A stretch of 64,000 nucleotides of DNA, taken from positions 62,001 through 126,000 of the forward strand of contig JAVBXP010000013.1 of the NCBI GenBank assembly GCA_030824495.1, read 5' to 3'. Position 1 is the first letter of the stretch; each line of letters begins with the position of its first letter. This document shows positions 1 to 64,000 of the stretch, in pieces. The translations under genes were made by a program, and so were the position numbers. This DNA comes from a bacterium. GTDB taxonomy: Bacteria > Pseudomonadota > Alphaproteobacteria > Caulobacterales > Caulobacteraceae. The notes beneath the pieces were generated by a model. That model searched no databases, was not told the origin of the DNA, and saw nothing but the letters and a program-made list of their open reading frames with translations.

Positions 1-2
1 CT

Positions 3-467
3 GCAGGCGTCCCGACGCCAACGCTGGCGGCTCCGCGCGGCAAGTTCGACGCGATATCCACTACGGCGATGGGGGTGACTGGCGACCTGAGCGCGACGGA
101 GGCCGGTTTCGCGTTTTCGCAGGGCCAGACCTACGGTTTGGAAGGCGTCGGCACGGCTAGCGGCGCAGATCCCTACGCCGTCACCAAGGCGAGCTTCTCA
201 AGCCTGATCAACGTGCCGGACGCCGCCGTCCTGGACGTTTTCCGCGTCACCAAGTAAGACCACGCTCAGGCCCGCAACGGCGGTTTCTGCGGCGCGGCTC
301 CGACAACCTTCATCCTCACCCATGAAGGCGTGGATAGCAGCGGCGCGCCGGCCTTGTTCCTGGTCGCCTTCAGCGGCGCGAGGCCACCGTCTGGTAACTC
401 TCCCGAGAACGAGCTTTGCGGGACGTTCATGTACGCGCCCTCGGCCGGGCCGCCCGCGACGAAATAG
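3..467 (+). pseudogene. 3' part of a hypothetical protein gene interrupted by an in-frame TAA
   Basis: The reading frame is already open at the window edge and runs to a TAA at 255-257. The same frame then continues without another stop to a TAG at 465-467. The part after the stop reads as ordinary protein (for example GGFCGAAPTTFILTHEG and ENELCGTFMYAP), with a compact globular-looking composition and two cysteines, and is not noise. The simplest reading is one gene with a nonsense mutation (or a sequencing error) about 70 codons before its true end. The alternative, a short intact gene ending at 257, leaves the following coding-like stretch unexplained. The start lies outside the window and I do not recognise a function. 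Confidence 0.55.
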
Positions 468-548
468 CCGTGAATTCCGCTGGCGTCGGCGCGACGACGC
501 GGGCTTGAGGCGCTAACAGGGGGAGGATTCTCGAACCAGAGGCCCTCC

Positions 549-1997
549 ATGCGTCGTCGTCCGCTGCTTTCCATCGCCCTCGCTACGGCTTTCAGTCTTG
601 GCAGCTTCGCCGCGCGGGCGGCCGAACGGGTTGATCTGCTGATCCTTGACGCGACGGTCATCGACGTGGCGACCGGCGCCTTGTCGCCCAAGAGCGCGGT
701 CGCGGTGCGCGGCGGCGACATCGTCGCAGTGGCACCGACTGCAACGGCCCGCAAGACCTACACCGCGTCCAAGGTTGTTCAGGCCGGCGGCCGCTTTGTG
801 ATGCCGGGGCTCTGGGACAATCACGTTCACTTTGGCGGCGGGCCGGACCTGATTGGCGAGAACAGGGCGCTCCTGCCGCTCTACCTCGCGCATGGCATAA
901 CGAGCGTCCGCGACGCGTCAGGCGACCTGCCGCAGGAGGTCTTGGCCTGGCGCGACGAGGTGGCGTCCGGCAAGCTGCTTGGCCCGACGATCTATAGCTC
1001 GGGACCCAAGATCGAAGGTCTCAAGCCGATCTGGAAAGGGACCCTCGAGGTTGGAACCGAGGCCGAGGTCGACGCCGCCCTCACCAAGCTGCAGGGCCTG
1101 CGCGTGGACTTCGTCAAGGTGACCGACAACACCCTCAAGCCGGACCTCTTTCTCTACACTCTGAAGCAGGCCAAGGCCCGAGGGCTCACGACCTCGGCGC
1201 ATATCCCGGCCGCGATCACGGTGGAGCAGGCGAGCCAGGCCGGTCTCGGTTCGATCGAACACATGGGATACGCCCTGAAAATGGGCTCGCCGCAGGAGGC
1301 GCAGATCGCCGCCGACGTGGCCGCTGGCCGGATCACCGGAGCCGAAGCGACCGCACGCACCCTGGCGACATTCGATGAAGCCACCGCCATCGCCGCCTAT
1401 CGCGGCCTTGCGGCGCGGGGAACCTTCGTCACCCCGACCCTGAACGGCAGCCGCATCACCGCCTATCTCGACCAGGACAGCCACGCCGCCGATCCATACC
1501 TCGTCTATATCGGCCCTGGCCTGAAGGCTACCTATGCCTGGCGTGTCGAGCGGGCGGCTAAGGATGACGCGGCCGCCATCGCCCGTCGCCATGCGATCTA
1601 TGAGAAGAACGTCTCGCTCCTGCCATTGCTGCAGGGCGCGGGGGTCTCCATCCTGGCCGGAACCGACGCCGGCTTCCTGAACTCGTTCAACTATCCGGGT
1701 ATCGGCCTGCACGACGAGCTTCAGGTGTTCGTGGACGGCGGCCTGACGCCGCTACAGGCTTTGCAAGCTTCCGTGATCAACGGCCCGCGTTTTCTGGGCA
1801 AGACTGAGCACTACGGCGCCGTGGCTGCAGGCAAGACCGCCGACATCCTGATTCTGGACCAGAACCCACTGGCCGACATCGCCGCGACGCGGAAGATCCA
1901 CGGTATCGTATTGAAAGGGCGGTACTTTGATCGCACGGCCCTGGATGAAATGCTGAAAAACGCTCGCGAACAGGTCGCAAAAGGGGAAGGCGCTTGA
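549..1997 (+). CDS. secreted metal-dependent amidohydrolase
   Basis: A 482-residue protein of the amidohydrolase superfamily, imidazolonepropionase/prolidase-like subgroup. Residues 1 to about 24 form a signal peptide (RRR, hydrophobic core, ARAA cleavage area), so the enzyme should be periplasmic or secreted. The binuclear metal ligands are all present: His92 and His94 in NHVHF, a carboxylatable Lys190 in DFVKV, His218 in TSAHIP, His238 in SIEHMG and Asp373 in AGTDAGF. The C-terminal part (KTADILILDQNPLADI) completes the small beta-sandwich typical of the family. The substrate cannot be told from sequence; hydrolysis of a cyclic amide or a dipeptide is likely. It stands alone, about 200 bp before lon on the same strand. 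Confidence 0.9.
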   Translation: MRRRPLLSIALATAFSLGSFAARAAERVDLLILDATVIDVATGALSPKSAVAVRGGDIVAVAPTATARKTYTASKVVQAGGRFVMPGLWDNHVHFGGGPDLIGENRALLPLYLAHGITSVRDASGDLPQEVLAWRDEVASGKLLGPTIYSSGPKIEGLKPIWKGTLEVGTEAEVDAALTKLQGLRVDFVKVTDNTLKPDLFLYTLKQAKARGLTTSAHIPAAITVEQASQAGLGSIEHMGYALKMGSPQEAQIAADVAAGRITGAEATARTLATFDEATAIAAYRGLAARGTFVTPTLNGSRITAYLDQDSHAADPYLVYIGPGLKATYAWRVERAAKDDAAAIARRHAIYEKNVSLLPLLQGAGVSILAGTDAGFLNSFNYPGIGLHDELQVFVDGGLTPLQALQASVINGPRFLGKTEHYGAVAAGKTADILILDQNPLADIAATRKIHGIVLKGRYFDRTALDEMLKNAREQVAKGEGA

Positions 1998-2049
1998 GTA
2001 TCGGGCGCCACACTTCCTAGACAGAACGCCGCAGCCTTTTGCCGCCACG

Positions 2050-2080
2050 CTTGAATGCGCAGCAGAAGCGTCCACATAAA
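2050..2080 (+). promoter_or_regulatory. possible heat-shock (sigma-32-like) promoter of lon
   Basis: CTTGAA at 2050-2055 is followed after roughly 16-17 bases by CCACATAAA at 2072-2080. The -35 half fits the sigma-32 consensus; the -10 half fits only partly. lon is a classical heat-shock gene, which is why the match was looked for, so it is weak evidence on its own. The lon start at 2202 has AGGAG about 11 bases upstream. Confidence 0.25.
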
Positions 2081-2201
2081 TGAACCAACAAGCCGCCAAC
2101 CAAGGCGGACGGGTCGTCCGACTCAGACGCATCGTCTGATGTGACCACGGCCCGGGGGCCGAGCCTGACTCCCCAACAGGCCGGCAGGAGTTGAATGCAT
2201 C

Positions 2202-4601
<2,400 letters not shown>

Positions 4602-4626
4602 TCGGTGGAAAAGTGAGGTAAATTCA

Positions 4627-4660
4627 GGCGGCGCGGGTGTTTCCCGCGCCGCCTTTGTTT
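4627..4660 (+). terminator. rho-independent terminator after lon
   Basis: A perfect 11-bp GC stem (4627-4637 with 4643-4653), a 5-base loop and a T-rich tail TTTGTTT. Confidence 0.93.
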
Positions 4661-4760
4661 GACGCGGGGGAATCGCCCGCCATAATCGCGCGACGCGAAG
4701 CAGCCTCGCGCTTCCGCGAGAGGTTCGCGGTTTGAGATAACGGGCTGGGAGAGACAAACA

Positions 4761-5033
4761 ATGACCAAGGCCGAACTCGTCACGGCGATTGCCGATAAGG
4801 CGGGCCTGAATAAGGCGCAGGCGAAGGACGCGCTGGAAGCGTTCATCGACAGCGTCACCGAGTCGCTGAAGGCGGGACAAGAAGTTCGACTCGTCGGTTT
4901 CGGCAGCTTCGTGCCTGTGAACCGCGCCGCTGGCACCGCGCGCAACCCGCGTACCGGCGAGACGGTTAGCCGTCCGGCTTCGAAGACCGCGCGTTTCCGC
5001 GTTGGCGAAGGCCTGAAGGGCTCTTTGAACTAA
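4761..5033 (+). CDS. hup: DNA-binding protein HU
   Basis: 90 residues, exactly HU length. The start MTKAELVTAIADKAGL, the VRLVGFGSF beta-hairpin, the proline-tipped DNA-binding arm (RNPRTGETVSRPASKTARFRVG) and the KGSLN end are diagnostic of HU; the lack of IHF-specific features argues against IhfA/IhfB. It acts as a nucleoid protein that bends and compacts DNA. As in many proteobacteria it sits directly after lon, but separate terminators before and after it imply its own promoter in the 100 bp in front. The start follows a GGGAGAG ribosome-binding site. Confidence 0.97.
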   Translation: MTKAELVTAIADKAGLNKAQAKDALEAFIDSVTESLKAGQEVRLVGFGSFVPVNRAAGTARNPRTGETVSRPASKTARFRVGEGLKGSLN

Positions 5034-5060
5034 GGCTTGTCCAAGCGGTCTTAGCATTCA

Positions 5061-5092
5061 GGGCGGCTTCCGTACCCGGAGGTCGCCCTTTT
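5061..5092 (+). terminator. rho-independent terminator after hup
   Basis: A 12-bp stem (5061-5072 with 5077-5088, two G-U pairs), a 4-base loop TACC and TTTT. Confidence 0.9.
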
Positions 5093-5126
5093 CGCTATCT
5101 ATAGACGCGCCATGTCCGGCGCGATC

Positions 5127-5203
5127 GGGCGGCTAGCTCAGTTGGTCAGAGCACCTGGTTTACACCCAGGGGGTCGGGGGTTCGAGCCCCTCGCCGCCCA
5201 CCA
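5127..5203 (+). tRNA. tRNA-Val (anticodon UAC)
   Basis: All arms fold. The acceptor stem GGGCGGC pairs with GCCGCCC, the anticodon stem is CCTGG/CCAGG around loop TTTACAC with anticodon TAC at 5161-5163, and the T arm has loop TTCGAGC. The CCA end is encoded (5201-5203). Its 3' end is the insertion site of the integrative element that follows; the gene has been left intact. Confidence 0.97.
5178..5203 (+). repeat. attL: tRNA-side copy of the attachment-site repeat
   Basis: The last 26 bases of tRNA-Val including CCA. They match 22931-22956 except at one base (G at 5186, T at 22939), which is a variable T-loop position. Confidence 0.88.
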
Positions 5204-5267
5204 CATTCCTGATTTCCTTTTATAATTCAGAAGTTCTCTTGCGAGATAAGGCCTTTTCGGGTTCTAG

Positions 5268-5289
5268 AGCATTGCATTGGCATTGCATT
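5268..5289 (+). repeat. tandem 11-bp repeats, left pair (probable integrase arm sites)
   Basis: Two head-to-tail copies of (A/G)GCATTGCATT sit between the tRNA and the integrase start. The same unit occurs twice, in the same orientation, at 22855-22876 near the other end. Paired short direct repeats flanking the core site are what arm-type integrase or excisionase sites look like; that role is inferred. Confidence 0.7.
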
Positions 5290-5298
5290 GGAGCCTGA

Positions 5299-7227
5299 AT
5301 GCGTTGGGGCATGTTCCGCTTAAGAGCTTTGGTAGATGGCCGCCGCACCGGGCCGGAGCGCGGAGTCTACTTCGCTCGTCGCGCAGTACCGCTGGCGGTG
5401 AAGGAGCACTTCCGTCACCCGAGGACTGGCAAGCTGCAAGCCGTGCTGGTCCGAAGCACAGGTGAGACAAGCTTCAAGACGGCTTCGCTCATCGCTGAGG
5501 AGATTTGGAGAGGCTGGGGGGCTGAGTTCGCCGCAGCTCTCCAGGTTGGATCAAGTCCGATTATCACGACTGAGGCCGCGATAGCCGCCATTGACCGATG
5601 GCGAGCGATGGAATGTGGGCTCGCGGCAGGAGCGGAGCGCCGTCGGAAGCATGAAGCGGCCCAGGCCGCCATCCTGGCTGACTATAAGACCGCCATAACC
5701 ACGGGCACATATCCAGGTAGTGATGAGGTCATCATCCTAAAACCGGGTTCCCCAGCAGACTTGAGTACGCCCCATGCGCCGATCGCTGGCGATTTCCTTA
5801 CCTGGGCAAAGGAGTATTTTGATCTGCATCCCCATGCTTCTCGGTCCATAGAGCGCCCACACGCCGTTTCTACACTTCTTGAGCGGCTTCAGGGGGCCAC
5901 CTGGGAGCCAATGGCTTGGGTTAAGGTCCCGGGCTTCGATGAAGCGCTGGACGGCGCTGTGGCTGCCGGTGGTGCGTTGGGAGCCCTGACCCCAGTGACG
6001 CGCGAGAAAATACGACCCGCCTTCGCTCGCGCCTTCTTTGAGGTCGAGCGTCACCGGGAGGCGGAGCGGTCCCGTGCAGCGTCGTTCTTAGCCGCGTTGA
6101 GCATCTCCAGTCTTACGGGGAGCCAATTGGTAGTGACCCCCGGCTCCGGCGCTTATCAGCCCCGTGAAGGCGATCGCACCGTCAAGGAGGTGATCGCCAT
6201 GTTCAAGCTGTCGAAGGGGAGGGACGCCGGGCTTCTAGAGAAGACGCACGGCTATGTCTTCCGGGCGCTGGAAGAACTGTTCGGGCCCGAAAAGCCGCTG
6301 CGAGCGGTAACGCGACAGGACGTTCGTGACCTCCTGGAGTTCCTAGCAACGCTTCCTAGCAATTCGTCGAAGATTTATCCGGGCGTTGATCTTCGAGAAG
6401 CGGCAAAGCGTGGGGCGGCCGACGGGAAGCCAACGTTGGCTCCGAACACGATCCGGAGCTACGCGATCTCGCTCAAGGGGCTGTTCGCCTTCGCAATGGC
6501 GGACGGATGGGCGGATTCGAACCCCGTTGATGGGCTAACTCCCACCAAGCTTAACAAGATAAAGCGCAAGGCGTTCGCCAAGGAGCAATTGGACGTGCTG
6601 TTCGGCGCGTTGACTAAGCGACGTGCAGCAAATTCGGCTTACTGGTGGGTGCCGGCTATCCTCGCATTCCACGGTGCCAGAGCGAACGAGATCAGCCAGC
6701 TTTTTGTCGAGGACGTGAAGGAGGTCGATGGTGTCGCCTACCTGGACATGACGTATTTCGACGACGACGGCGAATTGCTGGACCGCCGGACTCTCAAGAC
6801 AAGGCCAAGCGAGCGGTGCCTCCCTATCCATGACGAACTAGTCGCGGCGGGCTTCTTGGATTTCGTAGAGATGCGGCGGGCGACCGGGGAGGAGCGTCTG
6901 TTTGGCGACCTGCGGCTCAGCGGCCGCGGGTACTGGACGCATGAGTTGTCCAAGTGGTGGGGGCGTCACTGCGACGCCTGTGGGTATCCGGAGAAGGCCT
7001 TCGTGCTTCATTCGCTACGTCACGGCTGGAAGGACTCCGCGACCGCCAACGGGTTGTCGGACACGGTGATCAACGCCATCGGCGGCTGGGGCGCGGAAAG
7101 CGAGCGCGAAAAGTACGGCGATCAACGCACCAGGGCGAAGGTTCCTGAGAACGCCATTTTCCTCAATCGAGTGACTCTGGGGGGGTTTAAGTTAGGCCCA
7201 CCTAGGAGCGTTCCAGAGCCAATTTGA
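5299..7227 (+). CDS. int: tyrosine-type site-specific integrase
   Basis: 642 residues. The N-terminus (about 20-60, RGVYFARRAVPLAVKEHF) resembles the small beta-rich domain at the start of many long island integrases. A core-binding SAM-like domain lies at about 290-420 and the catalytic domain from about 430. The catalytic residues visible are Arg461 (GARANEIS), His571 and Arg574 (LHSLRHGW) and the nucleophile Tyr606 (EREKYGD). It should cut and rejoin DNA at the tRNA-Val 3' end to integrate or excise the element. The ATG at 5299 was chosen because the family domain starts immediately after it; the arm-type repeats directly upstream would allow self-repression. It looks intact. Confidence 0.94.
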   Translation: MRWGMFRLRALVDGRRTGPERGVYFARRAVPLAVKEHFRHPRTGKLQAVLVRSTGETSFKTASLIAEEIWRGWGAEFAAALQVGSSPIITTEAAIAAIDRWRAMECGLAAGAERRRKHEAAQAAILADYKTAITTGTYPGSDEVIILKPGSPADLSTPHAPIAGDFLTWAKEYFDLHPHASRSIERPHAVSTLLERLQGATWEPMAWVKVPGFDEALDGAVAAGGALGALTPVTREKIRPAFARAFFEVERHREAERSRAASFLAALSISSLTGSQLVVTPGSGAYQPREGDRTVKEVIAMFKLSKGRDAGLLEKTHGYVFRALEELFGPEKPLRAVTRQDVRDLLEFLATLPSNSSKIYPGVDLREAAKRGAADGKPTLAPNTIRSYAISLKGLFAFAMADGWADSNPVDGLTPTKLNKIKRKAFAKEQLDVLFGALTKRRAANSAYWWVPAILAFHGARANEISQLFVEDVKEVDGVAYLDMTYFDDDGELLDRRTLKTRPSERCLPIHDELVAAGFLDFVEMRRATGEERLFGDLRLSGRGYWTHELSKWWGRHCDACGYPEKAFVLHSLRHGWKDSATANGLSDTVINAIGGWGAESEREKYGDQRTRAKVPENAIFLNRVTLGGFKLGPPRSVPEPI

Positions 7228-7290
7228 CCCGCGGCCGGTGCCGGGCGGACGAGACTTGGGCGCGACTCAACCGTCGGCTCTCGGTCAAAG

Positions 7291-8457
7291 TCATCGATGC
7301 GGGCCGGGGCGGGGGCCGCTCAGCCGATCGAGAATTTCCAACGTGATGGTGGCCCGCTGCTCGAAGATCGGGATGGTCTTGCCTTGGTACCTAAGCCAAC
7401 TCGCCACCGCCTTAGAGCCACCGCTTCGCCTGGCCAGCGCGTCTCGGCTCCCAATACGAGACGCAAGCTGTTCCTTTGTGGCCTTCATGATGCCTACAAG
7501 GGCTCGTGTGTCGAGGTCCGGATCGGGATCAAATGACTCTGCCAAGTCCCGTTGCATTGCGGCTTGATCATGGGAGATCATTTCATCCGCAACAGCATCA
7601 AGTTCGCCCTGATCGATCAAATCCGCAGTCTTTGAATCGAGGTCACGCAAGGCTGCGTGGAATTTTGATCCGTTTGGCAGGCTAACGCCGGCTTCAAATG
7701 CGCTCACTATGAATGGAATAATCCCAGTAAAGCTGTCTGGCGGTGTCAATTTGGCTTCGGGGTAATTCAGAGACAATTCGTCGATATCTGGAAGTATTTT
7801 GGCCGCGTGAGTTAACATTATTTTGGTCTCTCGCTGGCCCGGAGAGTCTATTCTGTTGCCGTCTAGCGCGACGAATTCTTCTATGTTTTGAGGAGATAGC
7901 GACTTCTCGAAAATATCGTCTGTGACGTCCAGAAGTCCAAGCAGCTTCTCAATTGTAGACGGAGTCGTTTTCTCTATTGGGATGTTAAATATGCCGACGT
8001 CTCCAGCTTGCTTGAAAGTGTGAGCCACAAGCGCTGAGCAAAAGATGCCACGATTTTTGAGTTTTGGGGCGATCCCTTCCGGGAACACCGAGGCTAGTGC
8101 TCGGCGATTCGAATAGATGCGCCCTCTATGCTCCAGCGCGTGCCCACCGGCCGCCCGCGCGACGTCTGGGTTGGGATGCCTGAGGACCCGTACATTCTTG
8201 AGGCTGTGCGCAAAGCAACGATGGAGTGAGAGTGCCCCGACGCCCTCGGGCATAGCCTCAATCATCGTAGGCGGAACGGCGCAGATCAAAACATGACTGA
8301 AGGAGCCGCCTGTCACCGACGCGATGAGGGCTGACATAATCCGCCCACGCCGACCATTCCTGTTCCGGGTCAGCAGAATATCGCCCGGACGGAGACGCTC
8401 CACCCTCGGCAGATAAACGTCTAGGCCATCGTATTTGTGGTTGTGTGGAGCACGCAT
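7291..8457 (-). CDS. permuted papain-like (YiiX/NlpC-P60 type) protein with long C-terminal extension
   Basis: 388 residues. The first 150 match the circularly permuted NlpC/P60 papain-like fold: LRPGDILLT, then His55 in SFSHVLIC, Glu67 in MIEAMPEG and Cys140 in GIFCSALVAHTF, giving the permuted His-Glu-Cys order. Members of this fold are amidases, peptidases or acyltransferases acting on peptides, lipids or cell-wall material. Residues 160-388 are an extension without a recognised domain and with a basic end. No signal peptide is visible, so it should be cytoplasmic. It is convergent with the integrase gene, and GGTGGA precedes the ATG. The biological role is unknown; in an island a toxin, defence or host-modifying role is possible. 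Confidence 0.75.
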   Translation of the reverse strand: MRAPHNHKYDGLDVYLPRVERLRPGDILLTRNRNGRRGRIMSALIASVTGGSFSHVLICAVPPTMIEAMPEGVGALSLHRCFAHSLKNVRVLRHPNPDVARAAGGHALEHRGRIYSNRRALASVFPEGIAPKLKNRGIFCSALVAHTFKQAGDVGIFNIPIEKTTPSTIEKLLGLLDVTDDIFEKSLSPQNIEEFVALDGNRIDSPGQRETKIMLTHAAKILPDIDELSLNYPEAKLTPPDSFTGIIPFIVSAFEAGVSLPNGSKFHAALRDLDSKTADLIDQGELDAVADEMISHDQAAMQRDLAESFDPDPDLDTRALVGIMKATKEQLASRIGSRDALARRSGGSKAVASWLRYQGKTIPIFEQRATITLEILDRLSGPRPGPHR

Positions 8458-8569
8458 TCCACCAGTCTAGGGCGGCCCCCTAGCAAAAGGCTATCTAGCA
8501 TCGTCGATGCTGTTCAGGTTGGGCACGAGAGCCGCTCCTAATCCTCAATGCTAATGTGCTGACATCTCG

Positions 8570-8866
8570 CTAGGGCCACTTCGGGCCGCCGACATTTCGC
8601 CGCCCACAGCGAACCAAATGCCGACCGGGGTGAGCAATTCGCTCAAGGTCTAAGTCCGTCGCAGGCCTCACCTTCATGAACTCTGACGTTGCGTCACACC
8701 GCCGACAAGTGGCGGCGGCCTCGGCTTCATCAAAGGTGACGGTCTCGCCAAAACGCTGACAAGCTTCGGATGGTTCGAGCACCTCGAAGAGGCTCCAATA
8801 CAGGCACGCAACGAGCAACTTCTGGTCGGTTTGGGTGAGGCTGCAAAGGGCGCTGGCGCGAGACAT
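8570..8866 (-). CDS. small hypothetical protein with a CxxC motif
   Basis: 98 residues. The second half contains CRRCD and a later HLVRCGRR, which could bind a metal, and the amino-acid composition (TFDEAEAAAT, DLDLERIAHP) looks protein-like. The start has only a weak TAAGG close to the ATG. I do not recognise a family. It lies between the papain-like gene and the XRE regulator on the same strand and may be a real island gene or a chance frame. Confidence 0.4.
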   Translation of the reverse strand: MSRASALCSLTQTDQKLLVACLYWSLFEVLEPSEACQRFGETVTFDEAEAAATCRRCDATSEFMKVRPATDLDLERIAHPGRHLVRCGRRNVGGPKWP

Positions 8867-8934
8867 GCCTTACTAGAACAAAAGTGGAACATTTACGCAA
8901 GCCGTGCTGGTCCGCGACGCACATGCGCGGCGCT

Positions 8935-9201
8935 TCACCCGTGCTTCGGCTTCCGGCCGCTCGGCAATGATTTTGGCCGCTCCGCGCCTTCGGGCGGCTC
9001 CACGAATAACTCCGCGAGGCGAACGTCCAGGGTTGCCGCGAGGCGATCCAATAGCGGCAAAGAGGGGTTTCCATGCTCCCTCTCAAGTTCGCTAATGTAG
9101 GCGCGGTCCACGCCCGAGTCCGCCGCGAGCCGCTCCTGCGACACGCCACGCTCCGCTCGGAGCCGCCTGAGATTCCACGCTAGAAGCGCGAGCCCGTCCA
9201 T
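8935..9201 (-). CDS. XRE-family transcriptional regulator
   Basis: 88 residues, almost all of it one helix-turn-helix domain: NLRRLRAERGVSQERLAADSGVDRAYISELEREHGNPSLPLLDRLAATLDV is the classic Cro/C1 pattern (recognition helix around DRAYISELE). A short basic tail follows. It is transcribed divergently from the 9283 gene with 81 bp between them, a natural place for it to bind. In an integrative element such a protein usually acts as the maintenance repressor; the target here is inferred from position only. Confidence 0.88.
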   Translation of the reverse strand: MDGLALLAWNLRRLRAERGVSQERLAADSGVDRAYISELEREHGNPSLPLLDRLAATLDVRLAELFVEPPEGAERPKSLPSGRKPKHG

Positions 9202-9282
9202 CGGGACAAGCGACAGATTCAGTCGTTCTTAATCCACGGGCCAATAGCCTACAGATTGTGAAAATCTCTGGGGCTTCTGTCG

Positions 9283-9528
9283 GTGGCAAACCAAGTTTAC
9301 TGCACATCATGCGGCACGGTCGGGAAGCCGCGCGTCCGTAATCGCGGCAGCAGCGCGATCGAGATATTGCTGTGGCTGCTGCTGATCCTTCCAGGCGTCT
9401 GCTACACGCTGTGGCGGATGGGTCGGAAGGACCGCTACTGCCGGACCTGCAACGCCCCTAATCCGATCCCAGCGGACTCTCCGATGGCTAAACGGCATCT
9501 CGCCGGCGCTGGGATTCAGCACGGATGA
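9283..9528 (+). CDS. small zinc-ribbon membrane protein
   Basis: 81 residues starting at GTG. It has an N-terminal CTSCG pair, one hydrophobic membrane segment (about 28-46, IEILLWLLLILPGVCYTLW) and a second cysteine pair CRTCNAPN, so the four cysteines could form one zinc ribbon on either side of a hairpin-like membrane region. Similar small zinc-ribbon/transmembrane proteins are common in phages and islands without assigned function. It overlaps the next gene by 4 bp (ATGA), so the two are probably translated together. It is divergent from the XRE regulator and may be under its control. Confidence 0.7.
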   Translation: MANQVYCTSCGTVGKPRVRNRGSSAIEILLWLLLILPGVCYTLWRMGRKDRYCRTCNAPNPIPADSPMAKRHLAGAGIQHG

Positions 9529-9938
9529 GATCGCAGCTCACTATCGCGCTTGCGCTCGCCGTTGCCGGCGGAAGTGCCCACGCCCAGGACGTCACTCGCT
9601 CGTACGAGTTTGAGAATGCTGGTGGCGCTCGGGTCCGCTGTATCGTCAGCCAGTACAGTAGTGGCGAGGAGCGCCAGATCGCGACAACCTACTCGCACTC
9701 GTTTGAGATTGATCGAGCGCCCACTCCGCACGCCTGGGCGGCATCTGGCTGCGAGGGCTTCGTTCGAGCCCAGACCCGCATGGTGTCGCCGCAAGAGCAA
9801 GCGAGACGCATGGGTGAGGTCGGGAAGTCACCTAGCTATTTTGGCAGCGGTGGATTGCGCGAGCAAATTGTCGAACTGATGTGCGCGGACCCAAAGAATG
9901 CGTCCGCTCCTGACTGCGTGGCGCGGCGCACAAGGTAG
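9525..9938 (+). CDS. hypothetical secreted protein
   Basis: 137 residues with a clear signal peptide (MRSQLTIALALAVAGGSAHAQ, cleavage after AHA), so it is exported. The mature part has four cysteines (RCIVSQ, GCEGF, LMCADP, DCVARR), enough for two disulfides in the periplasm. No known family was recognised. The 4-bp overlap with the zinc-ribbon membrane protein upstream suggests that the pair functions together at the inner membrane. Confidence 0.65.
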   Translation: MRSQLTIALALAVAGGSAHAQDVTRSYEFENAGGARVRCIVSQYSSGEERQIATTYSHSFEIDRAPTPHAWAASGCEGFVRAQTRMVSPQEQARRMGEVGKSPSYFGSGGLREQIVELMCADPKNASAPDCVARRTR

Positions 9939-9996
9939 TCGGAGGCCCCCGCAGCAGGATCGTGGGAGGATCAAACTCAACGACATACTCCAGCGT

Positions 9997-10605
9997 TTAG
10001 CGGGATGAGGGCACAGCCGCGATGCTGCCGCTCAGTCGTTCGAACGCTGTCCCCTGGAGGACAACCGTATGGCCACCACCGGTGGTGAGGGTGATCGTAT
10101 CGACGCTGTGCGCAACTCTTACGACCTCAGCAATCACTGTGGCGATCGCCGCGAGTTCCCGCTCGTCCTTGTCAGCGAGGCGTCGATCCCAGCGCTTTAG
10201 TGGGCCGGGTAGAAGGCTTTGAATGTGTTTTAGCGCGTCCAGCAAGCTCATGAAATTGGCTATGGCTGTGGGCAAAGGGCCAACTAGAGACGCCTGAACA
10301 GTTAGTGCGGCTTCCAGTAAAAATGCCATGGAGCCTGTTCGCGCGCTGACTAGCGACAGCTCGCTGCCAGGCAGCAGGAAGTCATCGTTTTCTTGTAGCG
10401 TCTCAGGCGCGATTTGGCCGACCTCAGGGTACGCGTCTCTGAAGGATACCGTCTCGCAAAAGTATGAGTAGAGCCGGCCTAGGTTCATGAGGAATCGGCC
10501 CGCGTGTTCGCAGTTCATGCCGCGGTGGCTCGTGAGCTCACCGCCGGATAGAACCACCTCCAGCTGGTTCGTGTGAATGCGGGGTCGATCTAGAGTCTCG
10601 TTCAT
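9997..10605 (-). CDS. hypothetical protein
   Basis: 202 residues, no signal peptide. The middle (about 85-125) is hydrophobic and helical (SMAFLLEAALTVQASLVGPL) and the end is beta-rich and Gly/Thr-rich (DTITLTTGGGHTVVLQG). I do not recognise a domain. The ATG is preceded by CAGGAA. It is divergent from the PLD-like gene at 10719 with a 113-bp shared upstream region, so the two could be co-regulated. Confidence 0.6.
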   Translation of the reverse strand: MNETLDRPRIHTNQLEVVLSGGELTSHRGMNCEHAGRFLMNLGRLYSYFCETVSFRDAYPEVGQIAPETLQENDDFLLPGSELSLVSARTGSMAFLLEAALTVQASLVGPLPTAIANFMSLLDALKHIQSLLPGPLKRWDRRLADKDERELAAIATVIAEVVRVAHSVDTITLTTGGGHTVVLQGTAFERLSGSIAAVPSSR

Positions 10606-10718
10606 CTATTCCTGCTCAGGTTGCGAGGGCCTGTGAAGCCCGAGAATGGGTGAGGTCGAGGTCAAGCCGGTCCGGACGTAAGATGGCCGCGGTGAGAAAT
10701 TAAGCTAAGCTGCTCCCT

Positions 10719-11444
10719 ATGATCTTGTCACCTGAAGCCCTGTACGTGCAGTTAGGGCAATTGATTGCTGAGATGCCCGACCTCGCAAAGCCTCTTGGCC
10801 AAGACGGCGGTCGCTGGCTCGGCCGCGCAGCAATCTTGGTGGATGCCGTCGGTGACGGTATTGATCCAATTAACTTCCGGATCGCCGCAGATCACCTGGC
10901 TGGTTACGGTCGGGAGACCCATGCACAAAAGATCGAAACGATTCTTTATCGGGCTCTAGCCAAAGCTGAACTGGCCGCGCCCACATCGGCGCAAGGCGCT
11001 TTTATACCGGCCGGTGCAGAACTTGACGCCTTTGCCGCCGTTGGAAGGGTTTTAAGCGCTGCAACTGAAGACATCCTGATTGTTGATCCATACTCAGATT
11101 CTTCGGCGCTAACTGCCTTCGCGGTACAGGCTCCCGCTGGCGTGTCGGTACGCCTCCTTGCTTGTGCGAAATCTCACAAGGCAACGCTCGCTCCGGCAGC
11201 CACAAGGTGGGCAGTGCAGTTTGGTTCGTCACGGCCGTTGCAAGTTCGGCTCGCTGCCAGCGGCGCTCTGCATGATCGGTTTATTCAGACCGACCACGCA
11301 ACAGTTTGGACGTTGGGCCAATCGCTCAATGGACTGGCTAAGCGTGCCCATACGACCATTATACGAGTGGATGCGGAAACGGCCGCTTTGAAGCGAGATG
11401 CGTACCAAGCAATCTGGGCGGAAGCGCTACCATTGGCTTGCTAA
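10719..11444 (+). CDS. PLD-like domain protein
   Basis: 241 residues. An N-terminal helical region (1-95) is followed by a phospholipase D-like half-domain: DILIVDPYSDSSAL at 118-130, a beta strand SVRLLAC, then LHDRFIQTD at 184-192 and WTLGQSLNGLAKRAHT at 197-212. In this subgroup the HxK motif reads HDR and the following TLGxSxNxLxKxA pattern is well kept. Such domains occur in stand-alone proteins of phages and islands as putative nucleases or as non-catalytic modules. Whether it is active cannot be decided, because only one HxK-like half is present and the lysine is replaced. Confidence 0.65.
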   Translation: MILSPEALYVQLGQLIAEMPDLAKPLGQDGGRWLGRAAILVDAVGDGIDPINFRIAADHLAGYGRETHAQKIETILYRALAKAELAAPTSAQGAFIPAGAELDAFAAVGRVLSAATEDILIVDPYSDSSALTAFAVQAPAGVSVRLLACAKSHKATLAPAATRWAVQFGSSRPLQVRLAASGALHDRFIQTDHATVWTLGQSLNGLAKRAHTTIIRVDAETAALKRDAYQAIWAEALPLAC

Positions 11445-11613
11445 GGGTGTTCACCCCGGCGATGCGCAGCCGAAGCTAAATTTGCTGGCGATACGCTTGG
11501 CGCCCCGTCAAAAAAAGTAGGCGAGGGGTGCCCCTCGGGTCCCATGCTATTTGCAGATTCAATGACCCTTCCCCCCGGGGGGCTGTGTAGGCGTCACTAA
11601 GCTTAGGTGGGCC

Positions 11614-12177
11614 TCACCCGGTCTGACGTTTTGCGAGATTGCGAAAAACGGTCGACCTGTTCACTTGCATCAACTTTGCTGCCTGCGGAACTGTTAATGC
11701 GCCAATCTCAATCTGCCGCGCGTAGTGCGCCCAGGCGTCCTCGCTGACCTTGGGCGGGCGGCCAAACTTGACGCCGCGGGTTTTGGCAAGCCTGCGGCCG
11801 TCCCCTGTGCGTTGAAGGATAAGGTCGCGCTCCCAGTCGGCTATGCCAGCGAAGAACGTCATTATCATCTTGCCGGTTGCGGAAGTTGTATCCGCCCAGG
11901 GCTCCGCGATCGAACGAAGTCCTGCCTTCCTTTCGTTTAACTCGTCAGTGATCGCCAGAAGGTTCCGTGTCGAGCGAGCCAGTCGATCAAGGCGGGTGAC
12001 TGTCACAACGTCGCCGGCTCGAAGGGTGTCTAGCATCCTTGCCAGCTCGGGCCGATCGAGCTTGGCGCCGCTAATCTTCTCTTCGAAAATCCGCTCGCAG
12101 CCGTCTGCCACCAGGGCAGAACGCTGATTCTGTAAGTCCTGCGCGTCTGTCGACACGCGCGCGAATCCAATCTGCAT
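11614..12177 (-). CDS. serine recombinase (resolvase/invertase family)
   Basis: 187 residues from the ATG at 12177, chosen because GGGAGGAC stands 5 bases before it. The N-terminal catalytic domain has the nucleophile Ser9 in GFARVSTDAQD, Arg67-type residues in VTRLDRLARS, and a long E helix, followed by a C-terminal helix-turn-helix (VPQAAKLMQVNRSTVFRNL). This is the small resolvase/invertase type, which resolves cointegrates or inverts segments by double-strand exchange at 2-bp staggered cuts. No transposase or terminal inverted repeats were found with it, so it seems to serve the island itself (dimer resolution) or to be a remnant of a lost transposon. Confidence 0.93.
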   Translation of the reverse strand: MQIGFARVSTDAQDLQNQRSALVADGCERIFEEKISGAKLDRPELARMLDTLRAGDVVTVTRLDRLARSTRNLLAITDELNERKAGLRSIAEPWADTTSATGKMIMTFFAGIADWERDLILQRTGDGRRLAKTRGVKFGRPPKVSEDAWAHYARQIEIGALTVPQAAKLMQVNRSTVFRNLAKRQTG

Positions 12178-12647
12178 CAAGTCCTCCCGCTAAGGACTAG
12201 CAGCGTTGCACAATTCGTCTCATAAGTGGAGTCTTTTGCGACTAATTAATGCGACCTCATTCTGTTGGGTTTGGGAGTGCACGTGCGCCGGTCGCACAAC
12301 TTACGATATCTGCGACGGGTTTGCGGGCGCAGGTGCCACCGGCGCATCGACATTAGAGTAGGCGTTGCCGACGGGTGGAGTACGTCAGGTCACGGCTTGG
12401 TGCCCAACCATCTGAGAGGGTGGCAGATGGGAGTTACGACCCTTTCCGGACTCCGGACTCGATGCCAAAAGCACACACTGCCTGGGATTTTTTCTTTTAG
12501 CTGCGAAGGCTAGTTGGTTGGCGGTTGTTCAAAATTGAAACCCCATCGGGGCTCAGTCCGCCGAAGCGAGTCCCGACTCCGGAAGGCCAGGCAAGAACCC
12601 TTAGATGGTAGGGTATTCAGGCCGGCGACGCGGAGCCGGGACTTGAC
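12178..12647. other. intergenic region upstream of the resolvase, no gene supported
   Basis: 470 bp between the starts/ends of two minus-strand genes. Near the resolvase, GTCGCA occurs twice in the minus-strand sense around TTAATTA (12230-12252), in a place where a res/inversion site would lie. A frame at 12265-12513 (+) exists but has an Arg/His/Gly-rich, non-protein-like composition. Short hairpins such as CCCCATCGGGG at 12541-12551 are present. Nothing else was recognised. Confidence 0.4.
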
Positions 12648-15600
12648 TTAAGTCTCGCCGTATCTGGTGTTCTCAACAGGAAACGGTGCAGCCGGCTCGC
12701 TGTAGTCGATCGCATCGCGGCGCAGGACAATGAAGCTGCCCCGTCCATGCCCAGGAAAGCCGTCCCAAGCGATCTCGTTCTTCTTCGAGCCAGGCACCGG
12801 GATCGCGATGTCGTGACGCACGAGTTCCTTTCGCAACGTGCGGTCGGAGGAGGTGGCGCCGGCGAGGTCGGACAGGCATCCGGCTCGGATGAGGTAGATT
12901 TCTTGGGACGTCAGGAGCGGCTTTTTCGCGTTCTTCCGTGCCGCGTTGATCTCGATGAACTTCTTGTGGTCCAGCGTCTCCGGCGATCCCTGAAGTTCCC
13001 GGTAGAGGTGACGAGGCGTGCCATCGATATAAGTCTCGTCGCGCCGGCAAATGGTGACATTCAAACGCGCGGCGATGTTCTCCCGCAGAGTGTCGATCGA
13101 TCGCATGACGGAGTCGCGGGGCGCGATGTCTGACTCCTGCGCGCCTTCCCACACTGTCAACGCCATCGTTTCGGCGTCAAAGCACTCCGGTAGCAGGTGA
13201 GCACTTTTCATCTCTTCGGCTGCGGTCCACAAGAGCGCGACAAGACCGGCTTGTCGGCGTCGCAAGCGCACCAACTTGACCCCGATGTCGCCCGGCATTC
13301 CGTGCCTCGCTAGAACCTCCACGCGTTCCTCAACTGCGGCCTTAAGCAGTGCGGGGTCAGCGAACCACCCATTGTCCGCCAAATGCTGGATATAGGCCGG
13401 CCCAGCATGGCCGAAGTTCTCATGGGTTTGGACAACCTTGCTCCAATTGGCGGTCAGGTCGGGCGCATCGTCCACGTTGATCGTAACGACCCGTGCGCTC
13501 AGTCCGTTCGCGGCTTGGATGCCCACCTTGGTCAGCTTTTGGCCAAGGCCAGTTTCGCCGGAGAAGCTCACGCAAGTCGCCCACTTTTGCATTCGTTGCT
13601 CGCCTCCGCGAGGCAACCGCCGACGCTTTCCCGTGCCAGCCTGGATCATGAAGGCGAGCTTCTCCAGTTTCTCCGCGCCACCGACGATCTGCTTGTCTTC
13701 GTCCAACGCCAAATAGGTGCCGGAGGCCTGTTCCAGCGGGCGTTCGAGCGCGTTGTCGGACGCGTTGATCGAGATGAAGAGACCAGAGCCGAGCTTCGGC
13801 TCCGCCCAAAGACCAATGCCGAGCTTCTGCCCGGTGGACTTGGCCGCCGATGAAGTACCCTCAAAGCTGAAGATTGGTGTGTCAAAGCCGCCAAGATCGA
13901 CAAGCGGTCCAACGGCTCCGAGGACGAGCGCGGCTTGCAGCGCGTGACCGCCCGACGCGCAAATGAACTCTGCGCCCTCCTTCCAAGCTTCGAGAGTCCC
14001 AGACCGCGCCTTGCAAGCCAATCGCGCTTGTGCGCTGAGCCCGACGTTGCAGTTGGTCAGTAGCGCCTCGCCGGTGGGCAAGATGAACGCGCCCTCCCGG
14101 ACGCCTGCTCGATCGTAGTGCAGCGCGCCGACAGGCTGGGTCTCGCGCAGGTAGCTTGTTAGCCAGGACTCGCCGTCGTGGGAGAAGCACAGGCCCGCCG
14201 CTCGCAATTGCTCCAGCGCAGGCGAACCCTTGCCCCGCACCAGATCGGCCGCTTGCACGTCAATAGCGGTCGGCGCCCCATACTCGTTTTCCATCGTGAC
14301 GCTTAGTGCACAGTCGCCCGTCTCCCCACGATCCGGATGGCGGATGCCTCCATTCAGCGTGAACAAGGTCGTCACGGGGGTGTCGGTGTTGAACATCCAG
14401 CGGCGGCCGGAATGCATGCGGAGAGTGATCTTGCCCCGTTCAGCTGGCGGTGGGCGATACCACGTTGGTGCCGCGGATTCCGCCGGTGCCGGAATGCTTG
14501 CAGCATTCTCGATCTGCCGAGCAGCAATCGCCGTCCGGATAATCGCCTTGGCGGCCACTTTTCCGATCTTGAGCGCGGCAGCAAAGGCCTCGATTGCGTG
14601 GGCCGTCTTCGCGACGGACAACTCAGCCGCTGCGATCATCGCAGCCGCCGCTTCAATTTCCTCGTCAGTGGAGTCCTTGGTCAACGCCGCTGTTTGGGCG
14701 GAGTAGTCGCGGCGGGCATCTCCTTGGCTGATGCGGAGAGTGCTCTCGTTATCGACGAGGGCGTTGTAGTCCGGGTCCGCCAACACCTCTTCAGAGAACC
14801 ACTCGTCCCTAAGCATCTTGCCTAAGAAATCGAGATTGGTCTTCCCTTGGCAACTGTCGTGCTGGCACTTGATCGTGAAAATGTCGGACGGACCGTCACC
14901 GGCGTTGACGGCGAAGCAACCGCGATCATCGGGGTCGCCGGCGTTCGAGTGGTCTTCGTCGAACGGACATTCGATGTCGATCTTAGATGAGCCCGCCGTA
15001 CGGATGCGATCATCCGCGAGGTCGTGGATCACGGCGACGATCTGGAAACCGTTCGACGACTGGGACGACCAGCGACCGAGCTTCTTGCCGTCGTCGGTCT
15101 TGGAGCGCGCCTTGGTCCTGGAGTTCTGTTCGACCTCGGCGGCAAGCACCTGGTCGAAGTTATCCATATCGCCCTGATCGCCCTCGCCGTCCAAATCGAG
15201 CGTGTGCCAGTCGAGCAGCGGTCCGCCGAAAATGGTGGTCTCGTGCGGGCGCTTGTCGGCATGGCGCGGGAAGTAGAACAAACGCGAGGGGTCAACGGCC
15301 GAGTTGTCCATCGGCAGATCGCCCAGCTGGCGCGCCAAAGCCCGGCAAACGGTGGCCCACATCTTCATGCCCTCGGCGTGGGTCTTTGCCACCTTCGTCG
15401 GATCGAATGCTTCCGACAATGGCATCACGATGCGGTGCTTCTCCATAGGAGGGTGATTGATGCAGGCCATCAGGCCTTCGGGGTCATGCGAGTCGCCGAC
15501 GTATTCTGCTTGGTCCAGCAGCCGGGCATCCCAACGCATCTGATCCTTCAAGAACGCCAGAACCGCGTCGTTTCCGAACTCCATATCGTTCTTGCCGCAC

Positions 15601-16580
15601 CACTTCACGATCTTGTCGCGGTTGACCTTGGAGGTGGTCTTTCCATGACTGAAGGTGGTGTAGCGCAGGGCGAGGCAACCAAGTTCGGCGAGCGCCGCGT
15701 CAATCTCATGCCCTGGCATGCCGACGTCGATATCGAGGCCGACGCCGTAGCACTTGGTGACGGCTTGCTTGCGGCGGTTGTCGCCGACGATCTCGCCCAG
15801 GACGAACCCAGGTCCATCCTTCTGCCTACCAATCGGGTGGCGTGCCAGGATCGCGATCAGCTTGGCGACCGACATGCGGTCGTTCTTCCACTTGGTCGAT
15901 TTGAAGTTAGCGCCCGTTGAGATCACCAACTCTTGCTGAAGCTCTGGCGCGTCTAGGTCGAACGGCGTCAGGAGACGCGCGTCGAGCAGGCTCCCGAACC
16001 CAGCGTCCGCCTGACTCTCGGCCATGCAGCCGTCACTGTCGTCGAAGATGTTGTTGATAGCGTCGGGAGTGTGGAAGGCCTCGGCGTCGAGATGGATGAG
16101 GGTCCAGCCATTGGCGCCAGGCGTTGGGATGGGTTCATCGATCTCGCCGCCCATACTCAGTGCAAGGGCCTCAACTTCGTGGCTTGGCGCAACGCCTACC
16201 TCCAGCGCATATGCGGTGATCAGGGTGGCCTCCTTGTGCAGGACGGCGGTCGGCGCCAACGTATATGTCGTCCACTCTTCAGGATCGCTGACGTTCTCGT
16301 GGACCGCGTAGAGGAAGGCGACGTTCTGCCCGGCGGTGGTGGAGACGTAGACCGGATTGCTGCCGGCCAATTTGGCGAAACTGTCGATCTCTTCGAGAGA
16401 TTGGACCTGTTTTTCTTGGTTGTCGGCGATCAGCGCAACCGGCTCGTCGGGGCATCCAGCGAACAGAGCTGAGAGGAACTGTGCGATCCCTGGGCTGGTG
16501 GGTTCGTGGCTTGTTGCGTTTTTGAAGAAAGCAGCAGAATTAGCGCGCCCATCGGCGCTCAGCACGTCATGAATTGACAT
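12648..16580 (-). CDS. large primase/helicase-like replication protein with DUF927 domain
   Basis: 1310 residues. The first part (about 230-480) has a polymerase/primase-like segment around GVGLDIDVGMPG (near residue 278) and KHRIVMPL. A metal-binding segment lies at about 535-570 (CPFDEDH ... CFAV ... KCQHDSCQG), like a primase zinc finger. From about 770 to 1040 it matches DUF927, a superfamily-3-like helicase: Walker A-like FEGTSSAAKSTGQ near 905 and Walker B-like YLALDEDKQ near 957. This layout is that of the combined primase/helicase replication proteins of P4-type satellites and plasmids. It probably starts replication of the excised element. It is the largest island gene, with AGGAAA before its ATG and AT-rich hexamer repeats about 95 bp upstream. 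Confidence 0.8.
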   Translation of the reverse strand: MSIHDVLSADGRANSAAFFKNATSHEPTSPGIAQFLSALFAGCPDEPVALIADNQEKQVQSLEEIDSFAKLAGSNPVYVSTTAGQNVAFLYAVHENVSDPEEWTTYTLAPTAVLHKEATLITAYALEVGVAPSHEVEALALSMGGEIDEPIPTPGANGWTLIHLDAEAFHTPDAINNIFDDSDGCMAESQADAGFGSLLDARLLTPFDLDAPELQQELVISTGANFKSTKWKNDRMSVAKLIAILARHPIGRQKDGPGFVLGEIVGDNRRKQAVTKCYGVGLDIDVGMPGHEIDAALAELGCLALRYTTFSHGKTTSKVNRDKIVKWCGKNDMEFGNDAVLAFLKDQMRWDARLLDQAEYVGDSHDPEGLMACINHPPMEKHRIVMPLSEAFDPTKVAKTHAEGMKMWATVCRALARQLGDLPMDNSAVDPSRLFYFPRHADKRPHETTIFGGPLLDWHTLDLDGEGDQGDMDNFDQVLAAEVEQNSRTKARSKTDDGKKLGRWSSQSSNGFQIVAVIHDLADDRIRTAGSSKIDIECPFDEDHSNAGDPDDRGCFAVNAGDGPSDIFTIKCQHDSCQGKTNLDFLGKMLRDEWFSEEVLADPDYNALVDNESTLRISQGDARRDYSAQTAALTKDSTDEEIEAAAAMIAAAELSVAKTAHAIEAFAAALKIGKVAAKAIIRTAIAARQIENAASIPAPAESAAPTWYRPPPAERGKITLRMHSGRRWMFNTDTPVTTLFTLNGGIRHPDRGETGDCALSVTMENEYGAPTAIDVQAADLVRGKGSPALEQLRAAGLCFSHDGESWLTSYLRETQPVGALHYDRAGVREGAFILPTGEALLTNCNVGLSAQARLACKARSGTLEAWKEGAEFICASGGHALQAALVLGAVGPLVDLGGFDTPIFSFEGTSSAAKSTGQKLGIGLWAEPKLGSGLFISINASDNALERPLEQASGTYLALDEDKQIVGGAEKLEKLAFMIQAGTGKRRRLPRGGEQRMQKWATCVSFSGETGLGQKLTKVGIQAANGLSARVVTINVDDAPDLTANWSKVVQTHENFGHAGPAYIQHLADNGWFADPALLKAAVEERVEVLARHGMPGDIGVKLVRLRRRQAGLVALLWTAAEEMKSAHLLPECFDAETMALTVWEGAQESDIAPRDSVMRSIDTLRENIAARLNVTICRRDETYIDGTPRHLYRELQGSPETLDHKKFIEINAARKNAKKPLLTSQEIYLIRAGCLSDLAGATSSDRTLRKELVRHDIAIPVPGSKKNEIAWDGFPGHGRGSFIVLRRDAIDYSEPAAPFPVENTRYGET

Positions 16581-17108
16581 TAAAGTTTCCTAGCGCCCGG
16601 AGGTACATGACCGTCCGGACGTTTTTGTTTGGATTGATTTTTGCTAGGACTAAGCTGCGCCTAAAAACTAGGGCTAATTCTAACTCTAAACCTAAATCTA
16701 CCGCGCATCGGTCAAGGACCGGGCGGCGATGACTGGAAGATGCCACGTATTTGCGTCGCGTCAAGAATTCCACGAGGGGCCCGGCCGCAAACCAGTAGGT
16801 GAGCGGCGGCCAGCCGCGACAGATCGTTCAGAACCACAGCCACCCAGCTGCGCGAGGGCGTCACCGGCGTGTCTAGTGCGGTGCCAGCTAGTGCCTTGCC
16901 CACTGTCGACGCACCGGACCGATTGATGGGCATCACTGACCGGCCCGGCAATCATCGAAGCGAGGATCGCCGAACTCCTCGCCATCATACAACGGGAGGA
17001 GGCGGGGGAGCTTCCTCAAGCCGATCTCTTCCAGATCACGACGAGCCGGCTCGGTCCTTGGAGGTGGCTCGGCGGTTTGCCGCATCCAGGGGAGACCGTG
17101 GTGGCACA
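16581..17108. other. upstream region of the replication gene, no gene supported
   Basis: 528 bp. The first 120 bp are AT-rich for this genome and hold the CTAANN hexamer run. The rest is GC-rich. A minus-strand frame at 16712-16951 is weakly protein-like (SWVAVVLNDLSRLAAAHLLVCG) but has no convincing ribosome-binding site, so it is not called. An origin or promoter for the replication gene could lie here. Confidence 0.4.
16674..16697 (+). repeat. tandem CTAANN hexamers upstream of the replication gene
   Basis: Four perfect-phase hexamers, CTAATT CTAACT CTAAAC CTAAAT, followed by CTACCG and preceded by a related CTAAAA at 16661. In a GC-rich genome this AT-rich run placed 94 bp before the replication gene is unusual and could be an iteron-like or unwinding element; the function is inferred. 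Confidence 0.5.
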
Positions 17109-17570
17109 TCAATTCCCCTCCCGCATGTTCGGTCCGAAAAACGCTCCGGCCTCATGAGCGACGATTGTGAGGACACGGTGGGCTGCGTCCGGCGCTCCCA
17201 AGAACACTCTTGGATGCCCGCCGATCCGCAAATGACGGCCCGTGAGTTCAACCAACATTGTTCTTCGACGTTCGGGTTGTTCTTGGGACAGGACAAGTCG
17301 CTCGGGGTGGCCGTCCCTATCCGTCCTCAGGTCTAGATCGGCGCGGCAGGCCTCTGGTGGTGAGTTGTGGGTAAGAACTATGCCAACCACCACTACGATT
17401 AGCCCGATGGTCTCGTTCAGGGTCTTGGCGCTCCCGCGCCCTATCAACGGACCGGCGAGCTTTCCATACAAGGGGCCCCACCGATTATCCCAGATCGAGG
17501 TTGAGGCCCCTGCGATCTTGTCACCCGCCATGTTCGGTGTGGCGGGGGCTGGGTGGCGTGACGCAGTCAT
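17109..17570 (-). CDS. hypothetical membrane-anchored protein (third gene of an overlapping operon)
   Basis: 153 residues when started at the ATG of 17570, which overlaps the stop of the AlpA-like gene by 4 bp (ATGA); this overlap is the main reason for accepting it, because a longer upstream frame would run deep into that gene. It has one transmembrane segment (about 51-66, ETIGLIVVVVGIVLTH) with a short N-terminal part and a hydrophilic, arginine-rich C-terminal part. No family was recognised. It is the last gene of a three-gene minus-strand operon that points towards the replication gene. Confidence 0.5.
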   Translation of the reverse strand: MTASRHPAPATPNMAGDKIAGASTSIWDNRWGPLYGKLAGPLIGRGSAKTLNETIGLIVVVVGIVLTHNSPPEACRADLDLRTDRDGHPERLVLSQEQPERRRTMLVELTGRHLRIGGHPRVFLGAPDAAHRVLTIVAHEAGAFFGPNMREGN

Positions 17571-17761
17571 CGGCAGGTCCCGCTCTGTTGACTTGCGAAG
17601 AACTCCGCCACCTGTGGCCGTGACCACATCGGCGGCGCGCTGCGCGATGCCCGGACGTAGCCTGGAAAGGTGCCGCGCCGGCTAAGGTGCTGGAGATAGT
17701 GGCGTTGCGGCAGGCCGGGATAGGTCTCTTTCAGCGTTTCATAGGTCACGAAGTCGGACAT
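17567..17761 (-). CDS. AlpA-like helix-turn-helix regulator
   Basis: 64 residues. It fits the short MerR/AlpA-type winged helix: an N-terminal TYETLKETYPGLPQRHYLQHLSRRGTFP helix pair, then YVRASRSAPPMWSRPQVAEFF, where the aromatic/Trp-containing wing is typical. AlpA-type proteins regulate integrase or replication genes in P4-like elements or act as excisionases. The ATG at 17761 shares one base with the stop of the upstream gene (TGATG), and its own stop overlaps the start of the next, indicating translational coupling. Confidence 0.7.
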   Translation of the reverse strand: MSDFVTYETLKETYPGLPQRHYLQHLSRRGTFPGYVRASRSAPPMWSRPQVAEFFASQQSGTCR

Positions 17762-18126
17762 CAAGTGTCCGCCTTGTTGGCGAGGAGCAACTTGTCAGCC
17801 AACGCCCTCCGCGCCTCCTTTCGGCGTTTCGCACCCTCGGCAGGCAACATGTCCGGGACAGGCTCGAATGGTTTTCGGCGAGAAGCTCGGTGCTGCCGAT
17901 CCTCGGCGACGATCTCGGGGATGATGTGGTCGAGCGCGAATGTCACTGGAGGTGACCCGTCGGGCATGTGTGGGACGTTTCCGCTCAACAGCGCACCCTT
18001 GGCGATCAGTTTCTGAACGATGCGTTCGGCGTGTTCAGCGAAGGGGTGAAGGCGGGGCCAGCGTTGGACCTCTGAGGCAAGGCGTTCGGCCAAGCGAACT
18101 TCGGCAGCGGGGCTAGTTGCAGACAT
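17761..18126 (-). CDS. hypothetical protein, first gene of the AlpA-like operon
   Basis: 121 residues from the ATG at 18126, chosen because GGAAGG stands 8 bases upstream; a longer frame back to a TTG at 18168 has no ribosome-binding site. The protein is helical and charged: a VRLAERLASEVQRW start, a central FALDHIIPEIVAEDRQHR and a strongly basic KRRKEARRALADK end. No known domain was recognised. It probably belongs to the control or replication module of the island because it is coupled to the AlpA-like gene. Confidence 0.6.
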   Translation of the reverse strand: MSATSPAAEVRLAERLASEVQRWPRLHPFAEHAERIVQKLIAKGALLSGNVPHMPDGSPPVTFALDHIIPEIVAEDRQHRASRRKPFEPVPDMLPAEGAKRRKEARRALADKLLLANKADT

Positions 18127-18707
18127 AGAGACATACCTTCCGAACATTCGCTGAGGAATGAACGTCAAGAGAATGGTGTGAAATCGGCGGTTGTTAAGGC
18201 TCGCCGCAAGCCAGCGTCGATAGCCCCGCTACCAACAGATCAGTACATATCAAAAATTTCTAGCAATGTAAAGAATTCGTTTGGAACGTTGCTGAATATC
18301 GAGGAATTCGCGCATTTCCTCGCCGCGGGGTTCAATTACTTTCCTGCGTTGACTCGTAGGTACTTGTGAGTACCGCGGGCTTTTTGTCTGGCAGTGCATC
18401 TCCACGCGTCGGTCTGGGCAAACGCCACCCGGGCCCGACCTCGAACGAAACGGGAACGGCAGAGGTCGCAAGCGTGACGTCATTCACCCCGGCCGGGGGT
18501 CCATGCGACTGCGGGTAGTGGTCGAAAGGATGCCATGGATGCGGCGGTTGTGCTCATCCCCCCATCCTAGGCCGGGCTGAGCCCCGGCTTTAGTAGCGGA
18601 CCACCGGAGCTGGCGAGCAATCGACCTCGGCGAGGAATTGGCCTTCTAGCTTGAGCTTAGAGCCCCACTCCAGATGGAGGCGCCGGGCTAGTGCCGATTG
18701 CCAACCG
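18127..18707. other. intergenic region between the AlpA-like operon and hamB, no gene supported
   Basis: 581 bp. The part near 18170-18360 is AT-rich and holds the probable promoter for the leftward operon. The part near 18480-18590 is GC-rich, with the palindrome CCCCGGCCGGGG at 18488-18499 and a 6-bp GC hairpin at 18571-18588. Frames at 18178-18369 (+) and 18250-18483 (-) lack ribosome-binding sites and protein-like composition. No terminator with a T-tract was found for hamB. Confidence 0.4.
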
Positions 18708-20807
18708 TCACTCCTCGATGTCGTCGGAATGGGGCAGGGCATCGATAATCCACGACACCTCGGTCTCGCTCAACCGAACGTCTGCTCTATCGGCGAGGTG
18801 CCTTAGTCTTGCTCCGAGCGTGGCCACGGTGTCGTCGCGCCGAAGAAATCTCTCAGAGATTTGGATTGGCACGCCCTGTTCCTCCAGCATCTTCAGTGTG
18901 TCAGCCCGAAACCAGCGCGGCATTCCGGCAAGAAACAGCTCGTAGTTGGAGGACCCACCAGCTTTGCGAACCAACAGATCAATCACCGCGAAATACTCCG
19001 GCAAGCTGTATTCTGTAGCGCGGAGAAATTTGAAGACGCCATCGATCTTCTCGGCGTCTCCCTTGAATGAAGATGCATGCCAGTGGAAGAAAGCGCGCAT
19101 CGTATCTGCGGTTCTAAGTTGATTCAAATATAACGCAAGTTGCTTATAGCTATAAACGCCAAAATCGTTAGCTGCTTTTACGTGGCAGATGATCTCGCAA
19201 ACGGCAAGTAAATCCTCGTAACGTGGCCATGCGGACCACTGAATACGTGTCCCGTTCTTCATCCGCCCAGCTACCAGCTCCCTCAAAATAAGAAGGGTGT
19301 CGAAGCCAATAGAAGAGAAGCGTCTGAGTTCGGTCGGCGTAAAGCCAACCCGATCCGCCATGTCGTTCACCCTGTTGTCGATTTGGGGCGTTGAGTCCTC
19401 TTCGTCGACGTGGATCACGAACTCGTCGGGGGCGTCATCAAGGTCGCCAAATAATGGAGCGGTGACATCGACGCCGATATCTCCGGGAGGAGCATGGAAC
19501 AGAAAAACGTTGCCCACATGATGCTGCCCCAGGCGTCCAGCTCTCCCTTTGATGTTTGCAAAGGTGAAAAAGTCGAAGTCCCTCCGGGCGATCTTCTTGT
19601 CGTAAATCAGCACGGATTTGGCAGCAGTGTTCACACCCTCGATAAGGGTCGATGTGCAGATCAGTACCGGAAGCTTCTTGTCGTTGAACAGGCGGACGAA
19701 CCGCGAGGCAAGGGCGCGGGGAACGCGCCCATGGTGAACTCCGACGCCGCAAGCGACTGCGTCGCTGACCTCCCAGCCTGGGCCATAGTTTTCCCCCATC
19801 CAGGCTGCCAACGCTTTGCCATCGCCGATCGCTTCGTTTTCTTTCGTGAGCTTTTTCGCGATCTTGTTGGCGCGATCTGGGGAGGAGACAAATATTAGCG
19901 CCGGCCAGTTCGTCTCTCGGTAGGCTTCTTCATTGAGGCGGAGCTCCTTGTTTTGGACCTTGTTTAAATCGAAGGTGTCGACCGCCACGGTGGAAAAGCG
20001 AGTTTTTAAGAATTCGAACTTCCATCGACTGTCATCAGAAAGACTAACGCTATCGATGTTTGGACCGAGAAAGAAGAATTGTTTCGACTTTGAAAGTAAC
20101 TTATAGACCGCCGCGTTTAATGTAACGCTTCTTTCGTCGTGTCGTGAGGGGTCAAGTTTGTAAAATTCGTCCACTACGACCAAATCTAAGTACCCCAGGT
20201 CGTCTCTATTTATAAGGCGTTCCTGAGTGCCTAGGAAAATTACCTTGTCGCGCGTCGCTTGCTCAGAGTGGTGCATGAGGACATCGAACTCATCCCCAAA
20301 CCGCCTGACCAGACGGCGCCTGAATTCGTCCAAAAGGGCGATTGTTGGTAGCACTATCGCGCAGCGCTTGAACTTCCCTGAAATAAGTAGGGCATCCACC
20401 AGCAGACTTTTGCCGAAGCTTGTCGGTGCGCTGAGGATGAGATTGTTTCCAGCCAGCAGTGAATTGAGGGCGGAGACCTGCTCTCTGTGAAGCGCAACGC
20501 TAAGCCTTGGAATTGTCGCTGCTTCAGCGACCAAATCCTCCCGGACGTCGGCTGTAGCGCGATCGATGTAGTTCCAGAGGCCCACTGATCGAGCGAGGGC
20601 GCTATAGGCTTCGCGAAAACTATCTAACTCGTCTTTGCGCCCCATTAGATCGGCGAGCCGCGGAATGGCATTCAGAAGAACTGGGCTGTCCGCAGCTTCG
20701 TCCTGGATCGCAGCCGAAGCTGCCTGAAAAATCTCAAAGATTTGGATTTTTAGTGGTGCGCCAGACATCGCACCGACAGCCCGCCAGTCGACGTCGCCAA
20801 GGTTCAT
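18708..20807 (-). CDS. hamB: Hachiman defence helicase HamB
   Basis: 699 residues, a superfamily-2 DEAD/DEAH-type helicase. The motifs visible are Walker A SAPTSFGKS (Ala127-Ser134), IVLPTIALLDEF (motif Ia), VVDEFYKLDP (motif II, DEFY in place of DEAD, 213-216), VGVHHGRVPRALASRFVRLF (about 355-375), CTSTLIEGVN (384-393) and the arginine-finger motif FANIKGRAGRLG (417-427). In Hachiman, HamB is the ATP-dependent helicase/translocase that senses unwound or damaged DNA and holds the HamA nuclease in check. It overlaps hamA by 4 bp and follows it, as in known hamAB operons. It looks intact. Confidence 0.88.
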   Translation of the reverse strand: MNLGDVDWRAVGAMSGAPLKIQIFEIFQAASAAIQDEAADSPVLLNAIPRLADLMGRKDELDSFREAYSALARSVGLWNYIDRATADVREDLVAEAATIPRLSVALHREQVSALNSLLAGNNLILSAPTSFGKSLLVDALLISGKFKRCAIVLPTIALLDEFRRRLVRRFGDEFDVLMHHSEQATRDKVIFLGTQERLINRDDLGYLDLVVVDEFYKLDPSRHDERSVTLNAAVYKLLSKSKQFFFLGPNIDSVSLSDDSRWKFEFLKTRFSTVAVDTFDLNKVQNKELRLNEEAYRETNWPALIFVSSPDRANKIAKKLTKENEAIGDGKALAAWMGENYGPGWEVSDAVACGVGVHHGRVPRALASRFVRLFNDKKLPVLICTSTLIEGVNTAAKSVLIYDKKIARRDFDFFTFANIKGRAGRLGQHHVGNVFLFHAPPGDIGVDVTAPLFGDLDDAPDEFVIHVDEEDSTPQIDNRVNDMADRVGFTPTELRRFSSIGFDTLLILRELVAGRMKNGTRIQWSAWPRYEDLLAVCEIICHVKAANDFGVYSYKQLALYLNQLRTADTMRAFFHWHASSFKGDAEKIDGVFKFLRATEYSLPEYFAVIDLLVRKAGGSSNYELFLAGMPRWFRADTLKMLEEQGVPIQISERFLRRDDTVATLGARLRHLADRADVRLSETEVSWIIDALPHSDDIEE

Positions 20808-21649
20808 TGGAGCCCTTTCAGCCTGTTGTCGAACGCATCGACAAGGGCCGCTTTGGCCGCGAGCGGTATGTAAACGAGGACCACTCGAACGGTTTCGGTC
20901 AGCCCGCTGCGGATAAGGCGTTTAACAAGGTAGTCCGCTTCGGCTTTGATCTTCGCCAGGTAGGCGGCGTCGGAGAGTTTCGCCTCCAGGGCGCCAGCGC
21001 TGTTACATGAAATGCCTATGACGAAGACGGCATTCTTCACCAGTTCGTCGAGGCTCGCGCTTTTCCGAAATAGCGACGCGATTTCCTCGTACCTAGGTGT
21101 CGACTTCGGAATTTGGGGGCCAAGCAGGACCTTCTGGTTCGCGAGAAAGCCAGCATCAAGGTGGGCTTTAACCGATGTGATGGCATCCCCAATGGCGTCG
21201 GATGCACTCTCGTATAGCTTTGATTCTCCGAGCCAGATTTCCGGAACTTGGCCGTCGATCAGTCGGACGTGCACCATGTCAAAAGCCTTAACTACGTCAT
21301 TGGAGGATGACTTGTAGAAGACACGCGGGCTGATTGGTATAGTTCCGAAGTATTCACGGCATACCGCATGAAGGGCTATCTCGCCGGCTTCGCCGCGCTT
21401 TTCATATTTCTTGCTTGTATAGACGCGTACGGCTGCTTGATTTAATTTTACTAAAATGTTGCCGTGATGGGTGCGAAGCTCGTCTTCTGGAAGCGCGTAT
21501 TCGGGTAGCCACTCCACCAAGTGGAATGCGAAGCCGCTAGAGCGCCATTTTTCAAGCTCGAATCCCGCACAGTAGACTTCGACGTTGTCGCCAACCTGGA
21601 CTGCAAGCTTTGCTAAAAAGCGATCAGGTTTATCGTCGTAAACAGACAT
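20804..21649 (-). CDS. hamA: Hachiman defence nuclease HamA (DUF1837)
   Basis: 281 residues matching the DUF1837/HamA pattern: GEAGEIALHAVCREYFG near 86-102, then FYKSSSNDVVKAFDMVHV and IWLGESKLY. Together these give a PD-(D/E)xK nuclease core with Glu90, Asp124, Glu142 and Lys144. HamA is the DNA-degrading effector released when HamB is activated by phage or damaged DNA, leading to abortive-type defence. It is the first gene of a two-gene minus-strand operon, with GGTGGGA before the ATG; its upstream region is shared with the divergent membrane-protein gene at 21834. Confidence 0.88.
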   Translation of the reverse strand: MSVYDDKPDRFLAKLAVQVGDNVEVYCAGFELEKWRSSGFAFHLVEWLPEYALPEDELRTHHGNILVKLNQAAVRVYTSKKYEKRGEAGEIALHAVCREYFGTIPISPRVFYKSSSNDVVKAFDMVHVRLIDGQVPEIWLGESKLYESASDAIGDAITSVKAHLDAGFLANQKVLLGPQIPKSTPRYEEIASLFRKSASLDELVKNAVFVIGISCNSAGALEAKLSDAAYLAKIKAEADYLVKRLIRSGLTETVRVVLVYIPLAAKAALVDAFDNRLKGLQ

Positions 21650-21833
21650 AGAATCCCACCCCTGTAGTCACGATACACGTCAGGCGAAGCATTGCCAGTT
21701 GCGGTTGTGGCGTGGCTGCACCTCAGCATCCTTCGGTGTCGGAGGCTGGTTCCCGGCGCGGATGGTGTTGGGTGAGAAATGGATAGGGCGTCTCCGACCT
21801 ACCTTGCAGAGCCGAGAGGCTGTACGGGCGAAG

Positions 21834-22619
21834 ATGGCGACTGTAGGAAGCGAATTGGTAAAGGGGCGTTCCGCAGTGGAAGTGAGCAAAAATGTTCCTG
21901 CGGGAAACGAGACCAAGAATGCGCACCGTCTGTTCATCGCCGGCCTGGCGGCAAGCACCACTTACGTAGTCGGCATGAGCGTCTACGCGTGGCGGGTGTG
22001 GGGAAACATGTTGCACATGTCGCCCGACGAGTTCGCGACGTTCCTTTCCGGCGTGTTCGCCCCGCTGGCGTTTCTCTGGTTGGTATTGGGCTTTCGACAG
22101 CAGGGCGACGAGCTTCAGAACAGTGCGCGTGCGCTTTGGCTCCAGGGTGAAGAGCTACGCAACTCTGTCGAACAACAACGTCAGCTTGTCGAGGTCACCC
22201 GCGAGCAGCTTTCCGCCGAATATGCTGCGCGAGTTAGGGAAGAGGAGGAGGCGGATCGAGTTGCTCAGCCTCAACTCCTTTTGACGGGAGTTGGTGGCAG
22301 CTACTCGGGGCCAAAAAGGACGTTGACCCCGCAGCTTAGCAATGCGGGACCAACTTGTACGGACATGCAGGTCATCATCGACGGCGTCATCATGACCTCC
22401 GCAAACCTGTTCCCGGAGGGTGCCTCGATGCCTCTCCGCTTCGAATACAACTCGCCAGAAGAAGTGCAGCCGCTTTCGGTGATGGTGAAATATACTGATC
22501 GGCGCGGAAACCGAAGATCGCAATCGTTCGAAGTGCCCGTAGACGAAACGGGAAGTCCCTATAAGGACCGCACGCTCGGCTCAGCAATCAAGCTGCCGGG
22601 TGTTCAACAGTCGGCCTGA
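21834..22619 (+). CDS. hypothetical membrane protein with coiled coil
   Basis: 261 residues from the ATG at 21834; the frame stays open upstream, but that part looks unlike protein. Two membrane segments lie near residues 32-55 (FIAGLAASTTYVVGMSVYAWRVW) and 64-84 (FATFLSGVFAPLAFLWLVLGF). A heptad-rich coiled coil follows (about 86-140, QQGDELQNSARALWLQGEEL and onwards), then a beta-rich domain of about 110 residues. This arrangement recurs in uncharacterised proteins of prophages and islands. It is divergent from hamA with 184 bp between the starts. A link with the defence system is only positional. Confidence 0.7.
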   Translation: MATVGSELVKGRSAVEVSKNVPAGNETKNAHRLFIAGLAASTTYVVGMSVYAWRVWGNMLHMSPDEFATFLSGVFAPLAFLWLVLGFRQQGDELQNSARALWLQGEELRNSVEQQRQLVEVTREQLSAEYAARVREEEEADRVAQPQLLLTGVGGSYSGPKRTLTPQLSNAGPTCTDMQVIIDGVIMTSANLFPEGASMPLRFEYNSPEEVQPLSVMVKYTDRRGNRRSQSFEVPVDETGSPYKDRTLGSAIKLPGVQQSA

Positions 22620-22854
22620 TCCGGGCTTAGGAACGCGGCAATATGCTAAGTTTCGCGTTGAGTGGCCGTCTTACGAGTTCGCCCCAGTTGGCCGCAAAGC
22701 CGCCAATGGCAGGGTGCAGCTAGTCTGGTCGCTGCGAGGAGTTCGGCTGGTGCTGCGGCGCTGAAAAAGCTAATTTCAACTGTAGCTGCTAGGACTGAGG
22801 CATTTGGTTTGCACCATTCGGTGGACCTCCGTCAGAGGTTAAGCGGGTCATTTC

Positions 22855-22876
22855 GGCATTGCATAGGCATTGCATA
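22855..22876 (+). repeat. tandem 11-bp repeats, right pair (probable integrase arm sites)
   Basis: Two head-to-tail copies of GGCATTGCATA, 55 bp before the attR repeat. They differ from the left-end unit only at the first or last base and have the same orientation. Confidence 0.7.
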
Positions 22877-22930
22877 ATTGGGGTCTGATCGTCACCCGAG
22901 AAGCCATAAATTTAAGGAAATCAGACGCGA

Positions 22931-22956
22931 GGGTTCGATCCCCTCGCCGCCCACCA
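22931..22956 (+). repeat. attR: far-end copy of the tRNA-Val 3' end
   Basis: 26 bp identical to 5178-5203 except one base. Ends with CCCACCA, like the tRNA with its CCA. No other tRNA part is present, so this is the element junction and not a second tRNA gene. Confidence 0.88.
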
Positions 22957-23028
22957 TTCTTCGCCCAGGCGTGGGCCCCGGCCCGTAGGTCACGCTTAGG
23001 GCGGGCCTTGCCAAGAAGTGTCTCTCAA

Positions 23029-23937
23029 ATGCGCTACCGACCGCTCGGCAAGACCGGCTTGATCGTCTCGGAGATTGGGCTCGGCTGCGCAAGTTGGTGG
23101 GGCCAGAAGGCGTTTGATGAGCGCCAGGCCGTGAAGCTGGTGCATACGGCGCTGGATCATGGTGTCACGTTCTACGACACCGGGGCCGCCTATTCGGGCG
23201 GGGAGGCCGAGCCGAGACTGGGGCGGGCGCTAAAGGGGCGGAACCTGGACGGGGTGGTGGTCGCCACCAAGGCCGGTACGCGGCATGACGGCCGCCGTGT
23301 GATCCGTGATTTTTCCCTCGAGGGTATCGAGGCGAGCGTCGAGCGCAGCCTGCGCAACCTTGGCCTTGAGACGCTGCCGCTTCTGCAGCTGCATGGGCCG
23401 GCGGTTGCCGAACTCGATGACAGGATGCTGGCCATGCTGGGCGGTCTGAAGCGCCGCGGGCTAGTGCAGGCGCTGGGCGTCAACAGCTTCGACCCCGCCC
23501 TGATCGAGCATGTCGTCGGCCTGCCGGTCTTTGACGTGGTGATGGTGGACTACAACGTCCTGCGCCCCGAGCGCGCGCCGCTCATCGCCAGGGCGACGGG
23601 GCAGGGCAAGGGCGTGCTGGCCGGGATGGCGCTGGCCATGGGGCACGCCAATCGCCAAGTCCTTCGCCTGCGCGCGCCGAGGGATGTCTGGTATGCGCTG
23701 CGGGCGCTGAAGAACCACCGGGCCGATGTCGCCCGCGGCGCGCGGTTCGGCTTCCTGTCGCAGATCCCGGACATGACGGGGGCGCAGGCGGCGCTCGCCT
23801 ATGTGCTGTCCGACCCGAATGTGTCGTGCGCCGTGGTGGGCACGACCAGGATGGCGCACCTTATCGAAAACCTGGACGCCTCGGGCATGACGCTGTCACC
23901 CGAGATCCTGGATCGGATAGCGCAGGCGCAAGGCTAG
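23029..23937 (+). CDS. aldo/keto reductase
   Basis: 302 residues from the ATG at 23029. The frame is open further upstream, but that stretch crosses the attR repeat and the family begins at MRYRPLGKTGLIVSEIGLGC. The catalytic tetrad is visible: Asp and Tyr in TFYDTGAAYSGGEAE, Lys in VVATKAGT, His in LLQLHGPA. The C-terminal NADP-binding segment reads SDPNVSCAVVGTTRMAHL. It should reduce an aldehyde or ketone with NADPH. The next gene starts 10 bp after the stop, so they are likely co-transcribed. Confidence 0.92.
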   Translation: MRYRPLGKTGLIVSEIGLGCASWWGQKAFDERQAVKLVHTALDHGVTFYDTGAAYSGGEAEPRLGRALKGRNLDGVVVATKAGTRHDGRRVIRDFSLEGIEASVERSLRNLGLETLPLLQLHGPAVAELDDRMLAMLGGLKRRGLVQALGVNSFDPALIEHVVGLPVFDVVMVDYNVLRPERAPLIARATGQGKGVLAGMALAMGHANRQVLRLRAPRDVWYALRALKNHRADVARGARFGFLSQIPDMTGAQAALAYVLSDPNVSCAVVGTTRMAHLIENLDASGMTLSPEILDRIAQAQG

Positions 23938-23946
23938 GAGGCGGTG

Positions 23947-24411
23947 ATGGCGACTGATGAGCACTTCCTGCGACAGGCGATTGAACTGGCGCTCGCCAAT
24001 GTACGCGACCACGGCGGACGTCCCTTCGGCGCCCTGGTCGTGAAGGACGGCGAGGTGATCGCTACGGGGGTGAATGAGATTGGCGCGACGGGAGATCCGA
24101 CGGCCCACGCCGAACTCTCCGCGATCCGCAAGGCCGCCCAGGTGCTGGGCGCCCCGCGTCTGGACGGGTGCGTCGTCTATGCGAGCGGGCAGCCATGCCC
24201 GATGTGCCTGTCGGCCATGTACCTGACTGGAGTGAGCGCTGTCAGGTTCGCCTACTCCAATGAAGACGGGGAGCCGTTCGGGCTTTCGACCGCGACGGTG
24301 TACGCGGAACTCGCCAAGCCACTTGACGATCAGGCGCTGGACGTGCGCCACCAACCCGTCGGCGCTGACCAAGAGTCTCCCTACGCGGCGTGGCGATTGC
24401 TTCGCGCTTGA
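23947..24411 (+). CDS. nucleoside/guanine deaminase-like protein
   Basis: 154 residues of the cytidine/deoxycytidylate deaminase fold: the zinc ligand and proton-shuttle motif is HAELSAI, with the second pair of ligands in QPCPMCLSAMY. The MATDEHFLRQAIELALANV start and RPFGALVVKDG are typical of guanine deaminase/tRNA-adenosine deaminase relatives (GuaD type). It probably deaminates a free purine or a modified nucleoside. The ATG at 23947 is preceded by AGGAGG overlapping the stop of the aldo/keto reductase; the GTG just before it is too close to that site. Confidence 0.88.
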   Translation: MATDEHFLRQAIELALANVRDHGGRPFGALVVKDGEVIATGVNEIGATGDPTAHAELSAIRKAAQVLGAPRLDGCVVYASGQPCPMCLSAMYLTGVSAVRFAYSNEDGEPFGLSTATVYAELAKPLDDQALDVRHQPVGADQESPYAAWRLLRA

Positions 24412-24538
24412 GGCCGAACCGAACCTAGTTCGGATTTTTAAGACGTTGTGACAGCGTCTCGTTTGGGATTTCATCGCCTGAACGACGCCGGTCACGGCCT
24501 CCCAGCCGAAAACCAGGCGCCGCACCAGGGAGGATCGA

Positions 24539-25798
24539 ATGGCTGACGGCGCCATGAAGCTGGCCGACGAAGCGCGGGCTCGCGCCTACTCAATGCCGCT
24601 TGAGGAAATGCATCCGGGCGATCCGGAGCTGTTCCGAACCAACACCCACTGGCCCTATTTCGAACGCCTGCGGCGCGAGGATCCGGTCCACTACTGCGCG
24701 GACTCCGAGTTCGGGGCCTATTGGTCGGTCACCAAATACAACGACATCATGGTGGTCGACACCAACCACGGGGTCTTCTCGTCGGAGGCCGCGCTCGGTG
24801 GCATCACCATCCGCGACGCGCGCCCGGACCTGCGCAGGCCAAGCTTCATCGCCATGGATCCGCCGCGTCATGACGTGCAGCGCAAGACGGTCAGCCCGAT
24901 CGTTTCGCCGACCAACCTGCACATGATGGAGCCGATCATCCGCGAGCGGGCGGCCAAGATCCTGGACGCCTTGCCGCGAGGCGAGACCTTCGACTGGGTT
25001 GACCGGGTGTCGATCGAACTGACGACCCAGATGCTGGCGACATTGTTCGATTTCCCCTTCGAGGAGCGGCGCAAGCTCACCCGCTGGTCGGACGTGGCGA
25101 CCTGCATCCCGATGGCGGGCGGGATCTGCGAGACCGAGGATGAGCGGCAGGCCGAACTCCTGGAGTGCCTGGCCGAGTTCACCGAGCTCTGGAACCAGCG
25201 GGTCAATGAGCCGCCGCGCGGAGACCTGATCTCGATGTTGGCGCACGGCGAGGCCACTCGGAACATGACGCCGGACGAATATCTCGGGAACATCATCCTG
25301 CTGATCGTCGGCGGCAACGACACCACTCGCAACTCGATGTCCGGAGGCCTCTACGCCCTCAATCAAAATCCGGAGCAGTACGACAAGCTGCGCGCCGATC
25401 ACTCGCTGATCACCTCGATGGTGCCCGAGATCATCCGCTGGCAGACGCCGCTCGCCCATATGCGCCGGACGGCGACCGAGGACTTCGAACTGGGCGGCAA
25501 GACCATCAAGAAGGGCGACAAGGTCGTCATGTGGTACGTCTCGGGCAACCGCGACGACGAGACGATCGCCGAGCCTGAACGCTTCATCATCGATCGCGAA
25601 CGGCCCCGTCAGCACCTCTCCTTCGGCTTTGGCATCCACCGCTGCGTTGGCAATCGGCTGGCGGAGATGCAACTGCGGGTCGTCTGGGAGGAGATCCTCA
25701 AGCGGTTCGAGCGGATCGAGGTGATGGACGAGCCGCGCCGGGTACGTTCCAGCTTCGTGAAGGGCTACGAGACCCTGCCGGTTCGGATCGTCGCATGA
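24539..25798 (+). CDS. cytochrome P450 (CYP153-like)
   Basis: 419 residues. The heme ligand cysteine lies in HLSFGFGIHRCVGNRLAE near the end, the oxygen-binding I helix reads LIVGGNDTTRNSMSGG and the ExxR motif is EIIRW. The strings around the I helix and heme loop resemble CYP153 enzymes, which hydroxylate the end of alkanes or fatty acids. The exact substrate is not provable. No ferredoxin or ferredoxin reductase gene is adjacent, so electron partners must come from elsewhere. AGGGAGG precedes the ATG and a terminator closes the gene. Confidence 0.93.
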   Translation: MADGAMKLADEARARAYSMPLEEMHPGDPELFRTNTHWPYFERLRREDPVHYCADSEFGAYWSVTKYNDIMVVDTNHGVFSSEAALGGITIRDARPDLRRPSFIAMDPPRHDVQRKTVSPIVSPTNLHMMEPIIRERAAKILDALPRGETFDWVDRVSIELTTQMLATLFDFPFEERRKLTRWSDVATCIPMAGGICETEDERQAELLECLAEFTELWNQRVNEPPRGDLISMLAHGEATRNMTPDEYLGNIILLIVGGNDTTRNSMSGGLYALNQNPEQYDKLRADHSLITSMVPEIIRWQTPLAHMRRTATEDFELGGKTIKKGDKVVMWYVSGNRDDETIAEPERFIIDRERPRQHLSFGFGIHRCVGNRLAEMQLRVVWEEILKRFERIEVMDEPRRVRSSFVKGYETLPVRIVA

Positions 25799-25803
25799 GC
25801 TAA

Positions 25804-25830
25804 GGCGCCCTGACGCCAGGGCGCCCTTTT
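25804..25830 (+). terminator. rho-independent terminator after the P450 gene
   Basis: A perfect 9-bp stem (25804-25812 with 25817-25825), a 4-base loop ACGC and CTTTT. Confidence 0.92.
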
Positions 25831-25891
25831 CCTCGCCCGAGAGAGGCGTAAGCTCCCTTGAAAGAACAATGATAATCCAGGGAGAAAGAGC

Positions 25892-27814
25892 ATGGCGGTC
25901 GATTTGACCACCCTCGATCAGGCTTTGGAGAGCGCGCATTTGCCGGCGCTGTCGGCGGCCCTGGTGCATCTGACGGGTGATATGACCTGGCTGCGGCCAG
26001 AGTGGCGGCCGACTTACATGCCGCTCTCGCGTGGCGAGACAGGCGTGTCCGCGGCCGAGCAGGCCAAGATGCGAGCGGCCGCCAAGGTCGCGATCATCGA
26101 CTATCTGACCGGCAAGCGGCCGATGGCGCCAATCCCCGGACCTGAAGCTGTCCGTCAGATGATGAGCTTCGTTGCGGGCGCGGACATTCCTGACGGCTAC
26201 GGCGAGTTTCTCACCGATGAGCTCGCGCTGGACGGCCACAGTTCGAAGGATCCGCAATGGTCCTCGCCGCAGCTCAAGGCCGCGGCGCGGCGGCTGAATG
26301 TCCTCGTCGTCGGCGCCGGAATGTCCGGCATCCTCGCGGCCATCCGTTTGACCCAGGCCGGCGTGCCGTTCGAGGTCGTGGACAAGAACGCCGACGTGGG
26401 CGGCACGTGGCTGGAGAACACCTATCCGGGTTGCCGGGTGGATTCCTCCAATCACATGTACTCCTACAGCTTCGAGCCGAACCACTTCTGGCCGCAGCAT
26501 TTCTCGACCCAGCCCGTGCTGCTGGACTATTTCCGCGGCGTCGCCGCTCGCCACGACGTCAAGAAGCACGTCCGGTTCGAGACTACCGTCGAGGAATTGG
26601 TCTGGGACGAACCGCGCGCGATCTGGAAAGTGCGTTTGAAGACCCCCTCAGGGATCGAGCGCGTCGAGGCCCAGGCGGTCATCACCGCTGTCGGCCAGCT
26701 GAACCGGCCCCGCTATCCGGAGATCAAAGGGCGCGAACGATTCGCGGGCGCGGCCTTCCATTCGGCCGAATGGCGGCACGATGTCGATTTGACCGGCAAG
26801 CGGGTGGCCGTGATCGGCACGGGAGCCAGCGCCTTTCAGTTCGTGCCGGAGATCGCGGGCAAGGTCGGCAGCCTGACGGTGTTCCAGCGCACGCCGCCGT
26901 GGGGGTTCCCGGTGGCGCACTATCACGAGGACGTGCCGGCCGGCATGAACTGGCTGATGGAGCACTTGCCGTTCTACGACAAATGGTACCGCTTCTGGAT
27001 GTTCTGGACCGTGACCGACGGGCTTTTGCCCATGGTCACCGCCGATCCCAATTGGACGGGGCCGCCGACGGCGGTCAGCGAAATGAACTTCGGCTTCCGC
27101 GAGATGATCGCGCAGGCCATCGCCGCCCAGGCGCCAGATCGTCCCGACCTGATCGCCAAGGTGATCCCGACCTATCCGGTCGGCGGCAAGCGGTCCCTGC
27201 TGGACAACGGCGTATGGATCGAAGCGCTGAAGCGCGACAATGTCGAGTTGGTGACGGAGGGCGTCTCCGAAATCACCCCGCAAGGCATCGTCACCGTTGA
27301 CGGCGAGAGCCGCGAGTTCGACGTGATCATCTACGGGACCGGCTTCTACGCCTCGAAGTTCCTGTGGCCGATGAAGATCACCGGCCGCGACGGGGCTGAC
27401 CTTCACGCCAGCTGGGATGGCGACGCTCGCGCCTATCTGGGGATGACCACGCCAGGCTTCCCTAACCTCTTCATGATCTACGGACCGAACACCAACATCG
27501 TGGTCAACGGCTCCATCATCTTCTTCTCCGAATGCAGCGTCCGCTACATCCTCGGGTGCCTGAAATTGCTGGCCGAGACCGGGGCTGCGGCGATGGAGCC
27601 GAAGCGGGACGTTCATGACGCCTTCAACGCCAAGGTAGACGCGGGCAACAGCCTGATGGCCTGGGGCGCGCCGCAGGTGACCAGTTGGTACAAAAACGAG
27701 AAGGGGCGGGTGAGCCAGAACTGGCCCTTCGCCCTGGTGGACTATTGGCGGGCGACCTTGGCGCCGGATCCGAAGGACTTCGTACTTACCAAAAGCGCCG
27801 AACTGGTCGGCTAG
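25892..27814 (+). CDS. flavin monooxygenase, Baeyer-Villiger type
   Basis: 640 residues. The FAD Rossmann motif is VVGAGMSGILAAIRL (about 139-153), preceded by an unusual 130-residue N-terminal helical extension. Then come DVGGTWLENTYPGCRVDS, a Baeyer-Villiger signature variant FAGAAFHSAEWRHD and the NADPH motif VIGTGASAFQFVPE. These enzymes insert oxygen next to a ketone to give an ester or lactone using NADPH and O2. With the P450 upstream and the other redox genes downstream it suggests oxidative catabolism of hydrophobic or cyclic compounds. GGGAGAAAGAG precedes the ATG; the GFA-family gene follows after 12 bp. Confidence 0.92.
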   Translation: MAVDLTTLDQALESAHLPALSAALVHLTGDMTWLRPEWRPTYMPLSRGETGVSAAEQAKMRAAAKVAIIDYLTGKRPMAPIPGPEAVRQMMSFVAGADIPDGYGEFLTDELALDGHSSKDPQWSSPQLKAAARRLNVLVVGAGMSGILAAIRLTQAGVPFEVVDKNADVGGTWLENTYPGCRVDSSNHMYSYSFEPNHFWPQHFSTQPVLLDYFRGVAARHDVKKHVRFETTVEELVWDEPRAIWKVRLKTPSGIERVEAQAVITAVGQLNRPRYPEIKGRERFAGAAFHSAEWRHDVDLTGKRVAVIGTGASAFQFVPEIAGKVGSLTVFQRTPPWGFPVAHYHEDVPAGMNWLMEHLPFYDKWYRFWMFWTVTDGLLPMVTADPNWTGPPTAVSEMNFGFREMIAQAIAAQAPDRPDLIAKVIPTYPVGGKRSLLDNGVWIEALKRDNVELVTEGVSEITPQGIVTVDGESREFDVIIYGTGFYASKFLWPMKITGRDGADLHASWDGDARAYLGMTTPGFPNLFMIYGPNTNIVVNGSIIFFSECSVRYILGCLKLLAETGAAAMEPKRDVHDAFNAKVDAGNSLMAWGAPQVTSWYKNEKGRVSQNWPFALVDYWRATLAPDPKDFVLTKSAELVG

Positions 27815-27826
27815 GGAAGGGACGTC

Positions 27827-28237
27827 ATGAGCGAGTTGCAAGGCGGCTGCGCCTGCGGGTCGGTGCGCTACAAGATCACCCAGCCGCCGATGGCTGTCGG
27901 GGTCTGCCACTGCCGACAGTGTCAGTACAGCTCAGGCGGCGGGCCGAACTATGTCGCGCTCGCGCCGCGCACGGCCTTTGAACTGACCAAGGGCTATCCG
28001 AAAGGGTTCAGGAGTCCCGGCGGCAGCGGCTCGGATGTCGAGCGAGTGTTCTGCCCCGAATGCGGGACGCCGCTCTATTCGGACCCATTGGCCATGCCGT
28101 TCCTCGCCGTGAAGGTCGGCAGCCTGGACGATCCCGCCGAACTATCGCCAGCCATGCACATCTGGACCGCCGAGGCGCCGCCCTGGCACCAGCTTACACC
28201 GGGCCTTCCAGCGTTCCCGCAAGGTCCGCCCGGCTAG
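27827..28237 (+). CDS. GFA-family zinc protein
   Basis: 136 residues of the glutathione-dependent formaldehyde-activating (GFA) fold. Its zinc ligands are visible as GGCACGSVRY, CHCRQCQ and FCPECGTPLY. Most members are of unknown function despite the name; some bind glutathione adducts. It is co-directional and close to the Baeyer-Villiger monooxygenase, so it may deal with a small aldehyde or thiol adduct from that pathway. Confidence 0.88.
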   Translation: MSELQGGCACGSVRYKITQPPMAVGVCHCRQCQYSSGGGPNYVALAPRTAFELTKGYPKGFRSPGGSGSDVERVFCPECGTPLYSDPLAMPFLAVKVGSLDDPAELSPAMHIWTAEAPPWHQLTPGLPAFPQGPPG

Positions 28238-28289
28238 CGGTCGGCGCTCAACAGGCTATAGCTGACCTCTACACTCCGTGAGGTCGACC

Positions 28290-28862
28290 ATGTCCCTGAA
28301 GCTCAATGTGATTGTTTGCTCCACTCGCCCCGGCCGTGTCGGGCTTTCGATCGGCCGGTGGTTCGAGACCTACGCGAAGGCGCATGGCGGCTTTGAGGTC
28401 GAACTGGTCGATCTCGCCGACTTCAACCTGCCCGTCTATGACGAGCCGCACCACCCGCGGCTGCGGAAATACGAGCACGAGCACACCAAGGCCTGGAGCG
28501 CGAGCGTCGAACGCGGCGATGCGTTCGTCTTCGTCACCCCGGAATACAACTACGGCCCGCCGCCATCGCTGGTGAACGCCATGAACTATCTGGTTCACGA
28601 GTGGGGCAGCAAGGTCGCGGGCTTTGTCAGCTATGGCGGCGTTTCAGGCGGGCTGCGCGCGGTCCAGGCCGAGAAGCTGATGCTGACCAGTTTCAAGATC
28701 ATGCCGTTGCCCGAGCAGGTGACGATCCCGATGTTCCCGCAGCATCTGGACGCTGAGAAGACCTTCACGCCGAACGAGCTGCATGAGACTTCGGCCAAGG
28801 CGATGCTGGATGAACTGGCGCGCTGGGCCGGCGCGCTGAAGGCGATGCGCGCGGCGGGCTAG
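28290..28862 (+). CDS. NADPH-dependent FMN reductase
   Basis: 190 residues, flavodoxin-like. The phosphate loop is CSTRPGRVGLSIGRW, followed by TPEYNYGPPPSLVNAMNYL and FVSYGGVSGGLRAVQ, the typical FMN and NAD(P)H contacts of the SsuE/ArsH/chromate-quinone reductase family. It supplies reduced flavin or reduces quinones in the cytoplasm. ATG 28290 was chosen over a GTG 12 bases earlier because the family begins MSLKLNVIV. Its 3' end overlaps the convergent membrane-protein gene by 4 bp. Confidence 0.9.
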   Translation: MSLKLNVIVCSTRPGRVGLSIGRWFETYAKAHGGFEVELVDLADFNLPVYDEPHHPRLRKYEHEHTKAWSASVERGDAFVFVTPEYNYGPPPSLVNAMNYLVHEWGSKVAGFVSYGGVSGGLRAVQAEKLMLTSFKIMPLPEQVTIPMFPQHLDAEKTFTPNELHETSAKAMLDELARWAGALKAMRAAG

Positions 28863-29479
28863 GCTCGCCGGCGCTTCAATAGGCGGTCGATGAGAACGAA
28901 GGCCAATCCCATCGCCAGGAAGAAGCCGCTCATCGCCGCCATGTTGACCACCACCCGGGCCAATCCAAGGTTGGAAACGTCGAGGAACGGATAGGGATAG
29001 AAGCCCGAAAACGGCCCACGGAAGATGCTGTAGAGGCCGTAGACCAGCGGGAAGGCCAGCCAGGGCGGCACCGAGCGCCAGCGCAGGGCGCCTTTCGGCG
29101 TGAACAGCAGCCAGTCGAGCAGGAAGAGCGCCGGCGTCACATAGTGCAAGGTCGTGTCCGCCACCCATTGCAAGCCCTGCGGATTCCACAGGCCTTGCAG
29201 GATCACGATGTAGGTTGCCGCCGTGACCGATGTGTAGAGCACAACAGCTGTCCGCACTGACGGCTTGGCGAAGAAGCGCCCGATGGGGCCGCCCGGAGCC
29301 ACCGCCGGGGCCGAAAGGGCGATGGCCGCAAGCAGATTGCTGAGGATGGTGAAGTAGCTGAAGAAGTTGATGGTGCGCGCGGCCAGCGCATCACCGCTCT
29401 GTCCTCGCACCATCAGGAAGTACTGCAGCAGCAAGCCGAACCACACGACGAGCGCGGCGAGCGAGCGATAGGTTTTCAT
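28859..29479 (-). CDS. Pr6Pr-family membrane protein
   Basis: 206 residues with six predicted membrane segments (from LAALVVWFGLLLQYFLM to AAMSGFFLAMGLAFVLI). The pattern FFSYFTILSNLL near 39-50 and TLHYVTPALFLLDWLLF in the middle, followed by WLAFPLVYGLYS and FYPYPFLD, is that of Pr6Pr proteins. No biochemical function is established. It is the only minus-strand protein gene between the island and the end of the window apart from the proline-rich protein at 56676. Confidence 0.85.
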   Translation of the reverse strand: MKTYRSLAALVVWFGLLLQYFLMVRGQSGDALAARTINFFSYFTILSNLLAAIALSAPAVAPGGPIGRFFAKPSVRTAVVLYTSVTAATYIVILQGLWNPQGLQWVADTTLHYVTPALFLLDWLLFTPKGALRWRSVPPWLAFPLVYGLYSIFRGPFSGFYPYPFLDVSNLGLARVVVNMAAMSGFFLAMGLAFVLIDRLLKRRRA

Positions 29480-29589
29480 GGCCGCGCATCCTCAAGCTGA
29501 GCAGTGATGCAAGATCGCCCCTGGGCCGGAATGGTCAAGCCCAGCGGAACCGCGCCTAGGGCAGGGAGTTGCGGCGAGGGGAGTAACTG

Positions 29590-30507
29590 ATGGCGGGGGA
29601 CTCACGCTTCGCGATCTACGCGGCCGCCGCGGGCAACCTAGCTATCGCGGCCAGCAAGTTCGCCGCCTTCATCTTCACGGGCAGTTCGGCCATGCTCACC
29701 GAGGCTGTCCACTCGCTGGTCGACACCGGAAACCAGGGGCTCTTGCTCCTGGGACTGCGCCGCGCGGCCAAGCCGCCGGATGACGGCCACCCCTTTGGTC
29801 ACGGGATGGAGCTCTATTTCTGGGGCTTCGTGGTCGCCCTGATGATCTTTGCCTTGGGCGGGGCTTTCTCGATCTATGAGGGCTTCCTCAAGATCATGAA
29901 CCCAGAGCCTCTGACCAAGCCGTGGATCAATTTCCTGGTGCTGGGCGTGGCCATCGGTTTCGAGAGCGCCTCATTCGCTGTGGCCTGGCGTGAGAGCCGC
30001 AGGCGCAATCCCGGCGCGCAGATGCTGTCTGCGGTGCGCAACAGCAAGGATCCGAGCCTGTTCGCAGTGCTGCTGGAAGATTGCGCCGCGCTGATCGGCC
30101 TGACCATGGCGCTGGTCGGCGTCGGCGCGGCGGTTATGCTCGATCTGCCTTGGGCCGATGGCGCCGCGTCGGTGGGGATCGGCCTGTTGCTGGTGGCGGT
30201 CGCGGCCTTCATGGCCAACGAAACCCGCAGCCTGCTGACGGGCGAAGCAGCCCTGCCGAGCGTGGTGGCGGACATACGCAGGATTCTGTCGGCCGACCCA
30301 AGGGTGGTCGAGGTGATCGAGGTGCTGAGCCTGCATTTAGGCCCGCAGGAAATTCTCGTCGGGGTGACCATCGATTTCGACGACGATCTGCGCGGTGGCG
30401 AAATCGAGCGCGCGGCCCAGGAACTGAGCGAGCAGCTGCGACTGGAGCATCCCGAGATCACGAGACTGTTCCTGCGGCCAGGAGAGGCTGCGACCAGGGC
30501 GTCTTGA
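29590..30507 (+). CDS. cation diffusion facilitator (metal/proton antiporter)
   Basis: 305 residues, CDF type. The first helices hold SKFAAFIFTGSSAMLTEAVHSLVDTGNQ, where the H-x3-D pair binds metal. A long transmembrane block follows to about residue 210, with a second site in LLEDCAALIGL, then a cytoplasmic ferredoxin-like domain (VVADIRRILSADPRV and onwards). It exports divalent cations such as Zn, Fe or Mn from the cytoplasm; the metal cannot be told with certainty. GGGGAG precedes the ATG. Confidence 0.92.
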   Translation: MAGDSRFAIYAAAAGNLAIAASKFAAFIFTGSSAMLTEAVHSLVDTGNQGLLLLGLRRAAKPPDDGHPFGHGMELYFWGFVVALMIFALGGAFSIYEGFLKIMNPEPLTKPWINFLVLGVAIGFESASFAVAWRESRRRNPGAQMLSAVRNSKDPSLFAVLLEDCAALIGLTMALVGVGAAVMLDLPWADGAASVGIGLLLVAVAAFMANETRSLLTGEAALPSVVADIRRILSADPRVVEVIEVLSLHLGPQEILVGVTIDFDDDLRGGEIERAAQELSEQLRLEHPEITRLFLRPGEAATRAS

Positions 30508-30521
30508 TTGTTCGGGGAGGG

Positions 30522-30598
<77 letters not shown>

Positions 30599-30660
30599 AG
30601 ACCGGCTGTTCGAACCCCGGTTGGACCGGAACTTGAACCGCTGAGAAGCGAAAGAAGAAA

Positions 30661-30737
<77 letters not shown>

Positions 30738-31186
30738 GTGACGGCTACGTCGCCGCGAGGGGCGTCTGATATGACCCGACTTGAATCGTGTCAACGGCCA
30801 TCTGCAAATGAAGGTGGTAGGGCCGTGCATAAGACGCCAATTACGCGGCGCGGGCGGAGTTCGCGCCGGTGGGGCGGGGAGCCGGGCGTCAATCGGGTGG
30901 CAAGGCCTCCTTCAGGGTGGAAAGCGAGAGCTAAATCGGCCTCAAGCGCTCCAAATGGCCCTTAAAGTTGAGAGTGATTATTACTAGCGCCTTTAGGCGC
31001 GAGTGAAGTTAAGCGCGCGGCAAATGGGCGTTTTCCAAGGCGCGGAAAGGGCTTGAGCCTCACAGACGCGTCGAAATTTTCACCCGATGCTATTTATGTG
31101 GCGCTGCGATACCAACGGTCGCACCACGCCGTTTGAACCCTGCGCAATGGTGGTCTAGAAGGGCGCGCGACTCCTTCGAGGATTCC
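30738..31186. other. long upstream region of the nuo operon, no gene supported
   Basis: 449 bp between the divergent tRNA-Asp genes and nuoA. It must hold the tRNA promoter (near its left side) and the nuo promoter and leader (right side). I saw no convincing -35/-10 pair, riboswitch or protein-coding frame. Confidence 0.4.
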
Positions 31187-31564
31187 ATGAACGCCTTTCT
31201 TTTGCAGTATCTGCCCATCGTGATCTTCCTGGGGATCGCGGCCGTTTTGGGGCTCGCCTTCCTCGTGGCGTCAGCGACGCTTGCGCCGTCGGCTCCCGAT
31301 CCGGAAAAAATGTCGACCTATGAGTGCGGCTTCAACGCGTTCGATGACGCGCGGATGAAGTTCGACGTCAGGTTCTACCTGGTGTCGATCCTCTTCATCA
31401 TCTTCGACCTTGAAGTGGCCTTCCTGTTCCCCTGGGCCGTGGCGCTTATGAAGCTGCCGCAGGACGTGGCCCAGTTCGCCTTCTGGTCGATGATGTCCTT
31501 CCTGGGCATTCTGACCGTCGGCTTCATCTACGAGTGGAAGAAAGGCGCCCTGGAATGGGAGTGA
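31187..31564 (+). CDS. nuoA: NADH-quinone oxidoreductase subunit A
   Basis: 125 residues from the ATG at 31187 (GAGGATTCC before it), three membrane helices. The family string [22 protein letters not shown] and [13 protein letters not shown] are diagnostic. It is a membrane-arm subunit at the junction with the hydrophilic arm of complex I, and the first gene of the nuo operon. An in-frame start 54 bases earlier is less likely, because the protein normally begins just before the first helix. Confidence 0.97.
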
Positions 31565-32115
31565 TCGTTCCCGCGGGTTCGGCCGGCCGTACGACGGTCG
31601 AGGGCTACGACCCCAAAGTCCACGACCCGTTCTTCGACGGCGTGTCGAGCGAACTGGCCGACAAGGGCTTCATCACTGCGGCCGCTGACGACCTGATCAC
31701 CTGGGCGCGCACCGGCTCGCTCATGTGGATGACGTTTGGCCTGGCCTGCTGCGCCGTGGAAATGATGCAGGCCTCGATGCCGCGTTATGACCTGGAGCGC
31801 TACGGGTTCGCGCCGCGCGCGTCACCGCGCCAGTCGGACGTGATGATCGTCGCCGGCACGCTGTGCAACAAGATGGCCCCGGCTCTGCGCAAGGTCTACG
31901 ACCAGATGCCCGAGCCGCGCTACGTCATCTCGATGGGCTCGTGCGCCAATGGCGGCGGCTACTACTATTTCAGCTATTCCGTCGTGCGCGGCTGTGACCG
32001 GATCGTTCCGGTCGACATCTATGTGCCCGGTTGCCCGCCTACGGCTGAAGCCCTGGTCTACGGCGTTCTGCAGCTGCAGAAGAAGATCCGCCGGACGGGG
32101 ACGATCGAGCGATGA
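31555..32115 (+). CDS. nuoB: NADH-quinone oxidoreductase subunit B
   Basis: 186 residues. It carries the ligands of the terminal 4Fe-4S cluster N2: the adjacent cysteines in [11 protein letters not shown], then [15 protein letters not shown] and [11 protein letters not shown]. It passes electrons to quinone. The ATG at 31555 overlaps the end of nuoA by 10 bp and its stop overlaps nuoC by 4 bp. Confidence 0.98.
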
Positions 32116-32750
32116 GCTGGCCCGTCACCGAGGACGCCCTGCAGGCGCTGGGCAACGAGATCGTCACCTCCGCGGCCGGCGCTGTCGCCGGCTATGATGT
32201 GGCCTATGGCGAACTGACCCTGACCGCTCCTGCGAACCGGATCGTGCCGGCGCTGACGCAGCTGCGTGACCAGTTCGGTTTCGAGCAACTGATCGACCTC
32301 TGCGGGGTCGATTATCCGGACCGAGTCCAGCGGTTCGACGTGGTCTACCACCTGCTGTCGCTGACCAAGAACTACCGCTGCCGCCTGAAGATCCAGACCG
32401 ACGAAGACACGCCGGTTCCGACGATCACGGGCGTCTATCCGTGTGCCGATTGGTTCGAGCGCGAGGCGTTCGACATGTACGGGATCTTCTTCGAAGGCCA
32501 TCCCGACCTACGCCGGATCCTGACCGACTACGGCTTCCACGGCCATCCGCTGCGCAAGGACTTCCCGATGACGGGTTATGTCGAGCTGCGCTACGACGAC
32601 GAGCTGAAGCGTGTCGTCTACGAGCCGGTCAAGGCCGTCGAATATCGAAACTGGGACTTCCTCTCGCCGTGGGAAGGCGCCGATTACGTGCTGCCGGGCG
32701 ATGAGAAGGTGGCCGGGGCCGGCGCGCCCCAAGCGGGAGGCACGAAGTGA
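32112..32750 (+). CDS. nuoC: NADH-quinone oxidoreductase subunit C
   Basis: 212 residues, the separate 30-kDa subunit (not fused to NuoD as in E. coli). The signature [34 protein letters not shown] is present in full. It lies in the connecting part of the peripheral arm. The C-terminal tail [11 protein letters not shown] is low-complexity. Its ATG overlaps the nuoB stop. Confidence 0.98.
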
Positions 32751-33964
32751 TGGCTGACGACGCTTCGACACCCGTGACGATACCGGAAACCCCGGTCCGC
32801 AAGTTCAACATCAATTTCGGCCCGCAGCACCCCGCGGCCCACGGCGTTCTGCGCCTGGTCCTGGAGCTGGACGGCGAAGTCGTGGAGCGGGTCGACCCGC
32901 ACATCGGCTTGCTGCATCGCGGCACCGAAAAGCTGATGGAGTACCGAACCTACCTCCAGAATATCCCGTATTTCGACCGCCTCGACTACGTGGCGCCGAT
33001 GAACCAGGAGCATGCGTTCTGCCTGGCCATTGAGAAGCTGCTCGACCTTGATGTTCCGATCCGCGGCTCGATCATCCGGGTGATGTTCTCGGAAATCGGC
33101 CGGGTGCTGAACCACCTGCTTAACGTGACGACCCAGGCGATGGACGTCGGCGCGCTCACCCCGCCGTTGTGGGGCTTCGAAGAGCGCGAGAAGCTGATGG
33201 TTTTCTATGAGCGCGCCTGCGGCGCTCGCCTGCACGCCAACTACTTCCGTCCCGGCGGCGTCCACCAGGATCTACCCGAGGCGCTGGTCAACGATATCGG
33301 CGACTGGGCCGACGCCTTCGCGCGTCCGATCGGCGACATCGACAAGCTGATCACCGGCAACCGCATCTTCAAGCAGCGCAACGTCGACATCGGCGTGGTG
33401 ACCAAGCAAGAGGCGATCACCTGGGGCTTCTCGGGCGTCATGGTGCGGGGCTCGGGCATCGCCTGGGACCTTCGCCGCAACCAGCCCTACGAGTGCTACG
33501 ACGACTTCGAGTTCGATATCCCGCTGGGCGTGAACGGCGACTGCTACGACCGCTATCTCTGCCGCATGCAGGAGATGCGCGAGTCCGTGCGGATCATCCA
33601 GCAATGCGTCGCGCGGCTGAAGAAGACCCCCGGTCCCGTGATGACCGAGGACAACAAGTTCGCTCCCCCACGTCGTGGTGAGATGAAGCGTTCGATGGAA
33701 GCGCTGATCCACCACTTCAAGCTCTATACCGAGGGCTTCCGCACGCCGCCGGGCGAGGTCTATGCCTGCGTCGAAGCGCCCAAGGGCGAGTTCGGCGTGT
33801 TCCTGGTCTCTGACGGCACCAACAAACCCTATCGCTGCAAGATCCGTGCGCCGGGCTATCCGCACCTGATGGCCATGGACTGGATCAATCGCGGCCACAT
33901 GCTGGCCGACGTCTCGGCGATCCTCGGGTCGCTGGACATCGTGTTCGGGGAGATCGACCGTTGA
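32750..33964 (+). CDS. nuoD: NADH-quinone oxidoreductase subunit D
   Basis: 404 residues, the 49-kDa subunit. The start region [22 protein letters not shown], then [11 protein letters not shown] and the FGEIDR end are conserved; the His and Tyr that shape the quinone site are in place. The ATG at 32750 shares one base with the nuoC stop and has GGGAGG 10 bases upstream, better than a GTG one codon earlier. Confidence 0.98.
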
Positions 33965-34311
33965 GCGCGCCTGCCTGCATCAGCCCGTTCGACGTGGCCG
34001 AGGCCCAACTCGAGGCCTACAACGCCCAGGATCTTGACGGTCACTGCGCCTGTTTCGCCGACAACATCGTTGTCGCCGATCTGAACGGCGCGGTGACGAT
34101 CAGCGGCATCGCCGCCTATCGCGCCAAGTACGAGCAGGTTTTCGCGGACTTTCCGCAGAACCATGCCGAGCTGCTGAACCGCATCGTGGTCGGGAACAAC
34201 GTCATCGACCATGAGCGGGTCAAGCGTTCGCCTGACGCCGACCCCTTCGAGGTCGCCGCCATCTACACCATCGCCGACGCCAAGATCGTCCGCGTCGACT
34301 TCGTGAAGTGA
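33961..34311 (+). CDS. NTF2-like (SnoaL) fold protein inside the nuo operon
   Basis: 116 residues starting at TTG, overlapping the nuoD stop by 4 bp. The composition and pattern ([59 protein letters not shown]) are those of the cone-shaped NTF2-like fold. Such proteins are enzymes or ligand-binding scaffolds; no catalytic residues can be assigned. It is not a standard complex I subunit, yet it is fully embedded between nuoD and nuoE and translationally coupled, so it is expressed with them. Confidence 0.85.
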
Positions 34312-34318
34312 GGATCGC

Positions 34319-35002
34319 TTGAGCGTTCGCCGCCTCTCCCCGAACCAGCCCGCGAGCTTCACCTTCTCGAAAGAGAGCCTGGAGCAGGCGCAGTGGTGGA
34401 TTTCGAAATACCCGGCCGGCAAGCAGCAGTCGGCGGTCATCCCGATCCTGTGGCTGGTCCAAAAGCAGGAAGGCTGGGTCTCCGAGCCCGCCATCCGCGC
34501 TGTCGCCGAGATGCTCGGCATGGCCCAGATCCGGGTGCTGGAGGTCGCGACCTTCTACACCATGTTCATGCTGGAACAGGTCGGCACCCATGCGCTGGTC
34601 CAGGTCTGCGGCACCACGCCCTGCGCCCTGCGCGGCGCGAACGAGTTGCTGGCCCACTGCAAGAAGCGGCTGGGTCCGAAAGATCACCGCTCGGCCGACG
34701 GCAAGTTCTACTGGCAGGAAGTCGAGTGCCTGGGCGCGTGTTCGAACGCGCCGATGGCGATGATCAACGACTATTACTACGAAGACCTCACGGTCGAGAG
34801 CTTCGACAAGCTGCTCGACGAGTTCGCCGCGGGCCGCACGCCTGCGCCGGGCTCGGTGACCGGCCGCCAGGGCTCTGCGCCCGAGGGCGGCCCACTCGTG
34901 TTGATCGATCCGTCGCTTTATGACGGCAGCCGCGCCAAGCCCATCAAGTCCCTCCCGAACGCGCCCAAGCCTACCAAGGGCGCCAAGGAGCCGGCGGCGT
35001 GA
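34319..35002 (+). CDS. nuoE: NADH-quinone oxidoreductase subunit E
   Basis: 227 residues from a TTG start. The 2Fe-2S cluster N1a is held by [11 protein letters not shown] (C-x4-C) and CLGACSNAP (C-x3-C). The protein is longer than the E. coli subunit by about 60 residues because of a C-terminal Pro/Lys/Ala-rich tail, common in alphaproteobacteria and mitochondria. It forms the NADH-oxidising module with NuoF. A GTGAGGATCG stretch precedes the start. Confidence 0.96.
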
Positions 35003-35057
35003 GCAGCATGATTTTCGTCGCGGGCGTTCGCCCTGCGCAAAAGGGAGTGTAGGGGCC

Positions 35058-36374
35058 TTGGTCGGCATCCTCGAAGACAAGGACCGCATCTTCACGAACC
35101 TCTACGGCGTCCATGATTGGGGCCTGGAGGGCGCGAAGGCGCGCGGCTGCTGGAACGGCACCCGCGAAATGCTGAAGCAGACCCCGGAGTGGATCTGCGA
35201 TCAGATCAAGGAATCCGGCCTGCGCGGACGCGGCGGCGGCGGTTTCCCGACGGGTCTGAAGTGGACCTTCATGCCGAAGGCCGAAAGCGAGCGACCGCAC
35301 TTCCTGGTCGTCAACGCCGACGAGTCCGAGCCGGGGGCCTGTAAAGACCGCGAGATCATCCGCAACGATCCGCATCTGCTGATCGAGGGATGCCTGGTGG
35401 CCAGCTACGCCATCCGCGCCCACACGGCCTACATCTACATCCGCGGCGAATACGTGCATGAGCGCGAGCGCCTGGAAGCGGCGATCAAGCAGGCCTATGA
35501 GGCCAAGCTGATCGGCAAGGGCAACGTCCACGGTTGGGACTTCGACCTTCACGTCACCCACGGTGGCGGGGCCTATATCTGCGGCGACGAAACCGCGCTG
35601 ATGGAAAGCCTGGAAGGCAAGAAGGGCCAACCACGCCTGAAGCCGCCGTTCCCGGCCGGCGCCGGCATCTACGGCGCGCCGACCACCATCAACAACGTCG
35701 AGTCGATCTCGGTCGTCGGCACCATCCTGCGCCGCGGCGCAGACTGGTTCGCCGGCTTTGGCCGTCCGAAGAACTCGGGCATCAAGCTGATGGCGGCCTC
35801 GGGCCACATCAACAAGCCCTGCGTGGTCGAAGAGGCCATGTCGATTCCGATGCGTCAGCTGATCGAAGACCACTTCGGCGGCGTGCGCGGCGGTTGGGGC
35901 AATCTGAAGGCCGTGATCCCGGGCGGGATCTCGATGCGCATGATTCCGGCTGAAGAGGCCGAGGTCGCGCTGATGGACTTCGACGACCTGGCCGGTCGCC
36001 GGTCGGGCCTGGGCACCGCCACCATGATCGTGATGGACAAGGACGCCGATCTGGTCCGGGCCATCGCGCGCGCTTCGTACTTCTACAAGCACGAGAGCTG
36101 CGGCCAGTGCACGCCGTGCCGTGAAGGCACCGGTTGGATGTGGCGGGTGATGGAGCGCATGGCCACGGGCGAAGCCGAGATGAAGGAGATCGATCTCCTG
36201 CTCGACGTCGCCAGCCAAGTCGAAGGCCACACCATCTGCGGTCTGGGCGACGCTGCGGCGTGGCCGATCCAGGGCCTGTTCCGCCACTTCCGCCACGAGG
36301 TCGAAGAGCGGATCACCAACTACCGTATCGGCAAGCCGCACGTGCAGGGCGCGACCCTGGCGGCGGCGGAGTAA
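35058..36374 (+). CDS. nuoF: NADH-quinone oxidoreductase subunit F
   Basis: 438 residues. The FMN site [16 protein letters not shown], the NADH-contact [17 protein letters not shown] and the N3 4Fe-4S motif [13 protein letters not shown] are all present. It takes hydride from NADH and feeds the cluster chain. The start is taken as TTG 35058 because the conserved part starts at [16 protein letters not shown]; the open frame further upstream lies inside nuoE and is Ser/Arg/Pro-rich, and AGGGAG stands 10 bases before the TTG. Confidence 0.95.
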
Positions 36375-36378
36375 CGGC

Positions 36379-38424
36379 ATGCCAAAAGCCACAGTCAACG
36401 GCGTCGAGGTCGAGTTCGAGCCCGGTATGACGGTTCTGCAGGTGGCGGAACTGGCCGGGGAAGAGATCCCGCGCTTCTGCTATCACGAACGTCTCAGCAT
36501 CGCCGGCAACTGCCGGATGTGCCTGGTCGAGGTGAAGCCTGGCCCGCCGAAGCCGCAAGCTTCGTGCGCGCTGCCGGCCGCCGAAGGCAACGAGATCATC
36601 ACCAACTCGCCCATGGTCAAGAAGGCGCGGGAAGGGGTGATGGAGTTCCTGCTCATCAACCACCCCCTCGACTGCCCGATCTGCGACCAGGGCGGCGAGT
36701 GCGACCTGCAAGATCAGGCCATGGGTTATGGCCGCGACGACAGCCGCTACGCCGACAACAAGCGTGCGGTCGAAGAGAAGTATATGGGGCCGTTGATCAA
36801 GACGGTCATGACCCGCTGCATCCAGTGCACGCGCTGCGTCCGCTTCATCACCGAAGTGGCCGGCGTGCCGGACATCGGTCTCATCTCTCGCGGCGAAGAC
36901 GTTGAAATCACGACTTATTTGGACAAGTCTGTCGCGTCCGAACTGTCCGCCAACGTGATCGACCTCTGCCCGGTCGGCGCCCTGACCTCCAAGCCCTACG
37001 CCTTCAACGCCCGTCCGTGGGAATTGAAGAAGACCGAGAGCGTGGACGTGATGGACGCGCTGGGCTCGTCGATCCGCGTCGACAGCCGCGGCCCGGCCGT
37101 GCTGCGCGTGCTGCCGCGCCTGAACGAAGACATCAACGAAGAGTGGATCAGCGACAAGACGCGCTATGCGGTCGATGGTCTGTCGCGTCAGCGCCTGGAC
37201 CAGCCGTTCCTGCGCAAGGGCGGCCGCTTGCAGCCCGCGACCTGGGCCGAGGCCTTCGACCTGATCGCCTCCAAGGTGAAGGCGACCACGCCCGAGCGCG
37301 TCGGCGTCATCGCCGGCGACGTGCAGGACGCCGAATCCATGAAGGCGGCGCTCGACCTGTTCGGCGGCCTTGGGGTGAAGAACCTTGATTGCCGCCAGGA
37401 CGGCATGGCGCTGGGCGCCGGCCCGCGTGAGAGCTGGCTGCTGAACTCGACCATCGCCGGCATCGAAGAGGCCGACGTCATTCTGCTGGTCGGGACCAAC
37501 CCGCGCGTCGAGGCTCCGGTGTTCAACGCCCGCCTGCGCAAGCGCTGGCTGGCCGGCGCGCTGCGCGTGGGCGTGATCGGCGAACAGGCCGACCTGACCT
37601 ATGGCTACGACTATCTCGGCGCTGGGCCGCAGACCCTCTCGGGCCTCTCGGGCGCCAAGAACGACTTCGTCACCGCCCTGAAGGGCGCCAAGAACCCGGC
37701 GATCATCGTCGGCGCGGGCGCCTTGGCGCGGGCTGACGGCGGGGCTGTTCTGGCCGCCGCCGCCGCGGCCGCCAAGACCTTCGGCATGACCTGGAACGTG
37801 CTGCACTCGGCCGCCGCCCGCGTGGGCGGTCTCGACCTGGGCTTCGTCCCGGGCGAGGGCGGCAAGAGCGCCGGCGAAATGGTGGAGAAGGGCGCGCTCG
37901 ACGTGCTGTTCCTGCTGGGCGCAGACGAAATCGACGCCAAGGGCTCTGACGCCTTCACGGTCTATCTCGGCACCCATGGCGACGCGGGGGCCCACCTGGC
38001 CGACGTGATCCTGCCGGGCGCCGCCTATACCGAGAAAGACGGCATCTACGTCAACACCGAGGGCCGGGTTCAGTTCGGCTATCGCGCGGTGTTCCCGAAA
38101 GGGCAGGCCAAGGAAGACTGGTCGATCCTGCGGGCGCTGTCCGAACGGCTCGGCGCCAAGCTGCCCTACGACACCCTGGCCCAACTGAGGGCCAAGCTGT
38201 TCGCCGATCACCCAAGCTTTGGCCAAGTCGACTATGTCGCCGGTCCCGCCGGTGCGGCTTCGCTGGACTTCGGCTTGCTGGGTTCCAAGGGCGAGCTCTC
38301 CGACGCGCCGTTCGCGAGCGTGGTGAAGGCTTTCCATCTGACCAACCCCATCGCACGCTCCAGCGTGACGATGGCTGAGTGCGCCGCCGTGGCTTCCGGC
38401 GCCGCCAAGATCGCGGCGGAGTAG
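36379..38424 (+). CDS. nuoG: NADH-quinone oxidoreductase subunit G
   Basis: 681 residues. The N-terminal ferredoxin domain binds a 2Fe-2S cluster ([17 protein letters not shown] and CALPA). The His-ligated N5 cluster ([16 protein letters not shown]) and N4 ([10 protein letters not shown] ... CPVGALT) follow. The rest is a molybdopterin-oxidoreductase-like domain without cofactor. It carries electrons from NuoF towards NuoI and NuoB. It starts 4 bp after the nuoF stop. Confidence 0.97.
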
Positions 38425-38428
38425 GGGC

Positions 38429-39514
38429 ATGGACGCTGTCGCCAACACCTTCTGGACCACGCCTGGCGGTTGGACCCTGATCACGGTCGCCCAGATCATG
38501 GCCGTGATCCTGCCGCTGCTCGTGGCCCTGGCCTTCTTCATGCTGGCCGACCGTAAGATCTGGGCCGGCGTGCAGATGCGCAAAGGCCCGAACGTGGTCG
38601 GGCCCTTCGGCCTGCTCCAGTCCTTCGCCGACTTGATCAAGTTTGTGCTGAAGGAAATCGTCATCCCCGACGGGGCCGACAAGTTCGTCTTCCTGCTGGC
38701 TCCGGTGCTGACCTTCACCCTCGCCCTAGTGGGCTGGGCGGTGATCCCGTTCGCGCCGGGCTGGGTGGTCGCCGACATCAATGTGGGCGTGCTGTACCTG
38801 TTCGCGATCTCGTCGCTGGGCGTCTACGGCATCATCATGGGCGGCTGGGCTTCGAACTCGAAGTACCCGTTCCTGGGCAGCCTGAGATCTGCCGCGCAGA
38901 TGGTTTCGTATGAAGTCTCCATCGGCTTTGTGATCGTCACCGTGATCCTGCTGGCCGGGACCATGAACCTGCAGACCATCGTGCAGCAGCAAGCCGGCGG
39001 CTTCTGGAACTGGAACGTCTTCGGCGGTCCGGGCCTGCAGAACCTGCCGCTCGCCCTGGTGATGATCCCGATGGCGGTGATCTTCTTCATCTCGGCCCTG
39101 GCCGAGACCAACCGTCCTCCTTTCGACCTTCCGGAAGCGGAGTCGGAGCTGGTGGCCGGCTATCAGGTCGAATACTCGTCCTCGCCGTTCCTGCTGTTCA
39201 TGATCGGTGAACTCATCAACATCGTGCTGATGTGCGCGCTGATCTCGCTGCTGTTCTTCGGTGGCTGGCAGGCGCCGATCGACTTCGGCTTCGTCCACAC
39301 CTGGCCTGACACGGTACAGAGCTTCTACGGCCTGATGTGGTTCGTGGTGAAGATCTGCTTCTTCTTCTTCCTGATCGCCATGGTGAAGGCCATCGTGCCT
39401 CGCTACCGATACGACCAACTGATGCGCCTGGGGTGGAAGGTCTTCCTGCCGACTTCGCTCGTGGCGGTCATTCTGGTCGCGGCCTGGCGGGTCTTCGGAC
39501 CGGGCGGCGCATGA
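38429..39514 (+). CDS. nuoH: NADH-quinone oxidoreductase subunit H
   Basis: 361 residues with eight membrane helices. Conserved loops are [25 protein letters not shown], the acidic quinone-side loop [26 protein letters not shown] and [13 protein letters not shown]. It forms the quinone entry site at the base of the membrane arm. It starts 4 bp after the nuoG stop and overlaps the small lipoprotein gene by 4 bp. Confidence 0.97.
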
Positions 39515-39717
39515 AGATCCTGATGTCCAGCCTCCTCCTCATTTCCCTCTCGGCCTGCGCCGGGCCGACCGGCGGACCTGATCCGCTGGGCGGCGTGGCC
39601 AGCTACGATGCGCTGAAGAACGCGCGCGCGGCTTGCGTGGCCAAGGGCGGCGAGTTGGTGCGGGCCGACCTGAACTCGGGCAAGCGCATGTCCGACTTCG
39701 CGTGCAAGAGAAAGTAA
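39511..39717 (+). CDS. small lipoprotein inside the nuo operon
   Basis: 68 residues. [16 protein letters not shown] is a lipoprotein signal peptide with lipobox LSAC (Cys at 16), so the mature protein is a 53-residue lipid-anchored peptide with two further cysteines (AACVAKG, FACKRK) that could form one disulfide. The ATG at 39511 overlaps the nuoH stop by 4 bp (ATGA). It is not a known complex I subunit. No family is recognised. Coupling to nuoH implies co-expression with the complex. Confidence 0.8.
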
Positions 39718-39724
39718 CCGCGAG

Positions 39725-40216
39725 ATGATGCAGCGGATTTCACAAGCGGTTCGGGGCGCGGCCCTGATGGACTTCGTCGGCGCCTTCGGGCTGGCGATGC
39801 AGTACATGATCAAGCCTAAGGCGACCGTGCAGTACCCGCACGAGCGCGGCCCGCAATCGCCGCGGTTCCGTGGCGAGCACGTGCTGCGCCGCTATCCCAA
39901 CGGCGAAGAGCGTTGCATCGCCTGCAAGCTCTGCGAAGCCATCTGCCCGGCGCAGGCCATCACCATCGAGGCCGAGCCGCGCGACGACGGCAGCCGCCGG
40001 ACCACCCGCTACGACATCGACATGGTGAAGTGCATCTACTGCGGCCTGTGCCAGGAGGCGTGCCCGGTGGACGCCATTGTCGAAGGCCCGAACATCGAGT
40101 TCGCGGTCGAGACGCGGGAAGAGCTCTACTACGACAAAGAGCGCCTGCTCGCGAACGGCGACCGCTGGGAACGGCAGATCGCTAAGAATCTGGAATTGGA
40201 CGCGCCCTACCGGTAA
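39725..40216 (+). CDS. nuoI: NADH-quinone oxidoreductase subunit I
   Basis: 163 residues with two 4Fe-4S motifs, [15 protein letters not shown] and [15 protein letters not shown], the N6a/N6b clusters. An N-terminal amphipathic helix anchors it to the membrane arm. Two ATGs stand in tandem at 39725 and 39728; either could be used. Confidence 0.97.
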
Positions 40217-40313
40217 GAACCCGGGCGCGATTCCGAGACGAACCATTGTCGTTTTCGCGGGCCTCCAGCCGGCGCAGGCGACTTAAGTAACTAAGGGGCT
40301 GAGAAGAGCCGTC

Positions 40314-40919
40314 ATGGCCTTGGCGATCGCATTTTATCTGCTGGCGGCGGTGACCGTAGGCGCCGGGTTCGGGGTGATTTCATCCCGTAACCCCGTGCAC
40401 TCGGTGCTGTTCCTCATCCTCAGCTTCTTCTCGGCCGCGGGCTTGTTCGTGACCTTGGGGGCCGAGTTCCTCGCAATGCTGCTGGTCGTCGTTTACGTCG
40501 GCGCGGTCGCGGTGCTGTTCCTGTTCGTCGTCATGATGCTGGATGTCGACTTCGCGGCCCTGCGACAGGGCTTTGCACGCTACCTGCCGCTGGGCGGCCT
40601 GGTGGCGGGCATCTTGGCGGTCGAGATGATTGTCGTGGCGAGCGCTGTGGCGACGCAGGGCGCGACCAAGAACGCTCCGATGGTGCATGGCGATGTCTCG
40701 AACATCGAGAGCATCGGCCGGGTGCTCTACACCGACTACGTTTACTTCTTCCAAGCCGCGGGGCTGGTGCTGCTGGTGGCCATGATCGGCGCCATTGTGC
40801 TGACCCTGCGCCATAAGCCGGGCGTTCGCCGCCAGGTCATCATGGATCAGGTCGCGCGCGAGCCGAAGACCGGCATGCGCATCGTCCAGATCAAGTCGGG
40901 CGAGGGGATCGACCAATGA
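40314..40919 (+). CDS. nuoJ: NADH-quinone oxidoreductase subunit J
   Basis: 201 residues, five membrane helices. The [53 protein letters not shown] region includes the third helix with its pi-bulge. It links quinone binding to proton translocation. A 97-bp gap before it is the longest in the operon after the leader and might carry an internal promoter. Confidence 0.97.
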
Positions 40920-41224
40920 GCATCGGGCTCACCCACTACCTCGCGGTGGCCGCGATCCTGTTCACCATCGGGGTGTTCGGGATCTTCGTGAACCGCAAGA
41001 ACATCATCGTCATCCTGATGTCGATCGAGCTGATCCTGCTCGCCGTGAACATCAATCTGGTGGCCTTCTCGGTCTATCTTCACAACGTCACGGGGCAGAT
41101 CTTCGCGATGTTCGTGCTGACCGTGGCGGCCGCTGAAGCCGCCGTCGGCCTCGCCATCCTTGTCACCTTCTTCCGTAACCGCGGCGACATCGCCGTGGAC
41201 GACGTCTCAGTGATGAAGGGCTGA
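40916..41224 (+). CDS. nuoK: NADH-quinone oxidoreductase subunit K
   Basis: 102 residues, three membrane helices. The buried glutamates expected in helices 2 and 3 are present ([22 protein letters not shown]). The ATG overlaps the nuoJ stop by 4 bp. MrpC-like proton-channel subunit of complex I. Confidence 0.97.
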
Positions 41225-41235
41225 CGGACCTAGAC

Positions 41236-43317
41236 ATGACACCGCAGTCTCTCATCACCACCGTGGTCTTCGCGCCGCTGATCGGCGCGATCGTTGCTGG
41301 CCTGTTCGGCCGCCGCATCGGGAACATGGCGTCCCAGACCGTGACCACCGGCCTGCTTATCCTGGCCGCCGTCCTCTCGTGGACGATCTTCGCACAGTGG
41401 ACCTGGGGCGGCCTGGAGCCGTTCACGATCCAACTGCTGCCCTTCATCAATATCGGCGAATTCCAGTCCAACTGGTCGATCCGGCTTGATGGCCTTTCGG
41501 CCGTCATGCTGGTGGTCGTGACCAGCGTCTCCTGCCTCGTCCACGTCTATTCGTGGGGCTACATGGCCGAGGACGACAGCAAGCCGCGGTTCTTCGCCTA
41601 TCTGTCGCTGTTCACCTTCGCCATGCTGGCGCTGGTGACCGCCGCCGACTTCATGCAGCTGTTCTTCGGCTGGGAAGGCGTGGGCCTGGCGAGCTATCTG
41701 CTGATCGGGTTCTGGTTCAAGAAGCCCACCGCCAACGCCGCCTCGATCAAGGCTTTTGTGGTCAACCGGGTGGGCGACTTCGGCTTCGCGCTCGGCATCA
41801 TGACCGTCTTCTGGATGTTCGGCACGATCCAGTTCGCCGAGATCTTCCCGAAGGTTCCGGAGTTCGCCAATCAGGGCTGGTGGTTCGCCGGTTCCTACTG
41901 GCACGCGGTGGACCTGGCTTGCGCGCTGCTGTTCGTCGGCGCCATGGGCAAGTCGGCCCAGTTCTTCCTGCACACCTGGCTGCCGGACGCGATGGAGGGC
42001 CCGACTCCGGTTTCGGCCCTGATCCACGCGGCGACCATGGTGACCGCGGGCGTCTACATGGTCTGCCTGCTCTCGCCGATGTTCGAGTACGCGCCCTACA
42101 CCAAGCAGATCGTCACCCTGATCGGCGCCGTCACGGCCCTCTTCGCGGCCACGGTCGGCCTGGCGCAGAACGACATCAAGCGGGTCATCGCCTATTCGAC
42201 CTGCTCGCAGCTCGGCTACATGTTCTTCGCCGCCGGCGTCGGCGCCTATCAGGCGGCGATGTTCCACCTGTTCACCCACGCCTTCTTCAAGGCGCTGCTG
42301 TTCCTCGGCGCGGGCTCCGTGATCCACGGCATGCACCACGAGCAGGACATGCGGAAGATGGGCGGCCTTTGGAAGTACCTGCCGATCACCTACGTGGTCA
42401 TGACCATCGGCACCCTGGCGATCACCGGCTTCGGCATCCCGAGCCTGCACCTGGGCTTCGCCGGCTTCTACTCGAAGGACACCATCATCGAGAGCGCCTT
42501 CGCGGCGGGCCAGCAGTTCGGCGGCGTCGCGTACTTCGCCTTCGTGATCAGCCTGTTCGCGGCCGGCCTGACGGCGTTCTACTCCTGGCGCTTGGCCTTC
42601 ATGACCTTCCACGGCACGCCGAAGTGGGCTCATGACGATCATGGTCACGATCACGGCCATGCGGCCGACGATCACGCCAGCTCGGCGCAGATCGAGAGCC
42701 ATGACGAGCCGCTGCCGAATGGTCACGACGACCATGGCCACGGCCACGATCACAAGCCGCACGAGAGCCCCTGGATCATGCTCGTTCCGCTGATCCTGCT
42801 CGCCTTCGGCGCGGTGGCGGCCGGCTATGTCTTCGTCGACCACTTTGTGGGCGAGGGCTGGAAGGACTTCTGGCGCGGCGCGATCTTCAACGGCGCGGAC
42901 AACCACATCCTGGAGCACGCTCACCACTCCCCGACATGGGTGAAGTGGGCGCCGCTGGCGGTGTCGGCGGTCGGTTTCGGGATCGCCTACTACGTCTACA
43001 TCATGCGCGAGGGCCTCGGTGCGGCGCTCGCAGCTCGGAAGGGGCCGCTCTGGACCTTCCTCTACAACAAGTGGTTCTTCGACGAACTCTATGAGGCGAC
43101 CTTCGTGCGTGCTGCCAAGTTCCTGGGCGACCTGTTCTGGAAGGGTGGCGACCAGAAGATCATCGACGGCCTTGGCCCCGATGGTGTGTCGGCTCTGTCC
43201 TACAAGCTGGGGCGGCGAGCTGGCCGTCTTCAGAGTGGGTACGTCTACCACTATGCGTTCGTGATGCTGCTCGGCGTGGCGGGACTGCTGTCCTACGCGC
43301 TCTGGGCCTGGGCTTAA
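41236..43317 (+). CDS. nuoL: NADH-quinone oxidoreductase subunit L, with His-rich loop
   Basis: 693 residues, the distal antiporter-like subunit. Conserved parts are the [17 protein letters not shown] helix, [30 protein letters not shown] and the long lateral C-terminal helix region. At about 466-514 lies a hydrophilic loop with 13 histidines in under 50 residues ([11 protein letters not shown] and [12 protein letters not shown]). Such a loop is not needed for proton transfer and could bind metal. The gene starts 11 bp after nuoK. Confidence 0.97.
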
Positions 43318-43332
43318 GGGGAGGGCGATCCA

Positions 43333-44820
43333 ATGACCGGCATTCTCTCCCTCATCACCTATTCACCGTTGATTGGCGTCGCGGCGATCCTGCTGCTGCG
43401 AGCCTTCCGCCCGCATGACGACGAAAGCACCATCCGGGCGGTCAAGTGGATCACCCTGGTCACCACCCTGGCGACCCTGGCGCTCTCCGTCCTGCTGGTG
43501 GCCCAATATGACCCTGCTAATCCTGGCTTCCAGTTCGTGGAAGACCACGCCTGGTTCGCAGGCCTGCACTACCGCATGGGCGTCGATGGGATTTCGATCC
43601 TGTTCGTCCTGCTGACCGCCTTCCTGCTGCCGATCTGCATCGCGGCGTCGTGGAACTCCATCGAGAAGCGGGTGCCGGCCTATATGGTCTGCTTCCTGGT
43701 GCTCGAGACCCTGGTGATCGGCGTGTTCTGCGCGCTGGACCTGGTGCTGTTCTACCTGTTCTTCGAATTCGGCCTGGTGCCGATGTTCCTGATCATCGGC
43801 ATCTGGGGCGGCAAGCGGCGGGTCTACGCGGCCTATAAGTTCTTCCTCTACACCCTGCTGGGTTCGGTCCTGATGCTGGCCGCGATCCTGCTGATGATCG
43901 GCGTCTCGGGCACCTCTTCGATCCCCGAGCTGATGAACTACAAGTTCGATCCGCACCTGCAGACCTGGCTGTGGCTGGCCTTCTTCGCCTCGTTCGCGGT
44001 GAAGATGCCGATGTGGCCAGTCCACACCTGGCTCCCCGACGCCCACGTTGAGGCGCCAACGGCCGGTTCGGTGATCCTGGCGGGCATCCTGCTGAAGATG
44101 GGCGGCTACGGCTTCCTCCGCTTCAGCCTGCCGATGTTCCCCCAGGCCTCGGACTACTTCGCGCCGCTGGTCTTCGCTCTGTCGGTCATCGCGATCGTCT
44201 ACACCTCGCTGGTCGCGTTCCGTCAGACCGACATCAAGAAGCTGATCGCCTATTCGTCGGTCGCCCACATGGGCTTCGTGACCATGGGGATCTTCGCCGG
44301 CAACGCCCTTGGCGTGCAGGGCGCTATCTTCCAGATGCTGAGCCACGGGGTGATCTCCGGCGCGCTCTTCCTCTGCGTCGGCGTCGTCTATGACCGGATG
44401 CATACCCGCGAGATCGCCTTCTACGGCGGGCTGGTGAACCGGATGCCCTGGTATGCGGCGACCTTCATGCTCTTCACCATGGGCAATGTCGGCCTGCCGG
44501 GCACCTCCGGCTTCGTGGGCGAAATCACCACCATGGTTGGTGTCTATGAAGTCTCGACCTGGACGGCCGTTGTCGCCGCCACCGGCGTGATCTTCTCGGC
44601 GGTCTATGCGCTCAGCCTCTATCGGCGGGTCGTGTTCGGCGAGATCACCAATCCGGCCCTGGCTGACATCACCGACCTCGACTGGCGTGAGGTGGCGATC
44701 TTCGCCCCGCTGATCGCCATGACCCTGTACCTCGGCGTCTATCCGGCCGCCGTCTTCGATCTGACCCAAGCCTCGGTCGACAACCTCGCCGCGGTCTACC
44801 GCGCGGCCATCGGCGGGTGA
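43333..44820 (+). CDS. nuoM: NADH-quinone oxidoreductase subunit M
   Basis: 495 residues, second antiporter-like subunit. Conserved features are [22 protein letters not shown], the [18 protein letters not shown] helix with its key glutamate, and [30 protein letters not shown]. It pumps protons and sits between NuoL and NuoN. It starts 15 bp after nuoL. Confidence 0.97.
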
Positions 44821-44836
44821 GGGGACCTGTAAAGTC

Positions 44837-46279
44837 ATGATCTTGTCAAACGACCTCGCTCTCGCCGTCCCCGAACTGATCCTAGCGATCTCGGCGCTCG
44901 GCCTCCTCGTCGTCGGCGCCTTCGCGCCGCGGCAGACGGGCGCCTTGGCCCTGGCCGCCATGGGCGCTCTGGGGCTGGCCGCCTGGGCCGCCGCCGTCGG
45001 CCCGATCGGCCGCGGCTTCTCCGGAGGCATGATCTCCGACCAGGCGTCCGCCTTCGCGAAGGTGGCGATCTATATCGCCAGCGCCGTGGCCATCCCGCTC
45101 GGCCAGAGGTGGTTCGAGCGGAAGGCGATCCGGAACTTCGAATTCCCGATCCTGATCCTGCTGGCCGCGCTCGGCATGGGCATGATGGCTTCGGCCGGCG
45201 ACCTGATCTCGCTCTATATCGGCGTCGAACTGCATTCGCTGGCGCTCTACGTGCTGGCCGCCATGCACCGCGAGGACGCCAAGGCCTCTGAAGCTGGCCT
45301 GAAGTACTTCGTGCTCGGCGCGCTGTCCTCGGGTCTGCTGCTCTATGGCTCATCGCTGATCTACGGCTTCGCCGGTTCGACCCATTTCGACGATATCGCC
45401 GTGGCGGTGCAGGCGGGCGCAGGCACCGGAGTTCTGTTCGGCCTGGTGTTTCTGATCTGCGGCCTGGCGTTCAAGGTCTCGGCCGCGCCGTTCCACATGT
45501 GGACGCCGGACGTCTACGAAGGCGCGCCGACCCCGGTCGTGGCGTTCTTCGCCGGCGCGCCGAAGCTGGCGGCCATGGTGCTGCTGGCTCGCGTGCTGTC
45601 GGAAGGCTTCGCGGGCGCCGCCGATCAATGGCGCCAGGTCCTGGTGCTGATCGCGCTGCTGTCGATCTTCGTCGGCGCCTTCGTGGGCTTGGCGCAGACC
45701 AATCTGAAGCGCCTGTGGGCCTACTCCTCGATCGCCAACATCGGCTACGCGGTGCTTGGCCTCGCGGCCGGCAACGCCGAGGGCATGCAGGCCATGCTGG
45801 TCTTCATGGTGCTCTATATGGTCGACGTGACTGGCTTCTTCGCCTGCCTCACCGCGCTGTCGCGCGAGGGCCGACCGATGGAGACGATCGACGACATGGC
45901 GGGCCTGTTCAAGGAACGTCCGGCGATCGCCCTGGCGATGTCGGTGTTCTCGCTGTCGGCTTTGGGCCTGCCGCCGTTCTCCGGCTTCTGGGCGAAGTTC
46001 TACGTCTTCAAGGCCGCCATCAATGTCGGCGACCCGATGATCCAAATCGCGGCCGTGCTCGGCCTGGTCGGCAGCGTTGTGGCGGCGTTCTACTATCTGC
46101 GCCTGATCAAGGTGATGTGGTTCGACCCCGCGCCGAGCGGCACCGACGCCATCCCGGGCGAGGCCAAGGCCGTCGCCATCGGTGCGGCGCTGTTCTCCTT
46201 CCCGGTCGTGCTGGGTGCGCTGGTCTTCCTCGATCCGCTGGCCAAGGCGGCGGCCGCCGCGTTCGGGCTCGCCTCCTAG
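44837..46279 (+). CDS. nuoN: NADH-quinone oxidoreductase subunit N
   Basis: 480 residues, third antiporter-like subunit. SLYIGVELHSLALYVLAAMHRED carries the conserved glutamate, and FHMWTPDVYEGAPTPVVAFFAGAPKLAAM is the broken-helix region. The stop is directly followed by the GTG of birA, so transcription continues into the cofactor genes. Confidence 0.97.
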   Translation: MILSNDLALAVPELILAISALGLLVVGAFAPRQTGALALAAMGALGLAAWAAAVGPIGRGFSGGMISDQASAFAKVAIYIASAVAIPLGQRWFERKAIRNFEFPILILLAALGMGMMASAGDLISLYIGVELHSLALYVLAAMHREDAKASEAGLKYFVLGALSSGLLLYGSSLIYGFAGSTHFDDIAVAVQAGAGTGVLFGLVFLICGLAFKVSAAPFHMWTPDVYEGAPTPVVAFFAGAPKLAAMVLLARVLSEGFAGAADQWRQVLVLIALLSIFVGAFVGLAQTNLKRLWAYSSIANIGYAVLGLAAGNAEGMQAMLVFMVLYMVDVTGFFACLTALSREGRPMETIDDMAGLFKERPAIALAMSVFSLSALGLPPFSGFWAKFYVFKAAINVGDPMIQIAAVLGLVGSVVAAFYYLRLIKVMWFDPAPSGTDAIPGEAKAVAIGAALFSFPVVLGALVFLDPLAKAAAAAFGLAS

Positions 46280-47020
46280 GTGGGCGTCCACCCGCCGATC
46301 GAAGCCTACGACGAACTGGACTCCACCAACGCCGAGGCGCGTCGTCGCGCTGAGGCGGGGGAGGGCGGTCCGGTCTGGATCACGGCGGCGCGGCAAACGG
46401 CGGGACGCGGGCGACGGGGACGCGCCTGGTCGACCAACACCGGCAATCTCGCCGCCACCCTGCTCTTCACGACCGCCAAACCGGCGGGCGAGGCGGCACA
46501 ACTCTCCTTCGTGGCGGCGCTGGCCGCCGCCGAACTGGCCGACACCTGCCTCGGGCACGGCGCGGCGCGGCTCAAATGGCCGAACGACGTGCTGGTCCAT
46601 GGCCGCAAGGCGGTCGGGATATTGATTGAGTCCGGCGCACGACCTGACGGAACGCTGTGGATGGCGGTCGGTATAGGCATCAATCTGGCGCACGCTCCGC
46701 AGGACGTCGAACGTCCGGCTACAGCATTCGCCGAGCATATGGCGGTCCCGCCGCCTGCGCCGCTCGGCGCGCTGGAAGTCTTGGCCAGCAGCTTCGAACG
46801 CTGGCGAGCCGCGTGGGAGCGAGAGGGCTTTGGCCCCATTGCCGCGGCCTGGACATCTTACGCCCATGGTCTGGGCCAACCTTGTGAAGCGCGGTTGCCG
46901 AACGAGACGCACCGGGGCGTGGCTGAGGGATTGGATGCTGACGGCGCCCTGCGCCTGCGGCTCGATGACGGCGCGGTCCTAAGGATCACGGCCGGCGACG
47001 TCTTCTTTGGGGAGGCTTGA
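46280..47020 (+). CDS. birA: biotin-protein ligase
   Basis: 246 residues from a GTG that immediately follows the nuoN stop. The biotin/ATP site is visible in [13 protein letters not shown] and the [20 protein letters not shown] region. It lacks the N-terminal DNA-binding domain of the E. coli protein, so it is a group I ligase that only attaches biotin to carboxylase carrier domains. Its place after nuoN is the usual alphaproteobacterial order. Confidence 0.95.
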
Positions 47021-47025
47021 ACCCG

Positions 47026-47802
47026 ATGCTTCTGGCGATCGAACAGGGCAACACCAACACGCTCTTTGCGGTGCACGACGGCGAGACCTGGATCGCTCAG
47101 TGGCGGGCGGCGACCGACGCCAGCCGCACGGCCGATGAGTATGCGGTCTGGCTATCGCAACTGCTGAACATGGCTGGGCTGCAGTTCGGAGTGCTCACCG
47201 CCTGCATCATCTCCAGCGTCGTACCGCAGTCGATCTTCAACCTGCGCAATCTGGCCAGGCGCTATCTGCACGTCGAACCCTTGGTGATCGGCGAGAACGC
47301 GGACCTGGGGATCGAGGTTCGGATCGATAAGCCGTCCGAAGCCGGGGCTGACCGGTTGGTCAACGCCCTGGGCGCGCACATCGTCTATCCGGGCGATCTG
47401 ATCGTCATCGACTCGGGCACGGCCACCACCTTCGACGTCATCGCCGCTGACGGCGGGTTCGAAGGGGGGGTGATTGCGCCCGGGATCAACCTATCTATGG
47501 AGGCGTTGCACTCGGCGGCGGCGAAACTGCCCCGGGTCGCGATCCAGAAGCCCCAGCGCGTGGTCGGCAAGGATACGGTCGGCGCGATGCAGTCCGGGGT
47601 GTTCTGGGGCTATGTGGCTCTGATCGAGGGGCTGATCGCCCGGATCAAGGCTGAGCGTGGGGCTCCGATGACCGTCGTCGCCACGGGCGGCGTGGCTTCG
47701 CTGTTCCACGGGGCCACCATGGCCATCGATCACTTCGACCCGGATTTGACCATCCGTGGTCTTCTCGAGATTCATCGCCGGAACGCGGCGACAAGGACGT
47801 AA
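47026..47802 (+). CDS. coaX: type III pantothenate kinase
   Basis: 258 residues of the ASKHA fold; it makes 4'-phosphopantothenate, the first step of CoA synthesis. The visible motifs are [18 protein letters not shown] at the start, [12 protein letters not shown] and [13 protein letters not shown] in the middle, and TGGVASLF near the end. In the first motif the usual Asp of AIDxGNT is Glu. The ATG at 47026 was chosen since GGAGG lies 11 bases upstream and a TTG at 47017 would be too close to it. It shares one base with the RNase J gene. Confidence 0.93.
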
Positions 47803-49481
47803 TGAAAGCAAAAGACCAAGACGAACTCGTTTTCCTGCCGCTCGGCGGCTCGAACGAGATCGGCATGAACTTCAATCTCTACGGCTACGGCCCGCCGCAT
47901 GCGCGCAAGTGGATCGTGGTCGACCTGGGCGTCACCTTCGGCGACCAGACGACACCGGGCGTGGAGATCATCCTGCCCGACCCGGAATTCATTCGCGAAC
48001 ACGCCAAGGACATCCTCGGCATCGTGTTGACCCACGCGCACGAGGATCATATCGGCGCGGTGGCGTGGCTGTGGCCGCAACTGCGTGCGCCGCTCTATGC
48101 GACGCCGTTCACCGCCTTCCTGCTGCGCGAGAAGCTGCGGGAGAACGAGGACTGCGCCGACGCCCAGATCACCGAGGTGCCGCTCGGTGGCAAGGTGACG
48201 CTCGGCCCGTTCGAGATCGACCTGATCACCCTGACCCATTCGATCCCCGAGCCGAACGGCCTGGCGATCCGCACGCCGCTGGGCACCATCCTGCACACCG
48301 GCGACTGGAAGATTGATCCGGATCCGGTGCTGGGCTCGACGACCGACGAGGCGGCGATAGTCAAGTTGGGCGATGAGGGCGTTCTGGCCATGGTCTGCGA
48401 CTCCACGAACGTGTTCGTGGACGGCGAGGCTGGATCTGAAGCCGATGTGCGCGACGCACTGGCCGACCTGATCTCCGGGCTGCGCGGCAAGGTCGCGGTG
48501 GCCTGCTTCGCCTCCAACGTCGCGCGGATGGACAGCGTGATTCGAGCCGCCGAGGCGGCCGGTCGTCGCGTTTGCCTGGTTGGACGCTCGATGCACCGGA
48601 TGGCGGCGGCGGCGAAGTCCGTCGGCCTGTTCGTGGGCATCAAGGACTTCCTGACCGACCAGCAGGCCGGAGCTGCGCCCGACAACGAGGTGCTGTTCCT
48701 CTGCACCGGCAGTCAGGGCGAGGCGCGCGCCGCCCTGTCGCGGATCGCAGACGGCACCCACCAGCATGTGAAGCTCGGCGCGGGCGATTCCTGCGTGTTC
48801 TCCTCGCGGGTTATCCCAGGCAACGAGATCCCGATCCGCAACCTGCAGAACCGCCTCGCCGACCGTGGCGTGCGGCTCTACACCGAGCGCGACCATCCCG
48901 GCATCCACGTCTCCGGCCACCCGTGCCGCGACGAGCTGGCGCGGATGTATCACTGGGCGCGGCCGCAGATCGCGGTGCCGACCCACGGCGAACGCCGCCA
49001 CCTGCTCGAGCACGCCGCCTTCGCCAAGGATCTGCAGGTCCCGCAGACCGTGGCTCCGCGAAATGGCGACATGGTCCGCCTGGCGCCGGGCCGGGCTGAG
49101 ATCATCGACGAGGTTCCGGCCGGCCGTATCTATGTCGACGCTGGAGTCCTGACGCCTGAGAACGGCGACGCCTTGCGCGAGCGCCGCCACGCGGCCTTCA
49201 ACGGCGTGCTGGCGGTGTCGGTCGTACTCGATGGGCGCGGCAAGATCGTCTCGGGTCCCTTGGTCCGCGCGCTCGGCCTGCCGGCTGATGACGATTATCC
49301 GATGGACGAGGTGCTGGACGATCTGGCCGGCGAGGCCCAGCAGGCCTTCGGCCGTTTGAAGGGCGACCAGCGCGATATCGACAGCGAAGTCGAGACCGCC
49401 CTGTCGCGCGCCGTCAAGAAGGCCAGCCAGCGCGTCTGGGGCCGCCGCCCTGTGGTCGAGACGACCGTGCTGCGGGTCTAG
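47802..49481 (+). CDS. rnj: ribonuclease J
   Basis: 559 residues, metallo-beta-lactamase/beta-CASP type. LTHAHEDHIGAV holds the zinc-binding HxHxDH motif, and LTHSIPEPNGLAI, LHTGDWKID, CDSTN and the beta-CASP segments (VACFASNVARM, GRSMHRM) follow. RNase J has 5'-exonuclease and endonuclease activity in RNA turnover and rRNA maturation. Its start overlaps the coaX stop by one base. Confidence 0.95.
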   Translation: MKAKDQDELVFLPLGGSNEIGMNFNLYGYGPPHARKWIVVDLGVTFGDQTTPGVEIILPDPEFIREHAKDILGIVLTHAHEDHIGAVAWLWPQLRAPLYATPFTAFLLREKLRENEDCADAQITEVPLGGKVTLGPFEIDLITLTHSIPEPNGLAIRTPLGTILHTGDWKIDPDPVLGSTTDEAAIVKLGDEGVLAMVCDSTNVFVDGEAGSEADVRDALADLISGLRGKVAVACFASNVARMDSVIRAAEAAGRRVCLVGRSMHRMAAAAKSVGLFVGIKDFLTDQQAGAAPDNEVLFLCTGSQGEARAALSRIADGTHQHVKLGAGDSCVFSSRVIPGNEIPIRNLQNRLADRGVRLYTERDHPGIHVSGHPCRDELARMYHWARPQIAVPTHGERRHLLEHAAFAKDLQVPQTVAPRNGDMVRLAPGRAEIIDEVPAGRIYVDAGVLTPENGDALRERRHAAFNGVLAVSVVLDGRGKIVSGPLVRALGLPADDDYPMDEVLDDLAGEAQQAFGRLKGDQRDIDSEVETALSRAVKKASQRVWGRRPVVETTVLRV

Positions 49482-49538
49482 AGGCAGGCGCCGTTACGTG
49501 ATCTCGCGTGCGGCGATGGAGAGGTCTATACCCAGGTC

Positions 49539-49961
49539 ATGATCGGAAGACTGAACCATGTCGGGGTCGCGACCCCCTCCATCGCCGAGTCCGTGAAGCT
49601 GTATCGCGACGTGCTGGGCGCCACCAACATCACCGAAACCAAGGCGATGCCGGAGCAGGGCGTCTATGTCTGTTTCGTGGACCTGCCCAACAGCCAGATC
49701 GAGCTGATCGAACCGCTGGGTGACGATTCGCCGCTCGTGGGTTTCCTTGCGAAGAACCCGGCGGGCGGGCAACACCACGTCTGTTTCGAGGTGGCCGACA
49801 TCATCGCCGCGCGCGACGATATGCGGGCCAAGGGCGCTACGGTTCTAGGCACGGGCGAGCCGCGGATCGGCGCGCACGGCACGCCTGTGATCTTCGTCCA
49901 TCCGAAGAACATGGGCGGGGTCCTCGTTGAACTGATGGAAACCCCTAAGGAAGCGCACTGA
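49539..49961 (+). CDS. mce: methylmalonyl-CoA epimerase
   Basis: 140 residues of the VOC fold with two repeated modules. IGRLNHVGVATPSIAESVKLYRDVLGA is the typical start; metal ligands are the first His, the Glu in QIELIEPLG, the His in QHHVCFEV and the Glu near the end (VLVELMETP). It interconverts the R and S forms of methylmalonyl-CoA in propionate and branched-chain catabolism. Its stop shares one base with the DUF1467 start. Confidence 0.93.
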   Translation: MIGRLNHVGVATPSIAESVKLYRDVLGATNITETKAMPEQGVYVCFVDLPNSQIELIEPLGDDSPLVGFLAKNPAGGQHHVCFEVADIIAARDDMRAKGATVLGTGEPRIGAHGTPVIFVHPKNMGGVLVELMETPKEAH

Positions 49962-50224
49962 TGACGGTTTTCACTGGGATCGCGATCTACTTCACCATCT
50001 GGTGGACCGTGCTGTTCTCGATCCTGCCGCTGGGCGTGACGAGTCATGCCGAGGCAGGCATCGACCCCGGCGACGGCGGCGATCCCGGCGCGCCGGTGGA
50101 TCCCAAGCTCAAGCGCAAGTTCATGACCACCACCATGATCGCCACCGTGCTGTGGGTGATCCTGGCCCTGGTGCTGCATTTCAAGCTGATCCAACTGCCC
50201 GACGTGCCGCGTAGCTGGCGCTAG
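49961..50224 (+). CDS. DUF1467 family membrane protein
   Basis: 87 residues with two membrane helices (IAIYFTIWWTVLFSILPLGV and TTMIATVLWVILALVLHFKLI) joined by an acidic, Gly/Pro-rich loop (HAEAGIDPGDGGDPGAPVDPK). This is DUF1467, restricted to alphaproteobacteria and nearly always next to mce. The function is unknown. It is coupled to mce by a one-base overlap. Confidence 0.9.
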   Translation: MTVFTGIAIYFTIWWTVLFSILPLGVTSHAEAGIDPGDGGDPGAPVDPKLKRKFMTTTMIATVLWVILALVLHFKLIQLPDVPRSWR

Positions 50225-50493
50225 GCGCCCAAGGCGGCGGCGGCGCGCTCAAGTTTTGAGCGGCGCGAGGTTTCGCTGGGCGGCTTCATCGAAAGCGGCG
50301 CTGCACCCGATGTAACTCACGTTACTTGTGGTGACAGACACGGGCGGCCTTCGGGACGCCGGTGGCGTTTTCCCCGAACTTGGAGGCCGTCCACCGGTTG
50401 GGCGGCCTTCTTTTCGCTCAGCTTCATTGCAAAGCTCGCGAACCAATGGCTAACAAGGCCGTTCAAGCAGCTCATTGGGGCTCTTCCTACCAT
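50225..50493. other. intergenic region where proS often lies, no intact gene
   Basis: Between DUF1467 and lolC. It contains a perfect 7-bp hairpin (50246-50252 with 50256-50262) without T-tract and a proper terminator at 50384-50414. In many alphaproteobacteria prolyl-tRNA synthetase occupies this position. Confidence 0.5.
50384..50414 (+). terminator. rho-independent terminator before lolC
   Basis: A 9-bp stem (50384-50392 with 50400-50408, one G-U), a 7-base loop and TTCTTTT. It separates the nuo/coaX/rnj/mce transcripts from lolCD. Confidence 0.85.
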
Positions 50494-50547
50494 ATGCGCT
50501 TTTCCAGATTTCTGACGCCGGTCGCCGGCGGGGCAGTCCCCGCGTGA
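50494..50547 (+). pseudogene. possible N-terminal remnant of proS
   Basis: An 18-codon frame starting MRFSRFLTPV and ending TGA at 50545-50547, which overlaps the GTG of lolC by 4 bp (GTGA). Its first ten residues align without gaps to the MRLSRYFLPV-type start of alphaproteobacterial prolyl-tRNA synthetase, and proS is the gene usually found right here. It could be a deletion scar that still serves as a leader for lolC translation. Ten residues are few, so chance is possible. Confidence 0.4.
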
Positions 50548-51842
50548 GCGTACAGGCGACCAATGGGGCTTCCGGACGGGCGCCTCCCTTCGGCCAATGG
50601 GAACGCTCGGTGGCCGCGCGCTACCTGCGGGCCAAGCGCAGCCAGGGCGGTGTGGCGCTGATCTCGGTGATTTCCTTCATCGGCATCATGCTGGCCGTGG
50701 CCGTGTTGATCATCGTGATGAGCGTGATGAACGGCTTCCGAGCCGAATTGCTGGCGCGCATCCTGGGCTTCAGCGGTCACCTCTATGTCGCCGGCGGCGT
50801 GCTGAACTCGCCTGACCGCGACATGGTGGTGAAGAAGATCGCCGACCTGCCCGGCGTCATCCAGGTGACGCCCGTGGTCGAGGCCCAGGCCATGGCGCTG
50901 GGCAACGGCCAGATCAGCGGCGCCATCGTACGCGGCATCACGCTGTCGGACCTGAAAGCCACCAAGATCGTCTCCGGCAACATCACCCGCGGCACCATGG
51001 CCGGGTTCGGCGAGGGCGAGTACGGCGGCGAGATGATCATGGTCGGCGACCGCCTGGCCCAGACCCTGGGGGTCGGCCCCGGCGACGAGCTGAGCCTAGT
51101 CTCGCCGACGGGCGGCGCCACCGCGTTTGGCGCGACCCCGCTGCGCAAGACCTACACCATCGCCGGCACCTTCACGGTCGGGATGAGCGAATACGACCAG
51201 GCGTTCATCTACATGCCGCTGGAACAGGCCCAACTGTTTTTCGGCCGCGACACCGGGGTCGACTACCTGGAGATCAAGCTCCAGGACCCCGACAAGGCCA
51301 TCGCCATGAAGGCGGACGTGGCCCGCGTCGCCGGGCCGGGCGCGTTGCTGACCGACTGGACCGAGAAGAACTCGGCCTATTGGGGCGCGCTGAAGGTCGA
51401 GCGGAACGTGATGCGCCTGATCCTGATGATGCTGGTGGCGATCGCGGCCATGAACATCATCTCGGGTCTGGTCATGCTGGTGAAGAACAAGGGCCGCGAC
51501 ATCGCCATCCTGCGCACCATGGGGGCGGGGCAGGGCTCCATCCTGCGGATTTTCTTCATGGCCGGCGCCTCGGTCGGCGTGCTGGGAACCTTGGCCGGCC
51601 TGCTGATCGGCTCGCTGTTCTGCATCTTCATCGGCGAGATCCAGCAGTTCGTGGAGTTCGTCACCGGCGCGGAGGTCTTCAACTCCGACATCTATTTCCT
51701 CACCCGCATCCCGGCCAAGATCGACTGGCAGGAGGTTGGGGTGATCACCTTCTGGGCGCTGACCATGTCGTTCCTGGCGACCTTGCCGCCGGCCTGGCGC
51801 GCCTCGCGTCTCGATCCGGTGGAGGCGCTTCGCTATGAGTGA
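50544..51842 (+). CDS. lolC: lipoprotein-releasing ABC transporter, permease LolC/E
   Basis: 432 residues with four membrane helices: one after the cytoplasmic start (ALISVISFIGIMLAVAVLIIVMSVMNGFRAELL), a large periplasmic domain, and three near the C-terminus ending in the coupling region [20 protein letters not shown]. It extracts outer-membrane lipoproteins from the inner membrane for LolA. The GTG at 50544 was chosen since the family begins shortly before FGQWERSVAARYLRAKR. lolD follows with an 8-bp overlap. Confidence 0.95.
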   Translation: MSVQATNGASGRAPPFGQWERSVAARYLRAKRSQGGVALISVISFIGIMLAVAVLIIVMSVMNGFRAELLARILGFSGHLYVAGGVLNSPDRDMVVKKIADLPGVIQVTPVVEAQAMALGNGQISGAIVRGITLSDLKATKIVSGNITRGTMAGFGEGEYGGEMIMVGDRLAQTLGVGPGDELSLVSPTGGATAFGATPLRKTYTIAGTFTVGMSEYDQAFIYMPLEQAQLFFGRDTGVDYLEIKLQDPDKAIAMKADVARVAGPGALLTDWTEKNSAYWGALKVERNVMRLILMMLVAIAAMNIISGLVMLVKNKGRDIAILRTMGAGQGSILRIFFMAGASVGVLGTLAGLLIGSLFCIFIGEIQQFVEFVTGAEVFNSDIYFLTRIPAKIDWQEVGVITFWALTMSFLATLPPAWRASRLDPVEALRYE

Positions 51843-52521
51843 TCCTGTCCTTTCGATCCGTGGTCTCAGCCGCACCTATAAGAGCGGCGACAAGACGCTG
51901 ACCGTCCTGAACGGTGTCGATCTGGACGTGAAGCCGGGCGAGATCGTCGGGCTGATCGGCCCTTCGGGTTCGGGCAAGTCCTCGCTGCTTCACGCCGCAG
52001 GCCTGCTCGAGCACCCTGACGCTGGCCAGATCATCATCGAGGGACGGGACTGCTCCGACCTTAGCGACCGCCAGCGCACGCGGGTGCGGCTGGCCACCAT
52101 CGGCTTCGTCTATCAGGCACACCATCTGCTGGCCGAGTTCACGGCCCTCGACAATGTCGCCCTGCCGCAGATGATAGCCGGACGCTCGCGCAAGGCGGCC
52201 CGGGCTCGCGCCGATGAGCTGCTGTCCAGCCTTGGCTTGGCCGAACGCGTGAACCACCAGCCGGCCCAGATGTCGGGCGGCGAGCAGCAACGCGTGGCGA
52301 TCGCGCGAGCGCTGGCCAACTCACCGCGATTGTTGCTGGCCGACGAGCCGACCGGCAACCTGGATCCGAACACGTCGGGCGCGGTGTTTGAAAGCCTCTA
52401 TGAGCTGGCGCGCAGCCAGGGTGTGGCCGCGCTCGTCGCGACGCACAATCTGGAGCTCGCCCGGCACATGGACCGGGTCGTGGCGCTGAAGGACGGGCAC
52501 CTGGAGCCACAGACGCTCTAG
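51835..52521 (+). CDS. lolD: lipoprotein-releasing ABC transporter, ATPase LolD
   Basis: 228 residues. Walker A is [12 protein letters not shown], the signature [15 protein letters not shown], Walker [13 protein letters not shown] and the H-loop [10 protein letters not shown]. It powers lipoprotein release by LolC. The start overlaps the end of lolC by 8 bp. Confidence 0.96.
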
Positions 52522-52666
52522 GTGTCGGCTATCTGATAGGCTGCGGTCGTCGCTGTGCGACGCTCCTCAGTTGACCTCGCCTCGAGGGAGGTTCGGTGAG
52601 GGGACCGGCCTTGTCGCGACACAGGCCCGTCCATCGAGCCTCCTGCGTCCAAATCCATTCTCATAA

Positions 52667-52675
52667 TTATCCACA
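52667..52675 (+). promoter_or_regulatory. perfect DnaA box TTATCCACA
   Basis: Exact match to the consensus DnaA box, 8 bp before the -35 of the sidA promoter and about 185 bp before dnaE. DnaA binding is inferred from sequence only. Confidence 0.5.
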
Positions 52676-52682
52676 AGACCGC

Positions 52683-52725
52683 TTGACGAGTGAGAACAAA
52701 ACAAGAATAAGAACGAACCAAGAAC
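52683..52725 (+). promoter_or_regulatory. sidA promoter with two SOS (LexA) boxes
   Basis: TTGACG at 52683-52688 and AATAAG at 52706-52711 form a -35/-10 pair with a 17-bp spacer. Over and after the -10 lie two boxes of the alphaproteobacterial LexA type: GAACAAAACAAGAAT at 52694-52708 (one mismatch in the second half) and GAACGAACCAAGAAC at 52711-52725 (perfect GAAC-N7-GAAC). LexA bound here would block transcription until DNA damage. Confidence 0.8.
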
Positions 52726-52746
52726 TTCCACAAGAGAGTGCTGATC

Positions 52747-52836
52747 ATGGTTCGTCTAGCTCGGGAATCGCTGGCCTTTATGTCGGTCGCCGGCTTTGTG
52801 TGGATGATGTGTATGGTCGCTCAATTGGCGGCTTAG
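52747..52836 (+). CDS. sidA: SOS-induced cell-division inhibitor SidA (29-residue membrane protein)
   Basis: A 29-codon gene, missed by usual length cut-offs. It starts [11 protein letters not shown], has one membrane segment (about 9-27, [19 protein letters not shown]) and stops at 52834-52836. AGAGAG stands 8 bases before the ATG. Length, single membrane helix, position directly before dnaE and the LexA boxes all match Caulobacter SidA, a 29-residue inner-membrane protein made after DNA damage that stops cytokinesis by acting on the late divisome (FtsW/FtsI). The exact identity to SidA is from memory of the family, not from an alignment. Confidence 0.8.
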
Positions 52837-52852
52837 CAGCGGGGGTTTGGCG

Positions 52853-55800
52853 GTGAGCGATGCGGTGAACGACGGCTTCGTCCACCTGCGGGTCCGCTCC
52901 GCCTATTCGCTGCTGGAAGGCGCGATCAAGGCCGACAAAGTTAGCAGCCTCGCGGCGGCGGCGGGAATGCCCGCCGTAGCCCTGGTGGACAGGGCCAATC
53001 TGTTCGGCGCGCTGGAATTCTCTGTCTATAGCAAGGATGCGGGGGTCCAGCCGATCGTCGGCTGCGCACTCCCGGTCACCGGCATCGGCGGCGGCCAGAC
53101 TGAACGCTGGGCCAAGGTTCCGACCATTGTTCTGCTGGCCCAGAGCGAGCAGGGCTATCTCAATCTCAGCGTCCTTTCCTCCTATTGCTACCTTGAGGCC
53201 GATGGCAGCGAGGACGTTTCGGTCCCCTGGCAAAAGGTGGTCGAGCACAACGAAGGTCTGATCCTGCTTTCGGGCGGGGTTGATGGCCCCGTCGATCCGT
53301 TGCTGGCCGCCGGCAAGATACCAGAAGGCAAGGCGGCGCTCGCCGAAATGGCGCGGGTGTTCGGCGACCGGTTCTATATCGAGCTGCAGCGTCATGGCCT
53401 GCCGTCGCAGGCGGCCGCTGAGGGCGAACTGGTCGCCTTCGCCTACGACCACGATGTTCCGTTGGTCGCGACCAACGACATCTACTTCGCCAAGCAGGAG
53501 ATGTACGCCGCCCACGAGGCGCTGCTGTGCATCGCCGACGGCGCCTTCATCATGCAGGACGAGCGTCGGCGGGTGACGCCGGAACACTGGTTCAAGCCGG
53601 CCGCCGATATGCGCGCCCTGTTCGCCGATCTGCCGGAAGCCTGCGACAACACGCTCGATATCGCCCGCCGCTGCGCCTTCATGGTCAAGAAGCGCGACCC
53701 GATCCTGCCGCGCTTTGACACGGCCGGCGGTCGCTCCGAGGCCGACGAACTGGCCTATCAGGCGCGCGAGGGGCTGAAGGCTCGCATCGCGCGCGGCCAG
53801 GCCAGCGCCTTCCCGCCGGAAGAGTACGAGGCGCGGCTGGAGCGGGAGATCGGGGTCATCTCCAATATGGGGTTCCCCGGTTACTTCCTGATCGTGTCGG
53901 ACTTCATCAAGTGGGCGAAGGATCACGACATTCCGGTCGGGCCGGGGCGGGGCTCGGGGGCCGGTTCGCTGGTCGCCTATTCGCTGACCATCACCGACCT
54001 TGATCCATTGCGCTACGGCCTACTGTTCGAGCGGTTCCTGAACCCCGAACGGGTCTCCATGCCCGACTTCGACATCGACTTCTGCCAGGAGCGGCGGGAA
54101 GAGGTGATCTCCTACGTGCAGCAGCACTACGGCCGCGACCGCGTGGCCCAGATCATCACCTTCGGTACGCTCCAGGCCCGCGCCGTGCTGCGCGACGTTG
54201 GCCGGGTGCTGCAGTTGCCGCTGGGCCTGGTCGACCGGCTGGCCAAGATGGTGCCCGCCAATCCGGCCAATCCGGTGACCTTGGCCAAGGCCATCGAAAT
54301 CGAGCCGCGCCTGAAGCAGGCCAAGAAGGATGACGAAGCGGTTTCTCAGCTGCTGGACGTCGCCCTGCAGTTGGAAGGCCTCTACCGGAACGCCTCCACC
54401 CACGCCGCCGGCGTGGTGATCAGCGACCGACCGCTGACCGAGCTGACGCCGCTCTATCGCGATCCGCGCTCGGAGCTGCCGGCGACCCAGTTCAACATGA
54501 AGTGGGTCGAGAGCGCCGGCCTGGTGAAGTTCGACTTCCTGGGCCTGAAGACGCTTACCGTCATCGACCGGGCGCTGAAGTTCCTGAAGAAACGCGGCGA
54601 GATCGTGGATTTCGCGACCCTGCCGCTCGACGACGCGCCAGCCTACGAAGTGATGTCCAGCGGCGGCACCGTTGGGGTGTTCCAGCTTGAAGGGCAGGGG
54701 ATGCGCGACACCCTGCGGCAGCTTCGCCCGGGGTCCATCGAGGACGTCACCGCCGTCGTTTCGCTCTATCGGCCTGGTCCGATGGATAACATCCCGGCCT
54801 TCATTGACTGCAAGTTCGGCCGTCGTGAAATCGACTATCTGCACCCGACCCTGGAGCCGGTGCTGAAGGAGACCTACGGGATCATCGTCTACCAGGAACA
54901 GGTGATGCAGATCGCCCAGATCCTGGCGGGCTATTCGCTCGGCGAAGCCGACCTTCTGCGCCGGGCGATGGGCAAGAAGAAGAAGGAGGAGATGGACCTC
55001 CAGCGGGCCCGTTTCGTGTCCGGCGCGTCCGAGAAGGGCGTGCCCGCCGAGCAGGCCGGGTCGATCTTCGATCTCGTCGACAAGTTCGCCGGCTACGGCT
55101 TCAACAAGAGCCACGCGGCCGCCTACGCCTATGTCTCGTATCAAACCGCCTGGCTGAAGGCGAACGCGCCGGTCGAGTTCTTCGCGGCCTCGATGAGCCT
55201 CGATATCTCCAACACTGATAAGCTGGCGGTGTTCTACCAGGACGCCAAGCGCTTCAAGGTGAAGGTCCGCAGCCCCGACGTGAACCGTTCGGGCGCTGAC
55301 TTCGAGGTCGAGAACGGCGAGGTGCTTTATGCACTCGGCGGGATCCGCAATGTCGGCCTGCAGGCGATGGAACACGTGGTGGCGGTCCGCAACGAGGGCG
55401 GCCCGTTCAAGGACATCTTCGACTTCGTCGAGCGGGTGGACCCCAAGCAGGTCAACAAGCGCGCGTTCGAGACGCTGGCGCGGGCAGGGGCGTTCGATTC
55501 CATCCATCCCAATCGCGCGCAGGTCTTTGGGGCCGCTGACTTCCTGGTCGCCTACGGCCAGTCGGTCGCTGCGCAACGGAACTCCGACCAGCAGGACTTC
55601 TTCGCGGCCGGCGACTTCCAGGTCGAAGCCCAGAAAAAGAAGATGCCGAAGAGCGATCCGTGGACCCCGGTCCAGCGGCTCGACGAGGAACTGGCGGCGG
55701 TTGGGTTCTATCTGTCGGGGCACCCGCTGGACGACATGGTCGATGCGCTGCGTCGTCGCCGGACCGACCTGTTGGCCGAAGTGATCCCGAAGGCCGAGGC

Positions 55801-56296
55801 CGGCGCCGAGGCGTTCCGGATGGCCGGTGTCGTGCGTCGCAAGCAGGAACGCGCCTCGCAATCGAGCGGGGAGAAGTTCGCCTTTGTCACCTTGTCGGAC
55901 CCGACCGGTGAGTACGAGGTGCTGTTCCCGCCGGAATCGCTGCGCAAGTGCCGCGACATGCTGGAGCCCGGAATGGCGGTCTCCCTGAAGGTGCGGGCCA
56001 AGGCTCGCGACGGCGAGGTGCGGTTCTTTGGCGATGATTGCGAGCCCGTCGACAAGGCGATCGAGAATGCGGTCGCCGCGCTAAGGGTTCACCTGGTCCC
56101 GCGCAGCACCGAGATCGAAGCGATCAAGAAGCGGCTGGGCGTCGCCAATCCGCGCGGCGGCGAGATCATCCTGGTGGCCGCCATCGAAGGCGGGCGCGAG
56201 GTGGAGATGAAGCTGCCTGGACGCTTTACCCTTGATGGCGCGGTGCGCGGCGCATTGAAGACCTCGCCCGGCGTCTCGTTCGTAGAAGACCTCTAG
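52853..56296 (+). CDS. dnaE: DNA polymerase III alpha subunit
   Basis: 1147 residues. The order is PHP domain, palm with catalytic acidic residues in [13 protein letters not shown], thumb and fingers ([22 protein letters not shown]), then helix-hairpin-helix and OB domains. The PHP metal site is degraded ([10 protein letters not shown] where active versions have HxH-type residues; VDRANL in place of TDxxN), so proofreading must come from DnaQ. It synthesises the chromosome. GTG 52853 was chosen because GGGGG lies 7 bases upstream; a TTG two codons earlier is the alternative. Confidence 0.96.
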
Positions 56297-56300
56297 GCCC

Positions 56301-56669
56301 GTGCTGGGGCACATCTCGTTTGGCGTGCGCGATCTCGTTCGAGCTGGCGTGTTCTATGATGCGGTGTTGGCTCCGCTCGGCTGGGTTCGGATCTGGGATA
56401 TTCCCCGCGGTCTAGGCTATGGGCCGCCCGGCGGGGGTGAAAAACTCAACCTGTTTCCTTACCTAGACGCGCGAGCGCCAGGTCCAGGGTTCCACCTGGC
56501 CTTCGATGCGCCAGATCGTGATGCGGTGGATGGGTTTCATGCCGCCGCGCTGGCCGCCGGCGGAACCGATCGCGGCGCGCCGGGGCCACGACCGGACTAT
56601 GGCCCGGCCTATTACGCGGCCTTCGTCACTGATCCGGACGGCTACCGACTAGAAGCCGTCCATCAGTAG
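56301..56669 (+). CDS. VOC-family (glyoxalase-like) protein
   Basis: 122 residues from a GTG four bases after the dnaE stop. LGHISFGVRDLVRAGVFYDAVLAPLGW and FVTDPDGYRLEAVHQ are the first and last elements of the VOC fold; possible metal ligands are His3 and the final Glu. Related proteins include lactoylglutathione lyase-like enzymes of unknown substrate. Probably co-transcribed with dnaE. Confidence 0.88.
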   Translation: MLGHISFGVRDLVRAGVFYDAVLAPLGWVRIWDIPRGLGYGPPGGGEKLNLFPYLDARAPGPGFHLAFDAPDRDAVDGFHAAALAAGGTDRGAPGPRPDYGPAYYAAFVTDPDGYRLEAVHQ

Positions 56670-56675
56670 CCAACG

Positions 56676-56993
56676 TTATTTTCCGTATGGGCTGATGTAG
56701 CCCGGCGGCTTGGGTGCGCTGGGATAGCCGTTGACGCCGCCGCGGTTGGAATAGACCGACTGGGGCTCGTAGGGTCGGAAGCGGTCCGGACCGATGGTCG
56801 GCGGCGGTTGCGGCGCCGAATAGGTGCGCGGCGCTGTGTAGGGCGCGGGCGGTGGCGGCGCGGTATAGGTCGGCGCATAGGTTGGGCTTGGCCGGAGCGT
56901 GCCGGTCGGTTGACCGAAGGTCCCTTGCGACGGGGCCAAGGTTCCTCCGGCGAGGAAGGCCAATCCCGCGCCGAGCACTATGATAGGTGTCAT
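56676..56993 (-). CDS. small proline-rich secreted or membrane-anchored protein
   Basis: 105 residues. A short hydrophobic N-terminus (MTPIIVLGAGLAFLAGGTLAPS) could be a signal or anchor. The rest is Pro/Tyr/Thr-rich and of low complexity (TYAPTYTAPPPPAPYTAPRT), suited to an extended chain in the periplasm or cell wall. No family is recognised. Convergent with the VOC gene. Confidence 0.65.
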   Translation of the reverse strand: MTPIIVLGAGLAFLAGGTLAPSQGTFGQPTGTLRPSPTYAPTYTAPPPPAPYTAPRTYSAPQPPPTIGPDRFRPYEPQSVYSNRGGVNGYPSAPKPPGYISPYGK

Positions 56994-57226
56994 TTTGATC
57001 CTCCGACCACCAGAGAGTGAACTGGCGGCGCAGGCTCTGCAAGCGCCGGGCCGGCGCCAAAGCAGGGCAAGGCTTGCATTTTGCGCGGCAAACCCCTATT
57101 TGCCCGCCTCATTCCACACGTAGGCGTTTGGCGACGCGCGGGGAGAAATCCCGCCCGTATCCATTCCGGTCCTCCATCAGGAGGGTTTGCCTGCGGAGGT
57201 TAACCGGAAAAAGGACGAAAAAGCCT

Positions 57227-58057
57227 ATGGCGCTTCCTGAATTCTCCATGCGTCAGCTCCTGGAAGCTGGCGCCCACTTCGGCCACCAGACCCACCGCTG
57301 GAACCCGAAGATGGACCGCTACATCTTCGGCTCGCGGTCGAACATCCACATCATTGACCTGTCGCAGTCGATCCCGCTGCTGCACCAAGCCCTCGTCAAG
57401 GTGCGCGAAGTCGCCGCCGGCGGCGGACGCGTGCTGTTCGTGGGTACGAAGCGCCAGGCTTCCGAGCCGGTCGCCATCGCCGCCAAGCGCAGCGCCCAAT
57501 ACTATGTGAACCACCGTTGGCTGGGCGGCACGCTCACCAACTGGCGCACCGTGTCGGGTTCCATCCAGCGTCTGCGTGAGCTGGAAGGCCTGCTGGAAGG
57601 CGAAGGCCAAGGCCGTTCCAAGAAGGAACTGCTGCAGATGACTCGCGAGCGCGACAAGCTCGAGCTGAGCCTCGGCGGCATCAAGGACATGGGCGGCATT
57701 CCGGACCTGATGTTTGTGATCGACACCAACAAGGAGTCGATCGCGATCCAAGAGGCTCGCAAGCTGAACATCCCGGTCATCGCGATCCTGGACACCAACT
57801 GCGATCCGGACGGCATCACCTATCCGATCCCGGGCAACGATGACGCCGCGCGCGCCATCCAGCTCTACTGCGACCTGATGGCCGACTCGGTCCTCGACGG
57901 TCTCGCCGCCGGCCAATCGGCCTCGGGCGTGGACCTGGGCGCTTCCGTCGCGCCGATCGAGCCGACTCTGGCGCGAGAGCTCACGCCGGAGCCCCAAGCT
58001 GCCGAAGCCGCCTCGGAGGCTCCGGCCGCCGAAGCTCCGGCCGCCGACCAAGCCTAA
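57227..58057 (+). CDS. rpsB: 30S ribosomal protein S2
   Basis: 276 residues from the ATG at 57227 (AAAAAGGAC upstream). [35 protein letters not shown] and [15 protein letters not shown] are the family signatures; a 40-residue Ala/Glu/Pro-rich tail extends the C-terminus. An open frame back to 57017 is Arg-rich and not part of the protein. The 230-bp leader before it could hold an S2 autoregulatory site, but none was recognised. Confidence 0.97.
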
Positions 58058-58104
58058 GCCTGAGACGCTTCGGCGTCTAACCGGTTGACGTCAAACGATC
58101 ATGG

Positions 58105-58126
58105 CCGGGCCCCATAAGGGGTCCGG
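58105..58126 (+). promoter_or_regulatory. hairpin between rpsB and tsf
   Basis: A 9-bp GC stem (58105-58113 with 58118-58126, one G-U) and ATAA loop, without a T-tract. Could attenuate or process the rpsB-tsf transcript. Confidence 0.55.
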
Positions 58127-58156
58127 TCAAACCATTCCGACTAGAAGGAGCTGACT

Positions 58157-59092
58157 ATGGCGGAAATCACCGCTGCGCTGGTCAAGGACCTGCGCGAGAA
58201 GTCCGGCGCCGGCATGATGGACTGCAAGAAGGCCTTGCAGGAAAACAACGGCGACATGGAAGCAGCCGTCGATTGGCTGCGCACCAAGGGCCTGTCCAAG
58301 GCCGCCAAGAAGTCTGACCGCGCGGCCGCCGAAGGCCTCGTGGCCGGCAAGCTGAGCGACGACGGCAAGACCGGCGTGCTGATCGAGCTGAACGCCGAGA
58401 CCGACTTCGTGTCGAAGAACGATCTGTTCCAGACCGCGGCCCGCGACTTCGCGGCCATCGGCCTGGAAATCGAAGGCGTGGACGCCATCACCGCGGCGAA
58501 GACCGCCAAGGGTGAAGTCGTCAGCGACGTGATCACCAACCTGATCGCGACCATCGGCGAAAACATGCGTCTGCGTCGCTCGGCTCGCCTTTCGGTGAGC
58601 GAAGGCGCCGTCTCCCTCTACCTGCACAACGCGCAGGGCGAAGGCGTCGGCCGTCTGGGCGTGCTCGTCGCTCTGGAAGGCGCTGGCGATCAAGCCGTGC
58701 TGAAGGATGTCGGCCGCAAGATCGCTCTGCACGTGGCCGGCACCCCGACCCCGCCGCTGGCGCTGAACGAGGGCGACCTCGATCCGGCCGCCGTCGAGAA
58801 GGAAAAGAAGTTCCTGACCGACCAAGCGCTGGAATCGGGCAAGCCGATCGGCGTCGTCGAGAAGATGATCGAAGGCCGTATCCGCAAGTGGCAGGAAGAA
58901 GTGGTGCTGCTGAAGCAACCCTTCGTCATGAACCCGGATCAGACCATCGAGCAGCTGATCGCTGAAACCGCCAAGGAAACCGGCTCGCCGGTGACCGTGA
59001 AGGCGTTCGTGCGCTTCGCCCTGGGTGAAGGCGTCGAGAAGAAAGTGGACGATTTCGCCGCCGAAGTGGCGTCGATGACCGGCCAGGGCTGA
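58157..59092 (+). CDS. tsf: elongation factor Ts
   Basis: 311 residues. [24 protein letters not shown] is the typical start, then the core domain ([17 protein letters not shown] carries the TDFV that inserts into EF-Tu). It recharges EF-Tu with GTP. GAAGGAG stands 6 bases before the ATG. A strong terminator follows. Confidence 0.97.
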
Positions 59093-59112
59093 TTTAGCCC
59101 AATTTGAGTGCC

Positions 59113-59155
59113 CCAAGGGCGCCGTGCGTTCGACGCGCACGGCGCCCTTGGTTTA
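59113..59155 (+). terminator. strong hairpin terminator after tsf
   Basis: A perfect 16-bp stem (59113-59128 with 59136-59151), a 7-base loop and a short T-run. Confidence 0.9.
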
Positions 59156-59181
59156 TGTAGTACAGCCCAGATTCTCGACGG

Positions 59182-59910
59182 ATGCCGCCGATGCCCGAAG
59201 CCCAGCCCCGCTACAAGAAGATCCTCTTGAAGATGTCGGGCGAGGTCCTGATGGGCGACGCGCTGTTCGGCATCGACACCAAGACCATCGAAGCGGTCGC
59301 CGAAGACATCAAGGAAGTCGTCGAACACGGCATCGAACTCTGCCTGGTGATTGGCGGCGGCAACATCTTCCGCGGCGTCTCGCTGGCCGGGAAGGGGATG
59401 GACCGCGCCAACGCCGACTATATGGGCATGCTGGCCACGGTGATGAATGCGCTGGCGCTGCAGGGCGCGTTGGAAAAGGTGGGGGTTTATACCCGCGTAC
59501 AGTCGGCGATCCCGATGGACGCGGTGTGCGAGCCCTACATCCGCCGCCGCGCGCTGCGTCACCTGGAAAAGGGACGGGTGGTGATCTTCGCCGCCGGCCT
59601 TGGCGCACCGTTCTTCACGACCGATACGCCCGCGGCCCTGCGCACGGCCGAGATGGGCTGCGACGCGCTCTTCAAAGGGACCAGCGTGGACGGCGTCTAT
59701 ACGGCCGACCCCAAGAAGGACCCGAGCGCCCAACGCTACGAAACGCTGAGCTATCAGGAAGTGCTGGCCAAGGACCTACGGGTCATGGACGCTTCAGCCA
59801 TCGCCCTGATGCGCGACAACAAGACGCCGATCGTGGTGTTTTCTATCCGCGAGCGGGGTAATTTCCTCAAAGTACTAAAGGGACAAGGCGTCTTCACCAC
59901 CATCGCCTGA
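59182..59910 (+). CDS. pyrH: UMP kinase
   Basis: 242 residues of the amino-acid kinase fold: [23 protein letters not shown] and [16 protein letters not shown] are the substrate and ATP contacts. It phosphorylates UMP to UDP. Two in-frame ATGs exist (59182 and 59191). Confidence 0.97.
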
Positions 59911-59950
59911 CGCCTGGTCCAGACACACTAGAAATACGGGAGAAGCTCCT

Positions 59951-60517
59951 ATGGCTGCTGCGGAAAAGCCGGTCCTGGCTCGTTACAAGGATCGTATGGA
60001 CAAGGCCATCAGCGCCCTCAAGGACGAGTTCGCGAGCCTGCGCACCGGACGTGCGACGGCTGGCCTGCTCGACCAAGTCATGGTCGAGGCCTATGGCTCG
60101 TCGGTGCCGATCAACACCGTGGCGTCGGTGAGCGTGCCTGAGCCGCGCTCTATCAGCGTCAGCATCTGGGATCGCGCCATGGTGATCCCGATCGAGAAGG
60201 CGATTCGCAACGCCGGCCTCGGCCTGAACCCGGTCGTGGACGGCCAAAGCCTGCGCGTGCCGGTTCCGCCGCTGACGGAAGAGCGTCGTCGGGACTTGGC
60301 CAAGATCGCCGCGAAGTATGCCGAGCAGCAGAAGATCGCCATCCGCAACGTTCGACGTGACGCCAACGACGACCTGAAGAAGGCCGAGAAGGACAGCACG
60401 ATCACCCAGGACGAACAGCGGCGCATGGAAACCGAGGTTCAGAAGTTCACCGACGAGTCGATCAAGCGCGTCGACGAAGCCTTGAAAACCAAAGAACAAG
60501 AGATCATGCAGGTTTAA
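59951..60517 (+). CDS. frr: ribosome recycling factor
   Basis: 188 residues. DEFASLRTGRATAGLLDQVMVEAYGSSVPINTVASVSVPEPRSISVSIWD is the classic first half, with the conserved RVxVPxLTEERR motif later. It splits ribosomes after termination. A GGGAGAAG site precedes the ATG. Confidence 0.97.
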   Translation: MAAAEKPVLARYKDRMDKAISALKDEFASLRTGRATAGLLDQVMVEAYGSSVPINTVASVSVPEPRSISVSIWDRAMVIPIEKAIRNAGLGLNPVVDGQSLRVPVPPLTEERRRDLAKIAAKYAEQQKIAIRNVRRDANDDLKKAEKDSTITQDEQRRMETEVQKFTDESIKRVDEALKTKEQEIMQV

Positions 60518-60553
60518 TCGTCCTAGATAGGCGGGAGGACGAACGGGAACCCC

Positions 60554-61309
60554 ATGGCTACGGTCGATCAAGAGCAGCCTCAGGCGCACGCGCCCTTGCA
60601 CGTGGCCATCGTCATGGATGGCAACGGGCGCTGGGCGAAGCGTCGCGGGCTTCCGCGCTCGCTCGGCCACCGCGCCGGGGTCGAATCGCTCAAGCGCACC
60701 GTGGCCGCCGCGCCGGACCTCAATGTCCGATGGCTGACGGTCTTCGGGTTCTCGACCGAGAATTGGAGCCGCCCCGCCGCCGAGGTCAGCGAACTGATGG
60801 CGCTGCCAAAGCGCTATTTCGAGAGCGACCTGGCCCGGCTTGAGCGTGACGGCGTGCGTGTGCGGGTGCTGGGCCGGCGAGAAGGGCTCTCGGCTGATCT
60901 CGTGAAGATGCTGGACGAAGCCGAACGCCGTACGGCTCACAACGACAAGTTCTTCCTGCAGATCGCTTTCAACTATGGCGGCCAGGCCGACATCGTCGAA
61001 GCTGCACGCAAGTTCGCAGTCGAGGTGGCGGCCGGCCGGGCCTCGCCAGAGGACCTCGACGAGGCGGCCTTCGCTACGCACCTGGCGACTGGGGCCGGAC
61101 CGACGCCGGACCTGGTGATTCGCCCCTCCGGCGAGCAGCGGCTATCCAACTTCCTGCTGTGGGAGTCGGCCTATTCCGAGTTCGTGTTCCAGGATGTTCT
61201 CTGGCCGGACTACGGCGCCGAGCACCTAGAGGCGGCCATCGACGAGTTTTACAAGCGCGAGCGGCGATACGGCGGCGCCGTGGCCGATGATGTCCTTGCC
61301 ACCGGCTAG
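60554..61309 (+). CDS. uppS: isoprenyl transferase (undecaprenyl diphosphate synthase)
   Basis: 251 residues. The catalytic Asp is in AIVMDGNGRWAKRRGLPRSLGHRAG, and VIRPSGEQRLSNFLLWESAYSEF is the dimer/substrate motif. It makes the lipid carrier for cell-wall synthesis. It overlaps cdsA by 20-odd bases. Confidence 0.96.
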   Translation: MATVDQEQPQAHAPLHVAIVMDGNGRWAKRRGLPRSLGHRAGVESLKRTVAAAPDLNVRWLTVFGFSTENWSRPAAEVSELMALPKRYFESDLARLERDGVRVRVLGRREGLSADLVKMLDEAERRTAHNDKFFLQIAFNYGGQADIVEAARKFAVEVAAGRASPEDLDEAAFATHLATGAGPTPDLVIRPSGEQRLSNFLLWESAYSEFVFQDVLWPDYGAEHLEAAIDEFYKRERRYGGAVADDVLATG

Positions 61310-62129
61310 ACGTTTCGACTGGTCCAATCTGGCGATCCGCGTCGCCTCGGCCACGGTCCTGGTGCCCGCGGTGCTGGGTGCTGTCTGGTTTGCCGACTAT
61401 CCGGGTCTGAGTTGGCTATTCCTGGTGCTCGTCGCGGTCGCGGTGGCGCTGCTGGCCATCGAATGGGGTGCGATGACCGCGCCGCATGCGCCGATCCGGG
61501 TTTCGACCGCCCTGACCGTGGCGATCCTGGCGGGGGCGTTCTTGGCGCACTCCGGTCATATGCCGTTGGCGTGGGGGGCGGCGGCTCTTGGCGCTCTTGC
61601 CGCCGCACTGGTGGCGCGCGGCGTCGCCGAACGGCCCACCAACGCCGCATTTGGCGTGATTTATCTGGCTATTCCCGTCATCTGCCTGGTGTGGCTGCGC
61701 TGGATGCCGGAAGGCCGGCAATGGACGGTGTTGCTGTTCGTCGTCGCATGGGCCGCCGACATCGCGGCCTTCGCGGTGGGAAGCGCGCTCAAGGGGCCAA
61801 AGCTGTGGCCCAAGTTCTCTCCCAATAAGACATGGTCCGGGTTCATCGGCGGGCTCATCGCGGCGGCTGGTGCTGGCGTGGCGATGGCCGCGTTCAGCGA
61901 CATCGTGCTCAGCCTGCAGGCCGGCGCCCTGATCGGCCTGGTTGGCGGTCTGGCGACCATGGCTGGCGACCTCTGGGAATCGATGCTCAAGCGCCGCTTC
62001 GGCGTAAAGGACTCAGGCGATCTCATTCCGGGCCATGGAGGATTGCTTGATCGGGTCGATGGGCTGATGTTCGCCGCTGTCGTCTTGGCCGCCGCCCGCC
62101 TGATCAACCATCTGGGATGGGCAAATTGA
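61287..62129 (+). CDS. cdsA: phosphatidate cytidylyltransferase
   Basis: 280 residues, about eight membrane helices. The C-terminal signature [28 protein letters not shown] is complete. It makes CDP-diacylglycerol for phospholipids. Two adjacent ATGs (61287 and 61290) lie within the end of uppS. Confidence 0.96.
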
Positions 62130-63310
62130 CTCTACCGCGTCGCGTCAGCGTTCTGGGTTCTACAGGTTCGGTCGGGGTTTCCACCCTGGACCTGCTGGAT
62201 AAGGCCGGGGCGGAGGTCGAATTCTCGGCCCTGACGGCGGGCAAGAACGTCGAACGTCTGGTCGAGCAGGCCCTGCGCTGGCGCCCGAAGTTGGCGGTCA
62301 TCGAGGATGAAACCAAGTACGACGAACTGCGCGCACGCCTAGCCGGCTCTGGCGTCGAGGCCGCCGCCGGATCCGGCGCGGTGGCGGACGCGGCCGCTGG
62401 CGACGCCCAATGGGTGATGTCGGCCATCGTAGGCTTCGCAGGCCTGGCGCCGACCATGGCCGCGGCGAAGGCTGGCGCTGTGATCGGCTTGGCCAACAAG
62501 GAAAGCCTGGTTTGCGCCGGCCCCTCGCTGCTTCGGACCGCCAAGTTCGCGGGCGGGGCGGTGATCCCGGTCGACTCGGAGCACTCGGCGATCTTCCAGG
62601 TGCTGGACCCGATGAACGCCCAGCATGTGAGCCGCCTGATTCTGACGGCCTCAGGGGGGCCGTTCCGAGGCTGGACCATGGAGCAGATGGCCCATGCGAC
62701 GCCGGAGCAGGCGGTGGCCCATCCGAAGTGGGACATGGGCGTCAAGATCTCCATCGACTCGGCCACGATGATGAACAAGGGCCTCGAGATGATCGAGGCG
62801 GCCTATCTGTTCGCGATGCCGGCCGAGCGGGTGGACGTCCTGGTGCATCCCCAGTCCATCATCCACAGCCTGGTGGAATACGCCGACGGTTCGACCCTGG
62901 CCCAACTGGGCGCGCCGGATATGCGCACGCCCATCGCCTGCGCCTTCGCATGGCCTGATCGCCTGCCGTGGCCGGCGCCGAAGCTGGATTTGGCGCTTAT
63001 CGGCCAATTGACCTTCGAAGAACCTGACCTGCGCCGCTTTCCCGCCTTGAAGATCGCCAAAGAAGCATTGGCGGCCGGTGGGGCCGCGCCCGCGGTGATG
63101 AACGCCGCCAACGAGGTCGCCGTGGCCGCCTTCCTTGACCGCAAGATTGGGTTTCTCGATATTGCCACCACGGTGGCCGAGACGCTTGAGCGCGTGGACG
63201 CTCACGGCTTGGCTGCGGCAACCGATGGCGACACGCTAGAAACCGCGCGGCACACAGATTCGATCGCTCGCCGTGTGGCCAATGACGTCGTCAGCGGCCT
63301 GACCCGCTAG
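62117..63310 (+). CDS. dxr: 1-deoxy-D-xylulose 5-phosphate reductoisomerase
   Basis: 397 residues. The NADPH loop is [15 protein letters not shown], and the catalytic region includes [23 protein letters not shown] and [17 protein letters not shown] with the metal and substrate ligands. It catalyses the first committed step of the MEP isoprenoid pathway. It overlaps cdsA by 13 bp. Confidence 0.97.
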
Positions 63311-63331
63311 GGTCCTGGAGGACTACCGCCT

Positions 63332-64000
63332 GTGATCGACTTCATCCTCACCGCTCTGATGTTCGTGGTTCCCTTCGTCCTGGTGTTGGGACTGGTGGTG
63401 ACCATCCACGAACTGGGCCATTTCCTGGCCGCCAAGAGCTTTGGCGTGGCGATCGACCGGTTCTCCATCGGCTTTGGCAAGGCGATCGCCTCGTGGACTG
63501 ACAAGTCTGGCGTCGAATGGCGGGTCGGCTGGATCCCGCTGGGCGGCTACGTCAAGTTCTCGGGCGACGACAACGCCGCCAGCGTTCCCGACAGCGAAAA
63601 TCTGGCGGATCTGCGCCGGGACATCGAGGCCGAGGAGGGACGTGAGGCGGTCCTTCGCTACTTCCATTTCAAGCCGCTCTGGCAACGGGCCATCGTGGTC
63701 GCGGCCGGACCGTTCGCCAATTTCGCCCTGGCCATCGCGCTGTTCGCGGCGCTGTTGCTGGCGTTCGGCCAGTACGTCCTGCCGCCCAAGATCGCCGCCG
63801 TGCAGCCGGGCAGCCCGGCGGAGCGCGCCGGCTTCCTGGCTGGGGACCTGGTCCTCAAGGCCGAAGGCCGCCCGATCAAAGGCTTCGACGAACTGGCGCA
63901 GCTGGTCCAGGTGCGCGCCAATGTCCCGACCGACTTCGTGGTCGAACGGGCAGGGCGCGAGATCGAGATTGTCGCCACGCCCGAGTGGGCTATGCGCACA
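63332..64000 (+). CDS. rseP: site-2 protease RseP, 5' part (runs off the window)
   Basis: 223 codons up to the window edge, starting at GTG with GGAGG 10 bases upstream. The zinc site is TIHELGHFLAAK in the first membrane helix; FSIGFGKAI and GGYVKFSGDDN follow, then a second membrane segment and the start of a PDZ domain (KIAAVQPGSPAERAGFLAGD). It cuts anti-sigma factors and leftover signal peptides in the membrane. The C-terminal half, including the second zinc-ligand (usually NLLPIPxLDGG), is outside the window. Confidence 0.95.
   Translation, partial: MIDFILTALMFVVPFVLVLGLVVTIHELGHFLAAKSFGVAIDRFSIGFGKAIASWTDKSGVEWRVGWIPLGGYVKFSGDDNAASVPDSENLADLRRDIEAEEGREAVLRYFHFKPLWQRAIVVAAGPFANFALAIALFAALLLAFGQYVLPPKIAAVQPGSPAERAGFLAGDLVLKAEGRPIKGFDELAQLVQVRANVPTDFVVERAGREIEIVATPEWAMRT

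Follow-up and report, generated by a model that had tools for sequence, protein, structure and literature searches.

The hamA and hamB genes

Two adjoining genes occupy positions 18708..21649 on the reverse strand of the window, i.e. the whole stretch of 64,000 nucleotides that was analysed. The first, hamA (20804..21649, reverse strand), codes for a stand-alone nuclease of 281 residues belonging to the DUF1837/HamA group of PD-(D/E)xK enzymes. The second, hamB (18708..20807, reverse strand), codes for a short AbpB-like superfamily-2 helicase of the Ski2/Hel308 type, 699 residues long. The stop codon of hamA and the start codon of hamB share the four bases ATGA (20804..20807, reverse strand), the junction reading ...CCAATGAACC... 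The gene order, the ATGA overlap and the intactness of the pair, all put forward in the initial annotation, were confirmed: both frames are full length and every motif is present. The identical overlap of four bases was found in 38 of the 95 related pairs retained for comparison. In all 95 of them, loci without a HamA match having been dropped beforehand, hamA adjoins hamB, the two genes overlapping by up to 35 bases or lying up to 196 bases apart.

HamA is matched by the Pfam HamA model (E 1.5e-37, 130 bits for a cut-off of 25) and by the PADLOC HamA1 model PDLC00170 (E 7.6e-104), while a scan with NCBIfam gave no match. The initial annotation had called for searches with HamA/DUF1837 and HamB profiles and had made its reading depend on a significant DUF1837 match to 20804-21649, which was thus obtained. 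The residues that it had named as catalytic, Asp124, Glu142 and Lys144, are all in place and complete the D-(G)ExK motif. They are invariant in 64/64 aligned stand-alone HamAs, in an alignment that sets the window copy beside 63 others drawn from the 80 complete stand-alone HamAs. In the predicted structure of HamA (pLDDT 92.5), Asp124 directly precedes a strand at residues 125-129, and Glu142 and Lys144 lie within a strand at residues 137-146. Such a placement of the catalytic residues around strands is expected of a PD-(D/E)xK core. When solved chains were searched by sequence, the sole Hachiman match of HamA was 8zue_A, a weak one (E 3.2e-4). Searching the PDB with the predicted model gave three matches of probability 1.00, all from Hachiman complexes: 8zue_A (E 9.1e-8), 8vxy_A (E 8.8e-4) and 8vx9_A (E 1.2e-3). 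The underlying superpositions are loose (TM by query 0.65, 0.50 and 0.52, respectively; rmsd 5.7-9.0), and identity to 8zue_A over the aligned fold is 14%.

HamB is matched by the PADLOC HamB1 model PDLC00180 (E 1.9e-188) and is a DEAD/Helicase_C protein by Pfam; the NCBIfam scan returned helicase matches below cut-off only. The superfamily-2 motifs described at first are found where expected: Walker A (SFGKS) at residues 130-134, DEFY at 213-216 and GRAGR at 421-425. The DEFY box had also been presented as a deviation from the usual DEAx, a view that does not hold. DEFYK is the norm, being present in 93/95 related helicases, E. coli AbpB included, and in 63/63 rows of a wider helicase alignment, and DEFYKL is invariant in the first ten relatives (10/10). 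The HamB of the ECOR31 Hachiman system is itself reported to carry DEGH and not DEAx (PMC12278908). As for GRAGR, it is indeed present in the window HamB, but the constancy implied by the initial annotation is not observed among the relatives, where 51/95 have GRAGR, 34/95 have GRSGR and 10/95 have neither.

Among solved structures, the best sequence match of HamB is E. coli AbpB (8zue_B, E 1.8e-76), whereas ECOR31 HamB (8vx9_B, 1174 residues) is matched far less strongly, at E 2.6e-9; the window HamB is therefore assigned to the short AbpB-like kind. Its AlphaFold model (pLDDT 90.4) likewise retrieved 8zue_B at the top of the PDB matches (E 2.5e-28; 26% identity over the fold alignment); Hel308 and PolQ helicases come next, and the ECOR31 HamB-DNA entry 8vxa_A appears at rank 27. 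Ahead of the helicase core, helices are predicted at residues 8-13, 16-36, 42-57, 59-75 and 88-97, and this helical stretch over residues 8-97 of the model may correspond to the sort of region by which HamB proteins are reported to hold HamA.

A simple sigma-70 scan of 18400-22100 gave one promoter-like site, located inside hamB, for a chance mean of 1.7, and none upstream of hamA; promoters and terminators together yielded nothing beyond chance. The pair could on this account be a genuine but silent copy carried by the mobile element described below, or a decaying one, given that the HamA frame is short or split in four related loci (L026, L045, L047, L080), where either decay occurs or the contigs are cut. 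We regard this as unlikely. The scan was not tuned to the host organism, neither window frame is truncated, all motifs are kept, and both proteins have conserved counterparts in another genus of the family (66% identity for HamB and 59% for HamA).

The tRNA-Val island

The pair is located in an island of ~17.8 kb (5175-22956) bounded by a repeat of the last 29 bases of a tRNA-Val gene. The tRNA-Val(TAC) gene, identified by ARAGORN at 5127..5203 (forward strand), is the integration site. Its 3' end forms the left attachment repeat (5175..5203, forward strand), which matches the 29-nt right repeat (22928..22956, forward strand) at 27/29 positions. GC content is 0.535-0.540 over 19001-22000 and about 0.64 outside the island. 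An empty site was found in a congener (genome G1296, locus L132), in which the two flanks, 98.7% identical over 1204 bases on the left and 92.6% over 1023 on the right, meet with an exact 29-base overlap. A tRNA-Val gene lies within the stretch examined in 9/14 congener loci and outside it in the five others. No match to the island was obtained in any of these 14 loci, each just 2.4-3.9 kb long. The tRNA island originally proposed is thus well founded: an integrase gene adjoins the tRNA, a direct repeat bounds the island, GC content is lower, and a congener has the site unoccupied.

The integrase, of the tyrosine-recombinase type, is encoded next to tRNA-Val at 5299..7227 (forward strand; PHROG phrog_1, 5.2e-25; Pfam Phage_integrase at 0.017, below cut-off). 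A serine recombinase of the resolvase/invertase type is encoded at 11614..12180 (reverse strand; Pfam Resolvase, 1.1e-38; phrog_125 DNA invertase, 4.2e-58) and a primase/helicase-like DUF927 protein at 12648..16580 (reverse strand; Pfam DUF927, 7.1e-21; phrog_8841 DNA primase/helicase, 3.5e-18; phrog_10537, of unknown function, 1.3e-182). Virion proteins were not recognised among the island proteins scanned. We take this layout to resemble that of P4-like satellites.

Other island genes are less readily assigned. A PLD-like protein encoded at 10719-11444 (forward strand) has a weak Pfam match, a VPA1262 N-terminal model below cut-off and a match to the PADLOC candidate PDC-S05 (4.8e-13), and is possibly a further defence gene. 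A 388-residue protein encoded at 7291-8457 (reverse strand) matches phrog_1128 (7.8e-39) and, weakly, permuted papains of the YaeF/YiiX kind. Beside hamA and divergent from it, a gene for 306 residues at 21699-22619 (forward strand) matches phrog_9267, of unknown function (2e-28); its product had no match among the ORFs of the 33 close-branch locus ids. A conserved third gene was sought by comparing 13 island proteins with these ORFs (at least 80 residues; two of the 33 locus ids, L003 and L019, designate one place, and several loci end at contig ends). Four blastp lines were obtained, involving only the integrase and the resolvase, so that no accessory gene is supported.

Since HamB is structurally near the Hel308 and PolQ repair helicases, one could conceive of a housekeeping nuclease-helicase pair acting in DNA repair with no role in defence. 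This is very improbable, the distribution of both genes being rare and patchy. With the window's own genome included in all counts, HamA was found in 4/299 genomes of the family, one of them a Cap4 fusion (L017), and in 16/398 genomes sampled from the phylum, and in 0/14 control genomes. The helicase was found in 6/398 genomes of the order at E <= 1e-40, and at E <= 1e-25 in 6/398 genomes of the phylum and 3/385 of the class. The island location and the empty site in the congener also argue against a housekeeping function, and the HamA domain has been tabulated from anti-phage systems (PMC10952713). On mobile elements, 73 plasmid records match the helicase, just four of them over at least 80% of its length, and ten match HamA, eight over at least 80%. 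Four phage records match the helicase (one over at least 80%), and an alignment-based scan of viral contigs gave 17 loci, several of them very distant.

Comparison with characterised systems and proposed mechanism

The Hachiman system of ECOR31 (HamAB; PDB 8vx9, 8vxa and 8vxy) likewise consists of two genes and combines a Ski2-like helicase bearing an N-terminal helical region with a HamA whose D...ExK motif (E138/K140 there) is like that of the window HamA (PMC12278908). The two helicases differ in size and motif, ECOR31 HamB being 1174 residues long with DEGH and the window HamB 699 residues long with DEFY. In this last respect the window HamB is closer to the short helicase of the E. coli K-12 AbpAB system (abpA b2628, abpB b2627/yfjK; PDB 8zue, titled as a Hachiman system): AbpB has 729 residues, carries DEFYK and has PDLC00180 as its best PADLOC model, as the window HamB does. 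Both systems also reside in comparable elements, AbpAB in CP4-57, an integrated element that also carries an integrase and a DUF3987 gene, and the window pair in an island with an integrase and a primase-like gene.

The window pair might then be AbpAB proper, in which a Cap4 nuclease fused to a dead HamA would do the cutting alongside AbpB. The kinship of the helicases, AbpB being the nearest solved structure by sequence and sharing the same PADLOC model, speaks for it. The nucleases however do not correspond. K-12 AbpA has 538 residues comprising a Cap4 domain (1e-55) and a HamA domain with EFE at the catalytic positions, and its best PADLOC model is PDLC00153 as against PDLC00170 for the window HamA. 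The latter is a stand-alone protein in which a Pfam scan of the 281 residues found HamA only and no Cap4, with D, E and K present. Fused AbpA-type pairs moreover branch apart from the window pair in a quick helicase tree. This assignment was rejected as highly improbable.

Even less probable is a nuclease-protease Hachiman (HamMAB), in which HamA would serve only as a scaffold for a protease. Such builds do occur in the same short-HamB tree as the window pair (L012/L124). They are described as a protease fused to a dead HamA with a separate MBL-type nuclease (PMC12799240), and neither component was found at the window pair: scans with Pfam, PADLOC and PHROG detected no trypsin-like protease domain or MBL-type gene in HamA or in the scanned neighbours. 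The next gene, 21699-22619, lies on the opposite strand and has no Pfam match over cut-off, no PADLOC match and one PHROG match of unknown function. HamMAB was therefore rejected on domain content.

The Hachiman (HamAB) identity first proposed is supported by the family models, the gene order, the overlap, the fold matches to solved complexes and the quick helicase tree, which places the helicase among HamB/AbpB proteins and not outside HamB. The locus is an ordinary intact copy of a known anti-phage system. Very probably, the pair is an intact two-gene Hachiman, with a short AbpB-like HamB and a stand-alone, catalytically complete HamA, that would act through a DNA-sensing, abortive-infection mechanism. 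Literature searches on Hachiman with Caulobacter, sphingomonads and tRNA islands turned up nothing on this locus among the records listed, and a search by the PDB code of the Hachiman structure found no paper.

The most likely function is that of a helicase-gated DNase in abortive-infection defence, complex formation, trigger, DNA cleavage and defence all being projected from characterised relatives. In ECOR31, HamB is reported to restrain HamA, to sense DNA ends or damage and to hydrolyse ATP, thereby releasing DNA degradation by HamA (PMC12278908). By analogy, the window HamB would bind and hold HamA while surveying DNA. In the course of phage replication, DNA damage or free single-stranded 3' ends would arise and drive ATP hydrolysis by HamB, activating the HamA DNase, and the ensuing DNA degradation would result in abortive infection. 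Details may differ here, given the low identity to the solved Hachiman proteins and the looseness of the HamA superpositions.

Relatives of the pair and loss of the HamA site in fusions

Relatives in genomes and viral contigs were found by alignment-based scans, single-sequence scans of both with HamB having found none. For short HamBs, the best 80 of 530 candidate loci were kept. From 115 loci gathered in total, the 95 related HamA-HamB pairs were obtained after dropping six loci that repeat a place already represented (L001, L002, L015, L016, L018, L019), the four loci with a short or split HamA frame, one locus without a helicase match (L017), five without a HamA match (L091, L103, L109, L112, L113) and four exact duplicates (L059, L062, L067, L098). 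Long N-terminal extensions of HamA in L022, L030, L069 and L096 resemble by eye a read-out of the upstream frame and not domains. L030, the one of these four scanned with Pfam, contains HamA only and no further domain; with its extension apparently spurious, it was placed among the stand-alone HamAs.

The three positions are occupied by D, E and K in 83/84 stand-alone HamAs and in 0/11 fused ones, the positions in the latter depending on one MAFFT alignment. Pfam scans covering all of the eleven fused proteins except L010 and L094 detected Cap4 in seven (L115, L102, L101, L100, L089, L099, L076), and also in L017, whose locus lacks a helicase. L013, cut at the locus end, showed HamA alone by Pfam. 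In L012 (whole in L124), a trypsin domain is fused to a motif-less HamA and an MBL-type gene lies upstream.

In the quick helicase tree, computed without bootstraps and with an outgroup for which, among others, a long-branch warning was issued, the window HamB pairs with L003 (66% identity) in a branch of 30 rows with an SH-aLRT of 100. All HamA partners in this branch are stand-alone and have D-E-K. K-12 AbpAB belongs to a single branch apart from this one (100), which gathers ten of the eleven fused pairs (L100, L101, L102, L115, L089, L094, L099, L010, L076 and L013). Cap4 is confirmed in seven of them, and L012 stands elsewhere in the tree. The dead HamA site varies between sub-branches of the fused branch (NNF, DTE, EFE, GLR, RRY, SRR), as expected of relaxed constraint after a single fusion event.

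This pattern fits the published view and adds nothing beyond it. AbpAB has been proposed to be a variant of Hachiman in which HamA is dead, and the presence of this dead domain beside a second nuclease was called enigmatic (PMC12278908). Loss of the HamA motif upon fusion was already reported for protease fusions, virtually all of which lack it, other fusion types being described as having arisen once each (PMC12799240). A contrary view, put forward as speculation, does not equate AbpAB directly with Hachiman (PMC10732053). Whether the branch of the window preserves the condition ancestral to AbpAB, Cap4 having been gained once by a lineage whose HamA was active and whose HamA site then decayed in several ways, appears to us evenly balanced. 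If it does, pairs like that of the window would constitute a natural "before" sample for understanding why AbpA keeps a dead HamA. As one more intact Hachiman locus, the window pair has little significance alone beyond correcting the idea of an aberrant DEFY box; as a clean case of an AbpB-like helicase paired with an active HamA that stands alone, it is a useful comparison for AbpAB. The sole exception among the 84 stand-alone HamAs is a distant one, L111, which has DQK, the catalytic Glu being replaced by Gln, and is encoded beside a helicase of 788 residues.
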